Below, piece by piece: positions 1 through 64,000 of a DNA stretch of 64,000 bases. The notes beneath the pieces are model-generated. The model was not told where the DNA came from, did no database searches, and saw nothing but the letters and a program-made list of their open reading frames with translations. The DNA is from Rickettsiales bacterium. GTDB lineage: Bacteria; Pseudomonadota; Alphaproteobacteria; Rickettsiales; UBA8987. The position numbers and the translations under genes were made by a program. The DNA lies in NCBI GenBank assembly GCA_020630095.1, contig JAHDCD010000010.1, forward strand, positions 1 to 64,000, written 5' to 3'. How positions within the stretch are numbered: position 1 is the stretch's first letter; each line of letters opens with the position of its first letter.

Positions 1-29
1 TGGATTCGCCGATTAAGTCGGCGAATGAC
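1..29. repeat. Palindromic element inside bioF
   Basis: The element begins TGGATTC and ends GAATGAC. Its arms ATTCGCCGA and TCGGCGAAT (9 bp) flank the loop TTAAG at 4-26. This is the form of the common intergenic element TGGATTCCCGC...GCGGGAATGAC, but here it is read through in frame as part of BioF, adding about nine residues (DSPIKSAND) just before a conserved segment. It may continue left of the window. Confidence 0.6.
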
Positions 30-248
30 GGCGTTACTCTGTCACCGATAGTTCCAATAATTTTAGGTTTTGATAAAGCTAAAGAAATACATGAACAGCT
101 ACTAGAGCAGGGCATTTACGTGCCATTCATTAAAAGCCCAACAGTAGCAAAAAATACTGAACGTTTACGTATATCCCTTTCAGCTAGTCACTCTAAAGAT
201 GACATTGAGAAGTTAAAGAATTTAATAAAAATCCCGCAGGCGGGGTAA
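1..248 (+). CDS. bioF: 8-amino-7-oxononanoate synthase, C-terminal end (partial)
   Basis: The window opens inside a gene read in the frame of base 3 and stopping at TAA 246-248. The readable end contains SPIVPIILG, then KSPTVAKNTERLRISLSASH, which is the typical C-terminal end of BioF, the PLP enzyme that condenses pimeloyl-ACP or -CoA with alanine in biotin synthesis. The PLP lysine lies upstream of the window. Two oddities: the first 29 bases are a palindromic element translated in frame, and the last residues (KIPQAG) together with the stop lie in another hairpin. bioA is also in this window, about 58 kb away, so the biotin genes are scattered. Family assignment is fairly firm from the C-terminal motif. 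How the N-terminal part reads into the palindrome cannot be seen. Confidence 0.8.
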   Translation, partial: DSPIKSANDGVTLSPIVPIILGFDKAKEIHEQLLEQGIYVPFIKSPTVAKNTERLRISLSASHSKDDIEKLKNLIKIPQAG

Positions 249-259
249 CGCCTACGGGA
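232..259. repeat. GC-rich hairpin over the bioF stop codon
   Basis: CCCGCAGGCG (233-242) pairs with CGCCTACGGG (249-258) with one mismatch. The six-base loop holds the TAA stop of bioF. It is related in sequence to the element at 13933-13960. It could act as a terminator for bioF, although no T-run follows. Confidence 0.55.
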
Positions 260-271
260 AAAGGGTAGTAT

Positions 272-290
272 TAATCGGATTAGCCGATTA
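272..290. terminator. Hairpin between convergent bioF and autotransporter 1
   Basis: TAATCGG and CCGATTA form a 7-bp stem with a 5-base loop between the converging ends of bioF and the first autotransporter gene. There is no clear U-run on either strand, so its role as a terminator is inferred from position only. Confidence 0.35.
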
Positions 291-316
291 ACCCAATAGC
301 AATCATAAATTATTTA

Positions 317-3300
317 TTAGAAATTATATTTATAGCCTAAGCGTAATGAACTATCTGAAGACGATTCATCAATACCAGCTTCATATTTCAAGTGACCAAA
401 TATACTATGCTGATTCAAGCCACTATCGTTAAAGATAGTACCATCAACACCAGCACCTAGCTTAAAGCGCGTAGCCGAAGTGCTAGCTTCAGATGAGCTA
501 AACACACTATCCAAAATGCGAGTATCAACAGCATCTTCCATGCCAATAATATCAGTAACAAGTTCAACTTCAGCATAAGGCGAAGCCATAATCATTTTAT
601 CAGCCCAAATTTTGTCATAAACGGCTCTACCACCAATATTTAATAATGCACGAGAGCTTGAATAAGCATCAACACCTAAATGGGTAATTCCACTACCAGT
701 TTCAATTACTTCATCAGACTCTAACACTTGGTATTCTAAACCACCGAATGGGCGTAGTAATAATTTACCAGCTTTTACATCGTAACCAGCTTCTGCCTTA
801 GCAGAGAATACTAATGTACTAAAGTCACCAGTGTTAACCGCTGAAGCACTATCCGCCATAACTGTGCGTACCGCATCAGTACCTGCACTATGAATATTAG
901 CCGATGCACCTAAAATAACACCATCAGTAGTTTTCATTGAAGCATAAGCACCAACTGAAATCATATCAGTCGCAGCGCTATAATTTTTATCATCATCTAA
1001 GCTTGAAGTTTGGTAAGCAATATTAACACCAACTTTAGCTTCATCATTTACGCAATCACCGGCAATAAATACACCATTAGAATTAGATGAATAAGCATGA
1101 GAACCTTCACCAGCAGATGAGGCACCATTAACAAAGCCACCATAACCACCACACGCGAAATCTTCATAAATCTTATTTCTGCCACCATTTTGTACATTCG
1201 CATAAGAAGATGATAATCTATCCGCCATATCTGAAGCGAATATTCTATCATGCGCAATACCATGGAATGCTGTTACCGCACGCGAGATAGCTTGGTTACT
1301 AGATATATAACCAGTAGCGTTCATACCGCTTAAATAATCAGCTTGATCATCGCTTTGAGCATTATTAACAACCATTAATAGGTTTTGAATTTCTTCTTCA
1401 GAATATCTGCTATCAGCAGTTGAATCAGAAATTGCCATACATACAGCTTTCGCATCGCCTGTAAGATCTGCCATATTAGAGCAATCTAAGCGTGCATATA
1501 AATATTCTAGATCTAAATTAGTACCATTAACCGCCTGATTCCAACCATATAAATCATTAGCAATTGTTGGTGAACTAATAGTAACACCATTATCTGTTAT
1601 GCCGTTAGCCGCTGTAACTAAAGTAATTTTATCACCAGCTACTAAGCCCGATTGATTAATACCGCTAGTATTAATCACACCGCTTAAAACAGATGAACCA
1701 GTAGATATAATTCTATTAGTAGCAATATTATCAGAACCTACGTTAACGCTATACTCACCAAAAGATGATTGTGCATAATCACCATTAACGATTAAGTTAG
1801 TATCAGTAATAATTTCACCAGAGTTAGTAATATTACCGCTAATTGAGTTAATACCAGAACCTAGATCAATAGTTCCTCTAACAGTTGCATTGTCTGAGTT
1901 AATAATATCGTCACCAGCGTTAGTGTCAATATCAGCCGAGTAAGAATCCGTAATACCAATAATATCATTACCAGAACCAGTATCAATTTTACCAAGGTTT
2001 GTACCAAGTATATCAATTTCTACACCAGAATTGTCACCGAATACTGCTAAATTATTAGAAGTACCTGTATCGAAAGTTAATTTTGAATCATTAATTACAC
2101 CAATAAAATCAAACGTAGAGCCACTATCTTTTAAGGTATAATCACCTGCGCCATCAAGTTCTAGAATTTCAACATTTACGAAGTTAGCACCATTAATATC
2201 TTGGGTAGTGTTTTGATCGTAGATAACTTTATCCTCGCCAGAACCACCATCTATACTAGATGCATTAAGCTGAGAATTGCTAGATAATCTAATAATATCA
2301 TTACCACCAGCAAGGTTAACACTAGAAGCATTAATTACCGCGCCAGAGTTAAGATTTATGTTATTAACTAAATCATCACCAAGTAATTCATTTGTAATAG
2401 TTAATGTTCTGTTTGAGCCAATAGACAGGTCTGAACCTTCATCTAACTCAACATTGTCAAAACCATAATTATTCTGTAATGTAATTTCTCCACCACCTAA
2501 TAAAGTTAATTTTTCAAAGCTACTAACATCAGCCGAAACTGCGCGAGTGGTAGAACTATTTAATTGGAAGTTATCAGTACCAGAGCCACCATTAAGTGTA
2601 GCATTAATACCACCAGAACTATCAAGGTCATAAACTAAATTATCATCGCCACCATTAAGATTAACTGCACCATTCAAACCACCTAAAACAACCGCTTCAT
2701 TGGCATCATCTGAGCCAGAAATATCAGTGTTAACATTAGCACCATTAGAGATAATTAAATTAGAGGTATCATTTAAATTAATTGTGTTTAAGTCAGTATC
2801 ATTAGTACCGGAAGTAACATAAGTTGTTGATCCGGCTAAATTTATAGTTTCAAACTCTCTGTAGTCCGTTAAGCTAATATTTGTACTCTGAGCCGTATCA
2901 GATAGGTTAACTGAGTCAGTTAAGCCATCACCACCACGTGCTGTACCATTAAATGAGCCAGTAGCTAAATTAATATTCAACGTATCAGCACCACCACCTA
3001 GATCTACATTGCCTGATAAAATACCATCAATAGTAAGGGTATTTGAGTTATCATCACCATTAACAGATGTTTGATAAGAATTGCCAGACTGTATAACCAA
3101 CTCAGTACCATTATCAGAAATTGTTAACCCTGTTATGCCGTTATCTGTACCGCTAAGGTCAAATTTCGCACCACCAGATACACCAATTGTCTCAAAATTA
3201 GTTAAGCCATTAGAGCTTATTGCAGTATCTTCCGAGCTAATAAAATTATAAGAATCAACACCAGAGCCACCATCTATAGTTCCGTTAACAGTTGCACCTG

Positions 3301-5947
3301 TATTCAGGTCAATAAACACATTATCGTTACCTGCACCTAAATTAGCATCACCAGTTAAAGTACCTTTTACTTGAAGCTCGTTTGAAGTTGAGTCACCAGT
3401 AATCTGATTAGTAACAGTTAAAGTGTTACCATCATTAATAATTAGCGAACCTCTGTCATTTAATGCAATATCTTCAAAGCTATAGCTTCTATCTAAAGCT
3501 ACTGCACCTTGACCAGTAACATCAAGGTCTTCAATATTAATTAGATTATTACCAAGGGTTCTAGTTTGGTTTCTATCAAGAATAAACGCTATAGTATCTT
3601 CACCAGCGCCACCATCAATTTCACCATCAGCAATACCATTTTGTGAGAATGTAATTCTATCATCGCCGTTACCAAGTTGAATATCATCGGTAACTTGAGC
3701 TGTATCAGCAATTAAAATTTCATCATCGCCAGTATCAGCATCAATTTCACCATCAACAACAGCTTCATCTTTAATATCTAAATTATCGTCACCAACACCA
3801 AGTAAAATATCACCATTTACTTTAGCCTGATCATCAATTGTCAAATTATCATCACCAGACCCTGTATCAATGTCGCCATCAACAATAGCATCTCTTGAGA
3901 TTAAAATATTATCAGCACCAGCCAAAGTGTTAATATCACCAGCATTGTTTTGTACTAATAGTTCATCATCACCTTCAGTTCCTAAACCTTCATCACCAGT
4001 AAGGGCTTCTGTACAAACGCCGTTTAAGAATACTTCGTTAGGTTCACATTCTTCAGGGGTATCATCAGGATCACCAAAATCAACATTACCAGCGCTACCA
4101 GTTGTAGCATCATTACCATCATCAGTTTCATCTTCAAAACCTGTGCCACCATCATTCTCATTACCTGTGTCAGTACCGCCACCACCATTGTTATCAGCAC
4201 CTGAATTATCATCATCAATAAAGTCACAAATGCCAGATGAGCTAATAGTAGAAGTATCGTCAATTAGGATACATTTTAAATCACGAGTTGAGATAAACTC
4301 AAAATCATCAAGAATTACTAAGTTTTGAGCTAAAATTTCTGTTCTAATAGTTTTAAGGTCATTTAAAGCACCTTCACCAAATAAATCTTGGAAGATAATT
4401 AAATCTCTACCTTCACCACCATCCACTTCACTTAACGCTTCTGCACCAGTTACAGGGTTTTCAGTATAGAAACCGGCATCAGTTAAATTGTCAGCATTTA
4501 AAATAACCAATCTGTCATCACCGCCAGATAGATCAACTTGAGTGAAATAACCATCATTATATTCAAAAATATCATTACCATCTGCTAATGTAACTGTACC
4601 AGCGGCTAACGTAGCGCCACCATTCAGTGCAAATATATGATCAGTATCATCAAGCGCTATAATAGCAGTTGATTGTGAAATAAAGTCAGCTTCTAAACTA
4701 AGTTCAGAGCTATTTCTAAGGAATATAGTTCTAAGTTCTGTAAGTATAGAAGTAGAGGTCATTTCTACAACTGAATTATCAAGTTCAACAGCAGAAAAGC
4801 CAAAGTAACCATTATTATTCAGTCCAGCATCGCGCAGGTCACCAAATGGTAAAATTCTATCATTTGTAAAGTTCTGGAATAATACATCATCATTAAGCTC
4901 TGAACCAAAGTTACTGGCTACAGCTTCAATAACTATACTATTATCTCTTTGAACTAATTTATCATGCCCAGCACCCAGCTGAACAAAGTCAATCCTTGAG
5001 CTACCATTAAGTTCTAATAAATCATCACCAGAACCTGTATCTACTTGGTCAGCCGTTGAATCAAAAAATTCTACAACATCATTACCACCATAGAAGAACA
5101 TATTTTGTGCGCTTGAATTAGTGATTTTAAATGTTTCAACAGAGTCAGAGCCATATACATCACCTAAAGTAGAGTTTATAACTTCCGTATTTTGTCCATT
5201 AACAAGTAAGTCTAAAGGTCGTGAATTAAAATCTAATACTGTTAAGTCATCACTAGTTTCAATACCTTGTAATGAGTTAAACTCAGCCTGTGCATTCGCT
5301 TGATGATTAACTGGATAAGCAGATGAATAACATGAGTTATAGCAAGGAGCTCTTGTACCAGTCTTACCACCACATGTGGCTAAACATTGTGCTTCGGTTT
5401 GTAAATGAGAAACTTGTTGTAGTGCAGGGTCTGTTCTAAGGCCATCAACAAAAGCGCTATCATCAACAACAGTTGCTTCACCTCTAAGAGACTCAATACC
5501 AGCATCACCTGAAGGAGGGTCATTCGCTTCAGTACCACCACAATTTTCATCTTCTCTTGGATCACATACTAGTTCACCATTTCCAGTACCGCCAAAAATA
5601 TCGCCTTGACTGCCACCGCCGCCACCAGAGTCGCCACCGCCACCACCACCACCACCAAGTAATTGTTCAATTATCCCTTTAATCTGTTGGAAAAGTGCAA
5701 GTATTTCTTGGAAGCTCATTTGACCAAAAATATTACCACCCGCCGCTGCATTACCAGCTTGTCCACTAAGGGAATCTTGTGAGATAGTGTTATTCTCATG
5801 AGAATTACCACCTTGGAAGCATGTAGAACATGTTGCATTAGCTGTTTTAACGCTAACAGTCGCAGTAAATGTCGATAGAACTAAGGCGATAAACATAAAG
5901 ATCGCCAAATGTGAAATATGATTACGAATTTTTATAAATAATTGCAT
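317..5947 (-). CDS. Giant RTX-like autotransporter adhesin, copy 1
   Basis: A 1876-residue secreted surface protein. Residues 1 to about 38 form a signal peptide with a long charged N-region and an ANA cleavage site, followed by a CSTC motif. Near residues 95-125 is a glycine tract. Cysteine motifs (CLATCGG, CYNSC) lie near residue 190. The passenger (about 230-1450) is very acidic and built of repeats with GxGDD motifs, such as GSGDDNLTI and LGVGDDNLDI, reminiscent of calcium-binding RTX nonapeptides, alternating with modules of about 90-100 residues. The last 280 or so residues fit an autotransporter beta-barrel and end in Phe, as BAM substrates do. The start is supported by GAGGGTACT just upstream of ATG. 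The C-terminal 400 residues closely match the next gene, so the two are tandem paralogues. Adhesion or surface coating is inferred, not shown. Confidence 0.85.
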   Translation of the reverse strand: MQLFIKIRNHISHLAIFMFIALVLSTFTATVSVKTANATCSTCFQGGNSHENNTISQDSLSGQAGNAAAGGNIFGQMSFQEILALFQQIKGIIEQLLGGGGGGGGDSGGGGGSQGDIFGGTGNGELVCDPREDENCGGTEANDPPSGDAGIESLRGEATVVDDSAFVDGLRTDPALQQVSHLQTEAQCLATCGGKTGTRAPCYNSCYSSAYPVNHQANAQAEFNSLQGIETSDDLTVLDFNSRPLDLLVNGQNTEVINSTLGDVYGSDSVETFKITNSSAQNMFFYGGNDVVEFFDSTADQVDTGSGDDLLELNGSSRIDFVQLGAGHDKLVQRDNSIVIEAVASNFGSELNDDVLFQNFTNDRILPFGDLRDAGLNNNGYFGFSAVELDNSVVEMTSTSILTELRTIFLRNSSELSLEADFISQSTAIIALDDTDHIFALNGGATLAAGTVTLADGNDIFEYNDGYFTQVDLSGGDDRLVILNADNLTDAGFYTENPVTGAEALSEVDGGEGRDLIIFQDLFGEGALNDLKTIRTEILAQNLVILDDFEFISTRDLKCILIDDTSTISSSGICDFIDDDNSGADNNGGGGTDTGNENDGGTGFEDETDDGNDATTGSAGNVDFGDPDDTPEECEPNEVFLNGVCTEALTGDEGLGTEGDDELLVQNNAGDINTLAGADNILISRDAIVDGDIDTGSGDDNLTIDDQAKVNGDILLGVGDDNLDIKDEAVVDGEIDADTGDDEILIADTAQVTDDIQLGNGDDRITFSQNGIADGEIDGGAGEDTIAFILDRNQTRTLGNNLINIEDLDVTGQGAVALDRSYSFEDIALNDRGSLIINDGNTLTVTNQITGDSTSNELQVKGTLTGDANLGAGNDNVFIDLNTGATVNGTIDGGSGVDSYNFISSEDTAISSNGLTNFETIGVSGGAKFDLSGTDNGITGLTISDNGTELVIQSGNSYQTSVNGDDNSNTLTIDGILSGNVDLGGGADTLNINLATGSFNGTARGGDGLTDSVNLSDTAQSTNISLTDYREFETINLAGSTTYVTSGTNDTDLNTINLNDTSNLIISNGANVNTDISGSDDANEAVVLGGLNGAVNLNGGDDNLVYDLDSSGGINATLNGGSGTDNFQLNSSTTRAVSADVSSFEKLTLLGGGEITLQNNYGFDNVELDEGSDLSIGSNRTLTITNELLGDDLVNNINLNSGAVINASSVNLAGGNDIIRLSSNSQLNASSIDGGSGEDKVIYDQNTTQDINGANFVNVEILELDGAGDYTLKDSGSTFDFIGVINDSKLTFDTGTSNNLAVFGDNSGVEIDILGTNLGKIDTGSGNDIIGITDSYSADIDTNAGDDIINSDNATVRGTIDLGSGINSISGNITNSGEIITDTNLIVNGDYAQSSFGEYSVNVGSDNIATNRIISTGSSVLSGVINTSGINQSGLVAGDKITLVTAANGITDNGVTISSPTIANDLYGWNQAVNGTNLDLEYLYARLDCSNMADLTGDAKAVCMAISDSTADSRYSEEEIQNLLMVVNNAQSDDQADYLSGMNATGYISSNQAISRAVTAFHGIAHDRIFASDMADRLSSSYANVQNGGRNKIYEDFACGGYGGFVNGASSAGEGSHAYSSNSNGVFIAGDCVNDEAKVGVNIAYQTSSLDDDKNYSAATDMISVGAYASMKTTDGVILGASANIHSAGTDAVRTVMADSASAVNTGDFSTLVFSAKAEAGYDVKAGKLLLRPFGGLEYQVLESDEVIETGSGITHLGVDAYSSSRALLNIGGRAVYDKIWADKMIMASPYAEVELVTDIIGMEDAVDTRILDSVFSSSEASTSATRFKLGAGVDGTIFNDSGLNQHSIFGHLKYEAGIDESSSDSSLRLGYKYNF

Positions 5948-6003
5948 AGTACCCTCTTTGCATTTTGCTTATACAATTATTGAGAGCCTAAAGCTTAATG
6001 ATG

Positions 6004-6132
6004 AAAAAAACGTTAATAATTGTCAGATTTTACCCAATCTGTTCCTTATTATGCGCTACGACCACTTAAGATCTGGTTAAAGAAGTTTAATAAATTAATC
6101 ATTTTAGTAAGGAAACTTTCTATATTCTGGAA
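6004..6132 (-). promoter_or_regulatory. Upstream module with CtrA-like box, autotransporter 1
   Basis: Read on the minus strand there are three blocks: TTCCAGAATATAGAA (6132-6118), then 37 nt, TTAA-CCAGATC-TTAA (6080-6066), then 43 nt, CAATTATTAACGTTTTTTT (6022-6004), ending 56 nt before the ATG. The middle block is a TTAA-N7-TTAA site, the known alphaproteobacterial CtrA motif. All three blocks recur at identical spacing before autotransporter 2. Which block is the core promoter is not clear. Confidence 0.6.
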
Positions 6133-6250
6133 AATCAAAAGTAAAGCATTGTAATAGAAGGGTAAATACCCCCTAAAACTACGTGTTCTAGGGGAGAAAA
6201 TCGCGAGAAAGGGTAAAAATCTCGCTTAAGGAGGGTAATTCTTTTATAAC

Positions 6251-6271
6251 AAAAGCCCTTTTAAAGGCGCT
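6251..6271 (-). terminator. Possible terminator of autotransporter 2
   Basis: On the minus strand AGC-G-CCTT, loop TAA, AAGG-GCT forms a short hairpin with one bulged base, followed by TTTTG, about 30 nt after the stop of autotransporter 2. The stem is weak, so confidence is low. Confidence 0.4.
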
Positions 6272-6299
6272 AAAGCTATGAATTTCAACATTATAAGTC

Positions 6300-9200
6300 T
6301 TAGAAGTTATACTTATAACCTAGCCTTAAACTGCTATCTGATGACGATGCATCAATACCAGTTTCATATTTTAAATGACCAAATATATTATGCTGGTTCA
6401 AACCACTCTTACCAAACATTGAGCCATCGAAGCCAACACCCAGCTTAAATCTTGTAGAAGCTTCCTCAGCTCCAGTAGAGTTAAAGTTTTCATCTAATAT
6501 AGTAGCACCAATAGCATTATCTAAAGATAATAAGTCTGCCACAAGTTCAACCTCTGCATAAGGTGAAGCCATCATCATTTTATCGGCCCAAATTTTATCC
6601 ATTACCGCTCTACCACCAACATTAAATAATGCACGTGAGCTTGAATAATCTTCAACCATTAAATCTGTAATTCCTGTTCCAGTTTCAGAAACTCCATCAG
6701 AGCTTAGCATTTGATATTCTAAACCACCGAATGGACGTAATAATAAGTCACCTTTCTTTAAATCGTAACCCGCTTCACCCTTAGCTGAGAATACGAAGGT
6801 TCCAAAATCACCTGAAGCTGTACCGCTTTCACTACCAGCTACTAATGTTCTTGTGGTATCAGAAGATGCGCTATGAAAATTAGCTGAAGCCGCTAATTTA
6901 ACGCCATCAGATGTATCCATAGTACCATAAGCACCAATTGATAATATATTACTTGCTGAAGTATAATTATAATCACCATCTAAATCAGATGTTTGATAAC
7001 CTGCCGTTAAACCAACTTTCATTTCATCATTAGCACATTCACCACCTAAATATACACCATTAGAAGAAGCTGAATAAGCGTCTCTACCATCACCTGCTGA
7101 AGAGCTATTAACTAGGAATCCACCATAAGCACCACAACCGAAGTTTTGGAAAATTTGGTTTCTACCGCCATTTTGTACATTTGCATATTGTGCAGAAATT
7201 CTATCCGCCATATCTGATGCAAAAATTCTATCATGCGCAATATTATGGAATTGTGTAACTGCACGGCTTATAGACTGGTTAGTGCCAACAAAGCCACCAG
7301 CACCCATACTGTCTAAGTAATTCATTTGAGTATTACCAGCGCCATTATTCATAGCCATTAGCAATGCTTGAACTTCATCATCAGAATAAGTTGAACCATC
7401 GCTTGATGCTTCAGAAATTGCATTACAAAGGGCTTTTGCATCAGCATCTAACCCTTCAAAGTTAGCACAATCAGCGCGTGCATATAAATATTCTAAATCT
7501 AAATCAGAACCATTAACTGCCGTATTCCAGCCATATAAATCATTAGTAATGGCAGGGCCGTTAATAATTACACCAGAATCAGTCATTGAGCCAGAAGCAG
7601 ATGCAACAGTGATTGCGTCGCCTGCATTCAAATATTGTAAATCAGAAGATGTTAGGTTTTGAATTTCAATAACACCATCAATTATGGCATTACCAGCAAC
7701 GTTAAGTTTATTAAAATCAATAAAACCAACATTATTACCAACAGGTAAGGCAACAAGGGCATTAGAAGTAAATTTACCAGAATTTGTTTGCGTATAATTA
7801 CCATTAACATCAAGTTCATTAGGGTTAATAAGTTCACCAGAATTTATAATATTACCTTCAATTGAGTTATCACCTTCGCCTAAGTTCACCACACCAGTAA
7901 AAGTAGCATTATCAGATGCAATTCTATCGTTACCAAAGCCAGTTGTAATATTACCTGTATGAGTACCAGTTAGGCCGATTATATCATCGCCACTACCTGT
8001 AATAGTGTCACCTGCATTAGTACCTTCATAAATAATGCCAACGCCGTTATCGTCACCAAATACGTCTATATTATTTGTACTACCCGCTTGGAATACAAAG
8101 TTAGCGCCATCTGTAACATTAACTCTATCAAAGTTTATGTTGTTACCAGCTGAACCAAAATTACCATTAGCAACTTCTAAAATTTCAAAATTAGACATCT
8201 TAGCGGTATCAATAACCATAGTTCCTGTAGTGTCGAATAGGGCAGTGTCATTACCGCTACCACCATTAACTAAACCAGTAATATTGTTTGTAGAAGTAAC
8301 TATAACAAAATCATCACCATCAGATAAATCTAAATTACTAGTATCTAAAGTTGCACCATCAGCAATAGATATAAAATCATCACCTGCACCAGTATTAATA
8401 GTACCAGTTGCTAAAGTAGAATCTCTACCAAGGAAAATACTATTATCTCCAGCATCCGCGTTAATTGAATTTATAATATTGATATCAATGGAATCATTTA
8501 AAAGTATGCCTGTTCCGCTATTAATAGTTAGGTTTTCAAAATCATAATCTCTAGCCAGAGTCATCAACCCACCACCACTTAAAGTGGCAGTTTCAAAGCC
8601 AGATATAGCTCTATCCAAAGTTCTAGAGCCAGAGCTTGTAAATGTTATATTATCTGTACCAGCACCACCTTCAATAGTGCCTGTAATATTAGAGTTGTTA
8701 TCAAGGTTGTAAACTAGGCTATCATCGCCACCTTTAAGGTCTAAAGAGCCGTTATAACTCCCTTGTATATCAATGCTATTAGATTGATCAGAACCATTAA
8801 TGTCAGCATTAATATTAGCACCAGGAGCAAGAATTAAGCCTCCTCGATCATTAAGGGCAATTAAATTTAAATCTGTATCATTTGAACCAGTAAGGTTGAA
8901 AATTGAATTACCATCAAAGTTAATCTTTTCAAACTCGCGTAAATTACTCAGGTTAAAGTTAGTGCTTGAACTATTAGCTTCAATATTGGCTATATCTAAA
9001 ACGCCTTCACCACCACGTGCTGTACCATTATAGCTACCAGTATCAAGATTAACTGTAAATTCATCAGACCCATTACCTAAGTCAACATTACCAGTTAAAT
9101 CACCTTCAACAGTTAGTTTGTTTCGTGTTGAGTCACCATTTACTGTAGCATTGTAACTTGCCCCTTGAGATATTAACAATTCAGTATCTTTATCGGAAAT

Positions 9201-12200
9201 AGTTAAAGCACTTACAGTTGAATTAGAGCCAATTAGCGTAAATCTTGCACCACCACCAACAGCTAAACCTTCAAAATTAGTAAAGCCATTAGGCGCACCA
9301 TTAATAGTTTGTGAAGTTGCGCTACTAAAACCTACAGAGTCAACACCATCGCCACCATCTGCAGTACCCGTAATGTTACCACCAGCATCAAAATCAATTA
9401 ATAACCTGTCATCACCGCCATTAAGTGCTACATCACCATCAACAGTACCTTTAACAGTTAATTGATTATTAGTATTATCACCAATAACATCAGAAAATAA
9501 CGTTCTATCGTCTGCAACAGTAAGTTTACCATCATTACTAATTAAGGTCTGATTAAATGAGTAATCATTATCAAGAATCAGTTCACCATCACCAGTTACA
9601 GATAAAATTTCAAAATTATTAATTTCATTTGAAACATTTCTAATTTGATTAAGGCCCATTCCAAAAATAATTCGGTCAGAACCATCTTCACCATCTATAG
9701 ACCCATCAGCAGAGCCATTACCTTCAAAGGTTATGATATCATTATCTTCACCAAGTTTAATATTTCCACCAACAGTAGCATTACCAGAAATTAAAATACT
9801 ATCATTACCACCTTCACCATCAATGTCAGCTAAGGCAGAGCTATTATCTAATATATTAAGAATATCATTACCTGCACCTAAGAATATATCATCATTAGCG
9901 CTCGCTTCATCATCTAGCGTAATAATATCGTTACCAGCGCCACCAAGTATTGTATCAGAAACAACACCATCTTGAGATAAATTAAACTCGTCATCACCAT
10001 CACCAAGCACAACATCAGCATTAATAGTACCTTGGTTAATTATTTGATCATCATTATCTGAAGCCGTTATAGTATCAGCCGAAATCGTTGCATCAGGAGA
10101 AATCGCTATATCAATAAAGTCATCATCAGCCTGAGCAGTATTATTATCTTGAACTATGTCATTGTTATTTTGACTAGTTATATCGGTCGTTAAATCAATA
10201 TCACCTGCGGTCGTAATAGTGCTATCAATAAGTCCGCTATCGGTAGTCGTGTCATCTACGTTATCTACGCGCTCTTCAACACATATTGAAACAGTGTCGC
10301 CATCAGTAGTTGTTACTGTAGTTAAAATTTCATTTGCTTCACATTCAGTACTACTATCATCAGATGAATCATCATCACCATCTTCATCAATGTCGGCATT
10401 TCCAATAGAGTCTACACAAGCGCCATTTTCATCAATAACTTGTCCTTCAGTACAGCTTTGTACTTCTACACATTCTGAATTACCTACAGGTGCAGTTTCA
10501 ACTCCTTCAGATGTACTATTACAAACTAAAAGGCACGTATCTGAAAAGTCTGAATAAACAAACTCACCATTCAAAACAGATTGCCCTTCACATTGTTGTC
10601 TAGCCGTGGAAGTTGAATCATTGCCCGAATCGTTATTATTTGAACCAGAGCCACCGCTACCAGAACCGCCACCTAAGCCGCCTAAACCATTTAAAATACT
10701 AGCAAGTCCGCTATCATCACCTAAAAGTCCACTTTCATCTACAGTCCCCGTACCACCAGTACCACCAGTACCACCACCAGTACCTTCACCTTCAGGGTCT
10801 CCAGTGTTTGAACCATCACCAGTATCGGTGCTATTACCATTTTCATCTGTTTCATTATCATCATCGGTATTATCACCCGAATCACCCGAATCAGTTTCAT
10901 CTTCTTCTACAAGGTTACAACCATTTGTAGATCTGCCCTCAGGTGTATCTTCAGAGCTGAAGTGAATACAGTTACCATCAGCCTCACCGGCTACTAACCA
11001 CTCAAATTCTTCAAATTCAAAATCTGTATTAAATTTTTCAATATCATCTCTTAACTGTCTTAGTTCTTCGAATGTAGCATTCTCAGAAAGTTCTGAGAAA
11101 ATAACCATATCAATACCATCATCACCTATCGCTCTACCATCTTCATCGTTATTACTAGGGTTATCTTCATCGCTATTATTTTCATCATTACCTGGCAGGC
11201 CTGAGTTAAAGAAGTTATCAGCTTCAATTATAAAGAAGTCATCACCATCACCAAAATTAATTTCAATAAATTCACCTTCATCAAAAATAACAGTATCATC
11301 ACCATCATCTAAATCAAAAGTTTGACCATTAAATTCACCGCCAGTAAATCTAATAGTATTATCCGTTTCATCACCAAATAAAGATGCAGAGTCATTAGAC
11401 TTAAAGCCATCAGCAAACTCAATTCTAGAGCCATTAAGAATATTAAACTGTCTATTATATAGGTCTGAAGTTGTTTCACCTGTAAAAATTACTTCGGAAG
11501 TATCAACATTAATTTTACTAAAACCAAGGTACGAATTTTGAAGGCCAGACGGGTCCAAATTGCCAAGTAATATGGTAGCAGGGTTATCTCTAAGAGTTTT
11601 TGCTATACCATCTATATGGTTAAAAAATATAAGGGTATTTTCTGTATCAGTTAAAGCCTCAACCAAACTTTCACCAGTATCGGTTTCAACGCCAATAGTT
11701 TGCCCTGTTAATGCTCCAATAGTTTGACCAGATCCACTAATAACAAATGTATCAGCGCCATTACCACCACCGAGTGCTTGAGAAACAGTTGATACAGCAT
11801 TAAGGAAAACAACATCACTATCGTCACCTAGATCACCTTTTTCAACAACACCTAAGGCATTTACTTCTAAATAATCATTTTGAGCAAAAGTAACGAGTTG
11901 TTGAATTCTACCTCTATTGTTAACTTTTATCGTTTCACCATTGATAGAAGCAAATCCTAGTGTGTTTGTTTTATCGGGAATAATAACTAAAGATTCAGAG
12001 CCTTGTAAATCTGAACCAATATGCTGAAATATAGTAGTATCTTCTAATTCAGTGCTACCATTTGTTTGAAAATAATTAGGAATAGGTCTTCCTGTATCAG
12101 TTAAAAAACCATCTATAGTAACTTCTTTATTGTCAGAAAATAAATTTTCTAAGTCACTAAGGTAAGAACTTTGAGCACCCGCTGAAGGTGATGTTAAATT

Positions 12201-12482
12201 AATTTGAGCCCATAACGCAAGATTCGTAACAGGATCAGGGTCTAAATTAGGAGCTAAGCCATCGCCAGTAACATCTGTATCAAATTGGTTGGCATCGCCT
12301 TCTAGCGTACCATTTGTAATAATCTCCCAATCAGAAAGACTAGAGGGAGAAACTAAATCTGCTATTTTAGGAGTTGCATCAGCTTTAGACGCAAAAGTTA
12401 AAACCGCAGTTAACATAACTACAGCTATGGGAAGAATCCCCAATAGATTGAATATTTTTTTACCCTTTGTTTTTTGTGCCAT
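6300..12482 (-). CDS. Giant RTX-like autotransporter adhesin, copy 2
   Basis: A 2060-residue paralogue of the neighbouring gene. The frame is open from an ATG at 12503, but GAGGGTAA lies just before the ATG at 12482 (MAQKTKGKK...), matching the Shine-Dalgarno of copy 1, so I take that start. A signal anchor of about 40 residues (NLLGILPIAVVMLTAVL) is followed by an N-terminal passenger, an Asp/Ser/Gly-rich low-complexity stretch (about residues 520-620), a Cys-containing segment (about 635-700, with CEGQSVLNGEF and CTEGQVIDENGAC), and then at least four modules of about 95 residues with GxGDD motifs and a NFE/FE-(I/T)LxVxG signature. The C-terminal 280 or so residues form the predicted beta-barrel and end YKYNF as in copy 1. 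Probably surface displayed; the ligand is unknown. Confidence 0.85.
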   Translation of the reverse strand: MAQKTKGKKIFNLLGILPIAVVMLTAVLTFASKADATPKIADLVSPSSLSDWEIITNGTLEGDANQFDTDVTGDGLAPNLDPDPVTNLALWAQINLTSPSAGAQSSYLSDLENLFSDNKEVTIDGFLTDTGRPIPNYFQTNGSTELEDTTIFQHIGSDLQGSESLVIIPDKTNTLGFASINGETIKVNNRGRIQQLVTFAQNDYLEVNALGVVEKGDLGDDSDVVFLNAVSTVSQALGGGNGADTFVISGSGQTIGALTGQTIGVETDTGESLVEALTDTENTLIFFNHIDGIAKTLRDNPATILLGNLDPSGLQNSYLGFSKINVDTSEVIFTGETTSDLYNRQFNILNGSRIEFADGFKSNDSASLFGDETDNTIRFTGGEFNGQTFDLDDGDDTVIFDEGEFIEINFGDGDDFFIIEADNFFNSGLPGNDENNSDEDNPSNNDEDGRAIGDDGIDMVIFSELSENATFEELRQLRDDIEKFNTDFEFEEFEWLVAGEADGNCIHFSSEDTPEGRSTNGCNLVEEDETDSGDSGDNTDDDNETDENGNSTDTGDGSNTGDPEGEGTGGGTGGTGGTGTVDESGLLGDDSGLASILNGLGGLGGGSGSGGSGSNNNDSGNDSTSTARQQCEGQSVLNGEFVYSDFSDTCLLVCNSTSEGVETAPVGNSECVEVQSCTEGQVIDENGACVDSIGNADIDEDGDDDSSDDSSTECEANEILTTVTTTDGDTVSICVEERVDNVDDTTTDSGLIDSTITTAGDIDLTTDITSQNNNDIVQDNNTAQADDDFIDIAISPDATISADTITASDNDDQIINQGTINADVVLGDGDDEFNLSQDGVVSDTILGGAGNDIITLDDEASANDDIFLGAGNDILNILDNSSALADIDGEGGNDSILISGNATVGGNIKLGEDNDIITFEGNGSADGSIDGEDGSDRIIFGMGLNQIRNVSNEINNFEILSVTGDGELILDNDYSFNQTLISNDGKLTVADDRTLFSDVIGDNTNNQLTVKGTVDGDVALNGGDDRLLIDFDAGGNITGTADGGDGVDSVGFSSATSQTINGAPNGFTNFEGLAVGGGARFTLIGSNSTVSALTISDKDTELLISQGASYNATVNGDSTRNKLTVEGDLTGNVDLGNGSDEFTVNLDTGSYNGTARGGEGVLDIANIEANSSSTNFNLSNLREFEKINFDGNSIFNLTGSNDTDLNLIALNDRGGLILAPGANINADINGSDQSNSIDIQGSYNGSLDLKGGDDSLVYNLDNNSNITGTIEGGAGTDNITFTSSGSRTLDRAISGFETATLSGGGLMTLARDYDFENLTINSGTGILLNDSIDINIINSINADAGDNSIFLGRDSTLATGTINTGAGDDFISIADGATLDTSNLDLSDGDDFVIVTSTNNITGLVNGGSGNDTALFDTTGTMVIDTAKMSNFEILEVANGNFGSAGNNINFDRVNVTDGANFVFQAGSTNNIDVFGDDNGVGIIYEGTNAGDTITGSGDDIIGLTGTHTGNITTGFGNDRIASDNATFTGVVNLGEGDNSIEGNIINSGELINPNELDVNGNYTQTNSGKFTSNALVALPVGNNVGFIDFNKLNVAGNAIIDGVIEIQNLTSSDLQYLNAGDAITVASASGSMTDSGVIINGPAITNDLYGWNTAVNGSDLDLEYLYARADCANFEGLDADAKALCNAISEASSDGSTYSDDEVQALLMAMNNGAGNTQMNYLDSMGAGGFVGTNQSISRAVTQFHNIAHDRIFASDMADRISAQYANVQNGGRNQIFQNFGCGAYGGFLVNSSSAGDGRDAYSASSNGVYLGGECANDEMKVGLTAGYQTSDLDGDYNYTSASNILSIGAYGTMDTSDGVKLAASANFHSASSDTTRTLVAGSESGTASGDFGTFVFSAKGEAGYDLKKGDLLLRPFGGLEYQMLSSDGVSETGTGITDLMVEDYSSSRALFNVGGRAVMDKIWADKMMMASPYAEVELVADLLSLDNAIGATILDENFNSTGAEEASTRFKLGVGFDGSMFGKSGLNQHNIFGHLKYETGIDASSSDSSLRLGYKYNF

Positions 12483-12522
12483 TTTACCCTCGTTTTTACA
12501 CATTTCGTAAAAATAGTTTTAT

Positions 12523-12647
12523 AGTAAATTCTCAGTTATAATGCGTTAGCATTATAATGGATTTACTATGTAAATAAGCTGAAGCTTATTTACCGCCGGC
12601 GTAGCCGAGCGAATTTAATTTATGCGCCAACCGGCGTGTAAATTAAA
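12523..12647. repeat. Cluster of three palindromes in the leader of autotransporter 2
   Basis: Hairpin 1 (12523-12567) has the inner stem TTATAATGC/GCATTATAA with a 4-base loop and the outer stem AGTAAAT/ATTTACT. Hairpin 2 (12570-12593) has GTAAATAAGCT/AGCTTATTTAC with a 2-base loop. Hairpin 3 (12614-12647) pairs TTTAATTTA with TAAATTAAA, closed by GCGCC/GGCGT around AACC. They lie downstream of the CtrA-type module, so they should be transcribed into the 5' leader. Copy 1 lacks them. Confidence 0.6.
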
Positions 12648-12689
12648 AAATCATTTTACTACAATTATTGAAGATAAAATATAAACCCT

Positions 12690-12818
12690 AAAAAAACGTT
12701 AATAATTGATAAATAATATACGTATACTCTCACATATTACTTTGATCCTTGTTAAGATGAGGTTAAAAATCAGGTGAATTTTTACAAAATGTAGAGCGGA
12801 ATTTTCTATATTCTGGAA
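12690..12818 (-). promoter_or_regulatory. Upstream module with CtrA-like box, autotransporter 2
   Basis: On the minus strand: TTCCAGAATATAGAA (12818-12804), 37 nt, TTAA-CCTCATC-TTAAC (12766-12751), 43 nt, CAATTATTAACGTTTTTTT (12708-12690). The middle block fits the full CtrA consensus TTAA-N7-TTAAC. Spacing is identical to the module at 6004-6132, while the sequence between blocks is largely different, which indicates selection on the blocks. It ends about 207 nt before the chosen start because the hairpin cluster lies between. Confidence 0.6.
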
Positions 12819-12859
12819 TTATATTCGTTAATTCAGTTAAAACAGACGTTTATAATTCT

Positions 12860-12900
12860 ATAATTTGAAGTCAATTTTCTACAAAAAAGCTTCAAATTAT
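12860..12900. repeat. Long inverted repeat upstream of cysK
   Basis: ATAATTTGAAG (12860-12870) is perfectly matched by CTTCAAATTAT (12890-12900) across a 19-base loop, 27 bases before the cysK ATG. It could be an operator or a leader hairpin. No known regulator motif is recognised. Confidence 0.5.
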
Positions 12901-12927
12901 TATAAATAAGTTTACAAATTAACGATT

Positions 12928-13917
12928 ATGACTGCAAAAGAAAATCAATTAGAAGGAACATATTTCACAAAAGGTAGAGGGAAAGTTTATAATTCCATCC
13001 TTGAAACCATCGGCGATACGCCATGTGTAAAAATTAACAAGCTAGCGGAGCAACATAAAGCTGTTGCAAATGTATACGCTAAGCTTGAATTTTTTAACCC
13101 ACTTTCGTCTGTTAAGGATAGGCTTGCACTATCAATGATAGATGTTGCCGAAGCACAAGGTGCCTTAACTAAAGATACTGTAATTATTGAGCCTACTTCG
13201 GGTAATACAGGTATCGCGCTTGCATTTATTTGTGCCGCTAAAGGTTACCGTTTAATTCTTACAATGCCTGAAAGCATGAGTATTGAGCGTAGAAAAATGC
13301 TTAAATTCTTAGGTGCTGAGCTTGAGCTAACACCTGCCGCTAAGGGTATGGGTGGTGCAATTGCTCGTGCAAATGAACTAGGCTCTGAAATCGATAACTC
13401 ATTGATTTTACAACAATTCCAAAACCCAGCTAACCCATTAATTCACCGCAATACTACCGCAGAAGAAATCTTAAACGATTTCGATGGCAATGTAGATATC
13501 TTCGTAACTGGCGTAGGTACAGGTGGTACGTTAACTGGTACGGCAGAAGTTTTAAAAGCTAAAAAGCCGGGCATCCAAATTGTGGCTGTTGAGCCTGAGG
13601 AATCTCCAGTTTTATCTGGTGGTAACCCTGGGCCTCACAAAATACAAGGTATTGGCGCAGGTTTCGTACCTGATGTACTAGAAACTGGCTTAATTGATGA
13701 AGTTATTCAAATCCCATCAGCTGATGCTTTAAAAACCGCTCAAGACCTTGCCGCTACAGATGGCATAACGGCGGGTATTTCATCTGGTGCAACTGTACTT
13801 GCAGCGCTACAAATTGCCGCTCGTCCTGAGAATAAAGGTAAAAATATCTGCGTTATCCTAGCTTCATCGTCTGAGCGTTATATTTCAACAGCTCTATTCG
13901 AAGGCTTCGACGCTTAA
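12928..13917 (+). CDS. cysK: Cysteine synthase A (O-acetylserine sulfhydrylase)
   Basis: Makes cysteine from O-acetylserine and sulfide with PLP, in the cytoplasm. At 329 aa it is of normal length. The PLP lysine is K63 in SSVKDR, and the substrate loop TSGNTG is at 90-95. GTGGTLTG (phosphate-binding loop) and SSGATV near the C-terminus are also present, all hallmarks of fold-type II CysK/CysM. The first 20 residues are an extension relative to the enterobacterial enzyme. It is monocistronic: a divergent autotransporter lies upstream and a strong hairpin terminator lies downstream before the convergent murD. CysK is preferred over cystathionine beta-synthase because there is no extra domain. 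Confidence 0.93.
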   Translation: MTAKENQLEGTYFTKGRGKVYNSILETIGDTPCVKINKLAEQHKAVANVYAKLEFFNPLSSVKDRLALSMIDVAEAQGALTKDTVIIEPTSGNTGIALAFICAAKGYRLILTMPESMSIERRKMLKFLGAELELTPAAKGMGGAIARANELGSEIDNSLILQQFQNPANPLIHRNTTAEEILNDFDGNVDIFVTGVGTGGTLTGTAEVLKAKKPGIQIVAVEPEESPVLSGGNPGPHKIQGIGAGFVPDVLETGLIDEVIQIPSADALKTAQDLAATDGITAGISSGATVLAALQIAARPENKGKNICVILASSSERYISTALFEGFDA

Positions 13918-13932
13918 TTAACAATAAAAATA

Positions 13933-13960
13933 TGTTATCCCCGCGCAGGCGGGGATAACA
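13933..13960. terminator. Bidirectional hairpin between cysK and murD
   Basis: A perfect 12-bp stem, TGTTATCCCCGC / GCGGGGATAACA, with the loop GCAG lies between the convergent ends of cysK and murD. It is well placed to end both transcripts. The sequence also matches the GC-rich palindromic element family seen at 232-259 and 25580-25645, so a mobile element has probably been used as a terminator. Confidence 0.7.
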
Positions 13961-13969
13961 TAAAAGAGT

Positions 13970-15205
13970 TTAAGCAACTAGCGCTTTAAACTTATCGCCT
14001 CTTTCTTCAAAATTCTTAAATTGATCAAAAGATGCACATGCAGGTGAAAGCAATATTTCATCGCCAGCTTCAGCCTCAGCTTGCGCTTTTTTAATGGCAT
14101 CTTCCATATTAGAAAAAACTTCAACATTACCATGAAGCTCAACTTCTAGCTCATTTTTAAACTTTTCAGCCGCTTCACCAAATAAATATGCCTTCTTTAC
14201 GTTCTGTAACGCCGGCTCAAGCGAGTCTAAATTATCTTCCTTAAATACACCACCAGCTAACCAACGAATATTAGAAAGAGATTTCAATGCTTGCAACGTA
14301 GCGGAAGTATTAGTCGCCTTACTATCGTTGATATATTTAACATTATCTTTCTCAGAAACTTTTTCCATTCTATGCGGTAAACCGCTGAATTCAGCTATTC
14401 TCTTAGCAGTTTTACCTTCATCTAGGCAATATTCGTAAGCAACTGCACACGCGAATAAAATATTAGTAATATTATGCTCGCCAAGCAAAGCAGGGCATGA
14501 AGGCAAGGCCATAACCATCTCATCACCAAAGTAAATATTCTCGCCGATTAAATAATACCCTTCTTCTAAATGATGCTTAGTAGAAACAAACATCGTGTTC
14601 TCTTGGAATTTCTCACCCAGAGCCTTACAAATAGGGTCATCATAATTAACTAGAACTACGTTAGAATGATTAAATATATTAGCCTTAGATTTAGCGTAAT
14701 TCTCGAATACGCCGTACCTATCCAAATGGTCGGAAGTAATATTTAACAGAACCGAAATGGTAAATTCAGCCTCTTTTAATAAATCTAGCTGGAACGAAGA
14801 TATTTCAATAATATTGCACTCATCACCATCGCCATCAAGGTCGCATATCGGCTTGCCAATGTTACCACCAACTTGCCCTTCAGAACCAAATACTGCACCT
14901 AAAAGTGACGTTACTGTAGATTTTCCATTAGTACCTGTAATCGCAACAGAGCGCGCTTCATCATAAGCTTCAAAGAATAGCTCAATATCACCAATAATTT
15001 GCGCACCTTTAAACGCGGAAGGAACTTGTTTCTTCGCAATACCTGGGCTTAAAATAATTCTATCAATGCCTTTCGCGGTAAGCTCTTCAATCGAATGCTC
15101 ATTATCTTTATTATCATCATAATAAAATGTGTTTAAACCTCTGCTTTCAAGCAGTTTGCCAGCTGATAACCCCGATACACCCGTTCCGTATACTAAATAA
15201 TTCAT
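13970..15205 (-). CDS. murD: UDP-N-acetylmuramoyl-L-alanine:D-glutamate ligase
   Basis: Cytoplasmic ATP-dependent ligase adding D-glutamate to UDP-MurNAc-L-Ala in peptidoglycan precursor synthesis. The 411-aa protein begins with a Rossmann-like segment (YGTGVSGLSAGKLLE). It carries the ATP loop GTNGKST at 91-97, then GGNIG, EISSFQLD, NITSDHLDRYG and NDSKATN, all typical of MurD rather than MurC, E or F. Its ATG overlaps the TAA of nadK by one base (TAATG), suggesting translational coupling. It is slightly shorter than most homologues (about 440-460) but has all three domains. It is the last gene of a minus-strand run containing murG. Confidence 0.94.
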   Translation of the reverse strand: MNYLVYGTGVSGLSAGKLLESRGLNTFYYDDNKDNEHSIEELTAKGIDRIILSPGIAKKQVPSAFKGAQIIGDIELFFEAYDEARSVAITGTNGKSTVTSLLGAVFGSEGQVGGNIGKPICDLDGDGDECNIIEISSFQLDLLKEAEFTISVLLNITSDHLDRYGVFENYAKSKANIFNHSNVVLVNYDDPICKALGEKFQENTMFVSTKHHLEEGYYLIGENIYFGDEMVMALPSCPALLGEHNITNILFACAVAYEYCLDEGKTAKRIAEFSGLPHRMEKVSEKDNVKYINDSKATNTSATLQALKSLSNIRWLAGGVFKEDNLDSLEPALQNVKKAYLFGEAAEKFKNELEVELHGNVEVFSNMEDAIKKAQAEAEAGDEILLSPACASFDQFKNFEERGDKFKALVA

Positions 15206-16008
15206 TATAAAAATTGCTCTCTTATTATTCTTTCCTCTAAAGAGTGACCTTCATCAAAAAGTAGTTTAATTTCGTTCTTTTTCGAGTTGATAATCTCAAC
15301 TTTCTTTACATCCCTAACTTCATAACTGTCCGCAACTGCAGATGCCGGACGCTTTTCAGTGTTAAGAATTTGTAATTCAATTTTAGTAAATGTTGGCAAT
15401 AACGCACCGCGCCAATTTTTTGGTCTAAACGGGCTAATAGGAGTTAGCGCAATTAAATCTGCATTTAGCGGAATAACCGGCCCACCAACGGATGAATTAT
15501 ATGCAGTAGACCCCGCCGGAGTAGCCACAAGCACGCCATCAGAAACTAGACAAGGTATCATCTCCTTATCATCAACTTTTATACGTATATGCGCCGCTTG
15601 CGAAGATTGCCTAAGCAGAGAAACCTCATTAACGGCTAAAGCGGAATGTTCTTCACCATCGCGCGTAATAGCGGTCATTTTTAACGGAGAAATATTAGTA
15701 ACAGTAGCCCTCGCCAAGCGTGCGGCTAAATCATCATTAGAATAATTATTCATCAAAAAACCGACAGTACCTAAATTCATCCCATAAATAGGAATATCAA
15801 GCATGTTATTATCCATCAATTCATGAACAACTTGCAACATAAAGCCATCACCACCAAGGGCTATTATAACTTCTAACTCATTATTCTTGTCTAAATTCTC
15901 AAAGTTAACTTCAATAAGATTATTATTCTTCAGCAAATTATCGTACGCAAGCTGAGCCTCCTCGGCCTTGTCCGCGATTATTCCAATATTTTTATATGCT
16001 AAAGTCAT
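15205..16008 (-). CDS. nadK: NAD kinase
   Basis: Phosphorylates NAD to NADP in the cytoplasm. The 267-residue protein has the GGDG motif at 52-55 (LGGDGFML), NLGTVGFLMN, and the conserved SDGVLVATPAGSTAYNSSVG segment of the NAD-kinase fold, followed by the C-terminal beta domain. A GGAG sequence lies about 12 nt before the ATG. It sits 18 bases after a lipoprotein gene and overlaps murD by one base, so the three are very probably cotranscribed. Confidence 0.93.
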   Translation of the reverse strand: MTLAYKNIGIIADKAEEAQLAYDNLLKNNNLIEVNFENLDKNNELEVIIALGGDGFMLQVVHELMDNNMLDIPIYGMNLGTVGFLMNNYSNDDLAARLARATVTNISPLKMTAITRDGEEHSALAVNEVSLLRQSSQAAHIRIKVDDKEMIPCLVSDGVLVATPAGSTAYNSSVGGPVIPLNADLIALTPISPFRPKNWRGALLPTFTKIELQILNTEKRPASAVADSYEVRDVKKVEIINSKKNEIKLLFDEGHSLEERIIREQFL

Positions 16009-16026
16009 AGAAAAGATGACTCCATT

Positions 16027-16704
16027 CTAGTACGAAGCCCATTCATTTTCATTAACTAAAATCAGTTTTTTTCCAAGCTTTTTCTCAACATCACTCAAAA
16101 TATACTTCGTATAGTGCTGAGCTTCGGGCAAATTGTCATAAATTCTTGGGCTACCACCCTTTTTTAGCGCAATATCTCCAATATAAATTACATTACCTGC
16201 AAATGCGTTAAAGCTAACTTCGCCAAACTTCTCTGAATCATATTCAATCTCAATTACTGAGGAATTTCTACCATCACCATCAAAAGTACGGAAGCTTTCT
16301 AACTTATACATACCCGCCGGCACAGTACCTACATGGAAGTTATTATAAGTAGAACCTATCTTCTTTTCATCGTAAATATCGCCAATGGTAAAGCTAACAT
16401 TCTCATGCGCATGCTTAAATGTAACCTCAGCAAGGCGCTTTTTACCTTTTGTGCCAATATCACCAATAATGTCGGATACAAAATTAGATGCCTTATCTAT
16501 CACCGAAAATAAGCCCATGCTTCTATTAGAAACTAAACTGGGCGCACTAGATGCACTTTCAATATAATATGGACGCACCACAATAACGGCGTTTTCATCT
16601 TCATCATAATCAGATGAATTAAACTCCTTGATATTAATATGATTTAGGCCAGCTGAAGAGCATGAAGCAAGTACGAATAAAGCTAAAAAAGTTAAGTACT
16701 TCAT
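16027..16704 (-). CDS. Hypothetical lipoprotein
   Basis: The 225-residue protein starts MKYLTFLALFVLASCSS, a clear type II signal peptide with the lipobox LASC and lipidated Cys15. There is Ser at +2 after Cys, so outer-membrane sorting is plausible. The rest is predicted globular: a segment FKHAHENVSFTIGDIYD, then a beta-rich segment with VPAGMYKLESFRTFDG and FAGNVIYIGDIAL. This vaguely recalls DUF2846-like lipoproteins, but I do not recognise the family firmly. It lies between murG and nadK in the same direction, so a cell-envelope role is possible. No function is assigned. Confidence 0.75.
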   Translation of the reverse strand: MKYLTFLALFVLASCSSAGLNHINIKEFNSSDYDEDENAVIVVRPYYIESASSAPSLVSNRSMGLFSVIDKASNFVSDIIGDIGTKGKKRLAEVTFKHAHENVSFTIGDIYDEKKIGSTYNNFHVGTVPAGMYKLESFRTFDGDGRNSSVIEIEYDSEKFGEVSFNAFAGNVIYIGDIALKKGGSPRIYDNLPEAQHYTKYILSDVEKKLGKKLILVNENEWASY

Positions 16705-16742
16705 AAAGATAAGAGTTAAAGAGAAACGAAATATAAGTAAAG

Positions 16743-17891
16743 CTATTCTTTTTTGTCTTCTGCCTCAGCTTCTTCTTTGCTTTTTTCAACTCTTTCGGCA
16801 ATTGTGGCTATATCTTCTACAACATTAGCTAGATTCTCATGCGCCGTGTCTATTGATAAATCTGCACATTCATCGGACATTTCTTTTAATTTATCTGGTG
16901 TATTAATAAAGAAACTCAAGCGCTCAGTTAATAATTTAGACGCTCGCATATTCTGCTCAACAATCTCGCCACTGCCATTTTTTTCAATCAATTGCGCGTT
17001 CTTTAATTGATGGTTATCAGCGCTATTGGGTAACGGAATCGCAATTAATGGCTTACTGGCTAACTGCATTTCCATTAACGTAGATGCTCCAGCGCGGCAT
17101 ATAACAAGGTCGATATCAGTTAATATTTCTTGTAAATCATCAAAGAAACTTTGAATTTTAGCTGGAATGCCAAGTTTTTTATACTTTGCGCCAAGTTCCG
17201 CTGAGCTACTTTGTATAACAAGTTCTACATTTTTGCGTTGCGCAGGCTTAAGGTTTTTTACCGCATCATGTATGATGTCATCTAACGCTTTTGCACCAAG
17301 TGAGCCACCAAGAACAAGTATTTTAAATGCAGATTCATTCGGCTTATAAGTTAAATTCCTTAACTCTAATATTTCAGGACGAAACGGCAAGCCCACGGGA
17401 ATTTCATTAGAAAATTCTTCAATTTTTTCAGTTGTTGGCCATGAGGTGCAAATTAAATCCACCCCTTGCGAAAAGAAGCTGTAAGCAAGTATGCCATTAG
17501 CCTTGCCTAAAACCGCATTCTGCTCGTGTAATATAGTTGCAACTTTCTTATGCGAACCCGCTAGCATAATCGGGAACGATGGATACCCACCAAAGCCAAT
17601 TGCGGCGTTCGGCTTAAAGCTAGAAACAGCAGAGCGCGATTTAATATAATAATAGAAAAGCTTCGGAATAAACTTCCATAGCTTTTTACGCTCACCTAAA
17701 TCGAAAACATATTTAAGCGGAATTTGCTCGTTTTTAATAAACTTATCACCGCGCGAATCGGTAAAGAAATATACAACATGCCCGCGCGCACGAAGCTCTT
17801 TATATAATGAAAGGGCAGGGAACATATGACCGCCCGTACCACCTGCGGTAATAAAAAATGTCCTTGATTTTTTGCTCTTATCCTTTTGCAT
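16743..17891 (-). CDS. murG: UDP-GlcNAc:undecaprenyl-PP-MurNAc-pentapeptide GlcNAc transferase
   Basis: Converts lipid I to lipid II at the inner face of the cytoplasmic membrane. The 382-aa protein has the N-terminal GGTGGH loop (17-22), LGGSLGA in the middle, and the donor site CRAGASTLMEMQLASKP followed by NSADNHQLKNA, all characteristic of MurG. The C-terminus ends in a short charged tail. The start overlaps the 3' end of the HigA-like gene by 14 bases, an unusual arrangement because murG normally follows ftsW or murD in the dcw cluster. No strong Shine-Dalgarno is visible, so expression may depend on the upstream gene. Confidence 0.94.
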   Translation of the reverse strand: MQKDKSKKSRTFFITAGGTGGHMFPALSLYKELRARGHVVYFFTDSRGDKFIKNEQIPLKYVFDLGERKKLWKFIPKLFYYYIKSRSAVSSFKPNAAIGFGGYPSFPIMLAGSHKKVATILHEQNAVLGKANGILAYSFFSQGVDLICTSWPTTEKIEEFSNEIPVGLPFRPEILELRNLTYKPNESAFKILVLGGSLGAKALDDIIHDAVKNLKPAQRKNVELVIQSSSAELGAKYKKLGIPAKIQSFFDDLQEILTDIDLVICRAGASTLMEMQLASKPLIAIPLPNSADNHQLKNAQLIEKNGSGEIVEQNMRASKLLTERLSFFINTPDKLKEMSDECADLSIDTAHENLANVVEDIATIAERVEKSKEEAEAEDKKE

Positions 17892-18204
17892 TCTGAATAC
17901 GCTCTAATTCTTTTTCAATATTAGCATCATATTCCTTTTTGATATCCCACTTGGCCTGTAACTCAAGCCAATATTCTGGCTTGGTGCCGAAATAATGGGC
18001 TATACGAATAGCGGAATCTGCCGTAATACGACGCCTATCATTTATTATATCAGAAATTCTATTCTGCTTAACATTAAGATCTTCCGCAAGTTGAACTTGG
18101 TTAATGCTATGCTGTTTCATAAAAGTATTTAGCAAAACCCAGCCTGGTCGTTCAGGGTTTTTGTTTAATTTTCTAAATCTTTGTATACCAAGCTTTCTTT
18201 TCAT
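17878..18204 (-). CDS. HigA-family transcriptional regulator / orphan antitoxin
   Basis: A 108-residue protein. From about residue 16 it carries the HigA signature NPERPGWVLLNTFMKQHSI, a helix-turn-helix (QVQLAEDLNVKQNRISDII), then INDRRRITADSAIRIAHYFG and WLELQAKWD. Known relatives are antitoxins that bind their own promoter and neutralise a HigB RNase. No higB-sized frame exists in the 192 bases upstream, and murG begins inside this gene's 3' end, so it looks like an orphan or domesticated repressor. A sigma70-like promoter and a palindrome lie upstream. Confidence 0.85.
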   Translation of the reverse strand: MKRKLGIQRFRKLNKNPERPGWVLLNTFMKQHSINQVQLAEDLNVKQNRISDIINDRRRITADSAIRIAHYFGTKPEYWLELQAKWDIKKEYDANIEKELERIQNAKG

Positions 18205-18213
18205 GACCTTTAT

Positions 18214-18284
18214 AAAATAGTTTTGTAAAGATAATCATGTCAAGTGAATAAAGTATGTTATATATAATACGATATAGGTATAAC
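18214..18284 (-). promoter_or_regulatory. Promoter and possible operator of the HigA-like gene
   Basis: On the minus strand TTGACA (18243-18238) is followed after 18 bases by TATTTT (18219-18214), just before the HigA-like start. Upstream, an imperfect palindrome with end arms GTTATA/TATAAC spans 18284-18257. HigA proteins usually bind palindromes at their own promoter, so this is a candidate operator. Confidence 0.4.
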
Positions 18285-18396
18285 AAATATTATCCTTAAA
18301 TTTTTAATTGTATCAGTAATTTAATTATAATTTTTATGGGAATAAATAAGTGGTTTTTAATTAATAAACTGCAATGCTTAGTCAATATTTAAATGC

Positions 18397-19443
18397 TTAG
18401 TTTTTATAGGTTCTTTCAACGCGATCGCCTAATCCCGCGGTGATATCATAGCGAATAGTATCGCCCCATTTAGCTAGTTCTATTAAGTTAAGCTTATCGT
18501 CTGATGATAATATAACCTCGTCGCCAACTTTAACTTCACCATCACATTTAACAGTAATTAAATCCATAGAAATTATACCAGCTATTTCACAACGTTTTCC
18601 TTTAATTAAAACATAACCTTTATTAGATGCTAACCTAGGGTAGCCATCAGCATAGCCCATAGGAATGGTGGCAATATAATCACCTTCTTTAACCGCATAG
18701 CTAGCATTGTAACCAATATGGCAATCTGTTTCCATGCGCCTTACTTGAATAACTTCAGACTTTAAGTCACCTATTTGTTTTAAGTTGTCGTTATTAATTG
18801 TACCGTATAACCCGCCACCTAAACGCGCTATATCACCACAAAATTCTTCACCCATTTCTGCCCCATAACTATTCGCAAAAGATACCTTATGTCCAAGTGC
18901 CTTAATCTTTTTTAATTCCTCAGCTTGAGCCTTTAAATTATCATTATCCGCCCCCAACTTAGCGCATGATAAGTGACTAATAACAAACTCAATATTATAA
19001 TCTTTCCGCACGGATTCAAAATCTGCCAAGCTCATGCCTAAGCGATTCATTCCAGTATCAACATGAACAACGATGGGATTTTGGGATTTTGGGATTTCGA
19101 GGTTTAATTGATCTAAAGAGTTAATAACTGGAGTTATATTGTTGTAATTGCTAAATAAACTTAGCTCAGTTTCATTAATAAAACCATGAAAAACATAGTA
19201 AGTAATAGAATCATTTTGAATTTCATTATGCAAATTAATAGCTTCATATAAATGCGCCACGAAGAACTTCGTAACACCAAGTTTTATAAGCTTTTTAGTA
19301 ACCTCAACTGCACCAAACCCATAAGCATCAGCCTTAACAACAGCGCTAAGCTCTACGCCTTTAGCAACTTTGCTCTTGAAGTAATTATAATTGCTCTCTA
19401 GCTTCGCAAAATCGACAATTAACTTATTTGGTGATGAGAACAT
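18397..19443 (-). CDS. alr: Alanine racemase
   Basis: PLP enzyme interconverting L- and D-alanine for peptidoglycan. The 348-aa protein has the PLP lysine K37 in VVKADAYGFGA, the barrel segments VHVDTGMNRLG and FANSYGAE, and the C-terminal domain with GYNASY (holding the second catalytic Tyr), MGYADGYPR and GIISMDL. Length is close to the usual 355-375. It diverges from dut across a large inverted repeat and is separated from the HigA-like gene by 192 AT-rich bases. Confidence 0.93.
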   Translation of the reverse strand: MFSSPNKLIVDFAKLESNYNYFKSKVAKGVELSAVVKADAYGFGAVEVTKKLIKLGVTKFFVAHLYEAINLHNEIQNDSITYYVFHGFINETELSLFSNYNNITPVINSLDQLNLEIPKSQNPIVVHVDTGMNRLGMSLADFESVRKDYNIEFVISHLSCAKLGADNDNLKAQAEELKKIKALGHKVSFANSYGAEMGEEFCGDIARLGGGLYGTINNDNLKQIGDLKSEVIQVRRMETDCHIGYNASYAVKEGDYIATIPMGYADGYPRLASNKGYVLIKGKRCEIAGIISMDLITVKCDGEVKVGDEVILSSDDKLNLIELAKWGDTIRYDITAGLGDRVERTYKN

Positions 19444-19480
19444 ATAATTTGCTTTATAGTTTTTGATTATTTTTAAGCGA

Positions 19481-19537
19481 AAAAATTATAAAATTTGTGG
19501 TATATGTGGTGCATATTTTACAAATTTTATAATTTTT
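19481..19537. repeat. Large A+T-rich palindrome between alr and dut
   Basis: AAAAATTATAAAATTTGT (19481-19498) is perfectly matched by ACAAATTTTATAATTTTT (19520-19537). The 21-base centre contains a second small palindrome, ATATG/CATAT. The 57-base structure lies 37 bases from the alr start and 74 bases from the dut start, in the shared divergent promoter region. It is either a regulatory palindrome or a mobile inverted-repeat element. Confidence 0.65.
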
Positions 19538-19611
19538 GCAGCTAAAAAGAGCAATAAATATAAAATTAATTATATGTAAGCATCGCCTCAGGTGAAGGAA
19601 ACATAACTCGA

Positions 19612-20055
19612 ATGAAAATATTCTTAAAAAGATTAGATAGCAACAACGAAACGCAAATTCCAGCCTATGAAACTGCATCTAGTGCAGGTGTAGATTTAAG
19701 GGCAAATATTGCTAACGATATTACGCTAAAGCCTATGGAGCGTTTACTAGTGCCAACGGGTCTAGCTATGGCTTTGCCTGTAGGTTTTGAGGCGCAAATC
19801 CGCCCACGTTCAGGCCTTGCATATAAAAACGGTGTAACTGTTCTTAATAGCCCTGGCACAATAGATGCAGACTATCGCGGTGAAGTAAAAATCTTACTAG
19901 CAAACTTAAGCAATGAAGATTTCGTTATCACTCCACAAATGAGAGTTGCACAAATGGTTATAGCTAAATTTGAGCAGGCTGAATTTGAAGTTGTTGAAGA
20001 GCTAGATGAGACAGCACGCGGAGCTGGTGGCTTCGGCTCAACTGGCACTAACTAG
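19612..20055 (+). CDS. dut: Deoxyuridine 5'-triphosphate nucleotidohydrolase
   Basis: Hydrolyses dUTP to dUMP, keeping uracil out of DNA and feeding dTMP synthesis. The 147 residues carry the five trimeric dUTPase motifs in order: [14 protein letters not shown] ([10 protein letters not shown]), [20 protein letters not shown], and the flexible C-terminal [10 protein letters not shown]. Length is normal. It is transcribed away from alr. Its last bases overlap the end of the convergent dehydrogenase gene by four bases. Confidence 0.95.
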
Positions 20056-21365
20056 GAATTATTAAATCCAAAAAGATTAGCAACCTTCACGTCTAAAAAG
20101 GTAAACCTATCGCGGGTAAATTTTGCCTCATCAACGGCAATTTTAAAGTTATTACTTGTCCAGCCAATATCTTCTGGTTCAGTTGGCATTCCTTTTGACT
20201 CTAAAATGAACTTTAAATCTTTGTATTTTATAAGGTTTTTAGATGTTTCTTGCTTAACTTCATTCCAGTTATACTCGCGCCATTTACCTAGCATTTTAGC
20301 ATCATAAGCTTCTTCGTAATCATCTAAATGCGGTGGTATTTCCTCAAATTCGATGCTCGGCAACACTGCATCTAATACGCGTTCCTGATGCTGAGCCATA
20401 GCTAACGTACAAACTGCAATTTGCTCGCCATGGTACGGCATTCTTCTATGCACAAAATGAGTCTCATAAAAATGCGTTATCATATGCTCACCTTGACTGG
20501 CTGGTGCAGATGACCCGCATAAATGCATATTAACGCCAGATAAAAGCAAATTCTCAATCAGTGCGGTAATAAACTCATCACAACCAAACTCGGTATCAAT
20601 CATCACTTTCTCAGATGGTAACAAGCGCGTAAAGCATTCCTCATCGTAATAAGTACCAAATAACATACTAGAAAGCTTCATATCCGCTTGAGCGGTGCTT
20701 CTACATATAGAATCCCCAAAGCCAGCTTGAATAAGCTTTTTCGGCGCGGCTTTAAGAATGTCAGTATCAAAAAAGGCAACCAGCGGCTGTTTAGCGTTAA
20801 CAGATTCACGTTTACCATCTTCATCAATAATGCTTGCTGTTGAAGATAAATAACCATTCATAGAAGGCGCGGTAGCAAATATAGCGTAATCAATGCCCGC
20901 TTGAGCGGCCGCTAATTTACAAATATCGTTAATAGTTCCAGAACCCACGGCAATTATAAAATCAGCCTTAAACGATTTTACTACTTTAATATTCGCTAAG
21001 TTTGGCTTAACTCTATTCTTGCCAGATGGCAGGATAGTAAGCTCGCAATCGTATTTATTACTAAACTGCTTTAATATTTGCTTGCCAGCTATCTTGCAGG
21101 TTATATCGTCAGCGACAACAAGTAGTTTAGCCTTATCGGATATGAAATCTTTTAGAATCTCAAAAACATTATTCAAAGCACCAGCATTTATCTCGATATG
21201 TTTAGTATCAATATTAAGTGTTTCTATTTTGTTAATAAATTCCAATAGCGCCCATTCTTTTAATAACTTTACTAAACCTAGCTTTGAACTTTGGCTAGAA
21301 GATTTTAAAGATAAAGCGCGAAACGAAGGCATAAGTGAAAAAGGTATATCATTTTTAGACGGCAT
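20052..21365 (-). CDS. sn-Glycerol-1-phosphate dehydrogenase family protein (EgsA/AraM-like)
   Basis: Iron-type alcohol dehydrogenase superfamily. Recognisable parts are [10 protein letters not shown] at the N-terminal side, [15 protein letters not shown], the nucleotide loop [12 protein letters not shown], and [13 protein letters not shown], which matches the TAPSMDGY signature of AraM/Egs[12 protein letters not shown] and two conserved His segments ([19 protein letters not shown]) supply metal ligands. Relatives reduce dihydroxyacetone phosphate to glycerol-1-phosphate. The frame is open to a TTG at 21377; 21365 is the first ATG. The first 45 residues are low-complexity and antisense to conserved mltB sequence, so the real start may be the TTG at 21245. 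Even then the 5' ends of the two genes overlap on opposite strands. Confidence 0.75.
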
Positions 21366-22209
21366 AGAGTTCAACAAGCGCGTTGTTAAAACCGATAAAA
21401 AACATTTTAAGTCTAAAAAATCTTTCCACCAGTATAGAGGGCGCGCAATTTCTCACTTCCGCATAACTGAAGGGCGCGAATTATATAATCAGCATAAAAA
21501 TATTTTAAAACAAGCCGAAGCAGATTACGGCGTAGATGCTCATGTTTTAGTGGCATTATGGGGTATAGAAACTTTATTTGGCTCATACATGGGTGAAAAA
21601 TATATCCCTGAAGCTATCGCATCTTTAGCTTACGATGGTAGACGAGCTAAATATTTTACCAAAGAATTAGTAAAGGCCTTACAAATTGCTCAAGAAGGGC
21701 ATGTTGAGCGCGATTATTTTAAAGGCTCTTGGGCCGGCGCAATGGGGCAGTGCCAATTCATGCCATCATCTTTTCTAGCTTATGCAGTAGATGGCGACCA
21801 AGATGGCAAGCGCGATATATGGAGCAATCATGCGGACTTATTCCCATCAATGGCTAACTATTTAAAGCAGGCTAAATATAAAAAGAAAAAATATAATATT
21901 ATCGAACTTAAGCCTGTATCGGGAGCTAAAAAATATAAGGATAAATTCAAAACTTTAGACCAATGGTATAAACTAGGTTTTAAGCAAATATCTGGTTCGG
22001 CTTTACCCAGGAATAACCAGAAAATGAAAATGATTATTCCACCGTATACTAAAGGCTCAGCACACCTTGTAAGTGCTAACTTCGATTCAATAATGCGCTG
22101 GAATAGATCAACTTTCTATTCGCTTTCAGTGCTAACATTAGCTGAATATATTAAAGATAAAGAAAACTTCTTTGTTCCTACAAGGTTCAGAAAACCTAAA
22201 AAGAGATAA
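21142..22209 (+). CDS. mltB: Lytic murein transglycosylase B family
   Basis: Cleaves the glycan strand of peptidoglycan with formation of anhydromuramic acid. The frame is open from 21019, but the ATG at 21142 begins a proper signal peptide ([10 protein letters not shown]...[12 protein letters not shown]...SAHS), so I use it; the mature protein starts near residue 40. The SLT_2 domain opens with [15 protein letters not shown]. The catalytic Glu143 is in ALWGIETLFGS, followed by WAGAMGQCQFMPSSFLAYAV and DGDQDGKRDIW. The usual C-terminal peptidoglycan-binding domain is absent. The signal-peptide region is encoded antisense to the start of the EgsA-like gene. First gene of mltB-rlpA-dacA-ftsY. 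Confidence 0.9.
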   Translation: MKSFRISKTLFKAPAFISICLVSILSVSILLINSNSAHSFNNFTKPSFELWLEDFKDKARNEGISEKGISFLDGIEFNKRVVKTDKKHFKSKKSFHQYRGRAISHFRITEGRELYNQHKNILKQAEADYGVDAHVLVALWGIETLFGSYMGEKYIPEAIASLAYDGRRAKYFTKELVKALQIAQEGHVERDYFKGSWAGAMGQCQFMPSSFLAYAVDGDQDGKRDIWSNHADLFPSMANYLKQAKYKKKKYNIIELKPVSGAKKYKDKFKTLDQWYKLGFKQISGSALPRNNQKMKMIIPPYTKGSAHLVSANFDSIMRWNRSTFYSLSVLTLAEYIKDKENFFVPTRFRKPKKR

Positions 22210-22253
22210 AAACCCTGTTGCCTTAAGCATAAAATTAATTAAAACTTTTACCC

Positions 22254-23513
22254 ATGAGAATACTTACCATCACTGCAATTGTAGCTTTGAGTCTTTCAGC
22301 AACTTCATGTAAACGAAACCTATATTATGCAAACGGCGAAGATGCCCGCGTAGTAACTAAGAAAACTGTAACAAAAGAAACAGTAGAGAAATTTACTGCT
22401 CCTAAAACTCCTGCCGAAGCCCTTACCGCGCTAGAGCAAACTAGAGTTCGTGGTATCAATAATTATTATCAAGATAAAGCGCAATTCGCTCTTCCAGCAA
22501 ATAATTCAGCACTTAACGTATCATTTGACCCTAAGAAAGAATATGAGGGCTACTACAAAGTGGGCGCTCCATACACAATTAAAGGTAAGCAGTATACACC
22601 AGAAACAGATTTAAGCTATGAAGAAACAGGCATGGCATCTTGGTATGGCCCTAACTTTGTTGGTAAAAAGACTGCTAATGGTGAAATCTTTAACCCACAG
22701 GATATTTCTGCGGCTCATAGAACATTACCTCTTCCATCAATTGTTCGCGTTGAAAACTTAGAAACAGGCAAAGCTATTTTAGTTAGAGTAAACGACAGAG
22801 GTCCTTACGCTAAGGACAGAATTATTGATCTCTCTGAACGTGCTGCCGAACTTGTTGGTATGAAAGATGATGGCACGCATAAAGTGAAGGTAACTTATGT
22901 GCACGATGCAACTGTTGCTATGCTTCGTCATCCAAGTCATGCAAACTACAAGAACCCTTACGCTAACCAAATTGTAGAGGGTGTTCCTAATACTCCACAA
23001 GTAGCCGCAAGGTTACAACAAGTGGCAGCTAGGGCAGCTAACCCAACTCAACTAAAAGCAGTTACTTTGCCAACGGCAACTATACCGCAAGTTAAAGTTC
23101 CAGTTGGTCAGGTTATTAAACCTTTAGGAGCAACAGTTGCTCCAGTAACCCCACCTCTACCTTCTGGTTATGAGCTTTATCCGGTGGATAAATTCCGTAA
23201 TAAGCAATATGTAGGTTCTCAAAATGAAATTTTAAAGGTTAATTCATTACCCACAGCAAATTTACCACAAGGAGTGAATCCAACTAGTAAATATATCCAA
23301 GCAGGTTCATTTACCGATTATGGCAAGGCTAAAGGTATAACGGATGCTTTATTCGCAAAATATCCTAACGTTTATGTCGATAGGGTTTATGTAAACAATA
23401 CTCAGCTATATAGAGTAAAAATTGGACCATATTCAGATGTTAATAAACTAGCGGCTGATTTTGAACGTATCAAACAAGATGGTATTACTAATGCTATCGC
23501 TACAAGCAAATAA
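22254..23513 (+). CDS. rlpA: RlpA-like septal lipoprotein transglycosylase with SPOR domain
   Basis: The 419-aa lipoprotein starts MRILTITAIVALSLSATSC, giving a lipidated Cys19. The double-psi beta-barrel spans about residues 120-215: GMASWYGPNFVGKKTANGE, then RTLPLPSIVRVENLETGK, VRVNDRGPYAKDRIIDLS with the catalytic-type Asp, and ELVGMKDDG. A Pro/Ala-rich linker leads to a C-terminal SPOR domain (KYIQAGSFTDYGKA ... LYRVKIGPYSDV) that in known RlpA binds denuded septal glycan. Its stop overlaps the dacA start by one base (TAATG). Expected to be anchored in the outer membrane. Confidence 0.92.
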   Translation: MRILTITAIVALSLSATSCKRNLYYANGEDARVVTKKTVTKETVEKFTAPKTPAEALTALEQTRVRGINNYYQDKAQFALPANNSALNVSFDPKKEYEGYYKVGAPYTIKGKQYTPETDLSYEETGMASWYGPNFVGKKTANGEIFNPQDISAAHRTLPLPSIVRVENLETGKAILVRVNDRGPYAKDRIIDLSERAAELVGMKDDGTHKVKVTYVHDATVAMLRHPSHANYKNPYANQIVEGVPNTPQVAARLQQVAARAANPTQLKAVTLPTATIPQVKVPVGQVIKPLGATVAPVTPPLPSGYELYPVDKFRNKQYVGSQNEILKVNSLPTANLPQGVNPTSKYIQAGSFTDYGKAKGITDALFAKYPNVYVDRVYVNNTQLYRVKIGPYSDVNKLAADFERIKQDGITNAIATSK

Positions 23514-24646
23514 TGAGAATAAAGAAGTTTCTAAAATTCGTACTTTTAATATCTTTTGTAGCAAGTACATCGCATGCATTTGAAACCGAAGCAGACTATG
23601 CGTATTTAGTTGATTTGGAAACAGATACCGTACTTGTAGATAAAAAATCTACTGAGCGCATGTACCCTTCTTCAATGACCAAGATAATGACCGCATATCT
23701 GGCATTTGAAGCATTAAAGAAAGGTTATATCGACTTTGAAACCGAATTCCTTGTTTCTAAAAAAGCATGGAAAAAAGGCGGTTCAAAAATGTTCATTAAA
23801 CAAGGTGACAAAGTACGCGTTATAGATTTACTGCGCGGTATTGTTGTTTCTTCCGGTAACGATGCTTCTATTGCATTAGCAGAAGGTATGAGCGGTACAG
23901 AAGATGCCTTTGTAGATGAGATGAATAGAAAGGCAGATGAGCTTGGTATGGATAATACTCAGTTTAGAAATTCTACTGGCTGGCCAGATGAAGACCATTA
24001 CACCACCGCCGAGGATTTAATTATTCTATCTAAAGCGATTATGAAGAATTTTCCAAAGCTGTATAAAATGTTCGCCGAAGAGAAATATAAATATGCTGGC
24101 ATTGAGCAAACTAATCGTAACTGGTTGTTAGGTTCAAATGGTGTTGATGGTTTGAAAACTGGTTATACAGAAGCCGCAGGTTATGGCTTACTTGCCACAG
24201 CAAAACGAGAAGGTAGAAGGTTAATAGCTCTAGTTAATGGCTTAGACTCTAAAAAGAGCAGGGTAGACCAAGCAGGAGTTCTACTAGATTACGGCTACAG
24301 AGCGTTTGAGAACGTGCCTATATTCAAAAAGAACCAAGAAATAGCAAAGGTTAAAATAGCATTCAGCTACATGGACGAAATCTCTGCAGTAGTAAAAGAA
24401 GATGTTATCTATACAGTTAAAACTATGCGCGCGGATGGCTCTAACGAGTTCACCGCAAAGGCATTTTATAATGAGCCTTTAACAGCGCCAATCCCAAAGG
24501 ATGCTAAAATTGGCAAATTAGAAATTTATAGAAATGGCGAGCTTGCTAAAACTGTTAAACTATATGCGGGCAAACCGGCTTATCCAATTTCATTCATGCG
24601 CAAATTACTTAACTACCCGCTATATTTAATTACTGGTAAATATTAA
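23513..24646 (+). CDS. dacA: D-alanyl-D-alanine carboxypeptidase (PBP5/6 family)
   Basis: Removes the terminal D-Ala from peptidoglycan stem peptides in the periplasm. The 377 residues have a signal peptide (FVLLISFVASTSHA), the active-site motif SMTK (Ser54, Lys57), SGN in VVSSGNDASIAL, and KTG in GLKTGYTEAAGYG, the three penicillin-binding motifs. They are followed by a PBP5 C-terminal beta-domain and a terminal amphipathic stretch (FMRKLLNYPLYLIT) for membrane attachment. It overlaps both neighbours by one base, so it is firmly within the rlpA-dacA-ftsY operon. Confidence 0.94.
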   Translation: MRIKKFLKFVLLISFVASTSHAFETEADYAYLVDLETDTVLVDKKSTERMYPSSMTKIMTAYLAFEALKKGYIDFETEFLVSKKAWKKGGSKMFIKQGDKVRVIDLLRGIVVSSGNDASIALAEGMSGTEDAFVDEMNRKADELGMDNTQFRNSTGWPDEDHYTTAEDLIILSKAIMKNFPKLYKMFAEEKYKYAGIEQTNRNWLLGSNGVDGLKTGYTEAAGYGLLATAKREGRRLIALVNGLDSKKSRVDQAGVLLDYGYRAFENVPIFKKNQEIAKVKIAFSYMDEISAVVKEDVIYTVKTMRADGSNEFTAKAFYNEPLTAPIPKDAKIGKLEIYRNGELAKTVKLYAGKPAYPISFMRKLLNYPLYLITGKY

Positions 24647-25569
24647 TGCGTTTATTCTCCCGTAAAAAACTAGAAAAAGGTTTAGAAAAAAGCTCCAAGA
24701 AGATTGGTGGCGGTATTACCGGCATTTTAACTAAGCGCAAACTAGATGAAGAAACTTTAGAAGATCTAGAAGAATTGTTAATCTCCGCAGACCTTGGCGT
24801 AGAATTAGCCGCTAAAGTTATAACGGCATTTTCCAACGCTAAATTCGGCAAGCAAGTAGATGAAATTCAAGTTAAGGAAGCCTTAGCTACTATTATTGCA
24901 GATATTCTACAACCATATGCAAAGGAACTTTCCTTTGACGCTGATGGCGATAAGCCAAAAACATATTTATTTATCGGCGTAAATGGCTCAGGCAAAACTA
25001 CTTCGGTAGGTAAATTATCGCATGAAGCTAAAGCTCAAGGTAAAACATCTACTTTAGCCGCTTGCGATACTTTCCGTGCAGCCGCAATTGAACAGTTAGA
25101 AGAATGGGCAAGCCGTGCTGGAACTGGCTTTGTAAAGGGTAAACAAAATTCTGACCCCGCATCTGTAGCCCATGCCGCATTTGAACAAGCGCGCGCAGAA
25201 AGTTCAGACTTATTATTTATAGATACTGCTGGCCGTTTACATAATAATGTAAATCTAATGGCAGAGCTGAAGAAAATAAAATCTGTTATTAATAATATTG
25301 ACCCTTCCGCACCGCATGAAACTATTTTAGTACTAGATGGCACAGTAGGGCAGAATGCAATTAATCAGGTTCAGCAATTCAATGAACAAATTGAAATTTC
25401 AGGCTTAATTATCAACAAGCTAGATGGCACATCTAAGGCGGGTGCAGTAATTGCACTGGCTGAAAAGTTTGAAAAGCCTATCTACGCTATTGGCGTTGGT
25501 GAGGGCATAGATGACATGAAGCCATTTGATGCTACCCACTTCGCCCGCAATTTAGTTGGCCTATCGTAA
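24646..25569 (+). CDS. ftsY: Signal recognition particle receptor
   Basis: GTPase that docks SRP-ribosome complexes at the inner membrane. The 307-aa NG-domain protein has the P-loop GVNGSGKT at 111-118, DTFRAAA, the G3 motif IDTAGRLHNN and the specificity motif NKLDGTSKAG. The C-terminal end PFDATHFARNLVG is typical of FtsY rather than Ffh. The long acidic A domain of enterobacterial FtsY is missing; only a short basic N-terminus (RLFSRKKLEKGLEK) precedes the N domain, as in many alphaproteobacteria. Last gene of the envelope operon; a palindromic element follows. Confidence 0.95.
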   Translation: MRLFSRKKLEKGLEKSSKKIGGGITGILTKRKLDEETLEDLEELLISADLGVELAAKVITAFSNAKFGKQVDEIQVKEALATIIADILQPYAKELSFDADGDKPKTYLFIGVNGSGKTTSVGKLSHEAKAQGKTSTLAACDTFRAAAIEQLEEWASRAGTGFVKGKQNSDPASVAHAAFEQARAESSDLLFIDTAGRLHNNVNLMAELKKIKSVINNIDPSAPHETILVLDGTVGQNAINQVQQFNEQIEISGLIINKLDGTSKAGAVIALAEKFEKPIYAIGVGEGIDDMKPFDATHFARNLVGLS

Positions 25570-25579
25570 AGTGCTTGTC

Positions 25580-25645
25580 ATTCCCGCCTAGGCGGGAATC
25601 TTATAAACAGATATCAAAAAAGACTCCCGCCTGCGCGAGGATAAC
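25580..25645. repeat. GC-rich palindromic elements after ftsY
   Basis: A perfect palindrome ATTCCCGCC-TA-GGCGGGAAT (25580-25599) is followed 25 bases on by a partial copy, CTCCCGCCTGCGCGAGGATAAC (about 25624-25645). Both share the core of the elements at 1-29, 232-259 and 13933-13960. The first could terminate the ftsY operon, although no T-run follows. Confidence 0.55.
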
Positions 25646-25664
25646 AGATTTTAAAACTTCATAG

Positions 25665-25689
25665 AAATATTAACTTTATTTTAATATTT
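25665..25689. repeat. A+T-rich inverted repeat upstream of acnA
   Basis: AAATATTAA and TTAATATTT form perfect 9-bp arms around a 7-base loop, about 20 bases before the acnA ATG. It is of the same type as the upstream repeats of cysK, dut and other genes here. Confidence 0.4.
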
Positions 25690-25709
25690 ACTGCTTATAA
25701 CTTCTTACC

Positions 25710-28244
25710 ATGACTAAGTTTGTAAGCGCGGCTAAAGAAGCCAATGTTAATCTAAAATCCCTACCATATTCCATTCGTGATATTGCGATAAACCTGTTTA
25801 ACAATGGAAATGACTTAACACCGATTGCTAACTGGCAGGCGAATAATCAACAAAATGGCGAAGAAGTGCCATACAAGGTTAACCGCGTATTATTACAAGA
25901 CTTTACAGGTGTGCCATTTGTAGCAGATGCCGCAGCTTACCTAGATGCCGCAGAACAGCTAGGCTTAGATACTTCAAAAATCGGCTTCAAAACGCCAGTT
26001 AATCTAGTTATCGACCATTCAGTTCAGGTGGATAAATTTGGTACAGATTCAGCCTTAGATGAAAATATTAAAATAGAATATCAACGTAACGGCGAACGTT
26101 ATGAATTTTTAAAATGGGCAGACCAATCATTTAATGGCTTCTCGGCTGTTCCTCCGGGGATTGGCATAGTACACCAAGTAAACCTTGAGTACCTATCACC
26201 CGTTGTAGCTAAAATGCCAGATGGCTCATTGCAGAAAGATTGCATAGTAGGCACAGACTCGCACACAACCATGATTAACGGCATAGGCGTTTTAGGCTGG
26301 GGTGTTGGCGGTATTGAAGCGGTATCAGGCGCGTTAGGCGAACCATTACCAATGAATATTCCAGACGTAGTAGGTATGGAGCTAACTGGAAAGCTTAATG
26401 AAGGTGTAACCGCAACCGACCTTGTATTAACAATAACACAAATCCTTCGTGAACATGGAGTAACTGGTAAGTTTGTAGAATTCTATGGCAACGCGCTAGA
26501 TAATCTTTCCGTAGCGGACAGAGCAACAATTGCCAACATGGCACCAGAATACGGCGCAACAGTGGGCTATTTCCCTGTAGATGGAAAAACGATTGATTAC
26601 TTAGAGTTAACTAACCGCTCAAATACTCAGGAAGTTCAAACCTATTGCGAGGAAAATGAATTATTCCGTAATGCAGGCGATAATTTAAAATTCACAGTTT
26701 CGCTAGAGCTTAAATTGGAAGATGTTCAGCCATCTATTTCAGGCCCAATAAAGCCACAGCAGAAAATTACCTTAAAAGAATCTGCAAAAAGTTTTGATGA
26801 GCTAGTTAATAAATCTAAGGCAAATGGTAAAGATAACGGCATAATCAAAAACGGCGACGTAATGATTGCCGCAATAACTTCATGCACAAATACATCTAAC
26901 CCGTACGTTATGGTACAAGCGGGTTTGATAGCTAAAAAAGCAATCGCAGCAGGGCTAAAAATTCCTGAATATGTAAAAACATCCCTTGCCCCTGGTTCGC
27001 AAGTGGTAAGTGAGTACCTTGAAAGTGCTGGCTTGCAGGACGATTTAGACGCTCTAGGTTTTAATATTGTAGGCTTCGGCTGTACTACGTGTATTGGTAA
27101 TTCTGGCCCATTAGCAGATAAATACGAGCAAGATTTAAAGGATAATCCAAATACAATCGCAGCTTCAGTACTTTCAGGTAATCGCAACTTCGAGGCTAGA
27201 ATTCATCAGAATATTAAGGCGAACTATTTAATGTCGCCACCATTGGTAATTTTATTTGCGCTTGCGGGTAACATGAATATTGACCTTGAGAACCATGATT
27301 TTGGCAACGGCATAACTTTCCAAGATTTATGGCCAAGCTTTGCTGAGGTGGAGAAGGTGGTAAACGCTAATGTTACTCAAGAAAAATTCGCAGAAAAATA
27401 TAATGATGATGCGCTACAAGGTAACGCGGCATGGCAAGCACTTCCTTCTGCTAAGTCTGCCCTTTATGATTGGAATGCGAAGTCGACTTATATTCAAAAA
27501 CCTCCTTACTTTGAGGAGCTAATTCGTAAATTAAAAGCCGGTGAAGCAATAGCGCCAGTAAAAGAAATCCGTCAAGCAAAGCCATTACTTGTGCTTGGTG
27601 ATTCAGTAACTACGGATCATATTTCGCCTGCAGGCTCTATCCCTAAAGATTCTGAAGCGGGGCAATATTTAATTGATAACGGCATAGAGCATAAAGACTT
27701 TAACTCTTATGGCTCGCGCCGTGGTAATCATAACGTAATGATTCGCGGTACATTTGCTAACGTGCGTATTAAAAACTTACTGGCGGATGGTAAAATTGGC
27801 GGTTTCACTAAAACTCAGGATGGTAGAATAACCAGCATCTACCAAGCTGCACAAGAATATAAGGCGCAAGGTACCCAGCTTGTTGTTGTAGCAGGTATTG
27901 ACTACGGCATGGGCTCTTCGCGCGATTGGGCGGCAAAAGGCACTAAATTACTTGGTGTTGAAGCTGTTCTTGCGGAAAGCTATGAGCGTATTCACCGCTC
28001 AAACCTAATTGGCATGGGTGTGCTTCCGTTACAATTTAAAGGCAAGCGCCCAGAAAATGTAAATGAGCAAACTGTTTTCGATATCCTTGATATTGATAAA
28101 ATAGGCACAGGCTCAGATATTAAAGTGCTAATTGATGGTAAGGAGCATACTTTAACTGTTCGCATAGATACTGAAGACGAGCTTAAAACTTATAACTCAC
28201 TAGGCATTATGCAAAAATCATTACTAGGTGAATATAATAGTTAA
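25710..28244 (+). CDS. acnA: Aconitate hydratase A
   Basis: Citric-acid-cycle enzyme interconverting citrate and isocitrate, with a 4Fe-4S cluster. The 844-residue protein has LLQDFTGVP, NLVIDHSVQVD, GTDSHTTMINGIGVLGWGVGG, and the cluster ligands in ITSCTNTSNP and GFGCTTCIGNSGP. After the linker come the swivelling-domain motifs GDSVTTDHISPAG, SYGSRRGNH and GMGSSRDWAAKG. It is about 45 residues shorter than typical AcnA, partly at the N-terminus, but no catalytic segment is missing. It probably has its own promoter after the ftsY element. Confidence 0.95.
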   Translation: MTKFVSAAKEANVNLKSLPYSIRDIAINLFNNGNDLTPIANWQANNQQNGEEVPYKVNRVLLQDFTGVPFVADAAAYLDAAEQLGLDTSKIGFKTPVNLVIDHSVQVDKFGTDSALDENIKIEYQRNGERYEFLKWADQSFNGFSAVPPGIGIVHQVNLEYLSPVVAKMPDGSLQKDCIVGTDSHTTMINGIGVLGWGVGGIEAVSGALGEPLPMNIPDVVGMELTGKLNEGVTATDLVLTITQILREHGVTGKFVEFYGNALDNLSVADRATIANMAPEYGATVGYFPVDGKTIDYLELTNRSNTQEVQTYCEENELFRNAGDNLKFTVSLELKLEDVQPSISGPIKPQQKITLKESAKSFDELVNKSKANGKDNGIIKNGDVMIAAITSCTNTSNPYVMVQAGLIAKKAIAAGLKIPEYVKTSLAPGSQVVSEYLESAGLQDDLDALGFNIVGFGCTTCIGNSGPLADKYEQDLKDNPNTIAASVLSGNRNFEARIHQNIKANYLMSPPLVILFALAGNMNIDLENHDFGNGITFQDLWPSFAEVEKVVNANVTQEKFAEKYNDDALQGNAAWQALPSAKSALYDWNAKSTYIQKPPYFEELIRKLKAGEAIAPVKEIRQAKPLLVLGDSVTTDHISPAGSIPKDSEAGQYLIDNGIEHKDFNSYGSRRGNHNVMIRGTFANVRIKNLLADGKIGGFTKTQDGRITSIYQAAQEYKAQGTQLVVVAGIDYGMGSSRDWAAKGTKLLGVEAVLAESYERIHRSNLIGMGVLPLQFKGKRPENVNEQTVFDILDIDKIGTGSDIKVLIDGKEHTLTVRIDTEDELKTYNSLGIMQKSLLGEYNS

Positions 28245-28284
28245 ACCTATGTAATTATTATTTGCGCGCTATGAATCTATCATA

Positions 28285-30246
28285 GTGAGCTTGTTTAAAC
28301 TAAATTCTGAATATCAGCCTTCCGGTGACCAGCCACAGGCTATTGCCGAAATTCTGGCGCGCTTAGATTCTGGCGAGCGTGATACTGTTTTACTAGGTGC
28401 AACAGGTACAGGTAAAACATTTACTATGGCAAATGTTATCGCCAAAACAGAGCGCCCCGCGCTTATAATGGCACATAATAAAACATTAGCGGCGCAGCTT
28501 TATACAGAAATGAAAGGCTTCTTCCCTGAAAACGCGGTGGAGTATTTCGTATCCTACTATGATTATTATCAACCAGAAGCATACGTACCTAAAACTGGTG
28601 CATATATTGAAAAGGATGCTTCAATAAATGACCAAATTGATCGCTTGCGTCACTCTGCAACGCGCGCATTACTTGAGCGCAGAGATACTATAGTTATATC
28701 ATCTGTTTCATGTATTTATGGCCTAGGTTCGCCAGAGTTATACTTGCAGATGACTCATAAAATGAAGATTGGCGATATTCTAGACCCAATGGATTTCAGT
28801 CGAAAACTAGTTGAACTTCAATATGACCGCAATGATGTAGCCTTTAAGCGCGGTACTTACCGCGTGCGTGGCGATGTTATAGATATCCATCCAAGCCATT
28901 TAGAAGATTACGCATGGCGAGTAAGCTTTTTTGGTGATGAGGTAGAAGAAATAGTGGAATTCGACCCGCTAACAGGTGAACGTGGACGCAAATTAGAAGA
29001 AGTTACCATTTATGCTAACTCGCATTATATCACTCCACGACCAACAGTTAACCAAGCCATTGGAAAAATTAAGGTAGAGCTAAAAGATACTGTTGCCGAC
29101 TTTGAAGCTAATAATAAATTAATCGAAGCTCAGCGCATTAATGAACGTACCCAGTTTGACATTGAAATGCTGATTGAAACCGGCACTTGCAAGGGCATTG
29201 AGAATTACTCTCGTTATTTGTCGGGGCGCGCTGAAGGTGAGCCACCGCCAACCTTATTTGAATATTTACCAGATGATGCTTTGCTATTTATTGATGAAAG
29301 CCATGTAACCGTAGGGCAAATTGGCGCAATGTATAAAAGTGATAGGTCGCGCAAGATTAATCTAGTTGATTATGGCTTCCGCATGCCTTCCGCGCGTGAT
29401 AATAGACCGCTAAAATTTGAGGAATGGGAAAGCTTACGCCCAAGTACAATTTATGTATCTGCAACACCTGCCAAGTATGAGCTTGAAGCTACAGGTGGCG
29501 AAATTGCTGAACAGATTATCCGCCCGACAGGGTTAATTGACCCGCCAGTTGAAATTCGTGCTGCTGAAGGGCAGGTAGATAATGTTATTGGCGAGATAAA
29601 GAAAGAGATCGAGCGTGGATTCCGTGTTTTAGTTACTACGTTAACTAAAAAAATGGCGGAGAACTTAAGCGAATATCTAGATGAAAATGGCTTCAAGGTA
29701 AAATATCTACATTCGGATATTGATACGCTTGAGCGCGTAGAAATTATTAATAACCTGCGCCGTGGTAATTTTGATGTACTGGTGGGTATTAACCTGCTAC
29801 GTGAAGGACTGGACATTCCTGAAGTTGGCTTAGTTGCCATTTTGGATGCAGATAAAACAGGTTTTTTACGCTCTACTACATCGCTTATCCAAACTATTGG
29901 CCGCGCCGCGCGTAACGCAGAAGGCCGCGTTATTCTATATGCTGATGTGATGACTGATGCCATAAATGCTTCCATTGAAGAGACGGATCGTCGTCGCTCT
30001 ATTCAAGTAGCATATAATGAAAAGCATGGCATTACGCCAAAAACTATCCTTAAAAATATTAATGATAATGTTGGCTTATCACGCGAAGAAAAGCCTGAGA
30101 AGGGCAAAACTAAACAGCCTAAACTTTCAATTGAGAAGTTGAAGAAAGATATGCTTAAGGCTGCATCTAACTTAGACTTTGAAGAAGCTGCCCGCCTGCG
30201 TGATGTAATAAAAGATATCGAAGCCACTGAACTTGGCATTAAATAA
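28285..30246 (+). CDS. uvrB: UvrABC excinuclease subunit B
   Basis: Damage-verifying helicase-like subunit of nucleotide excision repair. The start is GTG at 28285. The 653-aa protein shows Walker A GATGTGKT (38-45), the beta-hairpin [20 protein letters not shown] that inserts behind DNA lesions, [38 protein letters not shown], and a C-terminal UVR motif ([13 protein letters not shown]) that binds UvrC. Length is normal. A hairpin terminator follows and is shared with the convergent symporter. Confidence 0.97.
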
Positions 30247-30265
30247 CCCATAAAAGAACTCAAAA

Positions 30266-30293
30266 AAAAGCCCCGCAAATTAGCGAGGCTTTA
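30266..30293. terminator. Bidirectional terminator between uvrB and the symporter gene
   Basis: AAAGCC-C-CGC, loop AAATTA, GCG-A-GGCTTT forms a stem with one mismatch. The run of A on the left and T on the right lets it work for the convergent gene on either strand. Confidence 0.7.
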
Positions 30294-30312
30294 ATTCAAT
30301 AGTCAGTATGTA

Positions 30313-31551
30313 CTACTTTCTATCCTTATCCCATTCAAGGGCAACCTTAGGGTCAAAACGTCCTTCAGACTTATCAACCACCGATGCCACAATAGAGTCA
30401 CCAGCAACGTTAATAGCCGTACGGCACATATCAAGGATACGGTCAACACCAAGGATAATACCAACAATAACAGCACCTTCGCCATCCATTGGAATACCAA
30501 TAGTATCAAGTACTAAACCAAGCATAATTAAACCAGTACCTGGAATACCTGCAGCACCAACAGATGCTAGAACTACTGTTAATACTACTACAACCATTTG
30601 CGTGATTGTAAGGTCAATACCCATGTAAGAAGCGGCGAATATAGCACAAATACCTTGGTAAAGAGCTAAGCCGTCCATGTTAATTGTGGTACCTAAAGGA
30701 ATAACGAAATCTGACGTAGACTTAGAAACACCTAAACGCTCACGTACACACATTAACGTAGTGGGCATTGTAGCCGAAGAAGATGACGTAGAGAACGCAA
30801 CAATTAACGCGCGTCTCATCGCATTTAAGTATTTGAAGAATGGCACACCAACGTAAGTTCTAAGAACTACGAAGTAAACTAAACTAATATGTAAAGTGGC
30901 AGCAATTAAGAATGCTAATACAAGCTTCATCAGAGGGATCATAACCTCAACACCTTGCGTACCAATTACATAAGCCATAATACCAAATACACCATACGGA
31001 GCAATCGCCATTACGAAGTCTACAATTTTGTACATAACTTCAGCGCAAATCTCATTAAAGTGAATTACAGCCTGTTTGCTTTCGTGCTTAACATACATTA
31101 AGGCAATACCGAAGAATGAAGCAAAGAAGATAATCTGTAATGGATTAACTGATTTTAACGGCTGAGGGATAATATCTAATAAACGCTGAATATGCTCAGA
31201 GTAAGTAAAGCTGTAACGAGATGCCTCCTTAAAACCTTCTGCAGAACCAGGGTCAATAAAATTAGCAACAAGTAAGCCAATAACAATAGCGAATAAAGTA
31301 GTAGCAAAGTAGATACCTACCGCTTTACCACCAATTCTACCAAGGGCTTTAGTATCGCCAAGGCTAGTAATACCTGTCATAATAGAGAAGAAAATTAATG
31401 GTGCGATAACCATTTTAATTAACTTCATGAACACATCACCAAGAACCTTAAAATATTCAGGTTTGATGAAATCTAGATATCCAGCACCGATAGCTAAACC
31501 AGCTACCACACCAAGCACCATACCTAATAAAATTTTAATCCATAATCTCAT
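30313..31551 (-). CDS. Dicarboxylate/amino acid:cation symporter (DctA/GltP family)
   Basis: Inner-membrane secondary transporter of the DAACS family, taking up C4-dicarboxylates or glutamate/aspartate with Na+ or H+. The 412 residues form about eight hydrophobic helices. The serine-rich re-entrant loop STSSSSATMPTT, the NMDG motif (GTTINMDGLALYQG), the second hairpin AAGIPGTGLIML, and DRILDMCRTAINVAGD all match the family. Substrate cannot be fixed from sequence. Monocistronic; a broken gene lies upstream. Confidence 0.92.
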   Translation of the reverse strand: MRLWIKILLGMVLGVVAGLAIGAGYLDFIKPEYFKVLGDVFMKLIKMVIAPLIFFSIMTGITSLGDTKALGRIGGKAVGIYFATTLFAIVIGLLVANFIDPGSAEGFKEASRYSFTYSEHIQRLLDIIPQPLKSVNPLQIIFFASFFGIALMYVKHESKQAVIHFNEICAEVMYKIVDFVMAIAPYGVFGIMAYVIGTQGVEVMIPLMKLVLAFLIAATLHISLVYFVVLRTYVGVPFFKYLNAMRRALIVAFSTSSSSATMPTTLMCVRERLGVSKSTSDFVIPLGTTINMDGLALYQGICAIFAASYMGIDLTITQMVVVVLTVVLASVGAAGIPGTGLIMLGLVLDTIGIPMDGEGAVIVGIILGVDRILDMCRTAINVAGDSIVASVVDKSEGRFDPKVALEWDKDRK

Positions 31552-31609
31552 AAACTAAGATTCTATATCTTTGAAAATTGATAAGGCAATCGATTTGTTT
31601 GAGTTGGGG

Positions 31610-31794
31610 TTAGGGTTTGAGTAGGTAATTTCTTAAGCCATTTAATCTAGCTATTAGTGAGTCTAGATTAGCGAAGTTTGTTTCAAAATCTGTTTGAGTT
31701 AAATAATTTAAACGAATTGCTACAAGAAGTTGGGATTCGACTTCTTTGGCTGAGCCTATTGCATTAGAAACAAATCTTTGAAATCTTTACCCAT
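31610..31794 (-). pseudogene. Four-helix-bundle protein (23S rRNA intervening-sequence family), remnant
   Basis: On the minus strand, from stop codon 31612-31610 back to about 31771, the frame reads IGSAKEVESQLLVAI, then RLNYLTQT and NGLRNYLLKP. This is the C-terminal half of the small four-helix-bundle (S23/IVP, PF05635) family. The preceding piece MGKDFKDLF (from 31794) lies in another frame and joins only after a one-base shift. The N-terminal half with the usual AEG(x)GR motif is absent. I read it as a truncated, frameshifted remnant. Relatives occur in 23S rRNA insertions and beside diversity-generating retroelements; neither is visible here. Confidence 0.7.
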
Positions 31795-31814
31795 AACACA
31801 AACTCCAACCCAAA

Positions 31815-32531
31815 CTACATACTAAAATTCTCACCTAGATAAATCTGACGAGTTTTCTTGTCTTTTACAATATCATCAGGCGAACCAGAGGTAATAACCT
31901 TGCCCTCATATATAATATAAGCCCTATCAACAATACCTAGAGTTTCGCGCACATTATGGTCTGTAATAAGTACGCCAATGCCTTTATCCTTCAATTGAGA
32001 TATAAGATTGCGTACCTCTTCAACGGCTACGGGGTCAATACCTGCAAGTGGTTCATCAAGTAAAATATATTTTGGATTAGATGCCAACGCGCGCGCAATT
32101 TCAGCACGTCTACGCTCGCCACCAGATAAAGCTAATGCCGGTGAATGCCTTAAGTGAGTTATAGAAAATTCTGCTAATAGTTCATCTAAACGCTCATTAC
32201 GCTTAGAAATATCTTTCTCTGAATTTTCAAGAACTAACTTGATATTTTGCTCGACAGTTAACCCTCTAAATATAGATGATTCCTGCGGTAAATAACCAAT
32301 ACCAGCCTTCGCACGCTTATGCATAGGCTGTGAAGTATAATCTGACTTATCTATTTTAATTTTACCTTTATCGGGCGAAATTAAACCGGAGATAATATAG
32401 AAGCAGGTAGTTTTACCCGCGCCATTAGGGCCAAGAAGGCCTATAGCTTCACCTTTTGACAATTCTAAGTCAATAGAGTGCAAGACCTTCTTTTTCCCAT
32501 AGGATTTCTGTAGATTTTTAACTTCTAGCAT
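31815..32531 (-). CDS. lptB: LPS transport ABC ATPase
   Basis: ATPase of the LptB2FG complex that extracts lipopolysaccharide from the inner membrane. The 238 residues show Walker A GPNGAGKT (34-41), the LptB-type Q-loop region GYLPQESSIFRGLTV, the signature LSGGERRRAEIARAL, Walker B YILLDEPLAGIDP, and ITDHNVRETL with the switch His. These match LptB more closely than other two-domain ABC ATPases. The start overlaps the trxA stop by one base. No lptA or lptC lies alongside, unlike the common order. Confidence 0.92.
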   Translation of the reverse strand: MLEVKNLQKSYGKKKVLHSIDLELSKGEAIGLLGPNGAGKTTCFYIISGLISPDKGKIKIDKSDYTSQPMHKRAKAGIGYLPQESSIFRGLTVEQNIKLVLENSEKDISKRNERLDELLAEFSITHLRHSPALALSGGERRRAEIARALASNPKYILLDEPLAGIDPVAVEEVRNLISQLKDKGIGVLITDHNVRETLGIVDRAYIIYEGKVITSGSPDDIVKDKKTRQIYLGENFSM

Positions 32532-32857
32532 TAAGCTACTTCAGCTTCGTCTTTAATCCATTCAACTAAAGTAGTTTTAGGAGCTGCGCCAACTTTAGTA
32601 GCAAGTGGCTTACCATCTTTAAATAAAATTAAAGTAGGTATAGAACGCACACCATACTTAGATGGAGCTTCAGGGTTTTCATCAATATTTACTTTATAAA
32701 CATCAACTTTATCGCCCATTTCTTCAGCAATCGCATCAATTGTAGGTGTTAATTGACGACAAGGACCGCACCATTCAGCCCAGAAATCTACTAATACAGG
32801 CTTGCTTGATCCTAATACGTCGTTATCAAAATTATTATCTGTTGTACTATTTGCCAT
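32531..32857 (-). CDS. trxA: Thioredoxin
   Basis: Cytoplasmic disulfide reductase. The 108-aa protein has [15 protein letters not shown] with the redox pair Cys30/Cys33, then [29 protein letters not shown] with the cis-proline and VGAAPK, the classical TrxA pattern. There is an AGAGA sequence upstream of the ATG. It is cotranscribed with lptB through a TAATG overlap and diverges from tolA. Confidence 0.95.
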
Positions 32858-32945
32858 TTTTTATCTCTTTAAAATTTGTTATTTATGAATTAGATAAGTA
32901 TTCATTCGTTAACTATCAAGATTTCATTTCAAATTATTAAATAAG

Positions 32946-34205
32946 TTGAAAAAACTAACTCTCATATTTTCGTTATTAATCCATGTAGGCCTTGTTTATG
33001 GGCTTATAAAACTTTCTAGCATTACTAGTTCAATTTCTTTAAACGAGCCAAAGGCTGTTGAGGTTGCCGTAATAAAAGAAATATCACCTAAAGAAAAAAC
33101 AAAGCCAGCACCTAAGCCTAAACAGAAAATATTTGAGAAACCTAAACCTAAGTTAGAACCAAAGCCGAAGCCTGAGCCTCAGATTAAAGAAGAACCTAAG
33201 CCAGAGGTTAAAAAGGAAGAGCCTAAAGAGGAAGTTCCTACATACAAAACTAAAACTAAAGAAGATTTAACAGTAGCAAACTCTGTAGAAAACTTTTTAA
33301 AGCAAAAGAAGGCTTTCGAAGAAAAAAAGAAAAAAGAGCAGGTTGCTAAAAAGAAAGCCGAAGCCGTAAAGAAAAAGGCAGAGGTTGAGCGTAAAAAGAA
33401 ATTCGAACAAGAGAAGAAGCGTATTGCCCAAGAAAAGCAAAAGAAAATTGATGCTTTAAAGGCAAAGAAATTAGCTGAAGCTGAATCTAAGCGTAAACGT
33501 GAGGAAGCATTGGCGGAAGCTAAGAAAGCCGAAGAAGATGCTATTAAGAAGTTAGAACAAGAGGTTCGTATTCGTGAAGAGCTTAAGAAAAAAGCTCAAG
33601 AAGAAGAAAAGAAGCGCATCGAAGATAGAAAGAAAATAGAGCAGGAAGCTGTTAAAAAAGCTCTAGATGCAAGAAATAAAAAACTTGAAGATGAGGCTAA
33701 AAAGAAAGCCGAAGAAATTGCAAAGCAAAAAGCCATCCAAGAAGCAAAGCGTAAGGCTGAACTAGAAGCAAAGAAAAAGGTTGAAGAAGAAAAGCGTAAA
33801 GTTCAAGAAGCAGAAAAGAAACGTTTAAAAGAACTTCAAGCTAAAGCGGCTAAAATTGAAGCGGAAAAGAAAGCCGCTGCAGAGGCGCAAGAGTCTAGAA
33901 GAAGGGCGCTAACTTTTGTTGGTACAAGCTTTAAGCGCTCAGTTGAGGATAATTTCTTTATCCCAGATGGTCTTGTTTCAGGTGTTGATAGCTCTGCTAA
34001 GTTGCTGACATCTTTAAACAAAGATGGTTCAGTGCTTAAGGTTGTGGTTGAAGACCAAGATAAATATAATTCATCTTCTCGTTACAGAGTAATTGCAGAT
34101 AATGCCATTAGAGCGGTATACAAATCTGCACCATTTGCCTTCCCACCAGAATATTATGAAGACTGGAAAGAGATAAGAATGAACTTCAATCCTAATAATT
34201 TTTAA
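32946..34205 (+). CDS. tolA: TolA-like envelope protein
   Basis: The layout is that of TolA, the trans-periplasmic link between TolQR and TolB-Pal: an N-terminal membrane helix (residues 4-25), a Pro/Lys/Glu-rich segment (45-105), and a long Lys/Ala/Glu coiled coil (about 115-325). The C-terminal domain of about 90 residues (SFKRSVEDNFFIP ... LKVVVEDQDKY ... YKSAPFAFPPEYY ... MNFNP) is of the TolA/TonB-C type. It is 419 aa with a TTG start and no obvious Shine-Dalgarno, and it stands apart from tolQ, tolR and tolB. A TonB-like protein is the alternative, but the long coil favours TolA. Confidence 0.82.
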   Translation: MKKLTLIFSLLIHVGLVYGLIKLSSITSSISLNEPKAVEVAVIKEISPKEKTKPAPKPKQKIFEKPKPKLEPKPKPEPQIKEEPKPEVKKEEPKEEVPTYKTKTKEDLTVANSVENFLKQKKAFEEKKKKEQVAKKKAEAVKKKAEVERKKKFEQEKKRIAQEKQKKIDALKAKKLAEAESKRKREEALAEAKKAEEDAIKKLEQEVRIREELKKKAQEEEKKRIEDRKKIEQEAVKKALDARNKKLEDEAKKKAEEIAKQKAIQEAKRKAELEAKKKVEEEKRKVQEAEKKRLKELQAKAAKIEAEKKAAAEAQESRRRALTFVGTSFKRSVEDNFFIPDGLVSGVDSSAKLLTSLNKDGSVLKVVVEDQDKYNSSSRYRVIADNAIRAVYKSAPFAFPPEYYEDWKEIRMNFNPNNF

Positions 34206-34366
34206 AAAACTGTTTCATATTAAATTTAAGCTACTTATAAACGTGAAACTGCTACCTTATGGAGAGGTGCCCCGCCGCGAGCAGCGGTATAAAGAAAAGC
34301 AAATCAGCCATTTAATTAATATTTAATTAATTAAGCGACTGTTAAAAAAGAAGTCATCTATAAAAT
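34206..34366. other. Non-coding stretch between tolA and tRNA-Ser
   Basis: No gene is seen. It holds a small GC-rich hairpin (CCGC-GAGCA-GCGG, about 34272-34290), an 11-base copy (ATGGAGAGGTG, near 34260) of the sequence that starts the tRNA, and an AT-only palindromic run (TTAATTAATATTTAATTAAT) before it. Confidence 0.5.
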
Positions 34367-34456
34367 GGAGAGGTGGCTGAGTGGTCGAAAGCGCTCCCCT
34401 GCTAAGGGAGTATATGGGTAACTGTATCGAGGGTTCGAATCCCTTCCTCTCCGCCA
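34367..34456 (+). tRNA. tRNA-Ser (anticodon GCU)
   Basis: The acceptor arm GGAGAGG (34367-34373) pairs with CCTCTCC (34446-34452), then the discriminator G and an encoded CCA (34454-34456). The anticodon arm CTCCC-CTGCTAA-GGGAG gives GCU, reading AGC and AGU. The long variable arm (TATATGGGTAACTGTAT) is typical of serine tRNA, and the T arm has GGTTCGAATC. Confidence 0.97.
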
Positions 34457-34485
34457 CTTTTAGTTGAAATTTCTTTATTTTTTAA

Positions 34486-34514
34486 GTGACACCTAGCTTT
34501 CAAAGGTGTATAAT
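34486..34514 (+). promoter_or_regulatory. Sigma70-type promoter of the acyltransferase gene
   Basis: GTGACA (34486-34491), a 17-base spacer, then a perfect TATAAT (34509-34514), 20 bases before the ATG. The transcript would have a leader of only about 12-15 bases with no Shine-Dalgarno, so nearly leaderless translation is expected. Confidence 0.65.
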
Positions 34515-34534
34515 ATGCGCCAATTACAGCGCGT

Positions 34535-35158
34535 ATGGAAGTAAAAAACAACATTAGTGGTCTTAATAACGTAACGATTCAAGATAATGCAATCGTGGGT
34601 TACGAGTATAATTCTAATGCGGGTGAAACTAAACTTTCAGACAATTCAACTATAAGAACAGGTACAACTATATATGGCGATGTTACCGCAGGTGAATATC
34701 TTCAAACTGGTCACAATGTTTTAATAAGAGAAAAAACTGTAATTGGTAAACATGTTACAGTTGGAACTAACGTAGTTATTGATGGTAACGTAGAGATTGG
34801 TGATTTTGTTAAAATTGAAACTAATTGCTATATCCCAACTCATGTTAAAATTGGCTCGAGATGTTTCTTTGGCCCAGGTATTACTATTACTAACGATAAA
34901 TATCCTCTTAAAATGAGGGATGAATATAAGCCTGAAGGTCCAATATTTGAAGACGATGTAACGATAGGCGGTGGTGTTACAATTTTACCTGGAGTTAAAA
35001 TTGGTAAAGGGTCTTTCGTGGCAGCTGGCGCAATTGTAACAAAAGACATACCAGAAAATAGTTTAGTGGTTGGTGTACCAGGTAAAGTATTACCCCTTCC
35101 AGAAAACTTAAAAGAGCAGAATATAGCTCTTAGCTGGAGAAAATTTATGAATAATTAG
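34535..35158 (+). CDS. Hexapeptide-repeat acyltransferase (sugar N-acetyltransferase, WbpD/WlbB type)
   Basis: A left-handed beta-helix acyltransferase of 207 aa. Hexapeptide repeats run through most of the chain (IREKTVIGKHVTVGTNVVI, VEIGDFVKIETNCYI, VTIGGGVTILPGVKIGKGS). A loop with ITNDKYPLKMRDEY and the final VVGVPGKVL are typical of UDP-amino-sugar N-acetyltransferases in surface glycan pathways. The next gene is a sugar aminotransferase, and a sugar dehydrogenase follows further on, the combination used for 2,3-diacetamido sugars. The exact sugar is not provable. It begins the glycan locus just after tRNA-Ser. Confidence 0.82.
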   Translation: MEVKNNISGLNNVTIQDNAIVGYEYNSNAGETKLSDNSTIRTGTTIYGDVTAGEYLQTGHNVLIREKTVIGKHVTVGTNVVIDGNVEIGDFVKIETNCYIPTHVKIGSRCFFGPGITITNDKYPLKMRDEYKPEGPIFEDDVTIGGGVTILPGVKIGKGSFVAAGAIVTKDIPENSLVVGVPGKVLPLPENLKEQNIALSWRKFMNN

Positions 35159-35191
35159 ATTTTTGGCTTTAAAAAATGACCAAAAATGACC

Positions 35192-35231
35192 AAAAAACGT
35201 TAAAAAATGACTGTTTTTTGATACGTTTTTT
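35192..35231. repeat. A/T-rich nested hairpin before the aminotransferase gene
   Basis: AAAAAACGT (35192-35200) pairs with ACGTTTTTT (35223-35231), with an inner A6/T6 pairing. It is preceded by two direct copies of AAAAATGACC. The T-rich 3' arm makes it a likely terminator of the acyltransferase transcript. Confidence 0.5.
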
Positions 35232-35352
35232 AAGCCTTTTTATAAAGCTTATATTGAAATATAAGGGTTTTTAAAGATTTTGGGTGTAGATTTTATTTTT
35301 TTCTATTTTCCTAAACTCCTTAAAAATTCCATATTTGAGAAAATTAAATAAA

Positions 35353-36489
35353 ATGAGCAATACACAATTAAACGTTATCGAAAATAGAACTGTAGGCATG
35401 GCTGAAATTAAGCTAAGCGAGCAAGAAATTAATGCGGCATTAGAAGTGTTAAAATCAGGCGCTTTAAGACAAGGCAAGCATTGCGATTCATTTGAACAAG
35501 AATTCGCAGAATATTGCGGTGCAAAATATGGTGTTACTTGTTCTAATGGTAGTGCAACGTTACATTTAATTTATACGGCTATTTTATCTCAAGGTGATGA
35601 AGTGCTAGTTCCTTCATTCACATTCATTGCTACGGCATCTATGGTAAGTGCAGCTGGTGGTAAGCCAATCTTTTGCGATATTGACCCTGAATCATGGAAT
35701 ATCGACCTTGAAGATGCGGCATCTAAAATTACAGAAAAAACTAAGGCAATCTCACCAGTTCACCTATTTGGTAACTCGTGTGATGTTGACGCGATTGTAG
35801 AGTTTGCTGAAAAGCATAATTTAGAAATTATCTGGGATAATGCCCACGCTCATGGTACAGAGTATAAAGGCACTAATGTTGGTAAGTTTGGTGACTATAG
35901 CTCTTACTCATTCTACCCATCTAAAAACATGTTTGTTGGTGAAGGTGGTATTATTTTAACAAATAACGAAGAGCATTATACTAAGTTAAAATTCATGCGC
36001 TCACATGGTCAAACGGGTAAATATCTACATACGCTAGATGGTTTTAACTACCGCATGACAGATGTTGAAGCGGCGATCGGTAGAGAACAGCTTAAGCGTT
36101 TTGATGATATGCAAAAAATTCGTTTAAGAAATTATGATTTCTACGAAAAAGAATTTGCTAATATTGATGGCGTGAATACTCAAAAGAGAATTGAAGATTC
36201 GGTACATGGTGTACATCAATATTGCATAACTATTGATAGTGAAAAACTTGGCCTATGTAGAGATGGCATTCAAAATAAACTAAAAGAGAAGGGGGTATTT
36301 ACTGGTGTTCACTATCCAAGAGGTTTACATCAACAGCCAATATTCATTGAAAAATATGGTTTTAAATCTTTGGCTGTTACAGAAAAAGTTGCTAATACTA
36401 TTATGGCTATCCCTGTTCACCATGGCGTTACAGAGGAAGATGCTCAATATGTTGTTGATTGCTTCAAAGAAGTTATTAGTAACAAATAG
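35353..36489 (+). CDS. DegT/DnrJ/EryC1 family sugar aminotransferase
   Basis: PLP-dependent aminotransferase that adds an amino group to a keto-sugar nucleotide. The frame is open from TTG 35335, but the ATG at 35353 (MSNTQLNVIENR) is preferred. Family features: GKHCDSFEQEFAEYCGAKYG, SNGSATLHL, VPSFTFIATA, the cofactor segment IIWDNAHAHG, the PLP lysine in SFYPSKNMFVGEGG, and GFNYRMTDVEAAIG. Length (378 aa) is usual. It is translated into the next gene through a TAGTG overlap. Probably makes an amino sugar that the upstream acyltransferase acetylates. Confidence 0.9.
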   Translation: MSNTQLNVIENRTVGMAEIKLSEQEINAALEVLKSGALRQGKHCDSFEQEFAEYCGAKYGVTCSNGSATLHLIYTAILSQGDEVLVPSFTFIATASMVSAAGGKPIFCDIDPESWNIDLEDAASKITEKTKAISPVHLFGNSCDVDAIVEFAEKHNLEIIWDNAHAHGTEYKGTNVGKFGDYSSYSFYPSKNMFVGEGGIILTNNEEHYTKLKFMRSHGQTGKYLHTLDGFNYRMTDVEAAIGREQLKRFDDMQKIRLRNYDFYEKEFANIDGVNTQKRIEDSVHGVHQYCITIDSEKLGLCRDGIQNKLKEKGVFTGVHYPRGLHQQPIFIEKYGFKSLAVTEKVANTIMAIPVHHGVTEEDAQYVVDCFKEVISNK

Positions 36490-37685
36490 TGCTAAGTAAA
36501 ATTAAAAGATTTTTCTACCTATCGAGAACCTTTTTTAAAAGATATAAAACCTACAGGTTCCATAGTATTAATTTTCGCGATAATCTAATTATCAATCGCA
36601 TAGTTCACTTCAATACTGCGAGCTATAAGTATAAAGATAAGTTGAAAGCGGATTTATTTATCTCACATGGCGTAAAATCTTTATATGCAGCTAATATGTA
36701 CGCAAAGCAATATGGTGTAGATGTTATATGCGATGTTGTTGATATACCTGACTTTAATAATAGAACTGCACAAAGTAACTTAAAGGAATCATCATCATAT
36801 TTTTTAAATGATTTTATCGACAGTCAACTTGATAAAACAAAATCATTATTCACTGTAGGTAGTTCAATTGGAGAATACTTAACGGATAAATATAATAAAA
36901 AAGTTACAGTAATTCCTAATTATAAGCCTGAATCCGAGTATCAAAAAAATGATGCACTAAGGAAGCTTTATAACCTTAAAGCAGAAGATAAAATTATCCT
37001 TGTACCAAATAATATTGTTCACTCATTTGAGAATATTATTGAAGCCTTATCCCAACTGCCAAGTGAGTATCATGTTGTTACTATTGGTAAAATAGCACCA
37101 CGCAAATACCTAGAAGAAGTTAAAAGGCTAATCTCAGAAAAAGGTTTAAATGATAGAGTGCATATTCATGGTAATGTTACTTATAAAGAATATATTTACT
37201 TAGCCTCAGGCGCGGATGTTGGTGTTATATGTTTAGATAAAAATAGGCTTAATGTTAGGCTTTCATACCCAAATAGATTATTTGATATAGCTGCAGCAGG
37301 TTTGCCAATTATTGCACCCAAAATTAAAGATATTGAAACATTTATTAATAAAAATAAATGCGGAATAGTCATTGATGATATTGAGTCAAACTTACTTAGT
37401 AAGGCTGTAATTGACGCTATCGATAATAAAGATAGTCTATCAAAAGCCTCACTTGAAGCTACTAAGAAGCATAATTGGCAATATTCTGAAGATATTCTAA
37501 CTAAGGAGTTAAAGGGTATTAAATCTATAAGCTTAATTACAATGAATGATGCTACAGTTAATCAAAGAATAGGCAAAATGCTAAATACATTCTCTAAGTT
37601 AGGAATAGAGGTAAAAATCCTTTGTATTAGTGAGAATACAAAATCAAAGGATAAGCTATATATAGTTCCTAAAGCTGGCTTCTAA
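36489..37685 (+). CDS. Glycosyltransferase family 4-like protein with a foreign C-terminal fragment
   Basis: Starts with GTG overlapping the previous stop. Residues 1 to about 345 form a GT-B protein: an N-terminal acceptor domain with DVVDIPDFNNR, a linker VTVIPNYKPES, then a donor domain with IILVPNNIVHSFENI, GNVTYKEYIYLASGADVG and SYPNRLFDIAAAGLPIIAPK (the usual E replaced by D/N). The last 50 or so residues (SISLITMNDATVNQRIGKML...LGIEVKILCI) look like the first beta-alpha-beta of a second glycosyltransferase, cut off where the opposite-strand oxidoreductase gene ends (17-base overlap). So this is a truncated double glycosyltransferase or a fusion. Confidence 0.75.
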   Translation: MLSKIKRFFYLSRTFFKRYKTYRFHSINFRDNLIINRIVHFNTASYKYKDKLKADLFISHGVKSLYAANMYAKQYGVDVICDVVDIPDFNNRTAQSNLKESSSYFLNDFIDSQLDKTKSLFTVGSSIGEYLTDKYNKKVTVIPNYKPESEYQKNDALRKLYNLKAEDKIILVPNNIVHSFENIIEALSQLPSEYHVVTIGKIAPRKYLEEVKRLISEKGLNDRVHIHGNVTYKEYIYLASGADVGVICLDKNRLNVRLSYPNRLFDIAAAGLPIIAPKIKDIETFINKNKCGIVIDDIESNLLSKAVIDAIDNKDSLSKASLEATKKHNWQYSEDILTKELKGIKSISLITMNDATVNQRIGKMLNTFSKLGIEVKILCISENTKSKDKLYIVPKAGF

Positions 37686-38658
37686 TCTTTTCTGCAATTT
37701 CCATAACTGCAACACTATCATCTAGTGTGCATTTTACAGGCTTCCGCTTCTCATTTAAAGCGCCTATAAAATGTTCAAACTGGAATTTAAATAAATTATT
37801 ATCATTAAATTCTAGTGCATTTGCGCCGGCTTCAAAATTATCTGTAGATTTAATTAAGAATAAATTACTTTTATAGTTAGGTTGAATTGACCCGTTGAAA
37901 GACCCGTTATCACCTTGTATTTCAATATATTGAAAGAATGCTGGTGTAACAAAGTCAGCAATAATGGTAATATTAACGCCAGATTTAGATTTTAATTTAA
38001 TTAGTAGATAATCTTCAGCATCGCATGTAACTTGCTCGCCCTGAATTTTTCTATCCGGTAACCTTATATCTGAATCTAGAACTTCAATCTCACTAATTTC
38101 ACCAAAATACCAGTAGGCAAGATCAATCATATGAACCGCCATTTCACTTAGTGCGCCACCTCCAGTAGCCTTTTGATGCTTCCATTTCATGTGGTTGCCT
38201 CTACCGCCTATTCTAAATAAAGCTGTATGAATGTTACCTAAATCGCCATTGTCCAAAATATCTTTGGCTTTGTTTAACGCAGGCGCGAAGCGATAAATAT
38301 AACCAACCATAGCAATAGAATTATTCTCTTCCGCAAGTTTTGCTAAAGCTTTATCATCTTCTAATGATGTAGTAAGTGGCTTTTCACAGAAGAAGCTTTT
38401 ATTTGATTTAATTGCCTGCTCAGCAAATTTTTTATGGAAATGAACTGGAGTACAAATATCAACTGCGTTAATTGAACTATCGGTAAAAATATCATTATCG
38501 TTAATTGCAACTTCGCAATCAAACTGCTCAGCAAGGCTATTTGCAGCTTCCTGATTTACATCAAAAAGGACAATATCCTTAACGCCATTATCTTTTAATC
38601 CTTTAATATGTTTGGGAGCCTGTTTACCACAACCAATTACTGCAATTTTATTATTCAT
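37669..38658 (-). CDS. Gfo/Idh/MocA family sugar oxidoreductase
   Basis: NAD(P)-dependent sugar dehydrogenase of 329 aa. The Rossmann start IAVIGCGKQAPKHIKGL, DICTPVHFHKKFAEQAIKS, the catalytic EKP motif (SFFCEKPLTTS), YIYRFAPALNKAK, and the later GGGALSEMAVHMIDLAYWYFG with the conserved His-Asp are all present. With the aminotransferase and acyltransferase on the opposite strand it could form the WbpB-WbpE-WbpD type route to a diacetamido sugar. It overlaps the upstream methyltransferase gene by 8 bases and is the distal gene of that pair. Confidence 0.88.
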   Translation of the reverse strand: MNNKIAVIGCGKQAPKHIKGLKDNGVKDIVLFDVNQEAANSLAEQFDCEVAINDNDIFTDSSINAVDICTPVHFHKKFAEQAIKSNKSFFCEKPLTTSLEDDKALAKLAEENNSIAMVGYIYRFAPALNKAKDILDNGDLGNIHTALFRIGGRGNHMKWKHQKATGGGALSEMAVHMIDLAYWYFGEISEIEVLDSDIRLPDRKIQGEQVTCDAEDYLLIKLKSKSGVNITIIADFVTPAFFQYIEIQGDNGSFNGSIQPNYKSNLFLIKSTDNFEAGANALEFNDNNLFKFQFEHFIGALNEKRKPVKCTLDDSVAVMEIAEKIRSQL

Positions 38659-40531
38659 TTTCTTTACCTGATAAAATATCTTTTATACTTTTTGATGTTT
38701 GTTTAATTTTTTCTTTTAATTCTAGATTTTCGGCTTTTAGTTTTGAAAGCCTTTCATTACCAGATAATTTTTGATTTTTTATCTTATCCTTTAAATCATC
38801 ATTTTGTTTTTTAAGCTCTTCCAGTTTAGATTTTAAAGAGTCTATTAGTTTTTTATTAGCTTCAAAGCTTTCTCTCTTTGATGCAAACTTTTCTTCATTA
38901 ATTTTTTTATGATCTTCAAATTTTGTTTTTAAATTATCCAAAGATTTATTATTTTTTTCAATAAGCTCAGCTTTCGAAGCTAACTTCTCTTCGTGGAATA
39001 CCTTCTGTTCGGTGAGTTTACTTTTTAGCACGTCCGAGGTTTTACTCTTTGAGTTAATTTTATCTTCAAATAATTTTTTTTGCTCTTCCAGTTTGCTTTT
39101 AAGAAGGTTTATTGTTTCTTGATTATTGGTTATCGCATCATCTTTAGCGCTTAGCTTTTTATCGTATAAATCTTTCTGAGAGGAGATTTTATCTGTTAGC
39201 TTCGTTACACTAGAGTCTCTAATAGTAAGTTTTTGTTCATAAAGTTTCTTCTGCTCTTCAAGCTTAGACTTTAAATTTTCAACAGAGTTTGCTTTGTTGA
39301 TAAGCTTAGATTCTAATGAACTTTTTTGTGTGTTATATAATTTTTCTCTCTTCTTTAAATTATCACCACTAGCCTGTAGCGCGTTCTTTAACTTATCGTC
39401 TGCTATTGCAAGTCTAGCTTTAAGTTTTTCTTCTTTAGAAGATGCTTTAGCTGCATTAGTTTCAATCTTCTTTTCTAAGGCAGAAACTTTCTTTTTATAA
39501 AAAGATTCTTTATCAAGAACTTTGCCATTTTTCTCGATAGTACTTAGTGTCTTATCTTTAAGACCAATATAATAATCTTGTAAGAACCCTATATTAGCAA
39601 CAGATTGATCTTTGTTGGTTTTTATTAAAATATCTGTCGGATAATCATACCCTCTAGTTCTAGGGGTTGTTTCTTTTAGTACATATTTAAATGAAATTGG
39701 GTGATGATATTCTCTTTTATAAAAGAATTCTCTAGAGTTCTGAAAAAATAATAAGCCATCTTGATTTAACTTTTCATAAAATAACTGCATATAGCTGAAT
39801 GCAGACTTTTCAGGCATTTCCTGAACGGATGCCACGTTAATTGCAACATCAAGTGAAATATTTTTTAATTGCGTATCAATATCCGTCGCACTTAAAATAT
39901 AGATATCATACTTTTTAGTATCTAAGCCATCACCATTAAAACTTGCTCCAATTTTTTTGTCAGGAAATCTATTTACAAGATAAGCATACTGGTACCATAT
40001 TGATTCAGGAATAGCGTCAGCAAGTATATAGCAGTAGTTCAATTCAGAGTTTGTTACAAACTCTTCAGTAAGAACTCCAAACCCACCACCAACTTCAAGG
40101 ATGTTAAGGCGTTTTTTTCTTAACTTTTTTGGTAAGAATTTATCAATAAGCAAGTAATCTTGAGGAACGGATAGGTCAGCGCACGTAAGGTCATCAAAGC
40201 GTTCCTTACGCCTATCTATAAGCTCTTTATACTCATAGCCAAGGTCAGCGCTTATCATATAGGCTGAGTAATCATTAATTTGCTCTAAGTAATCTAAATT
40301 AATCAATGCACTACCCATCCACAAAGGTAACATTTCTTGAAAAGTTACAGGAGAGTTTTTTGAAATGTTACGATTTAGAAGTTCTTTTAAATTCCAGCGA
40401 GTTATTTTAGAAAAATCACTTTTTGAATTTTCAATTTCTTTATATAATTTTGCAATAAGATTTGGATTAGGATCAAAACTAAGTTTAGTTAGTTTAGTAT
40501 TATTACTATTTTTTACCTTATCGTTAGTCAT
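38651..40531 (-). CDS. Sugar methyltransferase fused to a ~300-residue coiled coil
   Basis: A 626-aa protein. Residues about 1-310 form a SAM-dependent methyltransferase of the 'putative sugar O-methyltransferase' kind: motif I LNILEVGGGFGVLTEEF near 150, YILADAIPESIWYQYAYL, ISLDVAINVASVQEMPEKS and FFQNSREFFYKREYHHP. From about 318 to 620 the chain is an uninterrupted Lys/Glu/Leu coiled coil with a repeating LKSKLEEQKKLYEQKL unit. The arrangement recalls WbdD, in which a methyltransferase caps O-antigen and a coiled coil measures chain length. No kinase domain is present, but a YrbL-like protein is encoded nearby. Role inferred. Confidence 0.75.
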   Translation of the reverse strand: MTNDKVKNSNNTKLTKLSFDPNPNLIAKLYKEIENSKSDFSKITRWNLKELLNRNISKNSPVTFQEMLPLWMGSALINLDYLEQINDYSAYMISADLGYEYKELIDRRKERFDDLTCADLSVPQDYLLIDKFLPKKLRKKRLNILEVGGGFGVLTEEFVTNSELNYCYILADAIPESIWYQYAYLVNRFPDKKIGASFNGDGLDTKKYDIYILSATDIDTQLKNISLDVAINVASVQEMPEKSAFSYMQLFYEKLNQDGLLFFQNSREFFYKREYHHPISFKYVLKETTPRTRGYDYPTDILIKTNKDQSVANIGFLQDYYIGLKDKTLSTIEKNGKVLDKESFYKKKVSALEKKIETNAAKASSKEEKLKARLAIADDKLKNALQASGDNLKKREKLYNTQKSSLESKLINKANSVENLKSKLEEQKKLYEQKLTIRDSSVTKLTDKISSQKDLYDKKLSAKDDAITNNQETINLLKSKLEEQKKLFEDKINSKSKTSDVLKSKLTEQKVFHEEKLASKAELIEKNNKSLDNLKTKFEDHKKINEEKFASKRESFEANKKLIDSLKSKLEELKKQNDDLKDKIKNQKLSGNERLSKLKAENLELKEKIKQTSKSIKDILSGKENE

Positions 40532-40550
40532 AGTACTTTTCAGCCGACAC

Positions 40551-40598
40551 TATTAATATAGATATTTACAATGAAAACGCTATAAATATCTATATTAA
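40551..40598. repeat. Perfect 17-bp inverted repeat in a divergent promoter region
   Basis: ATTAATATAGATATTTA (40551-40567) is exactly complementary to TAAATATCTATATTAAT (40582-40598) around a 14-base loop. It fills most of the 91-base gap between the divergent methyltransferase and glycosyltransferase genes, so it probably affects both promoters. Confidence 0.6.
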
Positions 40599-40622
40599 TT
40601 TAACGCTCACCTCTATCTGTCT

Positions 40623-42029
40623 ATGAAACTTATAGGTAAAAAAAAGCAAAATAAAAAACTTAAAATTCTTTTAGCACCAATGAATTTGGCAAATATGCCA
40701 ATACAAATTGTAAACGCTCTTAAGGAAAGGGGCTACGAAGCCGAACATGTGCAATATACATTAGGTCAGGGGCATGCATTTGGTTATAAACTTGATAGAG
40801 AGATTAACCTAAAAGAGCATGGCGGTAAAGTAGGTGGTCATATTGCAATGGTAAGGGAATATCTTGAAAGAGATTTTGATATTTTTCATTTTTGGAATAA
40901 ATCTTTAATGTACTGGAATGATTATACTCATAATACGGGTTTTGATATTCCATTAATAAAGGCACGTAATAAGCATATATTATTCAGGTTTTCAGGTTTT
41001 GATGTAAGACTTCCATCAAAAGATTTAGAAGCTAACCCATATAGTCCATTTAGATATGGTTATGAGCACAAGTTCGATGAAAAGGTTCAACAAAAATATT
41101 TAGACTTTTTAGATGAATACGTAGATCAGTTTTTAGTTCAAGATCCTGAATTGCAACAATTTTGTCCTAAAGCCAAAATTATACCACGTGCCTTAGACTT
41201 GCAAGAAATGCAATTTGTAGGTATAGAAAAAAATGAAAAGCCATTGATTGTTCATGCTCCATCTAATGATGAATGCAAGGGAACAAAATTTGTAGTTAAA
41301 GCTGTTGAGGAACTTCAAGATGAAGGCTTAAACTTTGATTTCAAACTAATAAAAGGTATGAAGCATGAAGAAGCGATGGCTTGGTATAAAAAGTCAGATG
41401 CTATTGTTGATCAGCTTTTAATTGGTGCAACTGGTGTTCTTAGTCTAGAAGCGATGGCCTTAGGTAAACCTTGCTTAGTTAACTTAAGAGAAGATTTGTT
41501 CAAACCTTTCTATGGTAATGAGCTTCCCGTCCTTAATTCAAATCCAGATAATATTAAAAAGAATATCAGTAAAATTGTTAAAGATTATGACCACAGAAAG
41601 CATTTGTCTAAATTAGGTAGAAAAACTGTTGAGAAGCATCATGATATTAATAAGGTAATTAAACAGTTTATAGATCTTTATAGCGATGTGCATAAAAGAG
41701 ATATAATTAGACCAACGGGTTTAAAGGATGTTGATTATCTTGAGTTTCAAAATAACTATACATTAAAGAAAACCACCCATGCGAGAGTATATGAGCGCTC
41801 TTTAAAGGAGCTAAAGCTAACTATAAAAGATGATAGTCTTAAAGGGTTAGGAATTAACTGTACATATGATGAGTGTAAAGAGGTGTCTAAAGATTTGCAC
41901 CCTAAGCTAAAGGTGGCAATTCTAGAGCAATTCTTACCTAAATTTGTTATTCTTATAATGAAAAAATTTCCTTGGTATAAAAAAGCAATTAAACAATATG
42001 AAGGAACAGTAGTTAAAAAGGTGAAGTAA
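40623..42029 (+). CDS. Glycosyltransferase (GT4-like)
   Basis: A 468-aa cytoplasmic glycosyltransferase. N-terminal domain: KILLAPMNLANMPIQIVNALKE, then DIFHFWNKSLMYWND and HILFRFSGFDVRLPSKD. Donor domain from about 200: PLIVHAPSNDECKGTKFVVKA, KGMKHEEAMAWYKKSDAIVDQ and GATGVLSLEAMALGKPCLVN, the GT4 nucleotide-sugar-binding pattern. After a GT-B C-terminal helix, about 100 residues (from PTGLKDVDYLEFQNN) are extra, ending with a basic amphipathic stretch (KKFPWYKKAIKQY) that may touch the membrane. Sugar and acceptor unknown. Followed after 3 bases by the YrbL-like gene. Confidence 0.83.
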   Translation: MKLIGKKKQNKKLKILLAPMNLANMPIQIVNALKERGYEAEHVQYTLGQGHAFGYKLDREINLKEHGGKVGGHIAMVREYLERDFDIFHFWNKSLMYWNDYTHNTGFDIPLIKARNKHILFRFSGFDVRLPSKDLEANPYSPFRYGYEHKFDEKVQQKYLDFLDEYVDQFLVQDPELQQFCPKAKIIPRALDLQEMQFVGIEKNEKPLIVHAPSNDECKGTKFVVKAVEELQDEGLNFDFKLIKGMKHEEAMAWYKKSDAIVDQLLIGATGVLSLEAMALGKPCLVNLREDLFKPFYGNELPVLNSNPDNIKKNISKIVKDYDHRKHLSKLGRKTVEKHHDINKVIKQFIDLYSDVHKRDIIRPTGLKDVDYLEFQNNYTLKKTTHARVYERSLKELKLTIKDDSLKGLGINCTYDECKEVSKDLHPKLKVAILEQFLPKFVILIMKKFPWYKKAIKQYEGTVVKKVK

Positions 42030-42032
42030 TCT

Positions 42033-42623
42033 GTGGCAGTAATTCTTAAAAATAAAACTCCATTCGCTAAGGGTAGTAATCGAGAATGTTATGTACATCC
42101 GTATAATCCTATGAGGTGTATAAAGGTTATAAGAAATCCATATTTCTATTCTAAGAGGGGTTTTTTTACAGCTCTACTAAGATTTTTAAAGCTTGCGATA
42201 TATACTGTATTGCCGTCGTTAGATGAAAATAGAAGAGAGTACAGATACTACAAGCGAATATCAAAAATAGAGGGCTTTGAAAAATTCTTTCCTAAATGCT
42301 ATGGAATTCTAAAAACTGATATTGGGTATGCTTTAGAATATGATTTAATTAAAGACAGTAAGACAGGTCAGGTATCTAAAACAATTAATCGCGAAGCATT
42401 CAAAAATAGGCTTAAGGATAGGTATAGCGACTCATATATAACTAGTGCCAATAACTTAATTAGCTTTATTAAAGAGAATAAAATTTCTTTAAGGGATATT
42501 GCGGGTTGTAACATATCGGCCAGATTAATTGACCATGAAAATGTTGAGATATTTATTGTAGATGGAATAGGTAGAAGCAAAGTAGATAATATAGCAAAAT
42601 TAGAGAATATACTGCTAGGCTAA
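42033..42623 (+). CDS. YrbL-family kinase-like protein
   Basis: A 196-residue protein starting with GTG. It matches the YrbL/PhoP-regulated family, which has a protein/LPS-kinase-like N-lobe: PFAKGSNRECYVHPYNPMRC (glycine loop) followed by IKVIRNPYFYSKRG with the presumed Lys, EYRYYKRIS, FPKCYGILKTDIGYALEYDLI (hinge), and a C-terminal NISARLIDHENVEIFIVDGIG resembling the HRD-DFG region. In glycan loci such proteins are suspected of phosphorylating a sugar or core Kdo/heptose. Nearly touching the upstream glycosyltransferase gene, so cotranscribed. Confidence 0.75.
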   Translation: MAVILKNKTPFAKGSNRECYVHPYNPMRCIKVIRNPYFYSKRGFFTALLRFLKLAIYTVLPSLDENRREYRYYKRISKIEGFEKFFPKCYGILKTDIGYALEYDLIKDSKTGQVSKTINREAFKNRLKDRYSDSYITSANNLISFIKENKISLRDIAGCNISARLIDHENVEIFIVDGIGRSKVDNIAKLENILLG

Positions 42624-42629
42624 CAATCT

Positions 42630-42645
42630 GTTGCAAAAGTGCAAC
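42630..42645. terminator. Small hairpin after the YrbL-like gene
   Basis: GTTGCA-AAAG-TGCAAC is a perfect 6-bp stem eight bases after the stop. Only a weak T-rich tail (TCTTG) follows, so termination is uncertain. It marks the start of the 148-base leader region of the porin gene. Confidence 0.35.
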
Positions 42646-42771
42646 TCTTGATAAAAACATCATGACATAAAATCAATAAGTCTAATTTTTACTTTAACAT
42701 CATTCATATCTAGTTAAGAAAGTTAATAATTAAAACTTAACCCTAAGTAATTAGGTAAATTATTAAATAAA

Positions 42772-44037
42772 ATGAAAACTTTTTTAACTACTTCTGCATT
42801 GGTTGCTGGCTTCGCTCTAGCTTCTACTGCTAACGCTGGTGGTCTTCCAACTAAATATGTTGAGCCTGCTCCAGTATACACTCCAACTTACACTACTGCT
42901 ACTGTTTCAGCTCCTGCTGCTACTACAACTACAACTACAACTGCTGCTGTTGCAGCTCCTGTAGTTGCTGCTGCATCTGCTGGTACTGAAGGTTTAGACA
43001 TCACTATCGGTGGTTTCTCTGACTTCCAAGCTGGTTTTGTTGATCACGATGCTCAAAATGGTTCTAACGACATTGAGTTCCGTAACGACACTGAAATTCA
43101 CTTAGCGGTAGAAGGTTCTACTGACGGTGGTATTAACTATGGTGCTGTTGTTGAATTAGAAGCTGATGTTTCTGCTGATGCTGATGGTCAAGGTGTAAAC
43201 GCTGATAAAACTTACCTATTCGTTGAATCTTCTGCAGGTCGCGTAGAATTAGGTAACGTTGATGGCGCTGAAAACAGATTAGCTGTTAACGGTGGTATCA
43301 TTTCTCGTGCAACTGGTGGTATCGACGGTGACTTCGGTCACTTCGTTACTGATGGTACTAACACTTTAAACAATGGTCTTGGTAACGGTTTAATCACTAC
43401 TCCAGGTCTTGTTTCTCAACTTCGTGAAAACGTAGCTGAAGATGCAACTAAGATTTCTTACTATACTCCACGTTTCGCTGGTTTACAGTTAGGTTTATCT
43501 TACACTCCTGAAGATGGTTCTGCTGGTCAGTCTTTATTCAACGCTGAAACTTACGAAAACATCATTTCAGCTGGTATTAACTACGCTTTAGACCTTGATG
43601 GTATCGGTGTAGAATTATCAGTAACTGGTGAATTCGGTGATGCTGCTAACAACGCTAATGACGATCTTGAGTCTTACGCTGTTGGTTTAGGCTTTAACTT
43701 CGAAGGTTTCCAAATTGCTGGTTCATACGGTGATTTAGGTAACTTAGACGCTATCACTTCTCCAGGTGTAGCTGCTAACGTTGAAGGTGAATACTACGAT
43801 GCTGCTATCGCGTTTGAAACTGGTCCATTCGGTGTATCTGTTGGTTACTTAGCTTCTGAGCTTGGTACTAATGAATTCACTAACATTTCAGTTGGTGCTG
43901 ACTACGAGCTTGCTCCAGGTCTAGTTCCTTACGTAGAAGTTAACTTCTTCGAAGCTGAAGACGGTACTGGTGCTGGTAATACAATTACTGATAACGAAGG
44001 TACTGTTGTATTAGTTGGTACTCAGTTAGTATTCTAA
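42772..44037 (+). CDS. Outer-membrane porin
   Basis: The 421-aa protein has a standard signal peptide (FLTTSALVAGFALASTANA), an unusual Pro/Thr/Ala-rich linker (residues about 25-70, with a run of eight Thr), then a 16-strand-type Gram-negative porin: ITIGGFSDFQAGFVDHD, FRNDTEIHLAVEGSTDGGI, RVELGNVDGAENRL, DATKISYYTPRFAGLQLGLSYTPED, and a C-terminal strand ending LVGTQLVF with the terminal Phe used by BAM. Codon choice is strongly biased (GCT, GGT, ACT, CTT) compared with the neighbours, indicating very high expression. A strong terminator follows. Confidence 0.9.
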   Translation: MKTFLTTSALVAGFALASTANAGGLPTKYVEPAPVYTPTYTTATVSAPAATTTTTTTAAVAAPVVAAASAGTEGLDITIGGFSDFQAGFVDHDAQNGSNDIEFRNDTEIHLAVEGSTDGGINYGAVVELEADVSADADGQGVNADKTYLFVESSAGRVELGNVDGAENRLAVNGGIISRATGGIDGDFGHFVTDGTNTLNNGLGNGLITTPGLVSQLRENVAEDATKISYYTPRFAGLQLGLSYTPEDGSAGQSLFNAETYENIISAGINYALDLDGIGVELSVTGEFGDAANNANDDLESYAVGLGFNFEGFQIAGSYGDLGNLDAITSPGVAANVEGEYYDAAIAFETGPFGVSVGYLASELGTNEFTNISVGADYELAPGLVPYVEVNFFEAEDGTGAGNTITDNEGTVVLVGTQLVF

Positions 44038-44067
44038 TTTAATTAGATAACTAATTATTTACTTTAG

Positions 44068-44099
44068 AGCCTCCGTATTTATTGATACGGAGGCTTTTT
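44068..44099 (+). terminator. Rho-independent terminator of the porin gene
   Basis: AGCCTCCGTAT, loop TTATTG, ATACGGAGGCT is a perfect 11-bp stem followed by TTTT. It is the strongest classical terminator in the window and fits a highly expressed gene. Confidence 0.9.
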
Positions 44100-44157
44100 A
44101 GTAACAGCTTCTTACCCACTTCTGAATTTTCCTATCTCTTTCTACCTCCATAAAACA

Positions 44158-44457
44158 ATGATTAAGCATATAGTTCTTTTTTCTGTTAAAAATAGCTCGG
44201 ATAAAAACACAATAATATCTGCACTATCGGAATATAAAAACATACCGGAAGTACTTAACTTTAATTTAAAAGAAAACTTAAAGTTAGATTCAGTGTCACA
44301 AGAAATTGATATTGTTTTAATGTGTGATTTTAAATCAAAAGAAGAGCTAAATAGATATAAAGAAAATAAGCTTTATATAGATACCATAGATATCGTTAAA
44401 CCATTAAGGGATACACGAATAGTGGTAGATATAGAAGTTGAAGAGGATACTTTATAA
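44158..44457 (+). CDS. Dabb (stress-responsive A/B barrel) domain protein
   Basis: A 99-residue protein of the ferredoxin-like dimeric Dabb family: MIKHIVLFSVKNSSDKNTI at the start, an amphipathic helix, IPEVLNFNLKENL, and ASY-like helix KEELNRYKENKLYIDTI followed by PLRDTRIVVDIE. The conserved His-Ile-Val-Leu-Phe opening is diagnostic. Function of such single-domain proteins is poorly known. It stands alone after the porin terminator, 57 bases before manC. Confidence 0.8.
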   Translation: MIKHIVLFSVKNSSDKNTIISALSEYKNIPEVLNFNLKENLKLDSVSQEIDIVLMCDFKSKEELNRYKENKLYIDTIDIVKPLRDTRIVVDIEVEEDTL

Positions 44458-44480
44458 ACAATTTAGTTGACTAGCATAAG

Positions 44481-44515
44481 TTTTCTACTTTACAATCACC
44501 ACCTTAAGTAGAAAA
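44481..44515 (+). promoter_or_regulatory. Inverted repeat covering the manC start codon
   Basis: TTTTCTACTT (44481-44490) is perfectly complementary to AAGTAGAAAA (44506-44515), whose last A is the first base of the manC ATG. In RNA this 10-bp hairpin would bury the start codon. There is no clear Shine-Dalgarno. It could regulate translation or be an operator near the promoter. Confidence 0.45.
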
Positions 44516-45708
44516 TGGCGATATATCCTACAATATTATGCGGTGGTACTGGCTCAAGGCTAGCACCTTTGTCGAGCAATGATTTTCCTAAGCAGTTTTT
44601 AAAATCATCGAATAAAAATGATTTTAATTTTCTACAAAAAACAATTCTAAGACTATCTAGAAAACTACAAGAGCATTTAATAATAGTAACTAACTCTAGA
44701 TATAAAGACTTAGTTAAAGAGTCTTTATCGAAGATTAATATCAATAACGCTCAAATTATTCTAGAGCCAGAAAAGCGTAACACCTTACCAGCTGTTTTAA
44801 CGGCAAGTCTATATGCTCAAAAAACAGATCAAGACGCTTCTATTTTAATGCTTCCATCAGATCATGTAATTAATGATACTAAAAGCTTTAACGATAGTAT
44901 CACCAGAGCACAGAATCATATACATAATTCTATAATTACTTTCGGAGTTAAACCTAATAACCCTTCAAATAGCTATGGTTATATCGAGCTAGGCGAGAAC
45001 AATAATGTTAAATCATTCCATGAAAAACCATCAAAAGAACTTGCTCAAAAATATATAGAGCAGGGCAATTATTTCTGGAACTCAGGAATTTTGCTATTCA
45101 ACGCTAAAACCCTAATTACCGAATCACAAAAATACCAACCTGAAACATTATCATTATTAGAATCATCATTAAGTAATTCTAAGAAGTTTAATAATATAAT
45201 AGAACTAGAGCGGAAGAGCTTTTCTAAAATTAATGCTAATTCTATAGATCACGCAATTCTTGAAAAGACTGATAAAACAAAAATGCTACCTCTAGAATCA
45301 GATTGGAATGATATAGGTAGTCTTGAAAGCTATTTCTTAGAATACGCTAAGAATCAAATTACAAGTAACATTATAAGCACTAGACCTTGGGGGACTTTTG
45401 AGTGCCTTTACGAGGCCAAGGGCATAAAAGCCAAGAAAGTTATAGTTAACCCTAACTCTAGTATATCATTACAAAAGCATCAGCACCGCACGGAGCAATG
45501 GATTATTTTAAAAGGTAAAGCAGATATTATTAACGGCGATAATGAATTTACCTTAAATGAAGGTGAGTCTACAACAATTATAACTAATACTAAACATCGC
45601 CTTAGCAATTCTTCCTCTACTGCGCTGGAAGTTCTTGAAATTCAGCAAGGTACATACTTAGAAGAAGATGATATAATCAGGTTTGAAGATAATTATGGTA
45701 GAGCTTAA
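44515..45708 (+). CDS. manC: Mannose-1-phosphate guanylyltransferase / mannose-6-phosphate isomerase
   Basis: Makes GDP-mannose, the donor for mannose, fucose or rhamnose units. The N-terminal nucleotidyltransferase has PTILCGGTGSRLAPLS, FPKQFL, ILEPEKRNTLPAVLTASLYA, MLPSDHVI, SYGYIELG, FHEKP and YFWNSGILLF. The C-terminal cupin is a type II isomerase (RPWGTFECLYEAKGIKAKKV, QKHQHRTEQWIILKG, NTKHRLSN). At 397 aa it is shorter than AlgA/ManC (about 470), mainly in the connecting region, but both domains are present. No manB or gmd is in the window. Its 3' end overlaps the opposite-strand glycosyltransferase fragment by 32 bases. Confidence 0.88.
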   Translation: MAIYPTILCGGTGSRLAPLSSNDFPKQFLKSSNKNDFNFLQKTILRLSRKLQEHLIIVTNSRYKDLVKESLSKININNAQIILEPEKRNTLPAVLTASLYAQKTDQDASILMLPSDHVINDTKSFNDSITRAQNHIHNSIITFGVKPNNPSNSYGYIELGENNNVKSFHEKPSKELAQKYIEQGNYFWNSGILLFNAKTLITESQKYQPETLSLLESSLSNSKKFNNIIELERKSFSKINANSIDHAILEKTDKTKMLPLESDWNDIGSLESYFLEYAKNQITSNIISTRPWGTFECLYEAKGIKAKKVIVNPNSSISLQKHQHRTEQWIILKGKADIINGDNEFTLNEGESTTIITNTKHRLSNSSSTALEVLEIQQGTYLEEDDIIRFEDNYGRA

Positions 45709-46276
45709 TATATTCATCAAGGCCACTATTTAAACTAATTACAGTTTTAGTTTTTACATTCTTAAAAAAGCCAGCCTTCATATATTTTTCTTCTAATTCT
45801 TCAGAGCAGAAAATCACCGCACTAACATTTGAACTAGCCTTCTTAATTAGCTTAAATTGCTTATGCTCAAGCATCCTTGTAGATGAAATGGTTTGTATAT
45901 TATAAACTTTATTAGCCTTAAGCATTGTCCAAATTTTATGAGGCTCAGGTAACTCAAACCCATGGAATATTTTAATATCTTTACTTTTTATAACGCGTTT
46001 AAACTGCCTAGAAATATTATTTCTTAAAGGCCTAAATAAATTCTTCAGTACCCACCCAGATTTCTTATGTGGCATCCACCCAGGGGTAGATGGTAACTCA
46101 GTAATATTATAACCCTCACGCTCAAACCTACGCATTAATGGCGTGGTACCACGGCATATATATTCTACCTTAAAATTATGTTCAGAACATGCTTTTGCCA
46201 AGTCAAACGAAAGCCTATCAATAGAGTCCTTACTATTTCGCATATAAAGGTTATTTCCGATTGCTAGCCCTTGCAT
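45677..46276 (-). pseudogene. Glycosyltransferase, N-terminal half only
   Basis: The 199-aa frame matches the acceptor domain of GT4 glycosyltransferases: DRLSFDLAKACSEHNFKVEY, KIFHGFELPEPHKIWTMLKA, and the end-of-domain pattern VIFCSEELEEKYMKAGFFKN followed by VISLNSGLDEY, which corresponds to the usual linker ...VIPNGVD. The frame stops 17 residues later, inside the end of manC, so the whole nucleotide-sugar-binding domain is missing. It is probably inactive, cut off when manC or the adjacent segment was joined. The start (MQGLAIGNN) follows the renalase-like gene by 21 bases. Confidence 0.7.
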
Positions 46277-46297
46277 TGAAGAAATTAAGTAAAGTAA

Positions 46298-47278
46298 TTA
46301 TAATTTAGCGTCAATCAAATTGGCGGTTTTAGTAGCGCTAATCCAAGCTTCTTCAATTCTAGATGTTAAACACCAGTCGCCACAGGCAGCTAATTTATTG
46401 TCATAATCAATATAAGTTCCAGCCTTTGGCGCGGTTTGCACTAGCGAATATAGCCAGCGGTGAATAGATACATAATCCGCCTCATTCCCATCTATTTCGG
46501 TAATATCTTTAAATTCAGATATCATCTCATTCTTAATTTCCTCTTTATCACATTCCGCATTTTCATTCGCCCATTCATCGCGCGAATGAATAACTATAGA
46601 GGTAAGATCAGAATTTCTATCCGGCTTTGAACCATCAATAGAAACCCATTTCAAAATAGATTTACGAATCCGTGCCGCCATAAAATTAGTTTTAATTTGC
46701 TTCTTAAAACCCAGCATTAAAGCAAAGCACGCATACATTTTAATATCATTAATTTCATCCTTATGAATAAATTCTGTTGGCATAAGGTTCACAGTCTGCT
46801 TAGGAGGTGCAGTACATATTACCCAATCAAACTCTCCCAAATTTTTGCCATTAATATCTATAAATTCCCAACCGTTAGAGGTCTTATTAATATCTTTAAC
46901 TTCAACGCCAACATTAACATCAAGCCCTTCAGCCATAGCTTTGCATAAAGAGTTCATACGCGGGCTAGATACAAAATGAGTCTCAAACCATAAGCGCTTG
47001 GTAGGCCTTTTTCCTTTTTCTAAAGATACAACCTTCCCCTTCCATTTTTTAATTACGCCTTTGTTTTCATATTCACGTACAAAATTCCTGAAATCTTTAG
47101 TGCGCGCTGTAAAGCATTGCGCACCATGATCAAATGCAAACTCATCCGCTCGTCTGGTAGACATTCTACCACCCATTCCGCGGGATTTATCAAATATCTT
47201 AACTTCATGCCCAGCACTAGAAAGTTGCTTTCCTGCTGTTAATCCTGATATTCCTGCACCTATTATTCCAATCTTCAT
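46298..47278 (-). CDS. FAD-dependent oxidoreductase, renalase-like amine oxidase family
   Basis: A 326-aa flavoprotein: FAD-binding IGIIGAGISGLTAGKQLSSA, then FDKSRGMGGRMSTRRADEF and FDHGAQCFTARTKDFRNFV, which are typical of the renalase/NAD(P)-binding amine-oxidase subgroup, and the C-terminal FAD contact KLAACGDWCLTSRIEEAWISA. In the one well-studied bacterial group, renalases oxidise misformed dihydro-NAD(P)H isomers; whether this holds here is inference. Same strand as the purN block but 196 AT-rich bases after the hypothetical gene at 47475. Confidence 0.82.
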   Translation of the reverse strand: MKIGIIGAGISGLTAGKQLSSAGHEVKIFDKSRGMGGRMSTRRADEFAFDHGAQCFTARTKDFRNFVREYENKGVIKKWKGKVVSLEKGKRPTKRLWFETHFVSSPRMNSLCKAMAEGLDVNVGVEVKDINKTSNGWEFIDINGKNLGEFDWVICTAPPKQTVNLMPTEFIHKDEINDIKMYACFALMLGFKKQIKTNFMAARIRKSILKWVSIDGSKPDRNSDLTSIVIHSRDEWANENAECDKEEIKNEMISEFKDITEIDGNEADYVSIHRWLYSLVQTAPKAGTYIDYDNKLAACGDWCLTSRIEEAWISATKTANLIDAKL

Positions 47279-47474
47279 ATATTACAATGTTTTAGTTTAA
47301 ATTTTCTCATATATAGAAAAATTTTAAAATCTCAATTTTTTTAAAAAAATAAATATTAATCAGTTTTTTTATTAAAAATCCTTATATTACAATAGCACTT
47401 AGAATAAATACGCTAAAAAAAGACCAAAAAAACACTCATTTCTTGTCATTTTTTATCAAAAAACATCAAAAAAG

Positions 47475-49085
47475 TTACACAATTCCATCTTTTTCTATAG
47501 ATTCAAGCTCACTAGCTTTATTAATACCATTAGATTCCGGCGCAGGTTCAGTAAAAGGGTTTTCTATATCAGTCATTTTAGAAATTAGTTCCCTTATTGC
47601 ATTAATATCCATAAGAGACCTTATATCACCATCAAAATCACGCGGAAGTAGACTTCTCCCCTTACGAGTAGTTATATCAGGGCAGTCAGGAACTTTACCA
47701 GATGTCCAACATTTTAGAGCTCTAGCCATTCTATCTTCTCTTGGCTTTTTATCGAAAACTTCAAATCCAACTTTTTCTTCAAAAAAGCTTACACTTATGT
47801 CTTTATCTAGATATAAACTGCCACCTTCAATTCTATTAGATAAGTCTATTTTTACCTCGCCATTTTCTATTAAGTCTTTAAATAGTTTATAAAATCTATC
47901 CCCTTTTTTAGTCAAGCCAAGGCCACTCCTTTTATCTCTATCAACATCTTCTACATTTAAAATAGTACCATCAGGCATTTTTATTTCACGAGTTCCCATA
48001 TCTTTACTAATTCTTACTGTAAAAGCATGGTCATTTTTTGGCGGATTATACAAAATAAATGAATTAGACCGGCCATTGATATGGTTATCATTTTTTAACC
48101 ATAAGCAATTATTTGCCTTGTCGGCTGCATCTTGTAACTCAGCAGTATTAGTTACTTCAGAAATTATCCATCCCTCAAATTCTCCATCTTGAATAACTAT
48201 TTCTTTAGGGGTCATTATTCCACTCCATGAACCAGATCTCCTTGGAATAGTTCTATAAGAATTTTCATGCACATTAGAAACTTCTACATATCGGCTTGAA
48301 ATTTCGTTTAAATCGCTAAGAGTTACCTTATTGGCAATCATTTCCTCTATTAAATTAGAACTTATCTCTTCAACTAGCCTATTAACTTGCCATTCATTAA
48401 GTGACTTTAAGGCTTCTTCAAAACAAAAACTGGCTAATTCAGGTAATACGCATGAAGATACGAACTCAAAAACCATTTCTTCCAATTTATCTGTACCAAA
48501 ATTTTCTAAAGATTCGCTAACTTTTACCCAGTCAACATTTTGATCATAATTATTTAATAATAGTCCTATTTTTTCAGGTGATTTAGCAACAATTTTAGCA
48601 CAGTGAATTGCATGTATTACAGAGCCTCTAGGGTTTTCTTCACCATCTTTACCTATAAATCTTTCAGAGGGAGCTTTAACGATTGTATCAACAAAACTTT
48701 CATTTAAACCATCTTGTATTTCAATTCCAAGCAAGTTTAATTCTTTTCTATTCTCTTTTGAAATATGCCTGTTTTTTATAATAGGTATAAGAGTGCTCGT
48801 ATTAAATCTCATTTGAGCTTTAACAAATTCATCTATTTTTTCTGTAAAAGTATAAACTTTATCAAATAATTTTGCTCTATTATCATTATCGTCAGGAGAA
48901 GATACACTCCATTCAGCTAATAATTCTATAGCTATTTCCATAAAGTTTTGCTGACCAATAAATATACTTTTTCCTTCATTAAGCTTTAAAAGTGTGTTCA
49001 GCTCTTCTAGAGCGTCATTAATATCTCTGCCTTGTCGAAAAATATTCTTTAATTCGTCTTTTGTGTAAACGGATGTTTTATCCAT
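47475..49085 (-). CDS. Hypothetical protein of 536 residues
   Basis: I do not recognise the family with confidence. It starts MDKTSVYTKDELKNIF with no signal peptide or membrane segment. The N-terminal 270 residues are predicted helical and acidic. Around 290-375 a segment reads ELQDAADKANNCLWLKNDN and then GRSNSFILYNPPKNDHAFTV and TREIKMPDG. The order of Cys, Gly, a short strand and a hydrophobic 'TVR' recalls PcfJ-like proteins of plasmids and phages, but this is only a pattern resemblance. The C-terminus has a Cys-containing WTSGKVPDCPDI and a Ser/Pro-rich tail. It lies 30 bases after purN on the same strand. Confidence 0.65.
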   Translation of the reverse strand: MDKTSVYTKDELKNIFRQGRDINDALEELNTLLKLNEGKSIFIGQQNFMEIAIELLAEWSVSSPDDNDNRAKLFDKVYTFTEKIDEFVKAQMRFNTSTLIPIIKNRHISKENRKELNLLGIEIQDGLNESFVDTIVKAPSERFIGKDGEENPRGSVIHAIHCAKIVAKSPEKIGLLLNNYDQNVDWVKVSESLENFGTDKLEEMVFEFVSSCVLPELASFCFEEALKSLNEWQVNRLVEEISSNLIEEMIANKVTLSDLNEISSRYVEVSNVHENSYRTIPRRSGSWSGIMTPKEIVIQDGEFEGWIISEVTNTAELQDAADKANNCLWLKNDNHINGRSNSFILYNPPKNDHAFTVRISKDMGTREIKMPDGTILNVEDVDRDKRSGLGLTKKGDRFYKLFKDLIENGEVKIDLSNRIEGGSLYLDKDISVSFFEEKVGFEVFDKKPREDRMARALKCWTSGKVPDCPDITTRKGRSLLPRDFDGDIRSLMDINAIRELISKMTDIENPFTEPAPESNGINKASELESIEKDGIV

Positions 49086-49115
49086 ATTGAAAGAATAACA
49101 TCAGGTTCTTAAAAT

Positions 49116-49688
49116 TTAGTTAACAATCAGTTTTAAAGATTCAGGGAATATTAGATGCTCTTGCTTATGGATTTTATCAGCAAGTGTTTCAAGGGTATCA
49201 CTAGGCTCAATAGAAACCTTAGCTTGGCAGATAACCTCACCAGCATCCATTTCTGGTATAACGTAATGAGTCGTACAGCCAGTCTCCATCTCACCAGCAT
49301 TGAAAGCATCTTCAATGGCATTAGCGCCTTTAAATTTAGGTAGCAGGGAAGGGTGGATATTAATCATCTTACCCGCCCATTTCTCCGTAAATTCAGGGCT
49401 AAGTAGGCGCATGAAACCTGCTAAACATACATATTCAATATCATTAGCGATTAATATCTTATGCATTTCTTCATCAAATTCAGCGCGTGAATTATAATTC
49501 TTATGATTCACCACATAGGTATCTATGCCAGCATCTTTTGCGCGCTCTAAACCATACGCATTGGCCTTATTAGATATTACTAATGAAATTTCTGCAGGAT
49601 AATCTGCATCTTGCGCGGCATCTATAAGTGCTTGCAGATTTGAGCCGTTACCAGATATTAAAACCGCTGTTTTCGCTTTATTAGACAT
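49116..49688 (-). CDS. purN: Phosphoribosylglycinamide formyltransferase
   Basis: Third step of purine synthesis, using 10-formyl-THF. The 190-aa protein has [16 protein letters not shown] (phosphate-binding), [14 protein letters not shown], the catalytic set [20 protein letters not shown] with Asn and His, and [18 protein letters not shown] with the Asp. Length is usual. Its start overlaps the purM end by 8 bases, the widespread purM-purN pair. Confidence 0.95.
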
Positions 49689-50658
49689 ACTTCACAGTAC
49701 AATTGCCGTTAACAATTTTACCAATTTGAATTGCTTCAACACCTTCAGGTATAACAAAGTCAGCGCTTACAATAGCTACCATGCCAATACCGCAATTGAA
49801 TGTTTTTAGCATTTCAGCTTCTTCAATTTGATTACCTTGAATTTTCTTGAATATCGCCGGCATTTCCCATGTTGATAAATCGATTTCAGCAGAAATATTA
49901 TCAGGTAATACGCGCGGTATATTTTCCGTTAAACCACCTCCTGTAATATGAGCAAAGGCTAAAGCGCCAGAATCTTTAAGTGCTAAACATTCCTTAACGT
50001 AAATTTTCGTAGGCTCAATAAGCGCATCTTGCGTAGCTTCATCCAAATTATCAATATCAAGCACATGACGCACCAGCGAGTAACCATTTGAATGTATCCC
50101 TGAAGATGCAAGCCCAAGGATAATATCACCCTCTTTAATGCTATCTAGCTTAGGTAAAACTTCATCACGCTCAACCGCGCCAACTGTAAAGCCCGCTAAA
50201 TCATATTCACCATCAGAATACATACCGGGCATTTCAGCGGTTTCACCGCCAATAAGTGCACAGCCAGATATTTTACAACCATCCGCAATTCCTTTAATAA
50301 CAGATTCAGCCGTTTCTATATCAAGCTTACCGCAGGCGAAGTAATCTAAGAAAAATAAAGGTTCAGCGCCTTGAACCGCAATATCATTAACGCACATTGC
50401 CACTAAATCTTGACCAATCGTGCCGTGCTTATTCCATTTCTGCGCTAATTTAAGTTTAGTACCAACGCCATCCGTTCCGCTAACTAAAATAGGGTCGTTA
50501 AACTTGCCAGTAGCTTTTAGGTCAAACATGCCACCAAAACCACCAATTGATCCCATAACGCCAGAGCGCGTTGTACCTTTTACAAATGGCTTAATTCTTT
50601 CAACTAGATCATTACCAGCATCAATATCAACACCAGCTTCTTTATAATTCGCAGACAT
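49681..50658 (-). CDS. purM: Phosphoribosylformylglycinamidine cyclo-ligase (AIR synthase)
   Basis: Fifth step of purine synthesis, ATP-dependent ring closure to AIR. The 325 residues include [91 protein letters not shown] and FNCGIGMV, all PurM hallmarks. It starts 12 bases after the PBP1A-like gene, so it continues the long pyrC-comEC-amiC operon. Confidence 0.96.
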
Positions 50659-50670
50659 AATTAGATATTA

Positions 50671-52605
50671 TTAATAGATTCCTCCAGTACCGATTAATAT
50701 CGGGTGTACTACACTAGAATCATATGATTTTACAGGGATTTCTTTTTTAACTGCCATAACAGGAGGTTTTGCTACTAGCTCAACTTCTCTTCTAATAGCT
50801 CTCTTTTTAGGAGAGTCTGTAACAGTTACTTTAACTTCGTTTGTAGGTTCTTCTTTCTCTTCAACCTCAACAACTGTCTCAACTTCTTTAATATCTTTTA
50901 TTTCAACTTCTTCCACCTCTTCAATTTTAACAGGCTCAAAGTTTGCAAATTCTTCGATTGGGTCAATATTATCTTCAACTAATTTAACAGCTTTAACTTC
51001 TTTAACAGGTAAGTTGCTTGTATCAAAATTAGCAAATTCATCCACAGGTGTTTGCTTTTCGGTATCTTTAGTAACATTTACCGAGCTTCCATCTAATTCT
51101 TGCCAAGATTTCAATGCAATCATTTTTCCATTCTTATTCTTAACAAGCTTTATACCTTCTGGCTGAGAAATAGGGCGAGTAGGTATATATTTTGCAGCAT
51201 TGCTTGTGAAGTCTTTAAATATAGTTTCTGCATTGCCTTTTTCATGGTGTACAGCAACTATAACTTCAGGGTTAAAGCCAATAACTAAATTATCAGATTT
51301 GTAATAGATGAAATTCTGATCTCTATTCATTAGAGTGTAAGTTTGGAATACGCTTTTATCGGAAGCTAGAGCATTCCCTTTAACTTCCTTAGGCTCGCGT
51401 TTATAGGTAATCTTTTGATTATCATCATAGATGAAGTTTACATATAAATCCTCAAAAGCCTTACCGCTTGAAGCTAATATAGAATACTTCTCTAATAGCT
51501 CCTCTAAGCCATCTTTTTGAGGTAAAAACTCTTCTGAAATATTCCCTTTTAACTCAGAGCGTAGAACCGATGCAAATTCATTAGAGTTAATTCTATGTTC
51601 ATGTAGACGTTTCTGCCCAACTTTATCATTAGGGTGGAAGCCCATCTCAAATGCGCCTAATAAATATAAAGGACTCAGCGCAGTTTCATCATATTCAATT
51701 TTATCAGACTTAATATGCTTCGCTAAAATTGAACCATCTTTAGCAGACTTAACAATAATAGATGCCTTTCTAGTCTCCAATGCATTAACAATAATAGATT
51801 GAAGCTTTTCATCTAAAGTGGAGTAGATAATATCTCCAGATTTCATATCTTTAACACGCGCTTCATAAATAATTTCTGGCAGGTATTTGTTGTTGTAATA
51901 ATCAAACTTCGCTTTCCCGAAGTAATAAACGTCTGAATTATTGATATTCTCAGCTTCATCTTTACTTACAACTTTGTCGGTAACTAAGCCTTTAACGGCC
52001 TTTGTGCGTTCATAAGTAAGGTCGGTGTTATTATTATAAGACTTATAAATTGAATATAAAGTCAGCACATCTTGATTATTAAGTTGTTGAATTTCTTTAC
52101 CTAAATACTTATCAGCCGCTTCATCAAATCCTAAAATAAATGGTGAGAACTTAAGTGTATTTAAAAAATTATTCTCTAACTCATCTTTCTTAAATTTATC
52201 ATTTAATTTATGCGCTAGAATTTCTTTCCTAAAGTCTCTATTTTCTTCACTTATTGGCAGAATATTATCTGCAACTTTATGGGCTATACTTCTATTAGAT
52301 TTTCTACCAATAATAGTTTTCGCCAATGCAGGGTAATAACTTCCAAGCTCTTTATCACCGCTTAAAAACAGCCTTTCAACAAGTGGTGGAATAATCGTAT
52401 AATTCTTATTTCTAAAACCAGATATCTTACCGCCCAAAGAGCTTAAAACTTCATATTCAATTGGTTTTTCTAAACTAAGGTACTTATCTTTAATTTTAGA
52501 AGATTCTCTTTTTTCGAGTATAAATATTGCCAATGCTGCCGCGGCAAGCACCATAAGTATAAATAAAAGAATCCAGAAGATTCTAAATTTGCGTAAAATA
52601 CTCAT
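50671..52605 (-). CDS. Degenerate class A penicillin-binding protein (PBP1A-like pseudoenzyme)
   Basis: A 644-aa protein with one N-terminal membrane helix (residues 10-32). Residues about 80-190 follow the GT51 transglycosylase outline (RSIAHKVADNIL, FRKEILAHKLNDKFKKDELE, NNFLNTL, AADKYLGKEIQQL). The catalytic ED motif reads GDKELG and the TITQQ motif is lost. Residues about 255-480 follow the transpeptidase outline (SPLYLLGAFEMGFHPND, SDNLVIGFNPEVIVAVH) without SxxK, SxN or KTG. An acidic tail with two EFANF repeats completes it. Synteny supports the call: amiC followed by mrcA is usual in alphaproteobacteria. The gene is intact and in an operon, so a structural or regulatory role is more likely than decay. 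Confidence 0.72.
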   Translation of the reverse strand: MSILRKFRIFWILLFILMVLAAAALAIFILEKRESSKIKDKYLSLEKPIEYEVLSSLGGKISGFRNKNYTIIPPLVERLFLSGDKELGSYYPALAKTIIGRKSNRSIAHKVADNILPISEENRDFRKEILAHKLNDKFKKDELENNFLNTLKFSPFILGFDEAADKYLGKEIQQLNNQDVLTLYSIYKSYNNNTDLTYERTKAVKGLVTDKVVSKDEAENINNSDVYYFGKAKFDYYNNKYLPEIIYEARVKDMKSGDIIYSTLDEKLQSIIVNALETRKASIIVKSAKDGSILAKHIKSDKIEYDETALSPLYLLGAFEMGFHPNDKVGQKRLHEHRINSNEFASVLRSELKGNISEEFLPQKDGLEELLEKYSILASSGKAFEDLYVNFIYDDNQKITYKREPKEVKGNALASDKSVFQTYTLMNRDQNFIYYKSDNLVIGFNPEVIVAVHHEKGNAETIFKDFTSNAAKYIPTRPISQPEGIKLVKNKNGKMIALKSWQELDGSSVNVTKDTEKQTPVDEFANFDTSNLPVKEVKAVKLVEDNIDPIEEFANFEPVKIEEVEEVEIKDIKEVETVVEVEEKEEPTNEVKVTVTDSPKKRAIRREVELVAKPPVMAVKKEIPVKSYDSSVVHPILIGTGGIY

Positions 52606-54436
52606 TAATTGATTTCAATATAGCGTTAGTAATTTTGTTTTTGTACGAAGCGCTCTTTAATAATTTTTCATCCACCCTATTAGATAAGAAGCCCATTTCA
52701 ATCAGCACTGAAGATATATCCGCGCCAGTTAAAACACCTAAGCTCGCCGTACGTTTAGCCTCACGCACAAGACGGGTATTATTACCAACATTCTTAATAA
52801 CTAAGTTAGCAAATGTATTAGAAAGCGATGTTGTATTATCCTGTACAAGGTCAATAATTGTATTTTTCAAGCGCGTATCAAGCTTTGAAACATCAAGCCC
52901 TGCAATAGTTTTAGACTGTCCCTTGTCATCCTTACCTTGTTCAATTTTCTTTTTCTCACGTTCTGCACGCGCCTTAGATAAAGTATAAACCGAAACACCT
53001 CTAGCCTCTGTATTCGCAGCGCTATCAACATGCATAGATATAAACAAGTCCGCATCCTTATCTCGTGCAAATTTAACACGCTCACGCAAGGCAACATACT
53101 TATCCTTAGCGCGCGTTAAATGAACAGTATAACCAGCACGTTTCAACTTAGCGCTTAAGTTCTTTGCGTAATCTAAAGTAAAGTTCTTTTCATAAGAGCC
53201 AGTTTTAGAAACCGCCCCTGGGTCAACGCCACCATGCCCAGCATCAATAACAATCACACGTTCAGAATTTTTAGTTCTAGGAATTTGCGGTCTAACTTGC
53301 TTCTTAATAACCTCAGGAGCTGGTCTAGCAATAGCCTTAACATTCGGCTTAGTAACAGGTTTGGCAATTGTTTTTGCTGTAGGTTTTTTAGCTATTTTAG
53401 GTTTCTTTAATTCATCAAATGCAGATTTCGGCTCTTCAGGGTATTTAGTAAAAGTTTCAGACTTTAATACACCTCTAGGGTTAGAAGGCGTAGGCTTAAC
53501 AATATCTTTAATAATAGCTTCCTTAACCTCAGGCTCTTCAGGGTATTTAGCAATCAAAACCTCTTCAGACTTCAACTTTCTTTTATAACCAGAAGGCTTG
53601 AAGTACAGCATAGGCGGATCAAATACTTGCCCTAACGGCTTTATTTCCCAACCTTCAGCTTTCATTTTACGCAACCTATCAAGCTCAGCCTTAACTAAGG
53701 CTCTTTTCTCAGCAGGAACGCTCATTAATAACAACTCTTCTCTAGTTGGAGTCTTTACCGAGGCCTTACTTGGTGCAGGCGTGCCAAATGCCTCTTTAGC
53801 TCTTTCTTCAAAAGATTTTGCTTTTGAAGCTGGCGCAGGAGGTTTAGGCTTTAAGAAGTTAGCCAACTTAGCTTGATTTTGTTTTGCTCTACTTATTTGA
53901 GCATTAAATGCATTATTTTGCGCAGAGGGTTTATTTAGGCTATTTTCGGGTGCTTTAGGCGCTTCAGCTTGCACAGTGCCAATAGATGGTGTGTAAGGCT
54001 TACCTAACTTAGGCGCTTCAGAAAAGCTATATTTTGAACGAAACACCTCAAATTCAACCACTAAAGTAACATCATTACTATCAGGGTAAGTTTGTAAGTA
54101 ATTATTTGTAATCTCAAAGTCAGAGCCACTAGTTTCAATATCCGCAGCTAACCTAACAGTTCCAGCTTCAGGTGCGCCAAAACGAATATTCTTAACAAAA
54201 TCCCCTTTACCACCTGCAACAATTTGATTATTCAGCAGTGCATCGGGAATATCCACCACCACGCGGTTTGGATTTTTCAACACGAATGCCTGATAAACAG
54301 AGTTCCTATCAAGCAGTAATTTAATTTTACCCCCCTTAGAACTTTCAGTTATTTCAAGAGTTTTTATTACAACTTCAGCCTTCACAATAGTGAAAGAGAA
54401 TATAATAAGCAGCGATGTAATTAGTCTATATGCCAC
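52583..54436 (-). CDS. amiC: N-acetylmuramoyl-L-alanine amidase with AMIN domain
   Basis: Periplasmic zinc amidase that splits septal peptidoglycan. The 617 residues comprise a signal peptide (LITSLLIIFSFTIVKA), an AMIN domain (about 20-130, with FVLKNPNRVVVDIPDALL), a long Pro/Lys-rich linker (about 150-390), and the Amidase_3 domain with VIDAGHGGVDPGA (Zn His), YEKNFTLDYA (Zn Glu), LFISMHVDSA (Zn His) and SSVLIEMGFLSN (catalytic Glu). An insert after SKARAEREKKK is present as in AmiC-type enzymes, where the matching helix is autoinhibitory. It overlaps comEC and the PBP1A-like gene. Confidence 0.93.
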   Translation of the reverse strand: MAYRLITSLLIIFSFTIVKAEVVIKTLEITESSKGGKIKLLLDRNSVYQAFVLKNPNRVVVDIPDALLNNQIVAGGKGDFVKNIRFGAPEAGTVRLAADIETSGSDFEITNNYLQTYPDSNDVTLVVEFEVFRSKYSFSEAPKLGKPYTPSIGTVQAEAPKAPENSLNKPSAQNNAFNAQISRAKQNQAKLANFLKPKPPAPASKAKSFEERAKEAFGTPAPSKASVKTPTREELLLMSVPAEKRALVKAELDRLRKMKAEGWEIKPLGQVFDPPMLYFKPSGYKRKLKSEEVLIAKYPEEPEVKEAIIKDIVKPTPSNPRGVLKSETFTKYPEEPKSAFDELKKPKIAKKPTAKTIAKPVTKPNVKAIARPAPEVIKKQVRPQIPRTKNSERVIVIDAGHGGVDPGAVSKTGSYEKNFTLDYAKNLSAKLKRAGYTVHLTRAKDKYVALRERVKFARDKDADLFISMHVDSAANTEARGVSVYTLSKARAEREKKKIEQGKDDKGQSKTIAGLDVSKLDTRLKNTIIDLVQDNTTSLSNTFANLVIKNVGNNTRLVREAKRTASLGVLTGADISSVLIEMGFLSNRVDEKLLKSASYKNKITNAILKSINEYFTQI

Positions 54437-56295
54437 AGTCTGTTACCTACAATATTACCCACATTATCGTGAGTAATTTTATCATCAAGATATATTAACA
54501 ATGTCCCTTGATTATAATATTTTTTATCAAGAAATTGCTCATATTCAGTATAAATACTTATATCTTTTTGATGGCTAATATCCTTCCCAAGCCACTCGCT
54601 CCACATTGAAACCACATAAGATGCTTTACGTTTTTTATTAACTAGCAATTCACGCGGAGTATTAACGGCAATAACCCCTTTTTGTGGTAGTATTAAAGCG
54701 TCGGGAAGCTTTTGATTTATATATATAATAACACCAATTAGCGCAGGCAGTGCTGCGGTGTATCTAAGCTTTGTTTTAAAAAAGCAAAATATAACTATAC
54801 CAGCACTAAAACATGCTAATGCAATACCATTTATTTTCGGCATGCGGTAGCTAGATATATCAAATGATGATATAAAATATGCCCATTCATTCATAAATTT
54901 AATTGGGTATAAAAATATATCAACCACGCCCATCAATGGCATAAGCATAAGTTGGATAATCATTAATGGCATAATCACAATTGTAAGGAATGGTATTGCC
55001 AGTAAATTCGCTATCACGCCAGAGGGAGCAACATTGCCAAAATGAAATAACGCAAACGGCGCGGTTGCAAGTATCGCCACCGCAGAAGATAGCATAGTAA
55101 ATAGTAGGGTTTTAAAACCAAACTTTTCAAAGCGCCTATCAATAAATTCATAAAAAGTTATTAAAACCAGAGTCGCCGCAAAGCTCATCTGAAAACTTGG
55201 CGTTAATATAGAGTGCGGATTAAGCAGTATAATAATTATCGCCGCGGCGGAAAGTGCACGCTTAGAGTCCGAATCTTTATCAATCAATATTCCAAACAGA
55301 TATATACCCGCCATAATATATGCCCGCGTAGCAGACGTTGGAAAATCCGTTAATGACAAATACCCAAGCCCGATAATTAGCGCAATTACGGCAGATATTT
55401 TCTTAACATTATAATAGATATTAACTTTAGGTATAAGATTAATAACTATGCGCAAATAGCTGAAAAATATAACTATAATAATCGCCATGTGCAACCCGCT
55501 TATGGCTAAAATATGTCCCATACCCGAATTTCTATAAGCCTCCAGCAAGCTTTCGGGTATTTCAGATTTATTAGCAATCGTTAGCGCCTTAGCAATGGAC
55601 CTAACCTCAAGCTCGTGGCTACTATTATCAATTTTCTTAGATGTAGCCTCACGCAAACTTTGATTTAAATATGCCAAGCTAGATTCATTAGCTTTAAAAA
55701 CCTTAATCTCAGAGAGTGAAAAACCAACTGCATCAATCCTATCATAATAAGCATAGCGGTTAAAATCATAACCATCAGGATATGGCGGATACTGCGGAGG
55801 CTTCGAGAACTTAGCCTTAAACGCAACCCTATCGCCAACTCTAACATTATCATTAAACTTAGTGCGTACGTTTAAACGCGCTATTTCAGGAACCTTATTA
55901 AGTGGTAAATTCTTCGTTTCAGGAGTCCATAAATCTACGTTCTTAATCCATATTCTATGCCCAAACTCCTTCTTTTCCGCCTTCGTTAAGTCCGCACGAA
56001 CCCAATAAACTTGATCCTCGTTTATATCTTTATATTCATAAATATTTTGCGAGTAGAAACTTGAATAAGCAAAACCCAGCAAGGGCAGTATGACTAAAAA
56101 TATTAAACCAGACGCTTTGCCTTTTAAGAAAGCCAAAGATATCGCGAATAAAAATAAACCAAGAAATGCCAGCTTATAATAAGTGGGTTCAAAGTTTAGT
56201 GAGAAATAGTAAATAACGCCAACCGCAAACAGCGGAGCAATAAAGTTGAATATGCCACGATATTCCTTTGCTATATTTACTCTAAAACTTTCCAT
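54421..56295 (-). CDS. comEC: ComEC/Rec2-type DNA uptake channel protein
   Basis: Polytopic inner-membrane protein of 624 aa. After an N-terminal pair of helices comes a soluble OB-like part (about 70-205: NEDQVYWVRADLTKAEKK ... RVGDRVAFKAKFSKPPQYPP), then the competence domain with YRNSGMGHILAISGLHMAI, the invariant core motif, and about eight further membrane helices. The C-terminal metallo-beta-lactamase domain of full-length ComEC is absent; only about 80 soluble residues follow the last helix. Known homologues carry single-stranded DNA across the inner membrane. It overlaps pyrC by 19 bases and amiC by 16. Confidence 0.88.
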   Translation of the reverse strand: MESFRVNIAKEYRGIFNFIAPLFAVGVIYYFSLNFEPTYYKLAFLGLFLFAISLAFLKGKASGLIFLVILPLLGFAYSSFYSQNIYEYKDINEDQVYWVRADLTKAEKKEFGHRIWIKNVDLWTPETKNLPLNKVPEIARLNVRTKFNDNVRVGDRVAFKAKFSKPPQYPPYPDGYDFNRYAYYDRIDAVGFSLSEIKVFKANESSLAYLNQSLREATSKKIDNSSHELEVRSIAKALTIANKSEIPESLLEAYRNSGMGHILAISGLHMAIIIVIFFSYLRIVINLIPKVNIYYNVKKISAVIALIIGLGYLSLTDFPTSATRAYIMAGIYLFGILIDKDSDSKRALSAAAIIIILLNPHSILTPSFQMSFAATLVLITFYEFIDRRFEKFGFKTLLFTMLSSAVAILATAPFALFHFGNVAPSGVIANLLAIPFLTIVIMPLMIIQLMLMPLMGVVDIFLYPIKFMNEWAYFISSFDISSYRMPKINGIALACFSAGIVIFCFFKTKLRYTAALPALIGVIIYINQKLPDALILPQKGVIAVNTPRELLVNKKRKASYVVSMWSEWLGKDISHQKDISIYTEYEQFLDKKYYNQGTLLIYLDDKITHDNVGNIVGNRLWHID

Positions 56296-57326
56296 TCTAG
56301 AGTTGTGCCAGCTTCTAAAGGCTTTAACTTCTGCCCATCTTTGGATTCAAAATTCTCAGGTATATCAAGCGGTTCTTTTGATATTGTTATAGATTCTGAG
56401 TTATATTCTAGTCCATAAAAGTCAGCGCCATTTTCACTCATGAAATTTTCAAATATCTCTTGGCTATTAGACTTGGATAAGTCAATTTCAGCATCAAATG
56501 CGCTCGCATAAAATTCTACCGCACTAAATGCTGTATATGCGCCAGCGCAACCACAGTCAGATTCTTTTTTACCAATTTCATGCGGAGCAGAGTCTGTACC
56601 TGCAAAGAATTTCTTAGAACCACCAGTTGCCGCTTTAATTAACGCTTCACGATGCTCCTCACGCTTTAATACCGGCAAGCAATAATAATGAGGCCTAATA
56701 CCGCCTGCTAAAATATTATTCCGATTATAAAGTAAATGATGCGCCGTTATAGTTGCATAAACATTATCGCCAGCTTGTTCCACAAACTCAACGGCTTGGC
56801 GTGTAGTTATATGCTCCAACACAACGCGCAAATTAGGATGCTTTTTAACTAACGGCGTTAATATTTCTTCAATAAACACCGCCTCGCGGTCAAAAATATC
56901 AATATGATTATCCGTAACCTCGCCATGAATTAACAAAGGTAAATCTTGAAGCTCCATTTCAGCTATAACTTCTGCAATATTATCAACCGAAGTTACGCCA
57001 TTATCAGAATTTGTGGTAGCACCTGCAGGGTAAAGCTTGCAAGCCTTAACTACACCGCCAGCTACAGCATCTTTTATATCTTGACGCGAAGTTGAATCAG
57101 TTAAATATAGGGTCATTAACGGCTCAAAATTTCCACCTGATGCATCCTTTATTCTACCATAATAAGCTTCCGCTTGCTTGGTGTTAACTACCGGTGGTGC
57201 AAGATTAGGCATTATAATTGCGCGCCCAAATTGCTTAGCTGTATGAGGCGCAACAAGGCGCATCATATCATCATCACGCACATGTAAATGCATATCATCT
57301 GGCTTTATTATAGAGAACTTAGTCAT
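56277..57326 (-). CDS. pyrC: Dihydroorotase, class II
   Basis: Third step of pyrimidine synthesis. The 349-aa protein has the zinc motif DMHLHVRDDD (His13, His15), IIMPNLAPPVVNT, KLYPAGATTNSDNGV with the carboxylated Lys, LPLLIHGEVTDN, LEHITT, TAHHLLYNRN and the catalytic FAGTDSAPH. The pattern and length are those of the monofunctional E. coli-type enzyme. It starts 2 bases after the TraB/GumN gene and overlaps comEC. Confidence 0.96.
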   Translation of the reverse strand: MTKFSIIKPDDMHLHVRDDDMMRLVAPHTAKQFGRAIIMPNLAPPVVNTKQAEAYYGRIKDASGGNFEPLMTLYLTDSTSRQDIKDAVAGGVVKACKLYPAGATTNSDNGVTSVDNIAEVIAEMELQDLPLLIHGEVTDNHIDIFDREAVFIEEILTPLVKKHPNLRVVLEHITTRQAVEFVEQAGDNVYATITAHHLLYNRNNILAGGIRPHYYCLPVLKREEHREALIKAATGGSKKFFAGTDSAPHEIGKKESDCGCAGAYTAFSAVEFYASAFDAEIDLSKSNSQEIFENFMSENGADFYGLEYNSESITISKEPLDIPENFESKDGQKLKPLEAGTTLEWKVLE

Positions 57327-57328
57327 TG

Positions 57329-58267
57329 TTATTTTATGGGTAGTCGCCTAACTTTTACGCCATATTTATCACGCAAAATATCAGGCACACTTCCATCTAT
57401 AATAAGATGTGCCGCACCGAATGCAAATAAGAAAGATTTTCCATTTCCTCTTTTTAGAACTGCGGTAATTTTACGTGCAAAATCTTGGTCTCTATCGCCT
57501 AATATTTTTTGATTAAATTTCTCAGCCTCTTTAGATGATGAATCTTGTGCATATTTAGTTAATAAAAACTTTAATCGCGCTTCATCGCCTTTTAAAAAGG
57601 CTTCCATCATAAGCTCTAAAATACGCGGATTCTTAAACAATGCATCCAAAGTATCATCTAATAAAGTAACGGCTTCATGCTTCTTTAAGCTGTCAAACGC
57701 CTTCATATGCTCCTTTAAATTCTCTAAGCCATAGGCTTTCTTGCGCTTTTGTTCAGCTAATTTCCATATAACTTCATCTAACGAAATAGCGGTTGGATTT
57801 TCAAATTGATGCTTAAATAACGGCAAACTAGCCATTATTGCCCAAACCTTTAAATTATAGAAAATTTTATATCCTAAATTCCTATGAACGGACTTTAAAT
57901 ACCTATCCAATTTATCTACTGTAGTGCGCGGTATATCACGCATTAAATCACGTGGACGAGTTAACGAGTATGTTAAAAATGCCTTATTATCTCTGTCTTT
58001 ATAGTTAATCTCAGTAAAAATTTCATCTACATAAGCAAACACGTTAAGCATTGTAGGTGGCCAATAATAAAGCCTATCATCTGGTAAGTGAATTGTACCT
58101 ACCATATAAGATTCCTTTTTCATCCAAGGTGCAGATATTTCATATAAGAATGGCTTAGTCCATTCGGTTCTAAATTTAGTAGGTTCACCGACAGCTTTCG
58201 CTGAAACAGCTTTTACATTGGCATTAAAAGAAAATAATAATAGAAGTAATGAAAGCAAAAATCGCAT
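57329..58267 (-). CDS. TraB/GumN family protein
   Basis: A 312-aa secreted or membrane-anchored protein with a signal peptide (FLLSLLLLLFSFNANVKA). Family signatures: YMVGTIHLPDDRL, DEIFTEINY, KKAYGLENLKEHMKAFDSL, and near the end SFLFAFGAAHLIIDGSVPDIL followed by VKVRRLP. Eukaryotic Tiki relatives are metalloproteases using the GTIH and GAAH histidines, which are present here. The bacterial substrate is unknown. First gene of the pyrC-comEC-amiC operon. Confidence 0.83.
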   Translation of the reverse strand: MRFLLSLLLLLFSFNANVKAVSAKAVGEPTKFRTEWTKPFLYEISAPWMKKESYMVGTIHLPDDRLYYWPPTMLNVFAYVDEIFTEINYKDRDNKAFLTYSLTRPRDLMRDIPRTTVDKLDRYLKSVHRNLGYKIFYNLKVWAIMASLPLFKHQFENPTAISLDEVIWKLAEQKRKKAYGLENLKEHMKAFDSLKKHEAVTLLDDTLDALFKNPRILELMMEAFLKGDEARLKFLLTKYAQDSSSKEAEKFNQKILGDRDQDFARKITAVLKRGNGKSFLFAFGAAHLIIDGSVPDILRDKYGVKVRRLPIK

Positions 58268-58292
58268 ATAATTTGCTTAAAGGAGAAAAGAT

Positions 58293-59555
58293 ATAAATAC
58301 AAACACAAACATACAGCACGTATGGCTTCCATATACGCAAATGCAAAATGCCCCTGAACTTCACGAGGTTACGGGCGCATCTGGCGCGTATATCCATTTA
58401 CAAGATGGAACGAAGTTAATTGATGGTATTTCTTCATGGTGGTCAACTTGCCACGGCTATCAGCACCCGCATATAATTAATGCTATGCAAAAGCAATTGC
58501 AGGAATTTTCACATGTTATGTTTGCAGGGTTAAAGCATCAGCCAGCCTATATATTGGCTGAGCGCCTAGCTAAGTTAACAAAACTACCGCACTGTTTTTA
58601 TACAGATTCCGGCTCTACCGCGGTTGAAGTTGCCCTAAAAATGGCAGTTCAATATTGGCAAAATAAGGGCGAATATCAGCGTGCAAAATTTATATCATTC
58701 CGCAACGGCTACCACGGCGACACTTTAGGTTGCATGAGCCTTGCCGACCCTGAAGGCTGGATCCATAAATCATTAAGTCATTATATTCCTAAGCAATATG
58801 TTATGGATATCCCGCGCGATGAGTACAGCTTAGCAGAGTTTAAAGATTTAGTAGAGCAAATTGCTCATACTACCGCAGGCATTATAATTGAACCTTTAGT
58901 GCAGGGCGCAGGTGGCATGAAATTCCACGCAGCTGATATTCTAACCGAAATCCATAGAATAGCTAAAAAGCATAATATCCTATTAATTACTGATGAAATT
59001 ATGACCGGCTTTGGGCGCTTAGGCCCAATGTTTGCGGTTGAAGAAGCTGGAATATCGCCAGATATAACTTGCTTAGGTAAAGGTTTAACTGGTGGAGCTA
59101 TCGGCTTAGGGGTAACCATGGCATCCGCTAAGGTTTATGAAGCCTTTTTAGATAACGATATGAGCAAAGCCTTAATGCATGGTCCAACCTTTATGGGTAA
59201 TCCATTATCTTGCGCGGCGGCCAATGCCAGCTTAGATCTATTTGAAGGTAAAGATTCTGAATATAAACCGCTACAAGAAGTTGCCAGAATTGAAAACCAA
59301 ATGCGTGAAGAATTGCGTGCTTTTAAAGATTTAAAGGAAGTTAAAGCCACGCGCTACAAAGGCGCAATAGGCGTTATAGAATTGCATGAAGAATATACTT
59401 CATGGGAAAATACTTTCAAAATCCGTGAAAAATTCGCCAAGCAAGGTGTATGGCTAAGGCCATTCGGCAATATTATCTATATAATGCCACCGTTTATAAT
59501 ATCTGAAGCTCAGCTTTCCAAAATTTTTAAAGTAATAAAAGAACAAGCCTTCTAA
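58293..59555 (+). CDS. bioA: Adenosylmethionine-8-amino-7-oxononanoate aminotransferase with a probable AUA start
   Basis: PLP aminotransferase making DAPA in biotin synthesis. Motifs: DGISSWWSTCHGY, SHVMFAGLKHQPA, YTDSGSTAVEVALKMA, FRNGYHGDTLG, LLITDEIMTGFGR, the PLP Lys in CLGKGLTGG, and HGPTFMGNPLSCAAA. The first in-frame ATG (58341) would remove the conserved QHVWLPYTQM segment, which is encoded in frame just upstream. Between the in-frame TAA (58278) and that ATG there is no ATG, GTG, TTG or CTG; an ATA at 58293 lies 7 bases after AGGAG (58281-58285). I therefore place the start there, giving 420 aa. A sequence error is the main alternative. The 3' end meets the next gene tail-to-tail. 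Confidence 0.88.
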   Translation: MNTNTNIQHVWLPYTQMQNAPELHEVTGASGAYIHLQDGTKLIDGISSWWSTCHGYQHPHIINAMQKQLQEFSHVMFAGLKHQPAYILAERLAKLTKLPHCFYTDSGSTAVEVALKMAVQYWQNKGEYQRAKFISFRNGYHGDTLGCMSLADPEGWIHKSLSHYIPKQYVMDIPRDEYSLAEFKDLVEQIAHTTAGIIIEPLVQGAGGMKFHAADILTEIHRIAKKHNILLITDEIMTGFGRLGPMFAVEEAGISPDITCLGKGLTGGAIGLGVTMASAKVYEAFLDNDMSKALMHGPTFMGNPLSCAAANASLDLFEGKDSEYKPLQEVARIENQMREELRAFKDLKEVKATRYKGAIGVIELHEEYTSWENTFKIREKFAKQGVWLRPFGNIIYIMPPFIISEAQLSKIFKVIKEQAF

Positions 59556-60262
59556 TAAACTTCTCTATCTCTAGGAGGTTGCAGGTAGCTATTAATTTTT
59601 TTACCAGATTGATATTCTTTATCAGGGTTTACTTGATGGCTAGGTCGAGAAGCGCCCTTTTTAACTGTAACTCCTATAGGGCCATGACCTGTTCTTGGTG
59701 TTGTATCAATTATTATAGTTTTATCTGCATTATCCCCTTGATCATTTGGCAAGCTAGTCTGATTAGCAATATCATCCTCAGAGGTGTTTATTCTGGTATT
59801 GATCGCCGTAAGGCTTCCATTTTTACCGCCAGCACCTAGTTTACTTACTAAATCTATTACAACGGATTCTTTTATAGTTACAACCAGATTACTTCTTCCT
59901 ATTGTATAAGGAGTATGCTCAGCTGTATCAGTTAGTTGAGTTGTTGGAGTAATTAAATCAGATAAAATATCATTTAAAGGCTCTTTAGGAAGTAATGGCT
60001 TGAAGTCGTAATCATTATTAAAGTAACTACTTAGCCTAGTAAAAAGTGATGGTTTATTTTCTCTTCTACCTATTTTTCCACTATAAAAATTATCCAAGTT
60101 CTGAGTAAATCTTTCTGCATCCTGTTTTCTAGCGAAAGGTACATATATTTGTCCATTATCAGCTCTAGTAAACTTAATGCCATTTATATACCGCCTAAGC
60201 CCATCTAAACTGGTAACTTTGCTATTTAATAGATTATTTCCCATTTTCCCTCTTCCGCTCAT
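59552..60262 (-). CDS. Hypothetical protein of 236 residues
   Basis: Not recognised. It starts MSGRGKMGNNLLNSKV, or from M7 (MGNNLLNS) at 60244. There is no signal peptide or membrane helix. An N-terminal part reads GLRRYINGIKFTRADNGQIY and FARKQDAERFTQNLDNFYSG, like a small alpha/beta binding domain. The middle is Thr/Pro-rich and the C-terminal 60 residues are polar, Gly/Pro-rich and probably disordered. It sits between bioA and two phage-type genes of opposite direction, so it may belong to the same acquired segment. The stop overlaps bioA by 4 bases. Confidence 0.55.
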   Translation of the reverse strand: MSGRGKMGNNLLNSKVTSLDGLRRYINGIKFTRADNGQIYVPFARKQDAERFTQNLDNFYSGKIGRRENKPSLFTRLSSYFNNDYDFKPLLPKEPLNDILSDLITPTTQLTDTAEHTPYTIGRSNLVVTIKESVVIDLVSKLGAGGKNGSLTAINTRINTSEDDIANQTSLPNDQGDNADKTIIIDTTPRTGHGPIGVTVKKGASRPSHQVNPDKEYQSGKKINSYLQPPRDREVY

Positions 60263-60304
60263 TATAAACCTTAAATATTTAATATTAGGTTAAGATTTTT
60301 AAAT

Positions 60305-60784
60305 ATGCCTAATACAAAAAGAATAGACGAGTTAAATTCACTCTCAATACCAAGCGGTAACGAGGTTATAGCAATAGATGATACAAACAATGTAAGCGCA
60401 TCATCGGGCTTTCCAACTACTAAGAAAATCACCGTAAATGATTTAGTAAATGGAATTAGCACCACTATAGCGCCAATTGCTAAGGAGGTTCCAGTAAAGC
60501 TAAACGCTACAGATTTTCAGCTCTCCTATAGCCCCATATTAGATACTGAACTAGTATTTCTAAACGGCGTGCTACAGGAAAAGGGCGCAACCGAACATTA
60601 TACAATATCTGCCGATATTATTACCTTCATAACGCCAACTACGGCTGATGATGAGGTAGTAGTTGCATATATTAAGGACGACAGTGCCAGTGCAACTGCC
60701 TCAATAACTTTACAATCGCCAGATGGCCAAAACTGGGAGCTTACCATTAGCAATTCAGGTGCTCTAGTTACTAACTCAATTTAA
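60305..60784 (+). CDS. Phage tail-fibre-like protein
   Basis: A 159-aa protein with two parts seen in phage tail or virion proteins: an N-terminal adaptor-like stretch (KRIDELNSLSIPSGNEVIAI then TTKKITVNDLVNG), and a central segment ELVFLNGVLQEKGATEHYTI followed by ITFITPTTADDEVVVAYIKD, the 'LNGV-Y-I-F-P-D-V-V-YI' pattern of phage structural proteins. No signal peptide. It is followed 21 bases later by a lectin-like gene in the same direction; no capsid, terminase or integrase gene is nearby. Confidence 0.65.
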   Translation: MPNTKRIDELNSLSIPSGNEVIAIDDTNNVSASSGFPTTKKITVNDLVNGISTTIAPIAKEVPVKLNATDFQLSYSPILDTELVFLNGVLQEKGATEHYTISADIITFITPTTADDEVVVAYIKDDSASATASITLQSPDGQNWELTISNSGALVTNSI

Positions 60785-60805
60785 TTCAACAATTTATACA
60801 AACAA

Positions 60806-61690
60806 ATGCCAGTACATATTACAGACCAAAATCACGTTGTATCACAAGCCGAATATAGTTTATCCGGTGCAACGCATACCCTAGACTATACAAAATCAAG
60901 CTTTAACCTAACGGAGCTTGGTGGAATTGAAGGTCGCCATAGAACCTTTATCTCAGGTACGCGCGAAAGTTATAATCCGGTAGCAATACGTCCAGCATCG
61001 CTAACAGGTGCATCTAATGTTACTATTTCAGGCAATACAATTACTAAAACGGGTGCTAATGGCTGGGACGGCTCAGCTTATTCAGTTGATGAATTTGATG
61101 GGCTATCAGACTTTGCCGTAGAATTTGAAGTAAATAGCGTAGCAGACCAGCGCAATATGTTTGGTCTAAATTCAGACTGGACAACAAATACAAGTTATAA
61201 CACCATTGATTTCGCCATTTACCAAGTAAATAACTACGTTCAAATTTATGAAAATGGAGCTAATAAAGGCAGCTTTAATACCAATACATTTGCTGTAGGT
61301 GCTAAGCTTGGCGTAAGATACCTTAACGGCAAAATTGAATATACTGTTAATGGTGACATTGTTTACACAAGCACTAACTCGCCAACATTCCCAATGCGCA
61401 TAGATACTTCAATTCATCGTCAAAATGATGCTTTATCCAATATATCTATTTATGATAACCAAATTCCACAAAGCTTTAACTTGGATATAATCGGCAATGC
61501 AGATGAGGAATTATCTGATGAGCATAAAGAGGCTTTAGAATTTTATGAACTATACCCGCTTAACGGCAGTAAATATTCATATTTAGAGTTCTTGAAAAAT
61601 CCAAATTCTGTACCCGCAGTAAATTATCCTATTGAGGTACAGCATGTTTACCAGTTCGTTGAGGATATAAATAAGATAGATATTCCATAA
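60806..61690 (+). CDS. Lectin-like (SPRY/ConA-type) phage tail-associated protein
   Basis: A 294-aa protein. Residues about 60-210 form a beta-sandwich domain recognisable by ITKTGANGWDGSAYSVDEF, FAVEFEVNS, RNMFGLNSDWTTN, YNTIDFAIYQVNNYVQIYEN, GVRYLNGKIEYTVNGDIVYT and FPMRIDTSIHRQNDAL, a ConA-like module common in phage fibres and secreted proteins. The C-terminal part (HKEALEFYELYPLNGSKYSY) is helical. There is no signal peptide. Cotranscribed with the preceding fibre-like gene and ending at a bidirectional terminator before priA. Confidence 0.6.
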   Translation: MPVHITDQNHVVSQAEYSLSGATHTLDYTKSSFNLTELGGIEGRHRTFISGTRESYNPVAIRPASLTGASNVTISGNTITKTGANGWDGSAYSVDEFDGLSDFAVEFEVNSVADQRNMFGLNSDWTTNTSYNTIDFAIYQVNNYVQIYENGANKGSFNTNTFAVGAKLGVRYLNGKIEYTVNGDIVYTSTNSPTFPMRIDTSIHRQNDALSNISIYDNQIPQSFNLDIIGNADEELSDEHKEALEFYELYPLNGSKYSYLEFLKNPNSVPAVNYPIEVQHVYQFVEDINKIDIP

Positions 61691-61707
61691 GGTTAAAAGG
61701 TAGAAAA

Positions 61708-61745
61708 GGTAGAAAAGCTTAAAAGTTACTTTTCCAGCTTTTACC
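61708..61745. terminator. Bidirectional terminator between the lectin-like gene and priA
   Basis: GGT-(AG)-AAAAGCT pairs with AGCTTTT-ACC, with an inner hairpin AAAAG-TTA-CTTTT. A-rich on the left and T-rich on the right, between convergent genes. Confidence 0.55.
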
Positions 61746-61753
61746 CTTATCTT

Positions 61754-63745
61754 CTAGCCATCAATTTGAACTCTAATATCTAATCCGCGTGGGGCAGGGC
61801 AGCTTTCTAGCCATTGTGTAATAAAGTTCTGCACATTCACCCCGCGTGCAGATTTAAGCATATAAAGATAATTATATTTATTACGCACTTTATACATCGG
61901 CGCAGATGCTGGTCCTAGCACCTTTATTTCATCAGATTTCGGAATCGCGCTCATTATATAGCGCGCATAATTTATCACTAAATCTTCATCTTCACAAATT
62001 AACTTTATAATAGATTGCCTTAAATATGGCGCAGCATGCGCACGCTTGCGTATCGCTAATTCTTTATCCAAAAAGTCGGAATAATCATTATCTATCAATG
62101 CCTTAATATAATTCGTATTAGGGTTGTATGTTTGAATGTAAGCAACCCCGCGCTTTTGCTCGCGCCCCGCGCGCCCCGTAACCTGTATTAAACTTTGCAA
62201 GGTGCGTTCTACCGCGCGCACATCTTCATCGGCATAAGCTACATCTGAATCAATAGATGCCACCATAGTTAAATTAGGGAAATGATGCCCCTTAGTGACA
62301 ATTTGTGTACCAATTATTATATCAATCTCGCCATTCTTAACTCTATTTAAAACTTCACTAATTTGCTTCGCAGTAGAAGTTATATCAGATGATAATATCG
62401 CTACGCGCGCATTAGGCATAAAGCTTTTAACTTCATCCCTTATACGCTCCACCCCCGGGCCGGTATAAATAAATGAATCAACTGCACCGCAACTTCCACA
62501 TGAATTAGAAATTGATGAATTTGCCCCACAATAATGACACTTCGCCGCGCCCTCGCTCATATGCGCCGTTAAGTACGCATCGCAAGATCCACATTCCATC
62601 CGCTCACCGCATTCCTTACATATCATAAGTGGCGCAAATCCTCTGCGGTTAAGGTACAGCATAGACTGCTCCCCTTGCTCAAAATTTCGTATCAACTCTT
62701 CACGCAATTGTTCAGATATCCAACTACCTTGCTTTGGTCTATCTTCTTTTAAATTTATAGTATGAATTTCAGGTAATTCTGCACCACCATAGCGCTCTAA
62801 TAATTGTATATGGCTATACTTACCTTGGCGCACGTTAAGCATAGTTTCAGCCGATGGCGTAGCGGTAGATAGAATAATCGGAATATTTGACATATTCGCA
62901 TATGCAACCGCCATATTACGTGCATTATAAATAACCCCTTCATCTTGAATTAAGGAGGTGTCATGTTCTTCATCAATAATAATTAGCTTTAAATTTTTAT
63001 ATGGCAAAAATAACGCAGAACGCGCACCAATAATTAGCTTTGCATCGCCATTGTTAATAGATATCCACGCATCACGCTTGCGCGCAATAGTTACCGATGA
63101 ATGCCATTTAACAGCCTCAAAATTAAGCCTATCTTCAATTCGTTTAATTACTTGATCCGTTAACGCAATTTCTGGCAGAATAATCGCTACCTGCTCACCG
63201 CGAATTAGCGCATCATAAACGGCTTTTAAATAAACTTCCGTTTTTCCCGAACCCGTTATGCCCTCTAACAAAGTGCATGAAAATTTGTCGCCAACATGTT
63301 CTTGTAAATTTTCAACCGCCGTTACTTGAGCCTTAGAAAACTGAATATCAAATTCAGGTAAAGCCTCAGGATTTAAGTTCTTAACGCCAGTCCATTTTTT
63401 CTTCTTATACGCATCTAATATAAGCCTATTAGATAACCCCAGCGCCAAACAACTACCAAGCGGCGCCATATTGTAATTGCTTAAAAACTTAACAAATTCA
63501 ATATACTTAAGCCCAGCAGGGTGAGTAGGTAAAACGCTTTCTATCGGCTTTATATCAGTATTTGTATCGCCTAGTAAATCAGCATCTCCGCGTTCAACTT
63601 TCGCTTCGCTTATAACTAATCCAACAAATATTTTCTTACCAAAACTAACTACAACATAAGTGCCCACCTCAAGCGCCTCGCTAGATGAATAAGTAAACCC
63701 TTCATTAAACGGAATAGGCAATAATATGTTATAGAAATTTAGCAT
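61754..63745 (-). CDS. priA: Primosomal replication helicase PriA
   Basis: 3'-5' helicase that restarts stalled replication forks. The 663 residues contain an N-terminal DNA-binding domain, Walker A EGITGSGKTEVYLKAV, LPEIALT, the DEEHD box, LSTATPSAETM, and the cysteine-rich zinc region (CKECGERMECGSCDAY, CHYCGANSSISNSCGSCGA) inserted between helicase lobes, followed by LSSDIT, IIGTQIVTKGHHFPN and QVTGRAGREQKRG. Somewhat shorter than the E. coli enzyme (732) but complete. Divergent from the transaldolase gene, a neighbourhood seen in many alphaproteobacteria. Confidence 0.95.
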   Translation of the reverse strand: MLNFYNILLPIPFNEGFTYSSSEALEVGTYVVVSFGKKIFVGLVISEAKVERGDADLLGDTNTDIKPIESVLPTHPAGLKYIEFVKFLSNYNMAPLGSCLALGLSNRLILDAYKKKKWTGVKNLNPEALPEFDIQFSKAQVTAVENLQEHVGDKFSCTLLEGITGSGKTEVYLKAVYDALIRGEQVAIILPEIALTDQVIKRIEDRLNFEAVKWHSSVTIARKRDAWISINNGDAKLIIGARSALFLPYKNLKLIIIDEEHDTSLIQDEGVIYNARNMAVAYANMSNIPIILSTATPSAETMLNVRQGKYSHIQLLERYGGAELPEIHTINLKEDRPKQGSWISEQLREELIRNFEQGEQSMLYLNRRGFAPLMICKECGERMECGSCDAYLTAHMSEGAAKCHYCGANSSISNSCGSCGAVDSFIYTGPGVERIRDEVKSFMPNARVAILSSDITSTAKQISEVLNRVKNGEIDIIIGTQIVTKGHHFPNLTMVASIDSDVAYADEDVRAVERTLQSLIQVTGRAGREQKRGVAYIQTYNPNTNYIKALIDNDYSDFLDKELAIRKRAHAAPYLRQSIIKLICEDEDLVINYARYIMSAIPKSDEIKVLGPASAPMYKVRNKYNYLYMLKSARGVNVQNFITQWLESCPAPRGLDIRVQIDG

Positions 63746-63822
63746 ATAAGCATATGAGAAGGGTAAGCATATAAGAGGTATTTTTTCTAGATTAATAGAA
63801 AGTTTCCATTAATAAAGTATCT

Positions 63823-64000
63823 ATGAAATTTTTTGTAGATACAGCAGATATTAATGAAATTAAAGAGTTAAAAGAATATGGCTTAATTGATGGCGTAACA
63901 ACTAACCCGTCATTAATCCTTAAATCTGGGCGCGACTTTACGGAAGTAATAACTGAAATTGCCGAAGAGTGTAAAGGTTTGCCAGTTTCTGCGGAAGTTA
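63823..64000 (+). CDS. Transaldolase / fructose-6-phosphate aldolase family (partial)
   Basis: The first 59 codons are present: [20 protein letters not shown], then [18 protein letters not shown] and LPVSAEV. This is the start of the small transaldolase (type 3b) / FSA-like family (about 215 aa), with the DTAD and GVTTNPS motifs. The catalytic Lys lies beyond the window. Transaldolase rather than FSA activity is usual for this form but cannot be decided here. Confidence 0.88.

Follow-up and report, generated by a model that had tools for sequence, protein, structure and literature searches.

An uninterrupted mrcA (PBP1A) orthologue without the catalytic motifs of either active site in a Rickettsiales genome

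The open reading frame at positions 50671–52605 (reverse strand) of the window, the stretch of 64 000 nucleotides analysed here, is on sequence comparison an orthologue of mrcA, encoding the class A penicillin-binding protein (aPBP) PBP1A, in which all of the catalytic motifs tested have been lost from both active sites. Reading the 644-aa product as a pseudoenzyme is well supported. We consider it fairly probable that this former PBP1A is now an aPBP pseudoenzyme under selection, acting as a non-catalytic binding partner of a complex of SEDS protein and class B PBP (SEDS-bPBP) and/or of AmiC.

The gene was found to be a real ORF with an ATG start, and a pseudogene with a broken frame was rejected as there is no stop codon or frameshift. 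Its start overlaps the stop of amiC, making co-translation probable and suggesting that the two genes are translationally coupled, and it ends 12 bases before purM. The order ComEC-amiC-mrcA seen in the window is that of its own family, and in one family member (G003) the same order includes an intact mrcA of 828 aa. Among 80 alphaproteobacterial amiC loci scanned in named genomes, mrcA was located directly downstream of amiC on the same strand in 57, and in these the motifs were intact except where a contig end or an assembly gap cut the gene. One mrcA that apparently lacked the motifs (locus L158) was rejected because of an assembly gap. The coordinates of the locus and of the features described below are listed in Table 1.

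Table 1. Features of the degenerate mrcA gene and its neighbours, with positions in the window
Feature	Position	Strand	Basis
Degenerate mrcA (class A PBP/PBP1A) orthologue, 644 aa	50671..52605	-	ORF; hhalign E 1.9e-18 over aa 4–490; Pfam; NCBIfam
C-terminal GGIY; GIY ending typical of mrcA in the order	50674..50685	-	Alignments
Acidic E/V/K-rich tail, aa 496–640, mostly absent in orthologues, predicted disordered	50686..51120	-	Model, sequence, alignment
Second tail motif DPIEEFANFE, aa 548–557	50935..50964	-	Sequence
First tail motif TPVDEFANFD, aa 519–528	51022..51051	-	Sequence
Transpeptidase-like domain, aa 244–495, shortened by many in-frame deletions	51121..51876	-	Z 15.9, rmsd 3.8, 242 residues to 4oon PBP1a; hhalign E 8e-10
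KTGT deletion point, after aa 436	51297..51298	-	Alignments
SxN site, here SNE, aa 341–343	51577..51585	-	Alignments
SxxK site, here TALS, aa 308–311	51673..51684	-	Alignments, hhalign
GT51-like lobe, aa 61–224; C-terminal part well modelled, old catalytic region (~aa 83–102) low confidence	51934..52425	-	Z 13.8, rmsd 3.0, 148 residues to 3nb6; hhalign E 8e-8
GT51 motif III site (RKxxE), here RDFRK, aa 123–127; second conserved Glu is Lys	52225..52239	-	Alignments
GT51 motif II site (STITQQ), here SIAHK, aa 106–110	52276..52290	-	Alignments
GT51 motif I site (ED..F..H), here SGDKE, aa 82–86; catalytic Glu lost or misplaced	52348..52362	-	Alignments, hhalign
N-terminal membrane anchor, ~aa 8–32	52510..52584	-	Hydrophobic stretch; predicted helix pLDDT 85–95
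amiC (AMIN + amidase_3), long linker, overlaps PBP gene start by 23 bases	52583..54436	-	ORF; Pfam; zinc-ligand motifs present
comEC-like gene, conserved upstream neighbour of amiC-mrcA	54421..56295	-	Pfam; same in G003

AmiC has retained its zinc-ligand motifs. At 617 aa it is longer than the AmiC of family relatives (up to 441 aa), the extra length being due to a long Pro/Lys-rich linker (aa ~105–390) that joins the AMIN and amidase domains and in which KYPEEP occurs at aa 297 and again at 331. The linker and the PBP remnant's tail may have evolved in concert. Elsewhere in the window, adjacent genes for giant autotransporters of 1876 and 2067 aa were found at 317–5947 and 6300–12503 (both reverse strand); only the PF03797 beta-domain was recognised in them, and the passengers belong to no Pfam family. 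Proteins of 536 aa (47475–49085, reverse strand, adjoining purN) and 294 aa (60806–61690, forward strand) also had no Pfam family.

Assignment of the gene to mrcA rested on profile comparisons as well as on gene order. Pfam detected a partial GT51 match (aa 123–195, E 8.7e-9) and no match to the PF00905 transpeptidase domain in the 644-aa protein. The match to the NCBIfam PBP1A model TIGR02074 (E 8.5e-13) scored 47.9 bits, far under the cut-off of 508.75, and an HMM of intact mrcA gave 43 bits vs approximately 840–1260 for intact full-length copies. When hhalign was used with a profile of 22 intact mrcA proteins as the target, the whole protein matched over most of its length, and the GT half and the TP half, each aligned alone, also matched independently (Table 1). 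The profile search suggested for the original prediction thus recovered both halves with hhalign but only part of GT51, and no transpeptidase, with Pfam. Together with the gene order in the family, the independent matches of the two halves indicate a genuine mrcA orthologue in the conserved position after amiC, as had been proposed. GIY is the ending of several mrcA proteins in the order, and the window protein ends in GGIY.

Divergence from the orthologues is considerable, with 22% identity compared with ~45% among the orthologues themselves. In a quick tree the degenerate mrcA lay on an end branch of ~10 changes per column, a length that makes its placement unsure, and the nearest rows by path were all mrcA; the mrcA of locus L096 joined those of the window's family. 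A tree of amiC held the family together but gave the window no firm place inside it.

The catalytic sites were examined by reading the motif columns in alignments with 11 order-level mrcA orthologues and with 35 intact orthologues, in which ED..F..H, G.STITQQ, RKxxE, SxxK, SxN and KTG vary little or not at all. In the GT51 domain, the ED of motif I corresponds to D84-K85 in one alignment, or to the G-D given in the original prediction, and the Phe that follows is lost; as the register is ambiguous here, a change of E to D, a change of E to G and loss of the E are indistinguishable. G.STITQQ is replaced by SIAHK with deletion of the conserved Gly and Ser, and in motif III the Glu has changed to Lys. 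In the transpeptidase domain, SxxK (SAFKP in orthologues) has become TALSP, with Ser changed to Thr and Lys to Ser, SRN has become SNE at the SxN site, and KTGT is deleted. The features of an active GT51 (the motif I Glu, STITQQ and the motif III Glu) and of an active DD-transpeptidase (SxxK, SxN and KTG) were therefore lacking, and the absence of both active sites claimed in the original prediction was upheld at every motif tested. In E. coli PBP1A, GTase activity is blocked when the motif I Glu (E94) is mutated, and a mutated catalytic serine (S473) leaves the TPase inactive (PMC4632607). With STITQQ, the motif III Glu and the surrounding sequence lost as well, residual GT activity through a Glu to Asp change in motif I was considered unlikely.

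Losses were not confined to the motifs. Only 28 of 105 columns invariant in the orthologues are kept, the other 77 being changed or deleted. The earlier description of the homologue as intact holds for its unbroken frame but not for its length, since ~230 conserved columns, including the insert between the GT51 and TP domains, have been lost in ~16 separate window-specific deletions of at least 3 conserved columns each, a count that is alignment-dependent; all are in frame.

The fold was predicted using AlphaFold2 with homologues, for the full-length protein and for a version trimmed to aa 34–495. The mean pLDDT was 50.6 for the full length and 63.0, representing moderate confidence, for the trimmed version. 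Most of the GT51 helices had values of 77–89, falling to near 42 in the old GT51 catalytic region (~aa 83–102). A GT51 lobe and a penicillin-binding TP fold were both present in the predicted model, and the comparisons of these two parts of the trimmed model with 3nb6 and with PBP1a (4oon) are included in Table 1. No unrelated fold was predicted, and the class A PBP outline noted originally over the GT51 and transpeptidase regions was borne out by profile and predicted fold alike. The model is guided by the aligned intact relatives and so indicates that the sequence is compatible with a class A PBP fold rather than proving it.

Beyond the transpeptidase-like domain lies the acidic tail of 145 residues, which contains two copies of EFANF that differ in two of their five codons, both silently. 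The new tail with its repeated motif and the extreme length of the branch would fit a protein that has acquired another function, with the old PBP fold binding lipid II, glycan strands or some other envelope ligand without catalysis and unrelated to the SEDS machinery. The synteny with amiC has been kept, however, and nothing specific indicates another ligand, and we regard this explanation as improbable.

Several indirect tests were consistent with the earlier suggestion that the frame is held by selection. The codon log-odds of the degenerate mrcA (0.336) and its synonymous codon bias (0.115 bits per codon) were close to those of amiC (0.353 and 0.126 bits per codon); other neighbours had synonymous biases of 0.014–0.188 bits per codon, and the coding log-odds were positive in every 50-codon block of the gene. 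In a neutral simulation to the observed divergence, begun from the mrcA of G003 as a living stand-in for the ancestor, a mean of 17.5 stops accumulated with a minimum of 7 in 300 runs, and none was observed in the gene. The normal codon bias, the lack of stops, the in-frame deletions and the new acidic tail together favour selection on the product. Selection on the protein would then cover most of the period of divergence, with a recent loss of selection possible, and it is probably purifying.

These data bear on the main rival explanation, namely that the lineage is losing its class A PBP and the gene is a decaying remnant that has passed out of selection with its frame still unbroken. Repeated losses of aPBP genes have occurred in Rickettsiales and in other groups (PMC8406291), two family members have no GT51 match (see below), and most of the invariant columns are no longer conserved, all of which would be expected of a remnant. 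However, neutral drift to such divergence should have introduced many stops, the codon bias is normal, the deletions are all in frame, and the frame shares bases with amiC and has acquired a tail. Decay is rated as rather unlikely, though selection may have been lost recently after a long selected phase. Orthologues in relatives do keep intact motifs, one part of the finding named in advance as counting against the original prediction; of the other part, relaxed selection on this copy, codon usage, frame and stop counts gave no sign, although it may have set in recently.

The host genome (1.6 Mb in 13 contigs) was scored as 100% complete with 0.02 contamination, and the search for another active PBP1 that had been proposed found no other GT51 or class A PBP in the rest of it; a second active aPBP elsewhere in the genome was thus rejected. 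An active aPBP might be missing from the assembly, the gene in the window being mis-assembled or foreign, and with 13 contigs a small gap is possible. Such an artefact is highly improbable given the completeness score, the position of the gene inside a 65-kb contig with the gene order typical of the family, codon usage that matches its neighbours and the finding of no closer foreign relative. The genome contains two SEDS proteins, MreB, four Mur ligase matches and two class B PBPs in which SxxK, SxN and KTG are intact, namely a PBP2 scoring above the TIGR03423 cut-off and an FtsI-like protein. A bypass by LD-transpeptidases was rejected as no YkuD was found in the genome. A peptidoglycan wall would also fit with the RlpA-like lytic transglycosylase, containing DPBB and SPOR domains, that is encoded at 22254–23513 (forward strand) in the window. 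The gene content corresponds to that of peptidoglycan-intermediate (PGi) bacteria in having SEDS and bPBP and no active aPBP, the Mur ligases being those of the lipid II genes that were tested, and the aPBP-derived gene is present here without catalytic motifs.

When relatives were surveyed, class A PBPs were intact in three family members (G003, G005 and G006) and no GT51 match at all was found in two others, G001 (97% complete) and G002 (73%). In both of the latter (loci L077 and L078) the gene next after amiC is not mrcA but one for an ABC transporter. Any role of the degenerate protein therefore seems dispensable in relatives. A weak GT51 match in G004 came from a gene at a contig edge, and this was rejected as a second degenerate copy because the gene is cut by the GC-rich edge. 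With that case set aside, the window genome was the only one among 174 genomes of the order and 289 of the class in which the best GT51 match was weak (E 1e-9); in the other surveyed genomes with GT51 it was E 1e-53 or better. One large family of the order had no GT51, as is the case for Anaplasmataceae. No other degenerate homologue was found among 55 relatives or, at E 1e-8, among 343 genomes of the order, where the one extra match (G087) was an intact aPBP of a second type. A search of genome contigs by peptide pattern also found no degenerate form.

Under the pseudoenzyme reading, glycan polymerisation and cross-linking would be left to two SEDS-bPBP pairs, FtsW with the FtsI-like PBP and RodA with PBP2. 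Of the PBP1A chain, the membrane anchor, the core of the TP fold and the C-terminal portion of GT51 would survive, while both catalytic centres were erased and the acidic tail was added. The protein would most probably sit at the inner membrane as a binding partner with no catalysis of its own, using the tail and its old PBP1A surfaces to dock the SEDS-bPBP complex and/or AmiC. There is precedent for such interactions and for roles that do not depend on catalysis, as PBP1A interacts with PBP2 in E. coli (PMC10591338), and catalysis-independent roles have been described for PBP2B of B. subtilis (PMC5656894) and for SpoVD and PBP3 of C. difficile (PMC12713402). A scaffold role for the dead PBP1A is plausible, and its expression, its binding partners and a scaffold or regulatory role are putative. 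Two points count against a scaffold: with so few invariant columns retained, conservation is low for a protein with numerous interaction surfaces, and no partner is named by the sequence. We put at about even the chances of the fuller proposal, in which a naturally occurring class A PBP, both sites lost, is still expressed and has been retained to partner the SEDS-bPBP (or amidase) machine non-catalytically in a group whose relatives are losing aPBPs.

Non-catalytic roles of class A PBPs are hard to probe in model bacteria because deleting the protein also deletes the activity. The two are separated in a naturally occurring PBP1A that lacks both active sites, in a genome with a wall built by SEDS-bPBP only. 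Should cells need the dead protein, a structural or regulatory role for PBP1A would follow. The dead PBP1A may also represent an intermediate in the loss of class A PBPs by Rickettsiales-like lineages. Class A PBPs are known to have been lost in Rickettsiales, and we found no report or description of a doubly dead yet retained one in the literature searched, which took in few subscription journals.

Compared with other alphaproteobacterial PBP1A/mrcA proteins, the window protein is alike in its position after amiC, N-terminal anchor, domain order, match to the profile in two halves, GIY end and predicted fold. It differs in having none of the tested catalytic motifs, in the deletion of the inter-domain insert and other conserved columns, in its long acidic tail and in its low identity to orthologues that are much closer to one another. 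Natural aPBP loss in Rickettsiales leaves wall synthesis to SEDS-bPBP, and the PGi bacteria Orientia, Wolbachia and Anaplasma marginale are wall builders of this kind (PMC8406291). The window genome resembles them in its peptidoglycan precursor genes, in SEDS and bPBP and in the lack of an active aPBP. However, those bacteria were scored as without any identifiable aPBP gene, and that report nowhere uses the words degenerate, truncated or pseudogene, whereas the window genome keeps an open, catalytically dead frame. For the class B PBPs PBP2B, SpoVD and PBP3, the parallel is that a PBP can have a structural function when its active-site serine is missing. The inactive forms there were engineered from active enzymes, whereas the window protein is a natural class A PBP with both sites gone.

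Follow-up and report, generated by a model that had tools for sequence, protein, structure and literature searches.

In the window, the whole 64,000-nucleotide stretch analyzed here, we found a bioA gene on the forward strand next to a divergently oriented gene of the TraB/PrgY/gumN family (Table 1). The window belongs to assembly G000 (1.6 Mb, 13 contigs). The codons that follow the in-frame TAA are AGG AGA AAA GAT ATA AAT ACA AAC ACA AAC ATA, with the two ATA codons at 58293 and 58311, and the frame continues with CAG CAC GTA TGG CTT CCA TAT ACG CAA up to the ATG at 58341. An earlier note on this DNA stated that no ATG, GTG, TTG, or CTG lies between the TAA and this ATG, and a letter-by-letter check bore this out; the two ATA codons are the only ones of their kind in frame before the ATG. 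The same note placed an AGGAG (58281-58285) 7 nt, counted from its last G, before the ATA at 58293, which is also correct. A near-cognate codon is found at a normal distance from a strong Shine-Dalgarno (SD) sequence (AAAGGAG, 7 nt, ATA). With six matching bases, this SD ranks in the top 4% of the genome (49 of 1,252 open reading frames have at least six), and the leader up to ATA 58293 is unpaired in the predicted fold. The TATAAT upstream could be a promoter -10 element, in which case the leader would be about 14 nt long; a promoter scan found no full promoter at this site. A search for RNA leader elements at bioA gave no Rfam match, and the fold had z = 0.17. The ATG at 58322 lies in another frame and was rejected as a start because its reading frame is short and runs into a TGA inside CCCCTGAAC. 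For a possible phage origin, no similar phage DNA was found.

Table 1. Features at the bioA 5′ end of the window, and genes with candidate near-cognate starts elsewhere in G000 and in the same-family relative G003.
Feature	Position	Strand	Basis or remark
Divergent TraB/PrgY/gumN family gene	57329..58267	-	own ATG 25 nt from ATA 58293
TATAAT, possible -10 element	58267..58272	+	seen in sequence only
TAA, bounds possible starts	58278..58280	+	in frame with bioA
AAAGGAG, Shine-Dalgarno sequence	58279..58285	+	sequence, SD ranking, leader predicted unpaired
ATA, proposed start codon	58293..58295	+	ATG of relatives at most two codons off; SD 7 nt upstream
bioA (adenosylmethionine-8-amino-7-oxononanoate transaminase), ATA to stop	58293..59555	+	profile matches, conserved residues
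First ATG, conserved internal Met of TQM motif in relatives	58341..58343	+	alignment
mraZ, AUU candidate (residue 24 of frame)	G000 C9, L133:9392-9901	-	AGAGG-6-ATT
xerD-like recombinase, AUU candidate	G000 C5, L125:3581-4456	-	SD GAGGTGA, then ATT
lptF, near-cognate candidate	G000 C5, L148:9357-10421	-	no ATG/GTG/TTG before N-terminus; no clear SD
tmk, AUA candidate	G003 C6, L246:6997-7644		preceded by GGAGAGG; TIGR00041

The bioA product matches the profiles NF004624 (545 bits) and TIGR00508 (524 bits), both above cut-off, and it is a class III aminotransferase by equivalog score as well as by conserved residues. In the stop-to-stop frame, the TIGR00508 match begins at residue 14, which is 7 residues ahead of the ATG at 58341. 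This agrees with the claim of the earlier note that the conserved N-terminal motif of BioA (QHVWLPYTQM) is encoded upstream of that ATG, and with its warning that a start at 58341 would drop the aromatic residues of the motif; the entire W-x-P-Y would be removed. No standard start codon that preserves the conserved N-terminus is found in this gene. All columns invariant across 13 BioA sequences are kept in the window BioA, its branch in the BioA tree is 0.44 (median 0.38; same-family neighbors 0.49 and 0.51), and its identity to the G003 protein (56.9%) lies at the 70th percentile of 296 orthologues. In invariant residues, branch length, and identity, this BioA is ordinary and has no sign of decay or relaxation.

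For comparison we used relatives from the same family and order, outside the genus of G000 itself. The neighbors of the window BioA include several assemblies named "Rickettsiales bacterium," and the BioA of one of them is identical to that of the same-family genome G004. Counting any ATG, GTG, or TTG in frame upstream of the W-x-P-Y motif, near or far, 103 of 110 bioA loci have an ATG, six have only GTG or TTG, and the window alone has none. In nearly all of the order relatives (n = 29), the H-x-W-x-P-Y motif follows closely after an ATG. The earlier note had proposed to align the ATA position with the closest relatives, and this comparison revealed a standard start there: in the two closest comparable relatives, the same-family BioA sequences MKSKENNIWLPYTQM (G006) and MNYLSQNYPNIWLPYTQM (G001), the ATG lies at most two codons from the position of ATA 58293. 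The motif Trp is residue 9 in G006 and residue 12 in G001; it would be residue 11 in the window BioA with a start at ATA 58293. The ATA start was seen in one genome only among these 110 loci, and it is not kept in relatives in the manner of a regulatory start of the infC type, as the family and order relatives have ATG or GTG/TTG.

The near-cognate start of infC is conserved and autoregulatory, and its product IF3 discriminates against such weak starts. In G000, the infC frame reads TAG GAG GAA ATT ATT AAT AAT, with the layout GGAGG-AAATT-ATT. No ATG, GTG, or TTG precedes the IF3_N domain (from residue 19), and the first ATG is residue 41, inside the N-terminal domain of IF3. Comparable arrangements were found in G004 (AAGGAG-6-ATT), G006 (AAGGAG-7-ATA), and G003 (GGAG-7-ATA, with an ATG three codons later). 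From these sequences, the family evidently starts infC at AUU or AUA, and the AAAGGAG-7-ATA of bioA has the same SD layout.

We therefore consider it probable that bioA is translated from the AUA at 58293, through weak, SD-supported, and probably IF3-sensitive initiation. The starts of the relatives, the position of W-x-P-Y, and the sequence quality described below all favor the AUA start that the earlier note had read here. Its remark that AUA initiation is very rare needs qualification, given infC in this family and the other near-cognate candidates in G000, which make AUA look like a tolerated weak start in this organism. The likely course is that the ancestral ATG start of a constrained bioA became ATA. 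The strong SD, in an unstructured and probably very short leader, would place the ribosome; its pairing would fix the 30S subunit, and fMet-tRNA would start at AUA with a mismatch at the third position, so that Met is expected as the first residue of BioA. Such a weak start would be expected to undergo the IF3 check, as at infC. An SD in an unstructured leader combined with a mismatch at AUA would give weak initiation and a low BioA level, which can suffice as biotin is needed in small amounts only. If bioA is translated in this way, the production of a biosynthetic enzyme depends on a weak and probably IF3-checked start. A reassignment of AUA to Met was ruled out: internal AUA codons align with Ile in 51% and with Met in 3% of cases, like ATT and ATC. 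A TilS-like gene is present in G000 (by motif).

To our knowledge, very few bacterial genes outside infC start at AUA. Most likely, bioA adds to a short list of SD-supported near-cognate starts, a kind that is itself already known. It resembles infC in having a strong SD, a spacing of 5–7 nt, a near-cognate start, and no usable standard start nearby. However, infC has a conserved start that serves autoregulation, whereas bioA is a metabolic gene with the ATA in one genome only. In Staphylococcus aureus, AUA starts with extended SD sequences (infC, ccpN, and citZ) reach about 10% of the AUG level, with a maximum of 30% in rich medium for ccpN, and cvfC1 starts at AUU (PMC13009471). The ccpN and citZ genes share with bioA the combination of AUA and a long SD, and citZ likewise encodes a metabolic enzyme, with its AUA limited to one lineage; these cases come from another phylum and were shown by Ribo-Ret and reporters, whereas bioA is not among them and is known here from its sequence (PMC13009471). 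For Streptomyces sigR, PMC5472188 describes a GTC start repressed by IF3, which is similar to the proposed bioA start in that a non-standard codon acts as a translational brake through IF3. The codon differs, sigR is a regulator gene, and the IF3 effect was tested in sigR. In Escherichia coli, pcnB starts at AUU and has low expression through its weak start codon (Binns and Masters, 2002, as cited in PMC13009471); low expression from a weak start is expected for bioA as well, though the codon and the gene differ.

The main rival, which we find unlikely, is that a recent change from ATG to ATA lowered translation to near zero, such that bioA is just beginning to decay into a pseudogene, perhaps because the biotin pathway is failing. 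The occurrence of the ATA in a single genome fits this, as do other broken accessory genes in the organism, such as an hsdM C-terminal fragment (L143:6662-7684) that has no N-terminal part in this frame and is probably a broken restriction-modification gene. Moreover, bioD was not found in G000 by TIGR00347 or PF13500, although the gene could be hidden in a gap or in one of the stretches that read N; PF13500 matched in all six family relatives. The pathway may thus be eroding, which keeps this rival alive and is the main reason why our confidence in the AUA start is not higher. On the other hand, the frame, invariant residues, and evolutionary rate of BioA are all normal, few SDs in the genome are as strong as that of bioA, and infC of this family does use AUU/AUA starts. 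The other biotin genes bioB (on contig C12, by motif) and bioF are open too, and no BioY importer that could replace synthesis was found in the family. The bioF gene spans the ends of contigs C12 and C3 (window 1-236 and L136 on C12, 1-813); joining these ends at their 8-base overlap gives an uninterrupted reading frame that contains a palindromic insert. This insert (TCATTCGCCGACTTAATCGGCGAAT...) resembles the palindromic elements of Rickettsia; nine half-sites occur in the part of G000 read and none in the part of G003 read.

An assembly error, with the genome really having ATG at 58293, is improbable. One change (G to A) would account for the ATA, and an isolated error of this kind is possible. 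As a general cause, sequencing error is unlikely: among 483 conserved open reading frames of G000 compared with G003 (148,106 aligned codons, part of both genomes), none is interrupted, whereas random errors frequent enough to hit two start codons among these 483 would give about 28 nonsense errors in the same codons. Four candidate gene splits in G000 were all antisense shadow open reading frames. Two other start sites are very improbable. The ATG at 58341 is the first standard start codon, with the upstream part then not needed, but it has no preceding SD, it is an internal Met in relatives, and it would lose the motif residues W, P, and Y, none of which varies among the aligned relatives. 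Initiation at the second ATA (58311), which directly adjoins QHVWLPYTQM, is just as hard to credit, as it has no SD at a fitting distance and would leave an N-terminus shorter than those of relatives (Trp at residue 5; shortest seen about 9).

Beyond bioA and infC, we found a small set of genes with candidate near-cognate starts; as it was partly selected by SD, no rate is claimed from it. In G000, mraZ has no ATG, GTG, or TTG before its conserved N-terminus, and position 3 of NF001475 falls at the residue after the ATT. For xerD, found via the SD scan, position 1 of TIGR02225 is at residue 9 and the first ATG is residue 15, inside the N-terminal domain. For lptF, found like mraZ in the census of conserved N-termini, position 2 of TIGR04407 is at residue 8 and the first GTG is at residue 24. 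In G003, the first TTG of tmk is at residue 26, and the readable order relatives have ATG. An ATA candidate in nadD was rejected because an ATG three codons on suffices. These cases may suggest that start-codon choice is relaxed in this family of Rickettsiales-like bacteria, with a few genes per thousand besides infC, some of them essential, starting at AUU or AUA (bioA, mraZ, xerD, lptF, and tmk of G003), perhaps in connection with the initiator tRNA; we regard this as possible rather than probable. If true, gene callers limited to ATG, GTG, and TTG would miss all such starts. If bioA is translated from its AUA, it suggests, together with the other cases in G000, that callers limited in this way assign wrong starts to conserved genes of this lineage, and the set offers natural near-cognate starts that can be put to the test.

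The anticodon stem of initiator tRNAs usually has three G-C pairs. In both G000 and G003, this stem reads tcagg/cctga, which places A29-U41 where G29-C41 would be. Further start candidates are a TrbL-like gene (ACG or ATA) and a prepilin peptidase.
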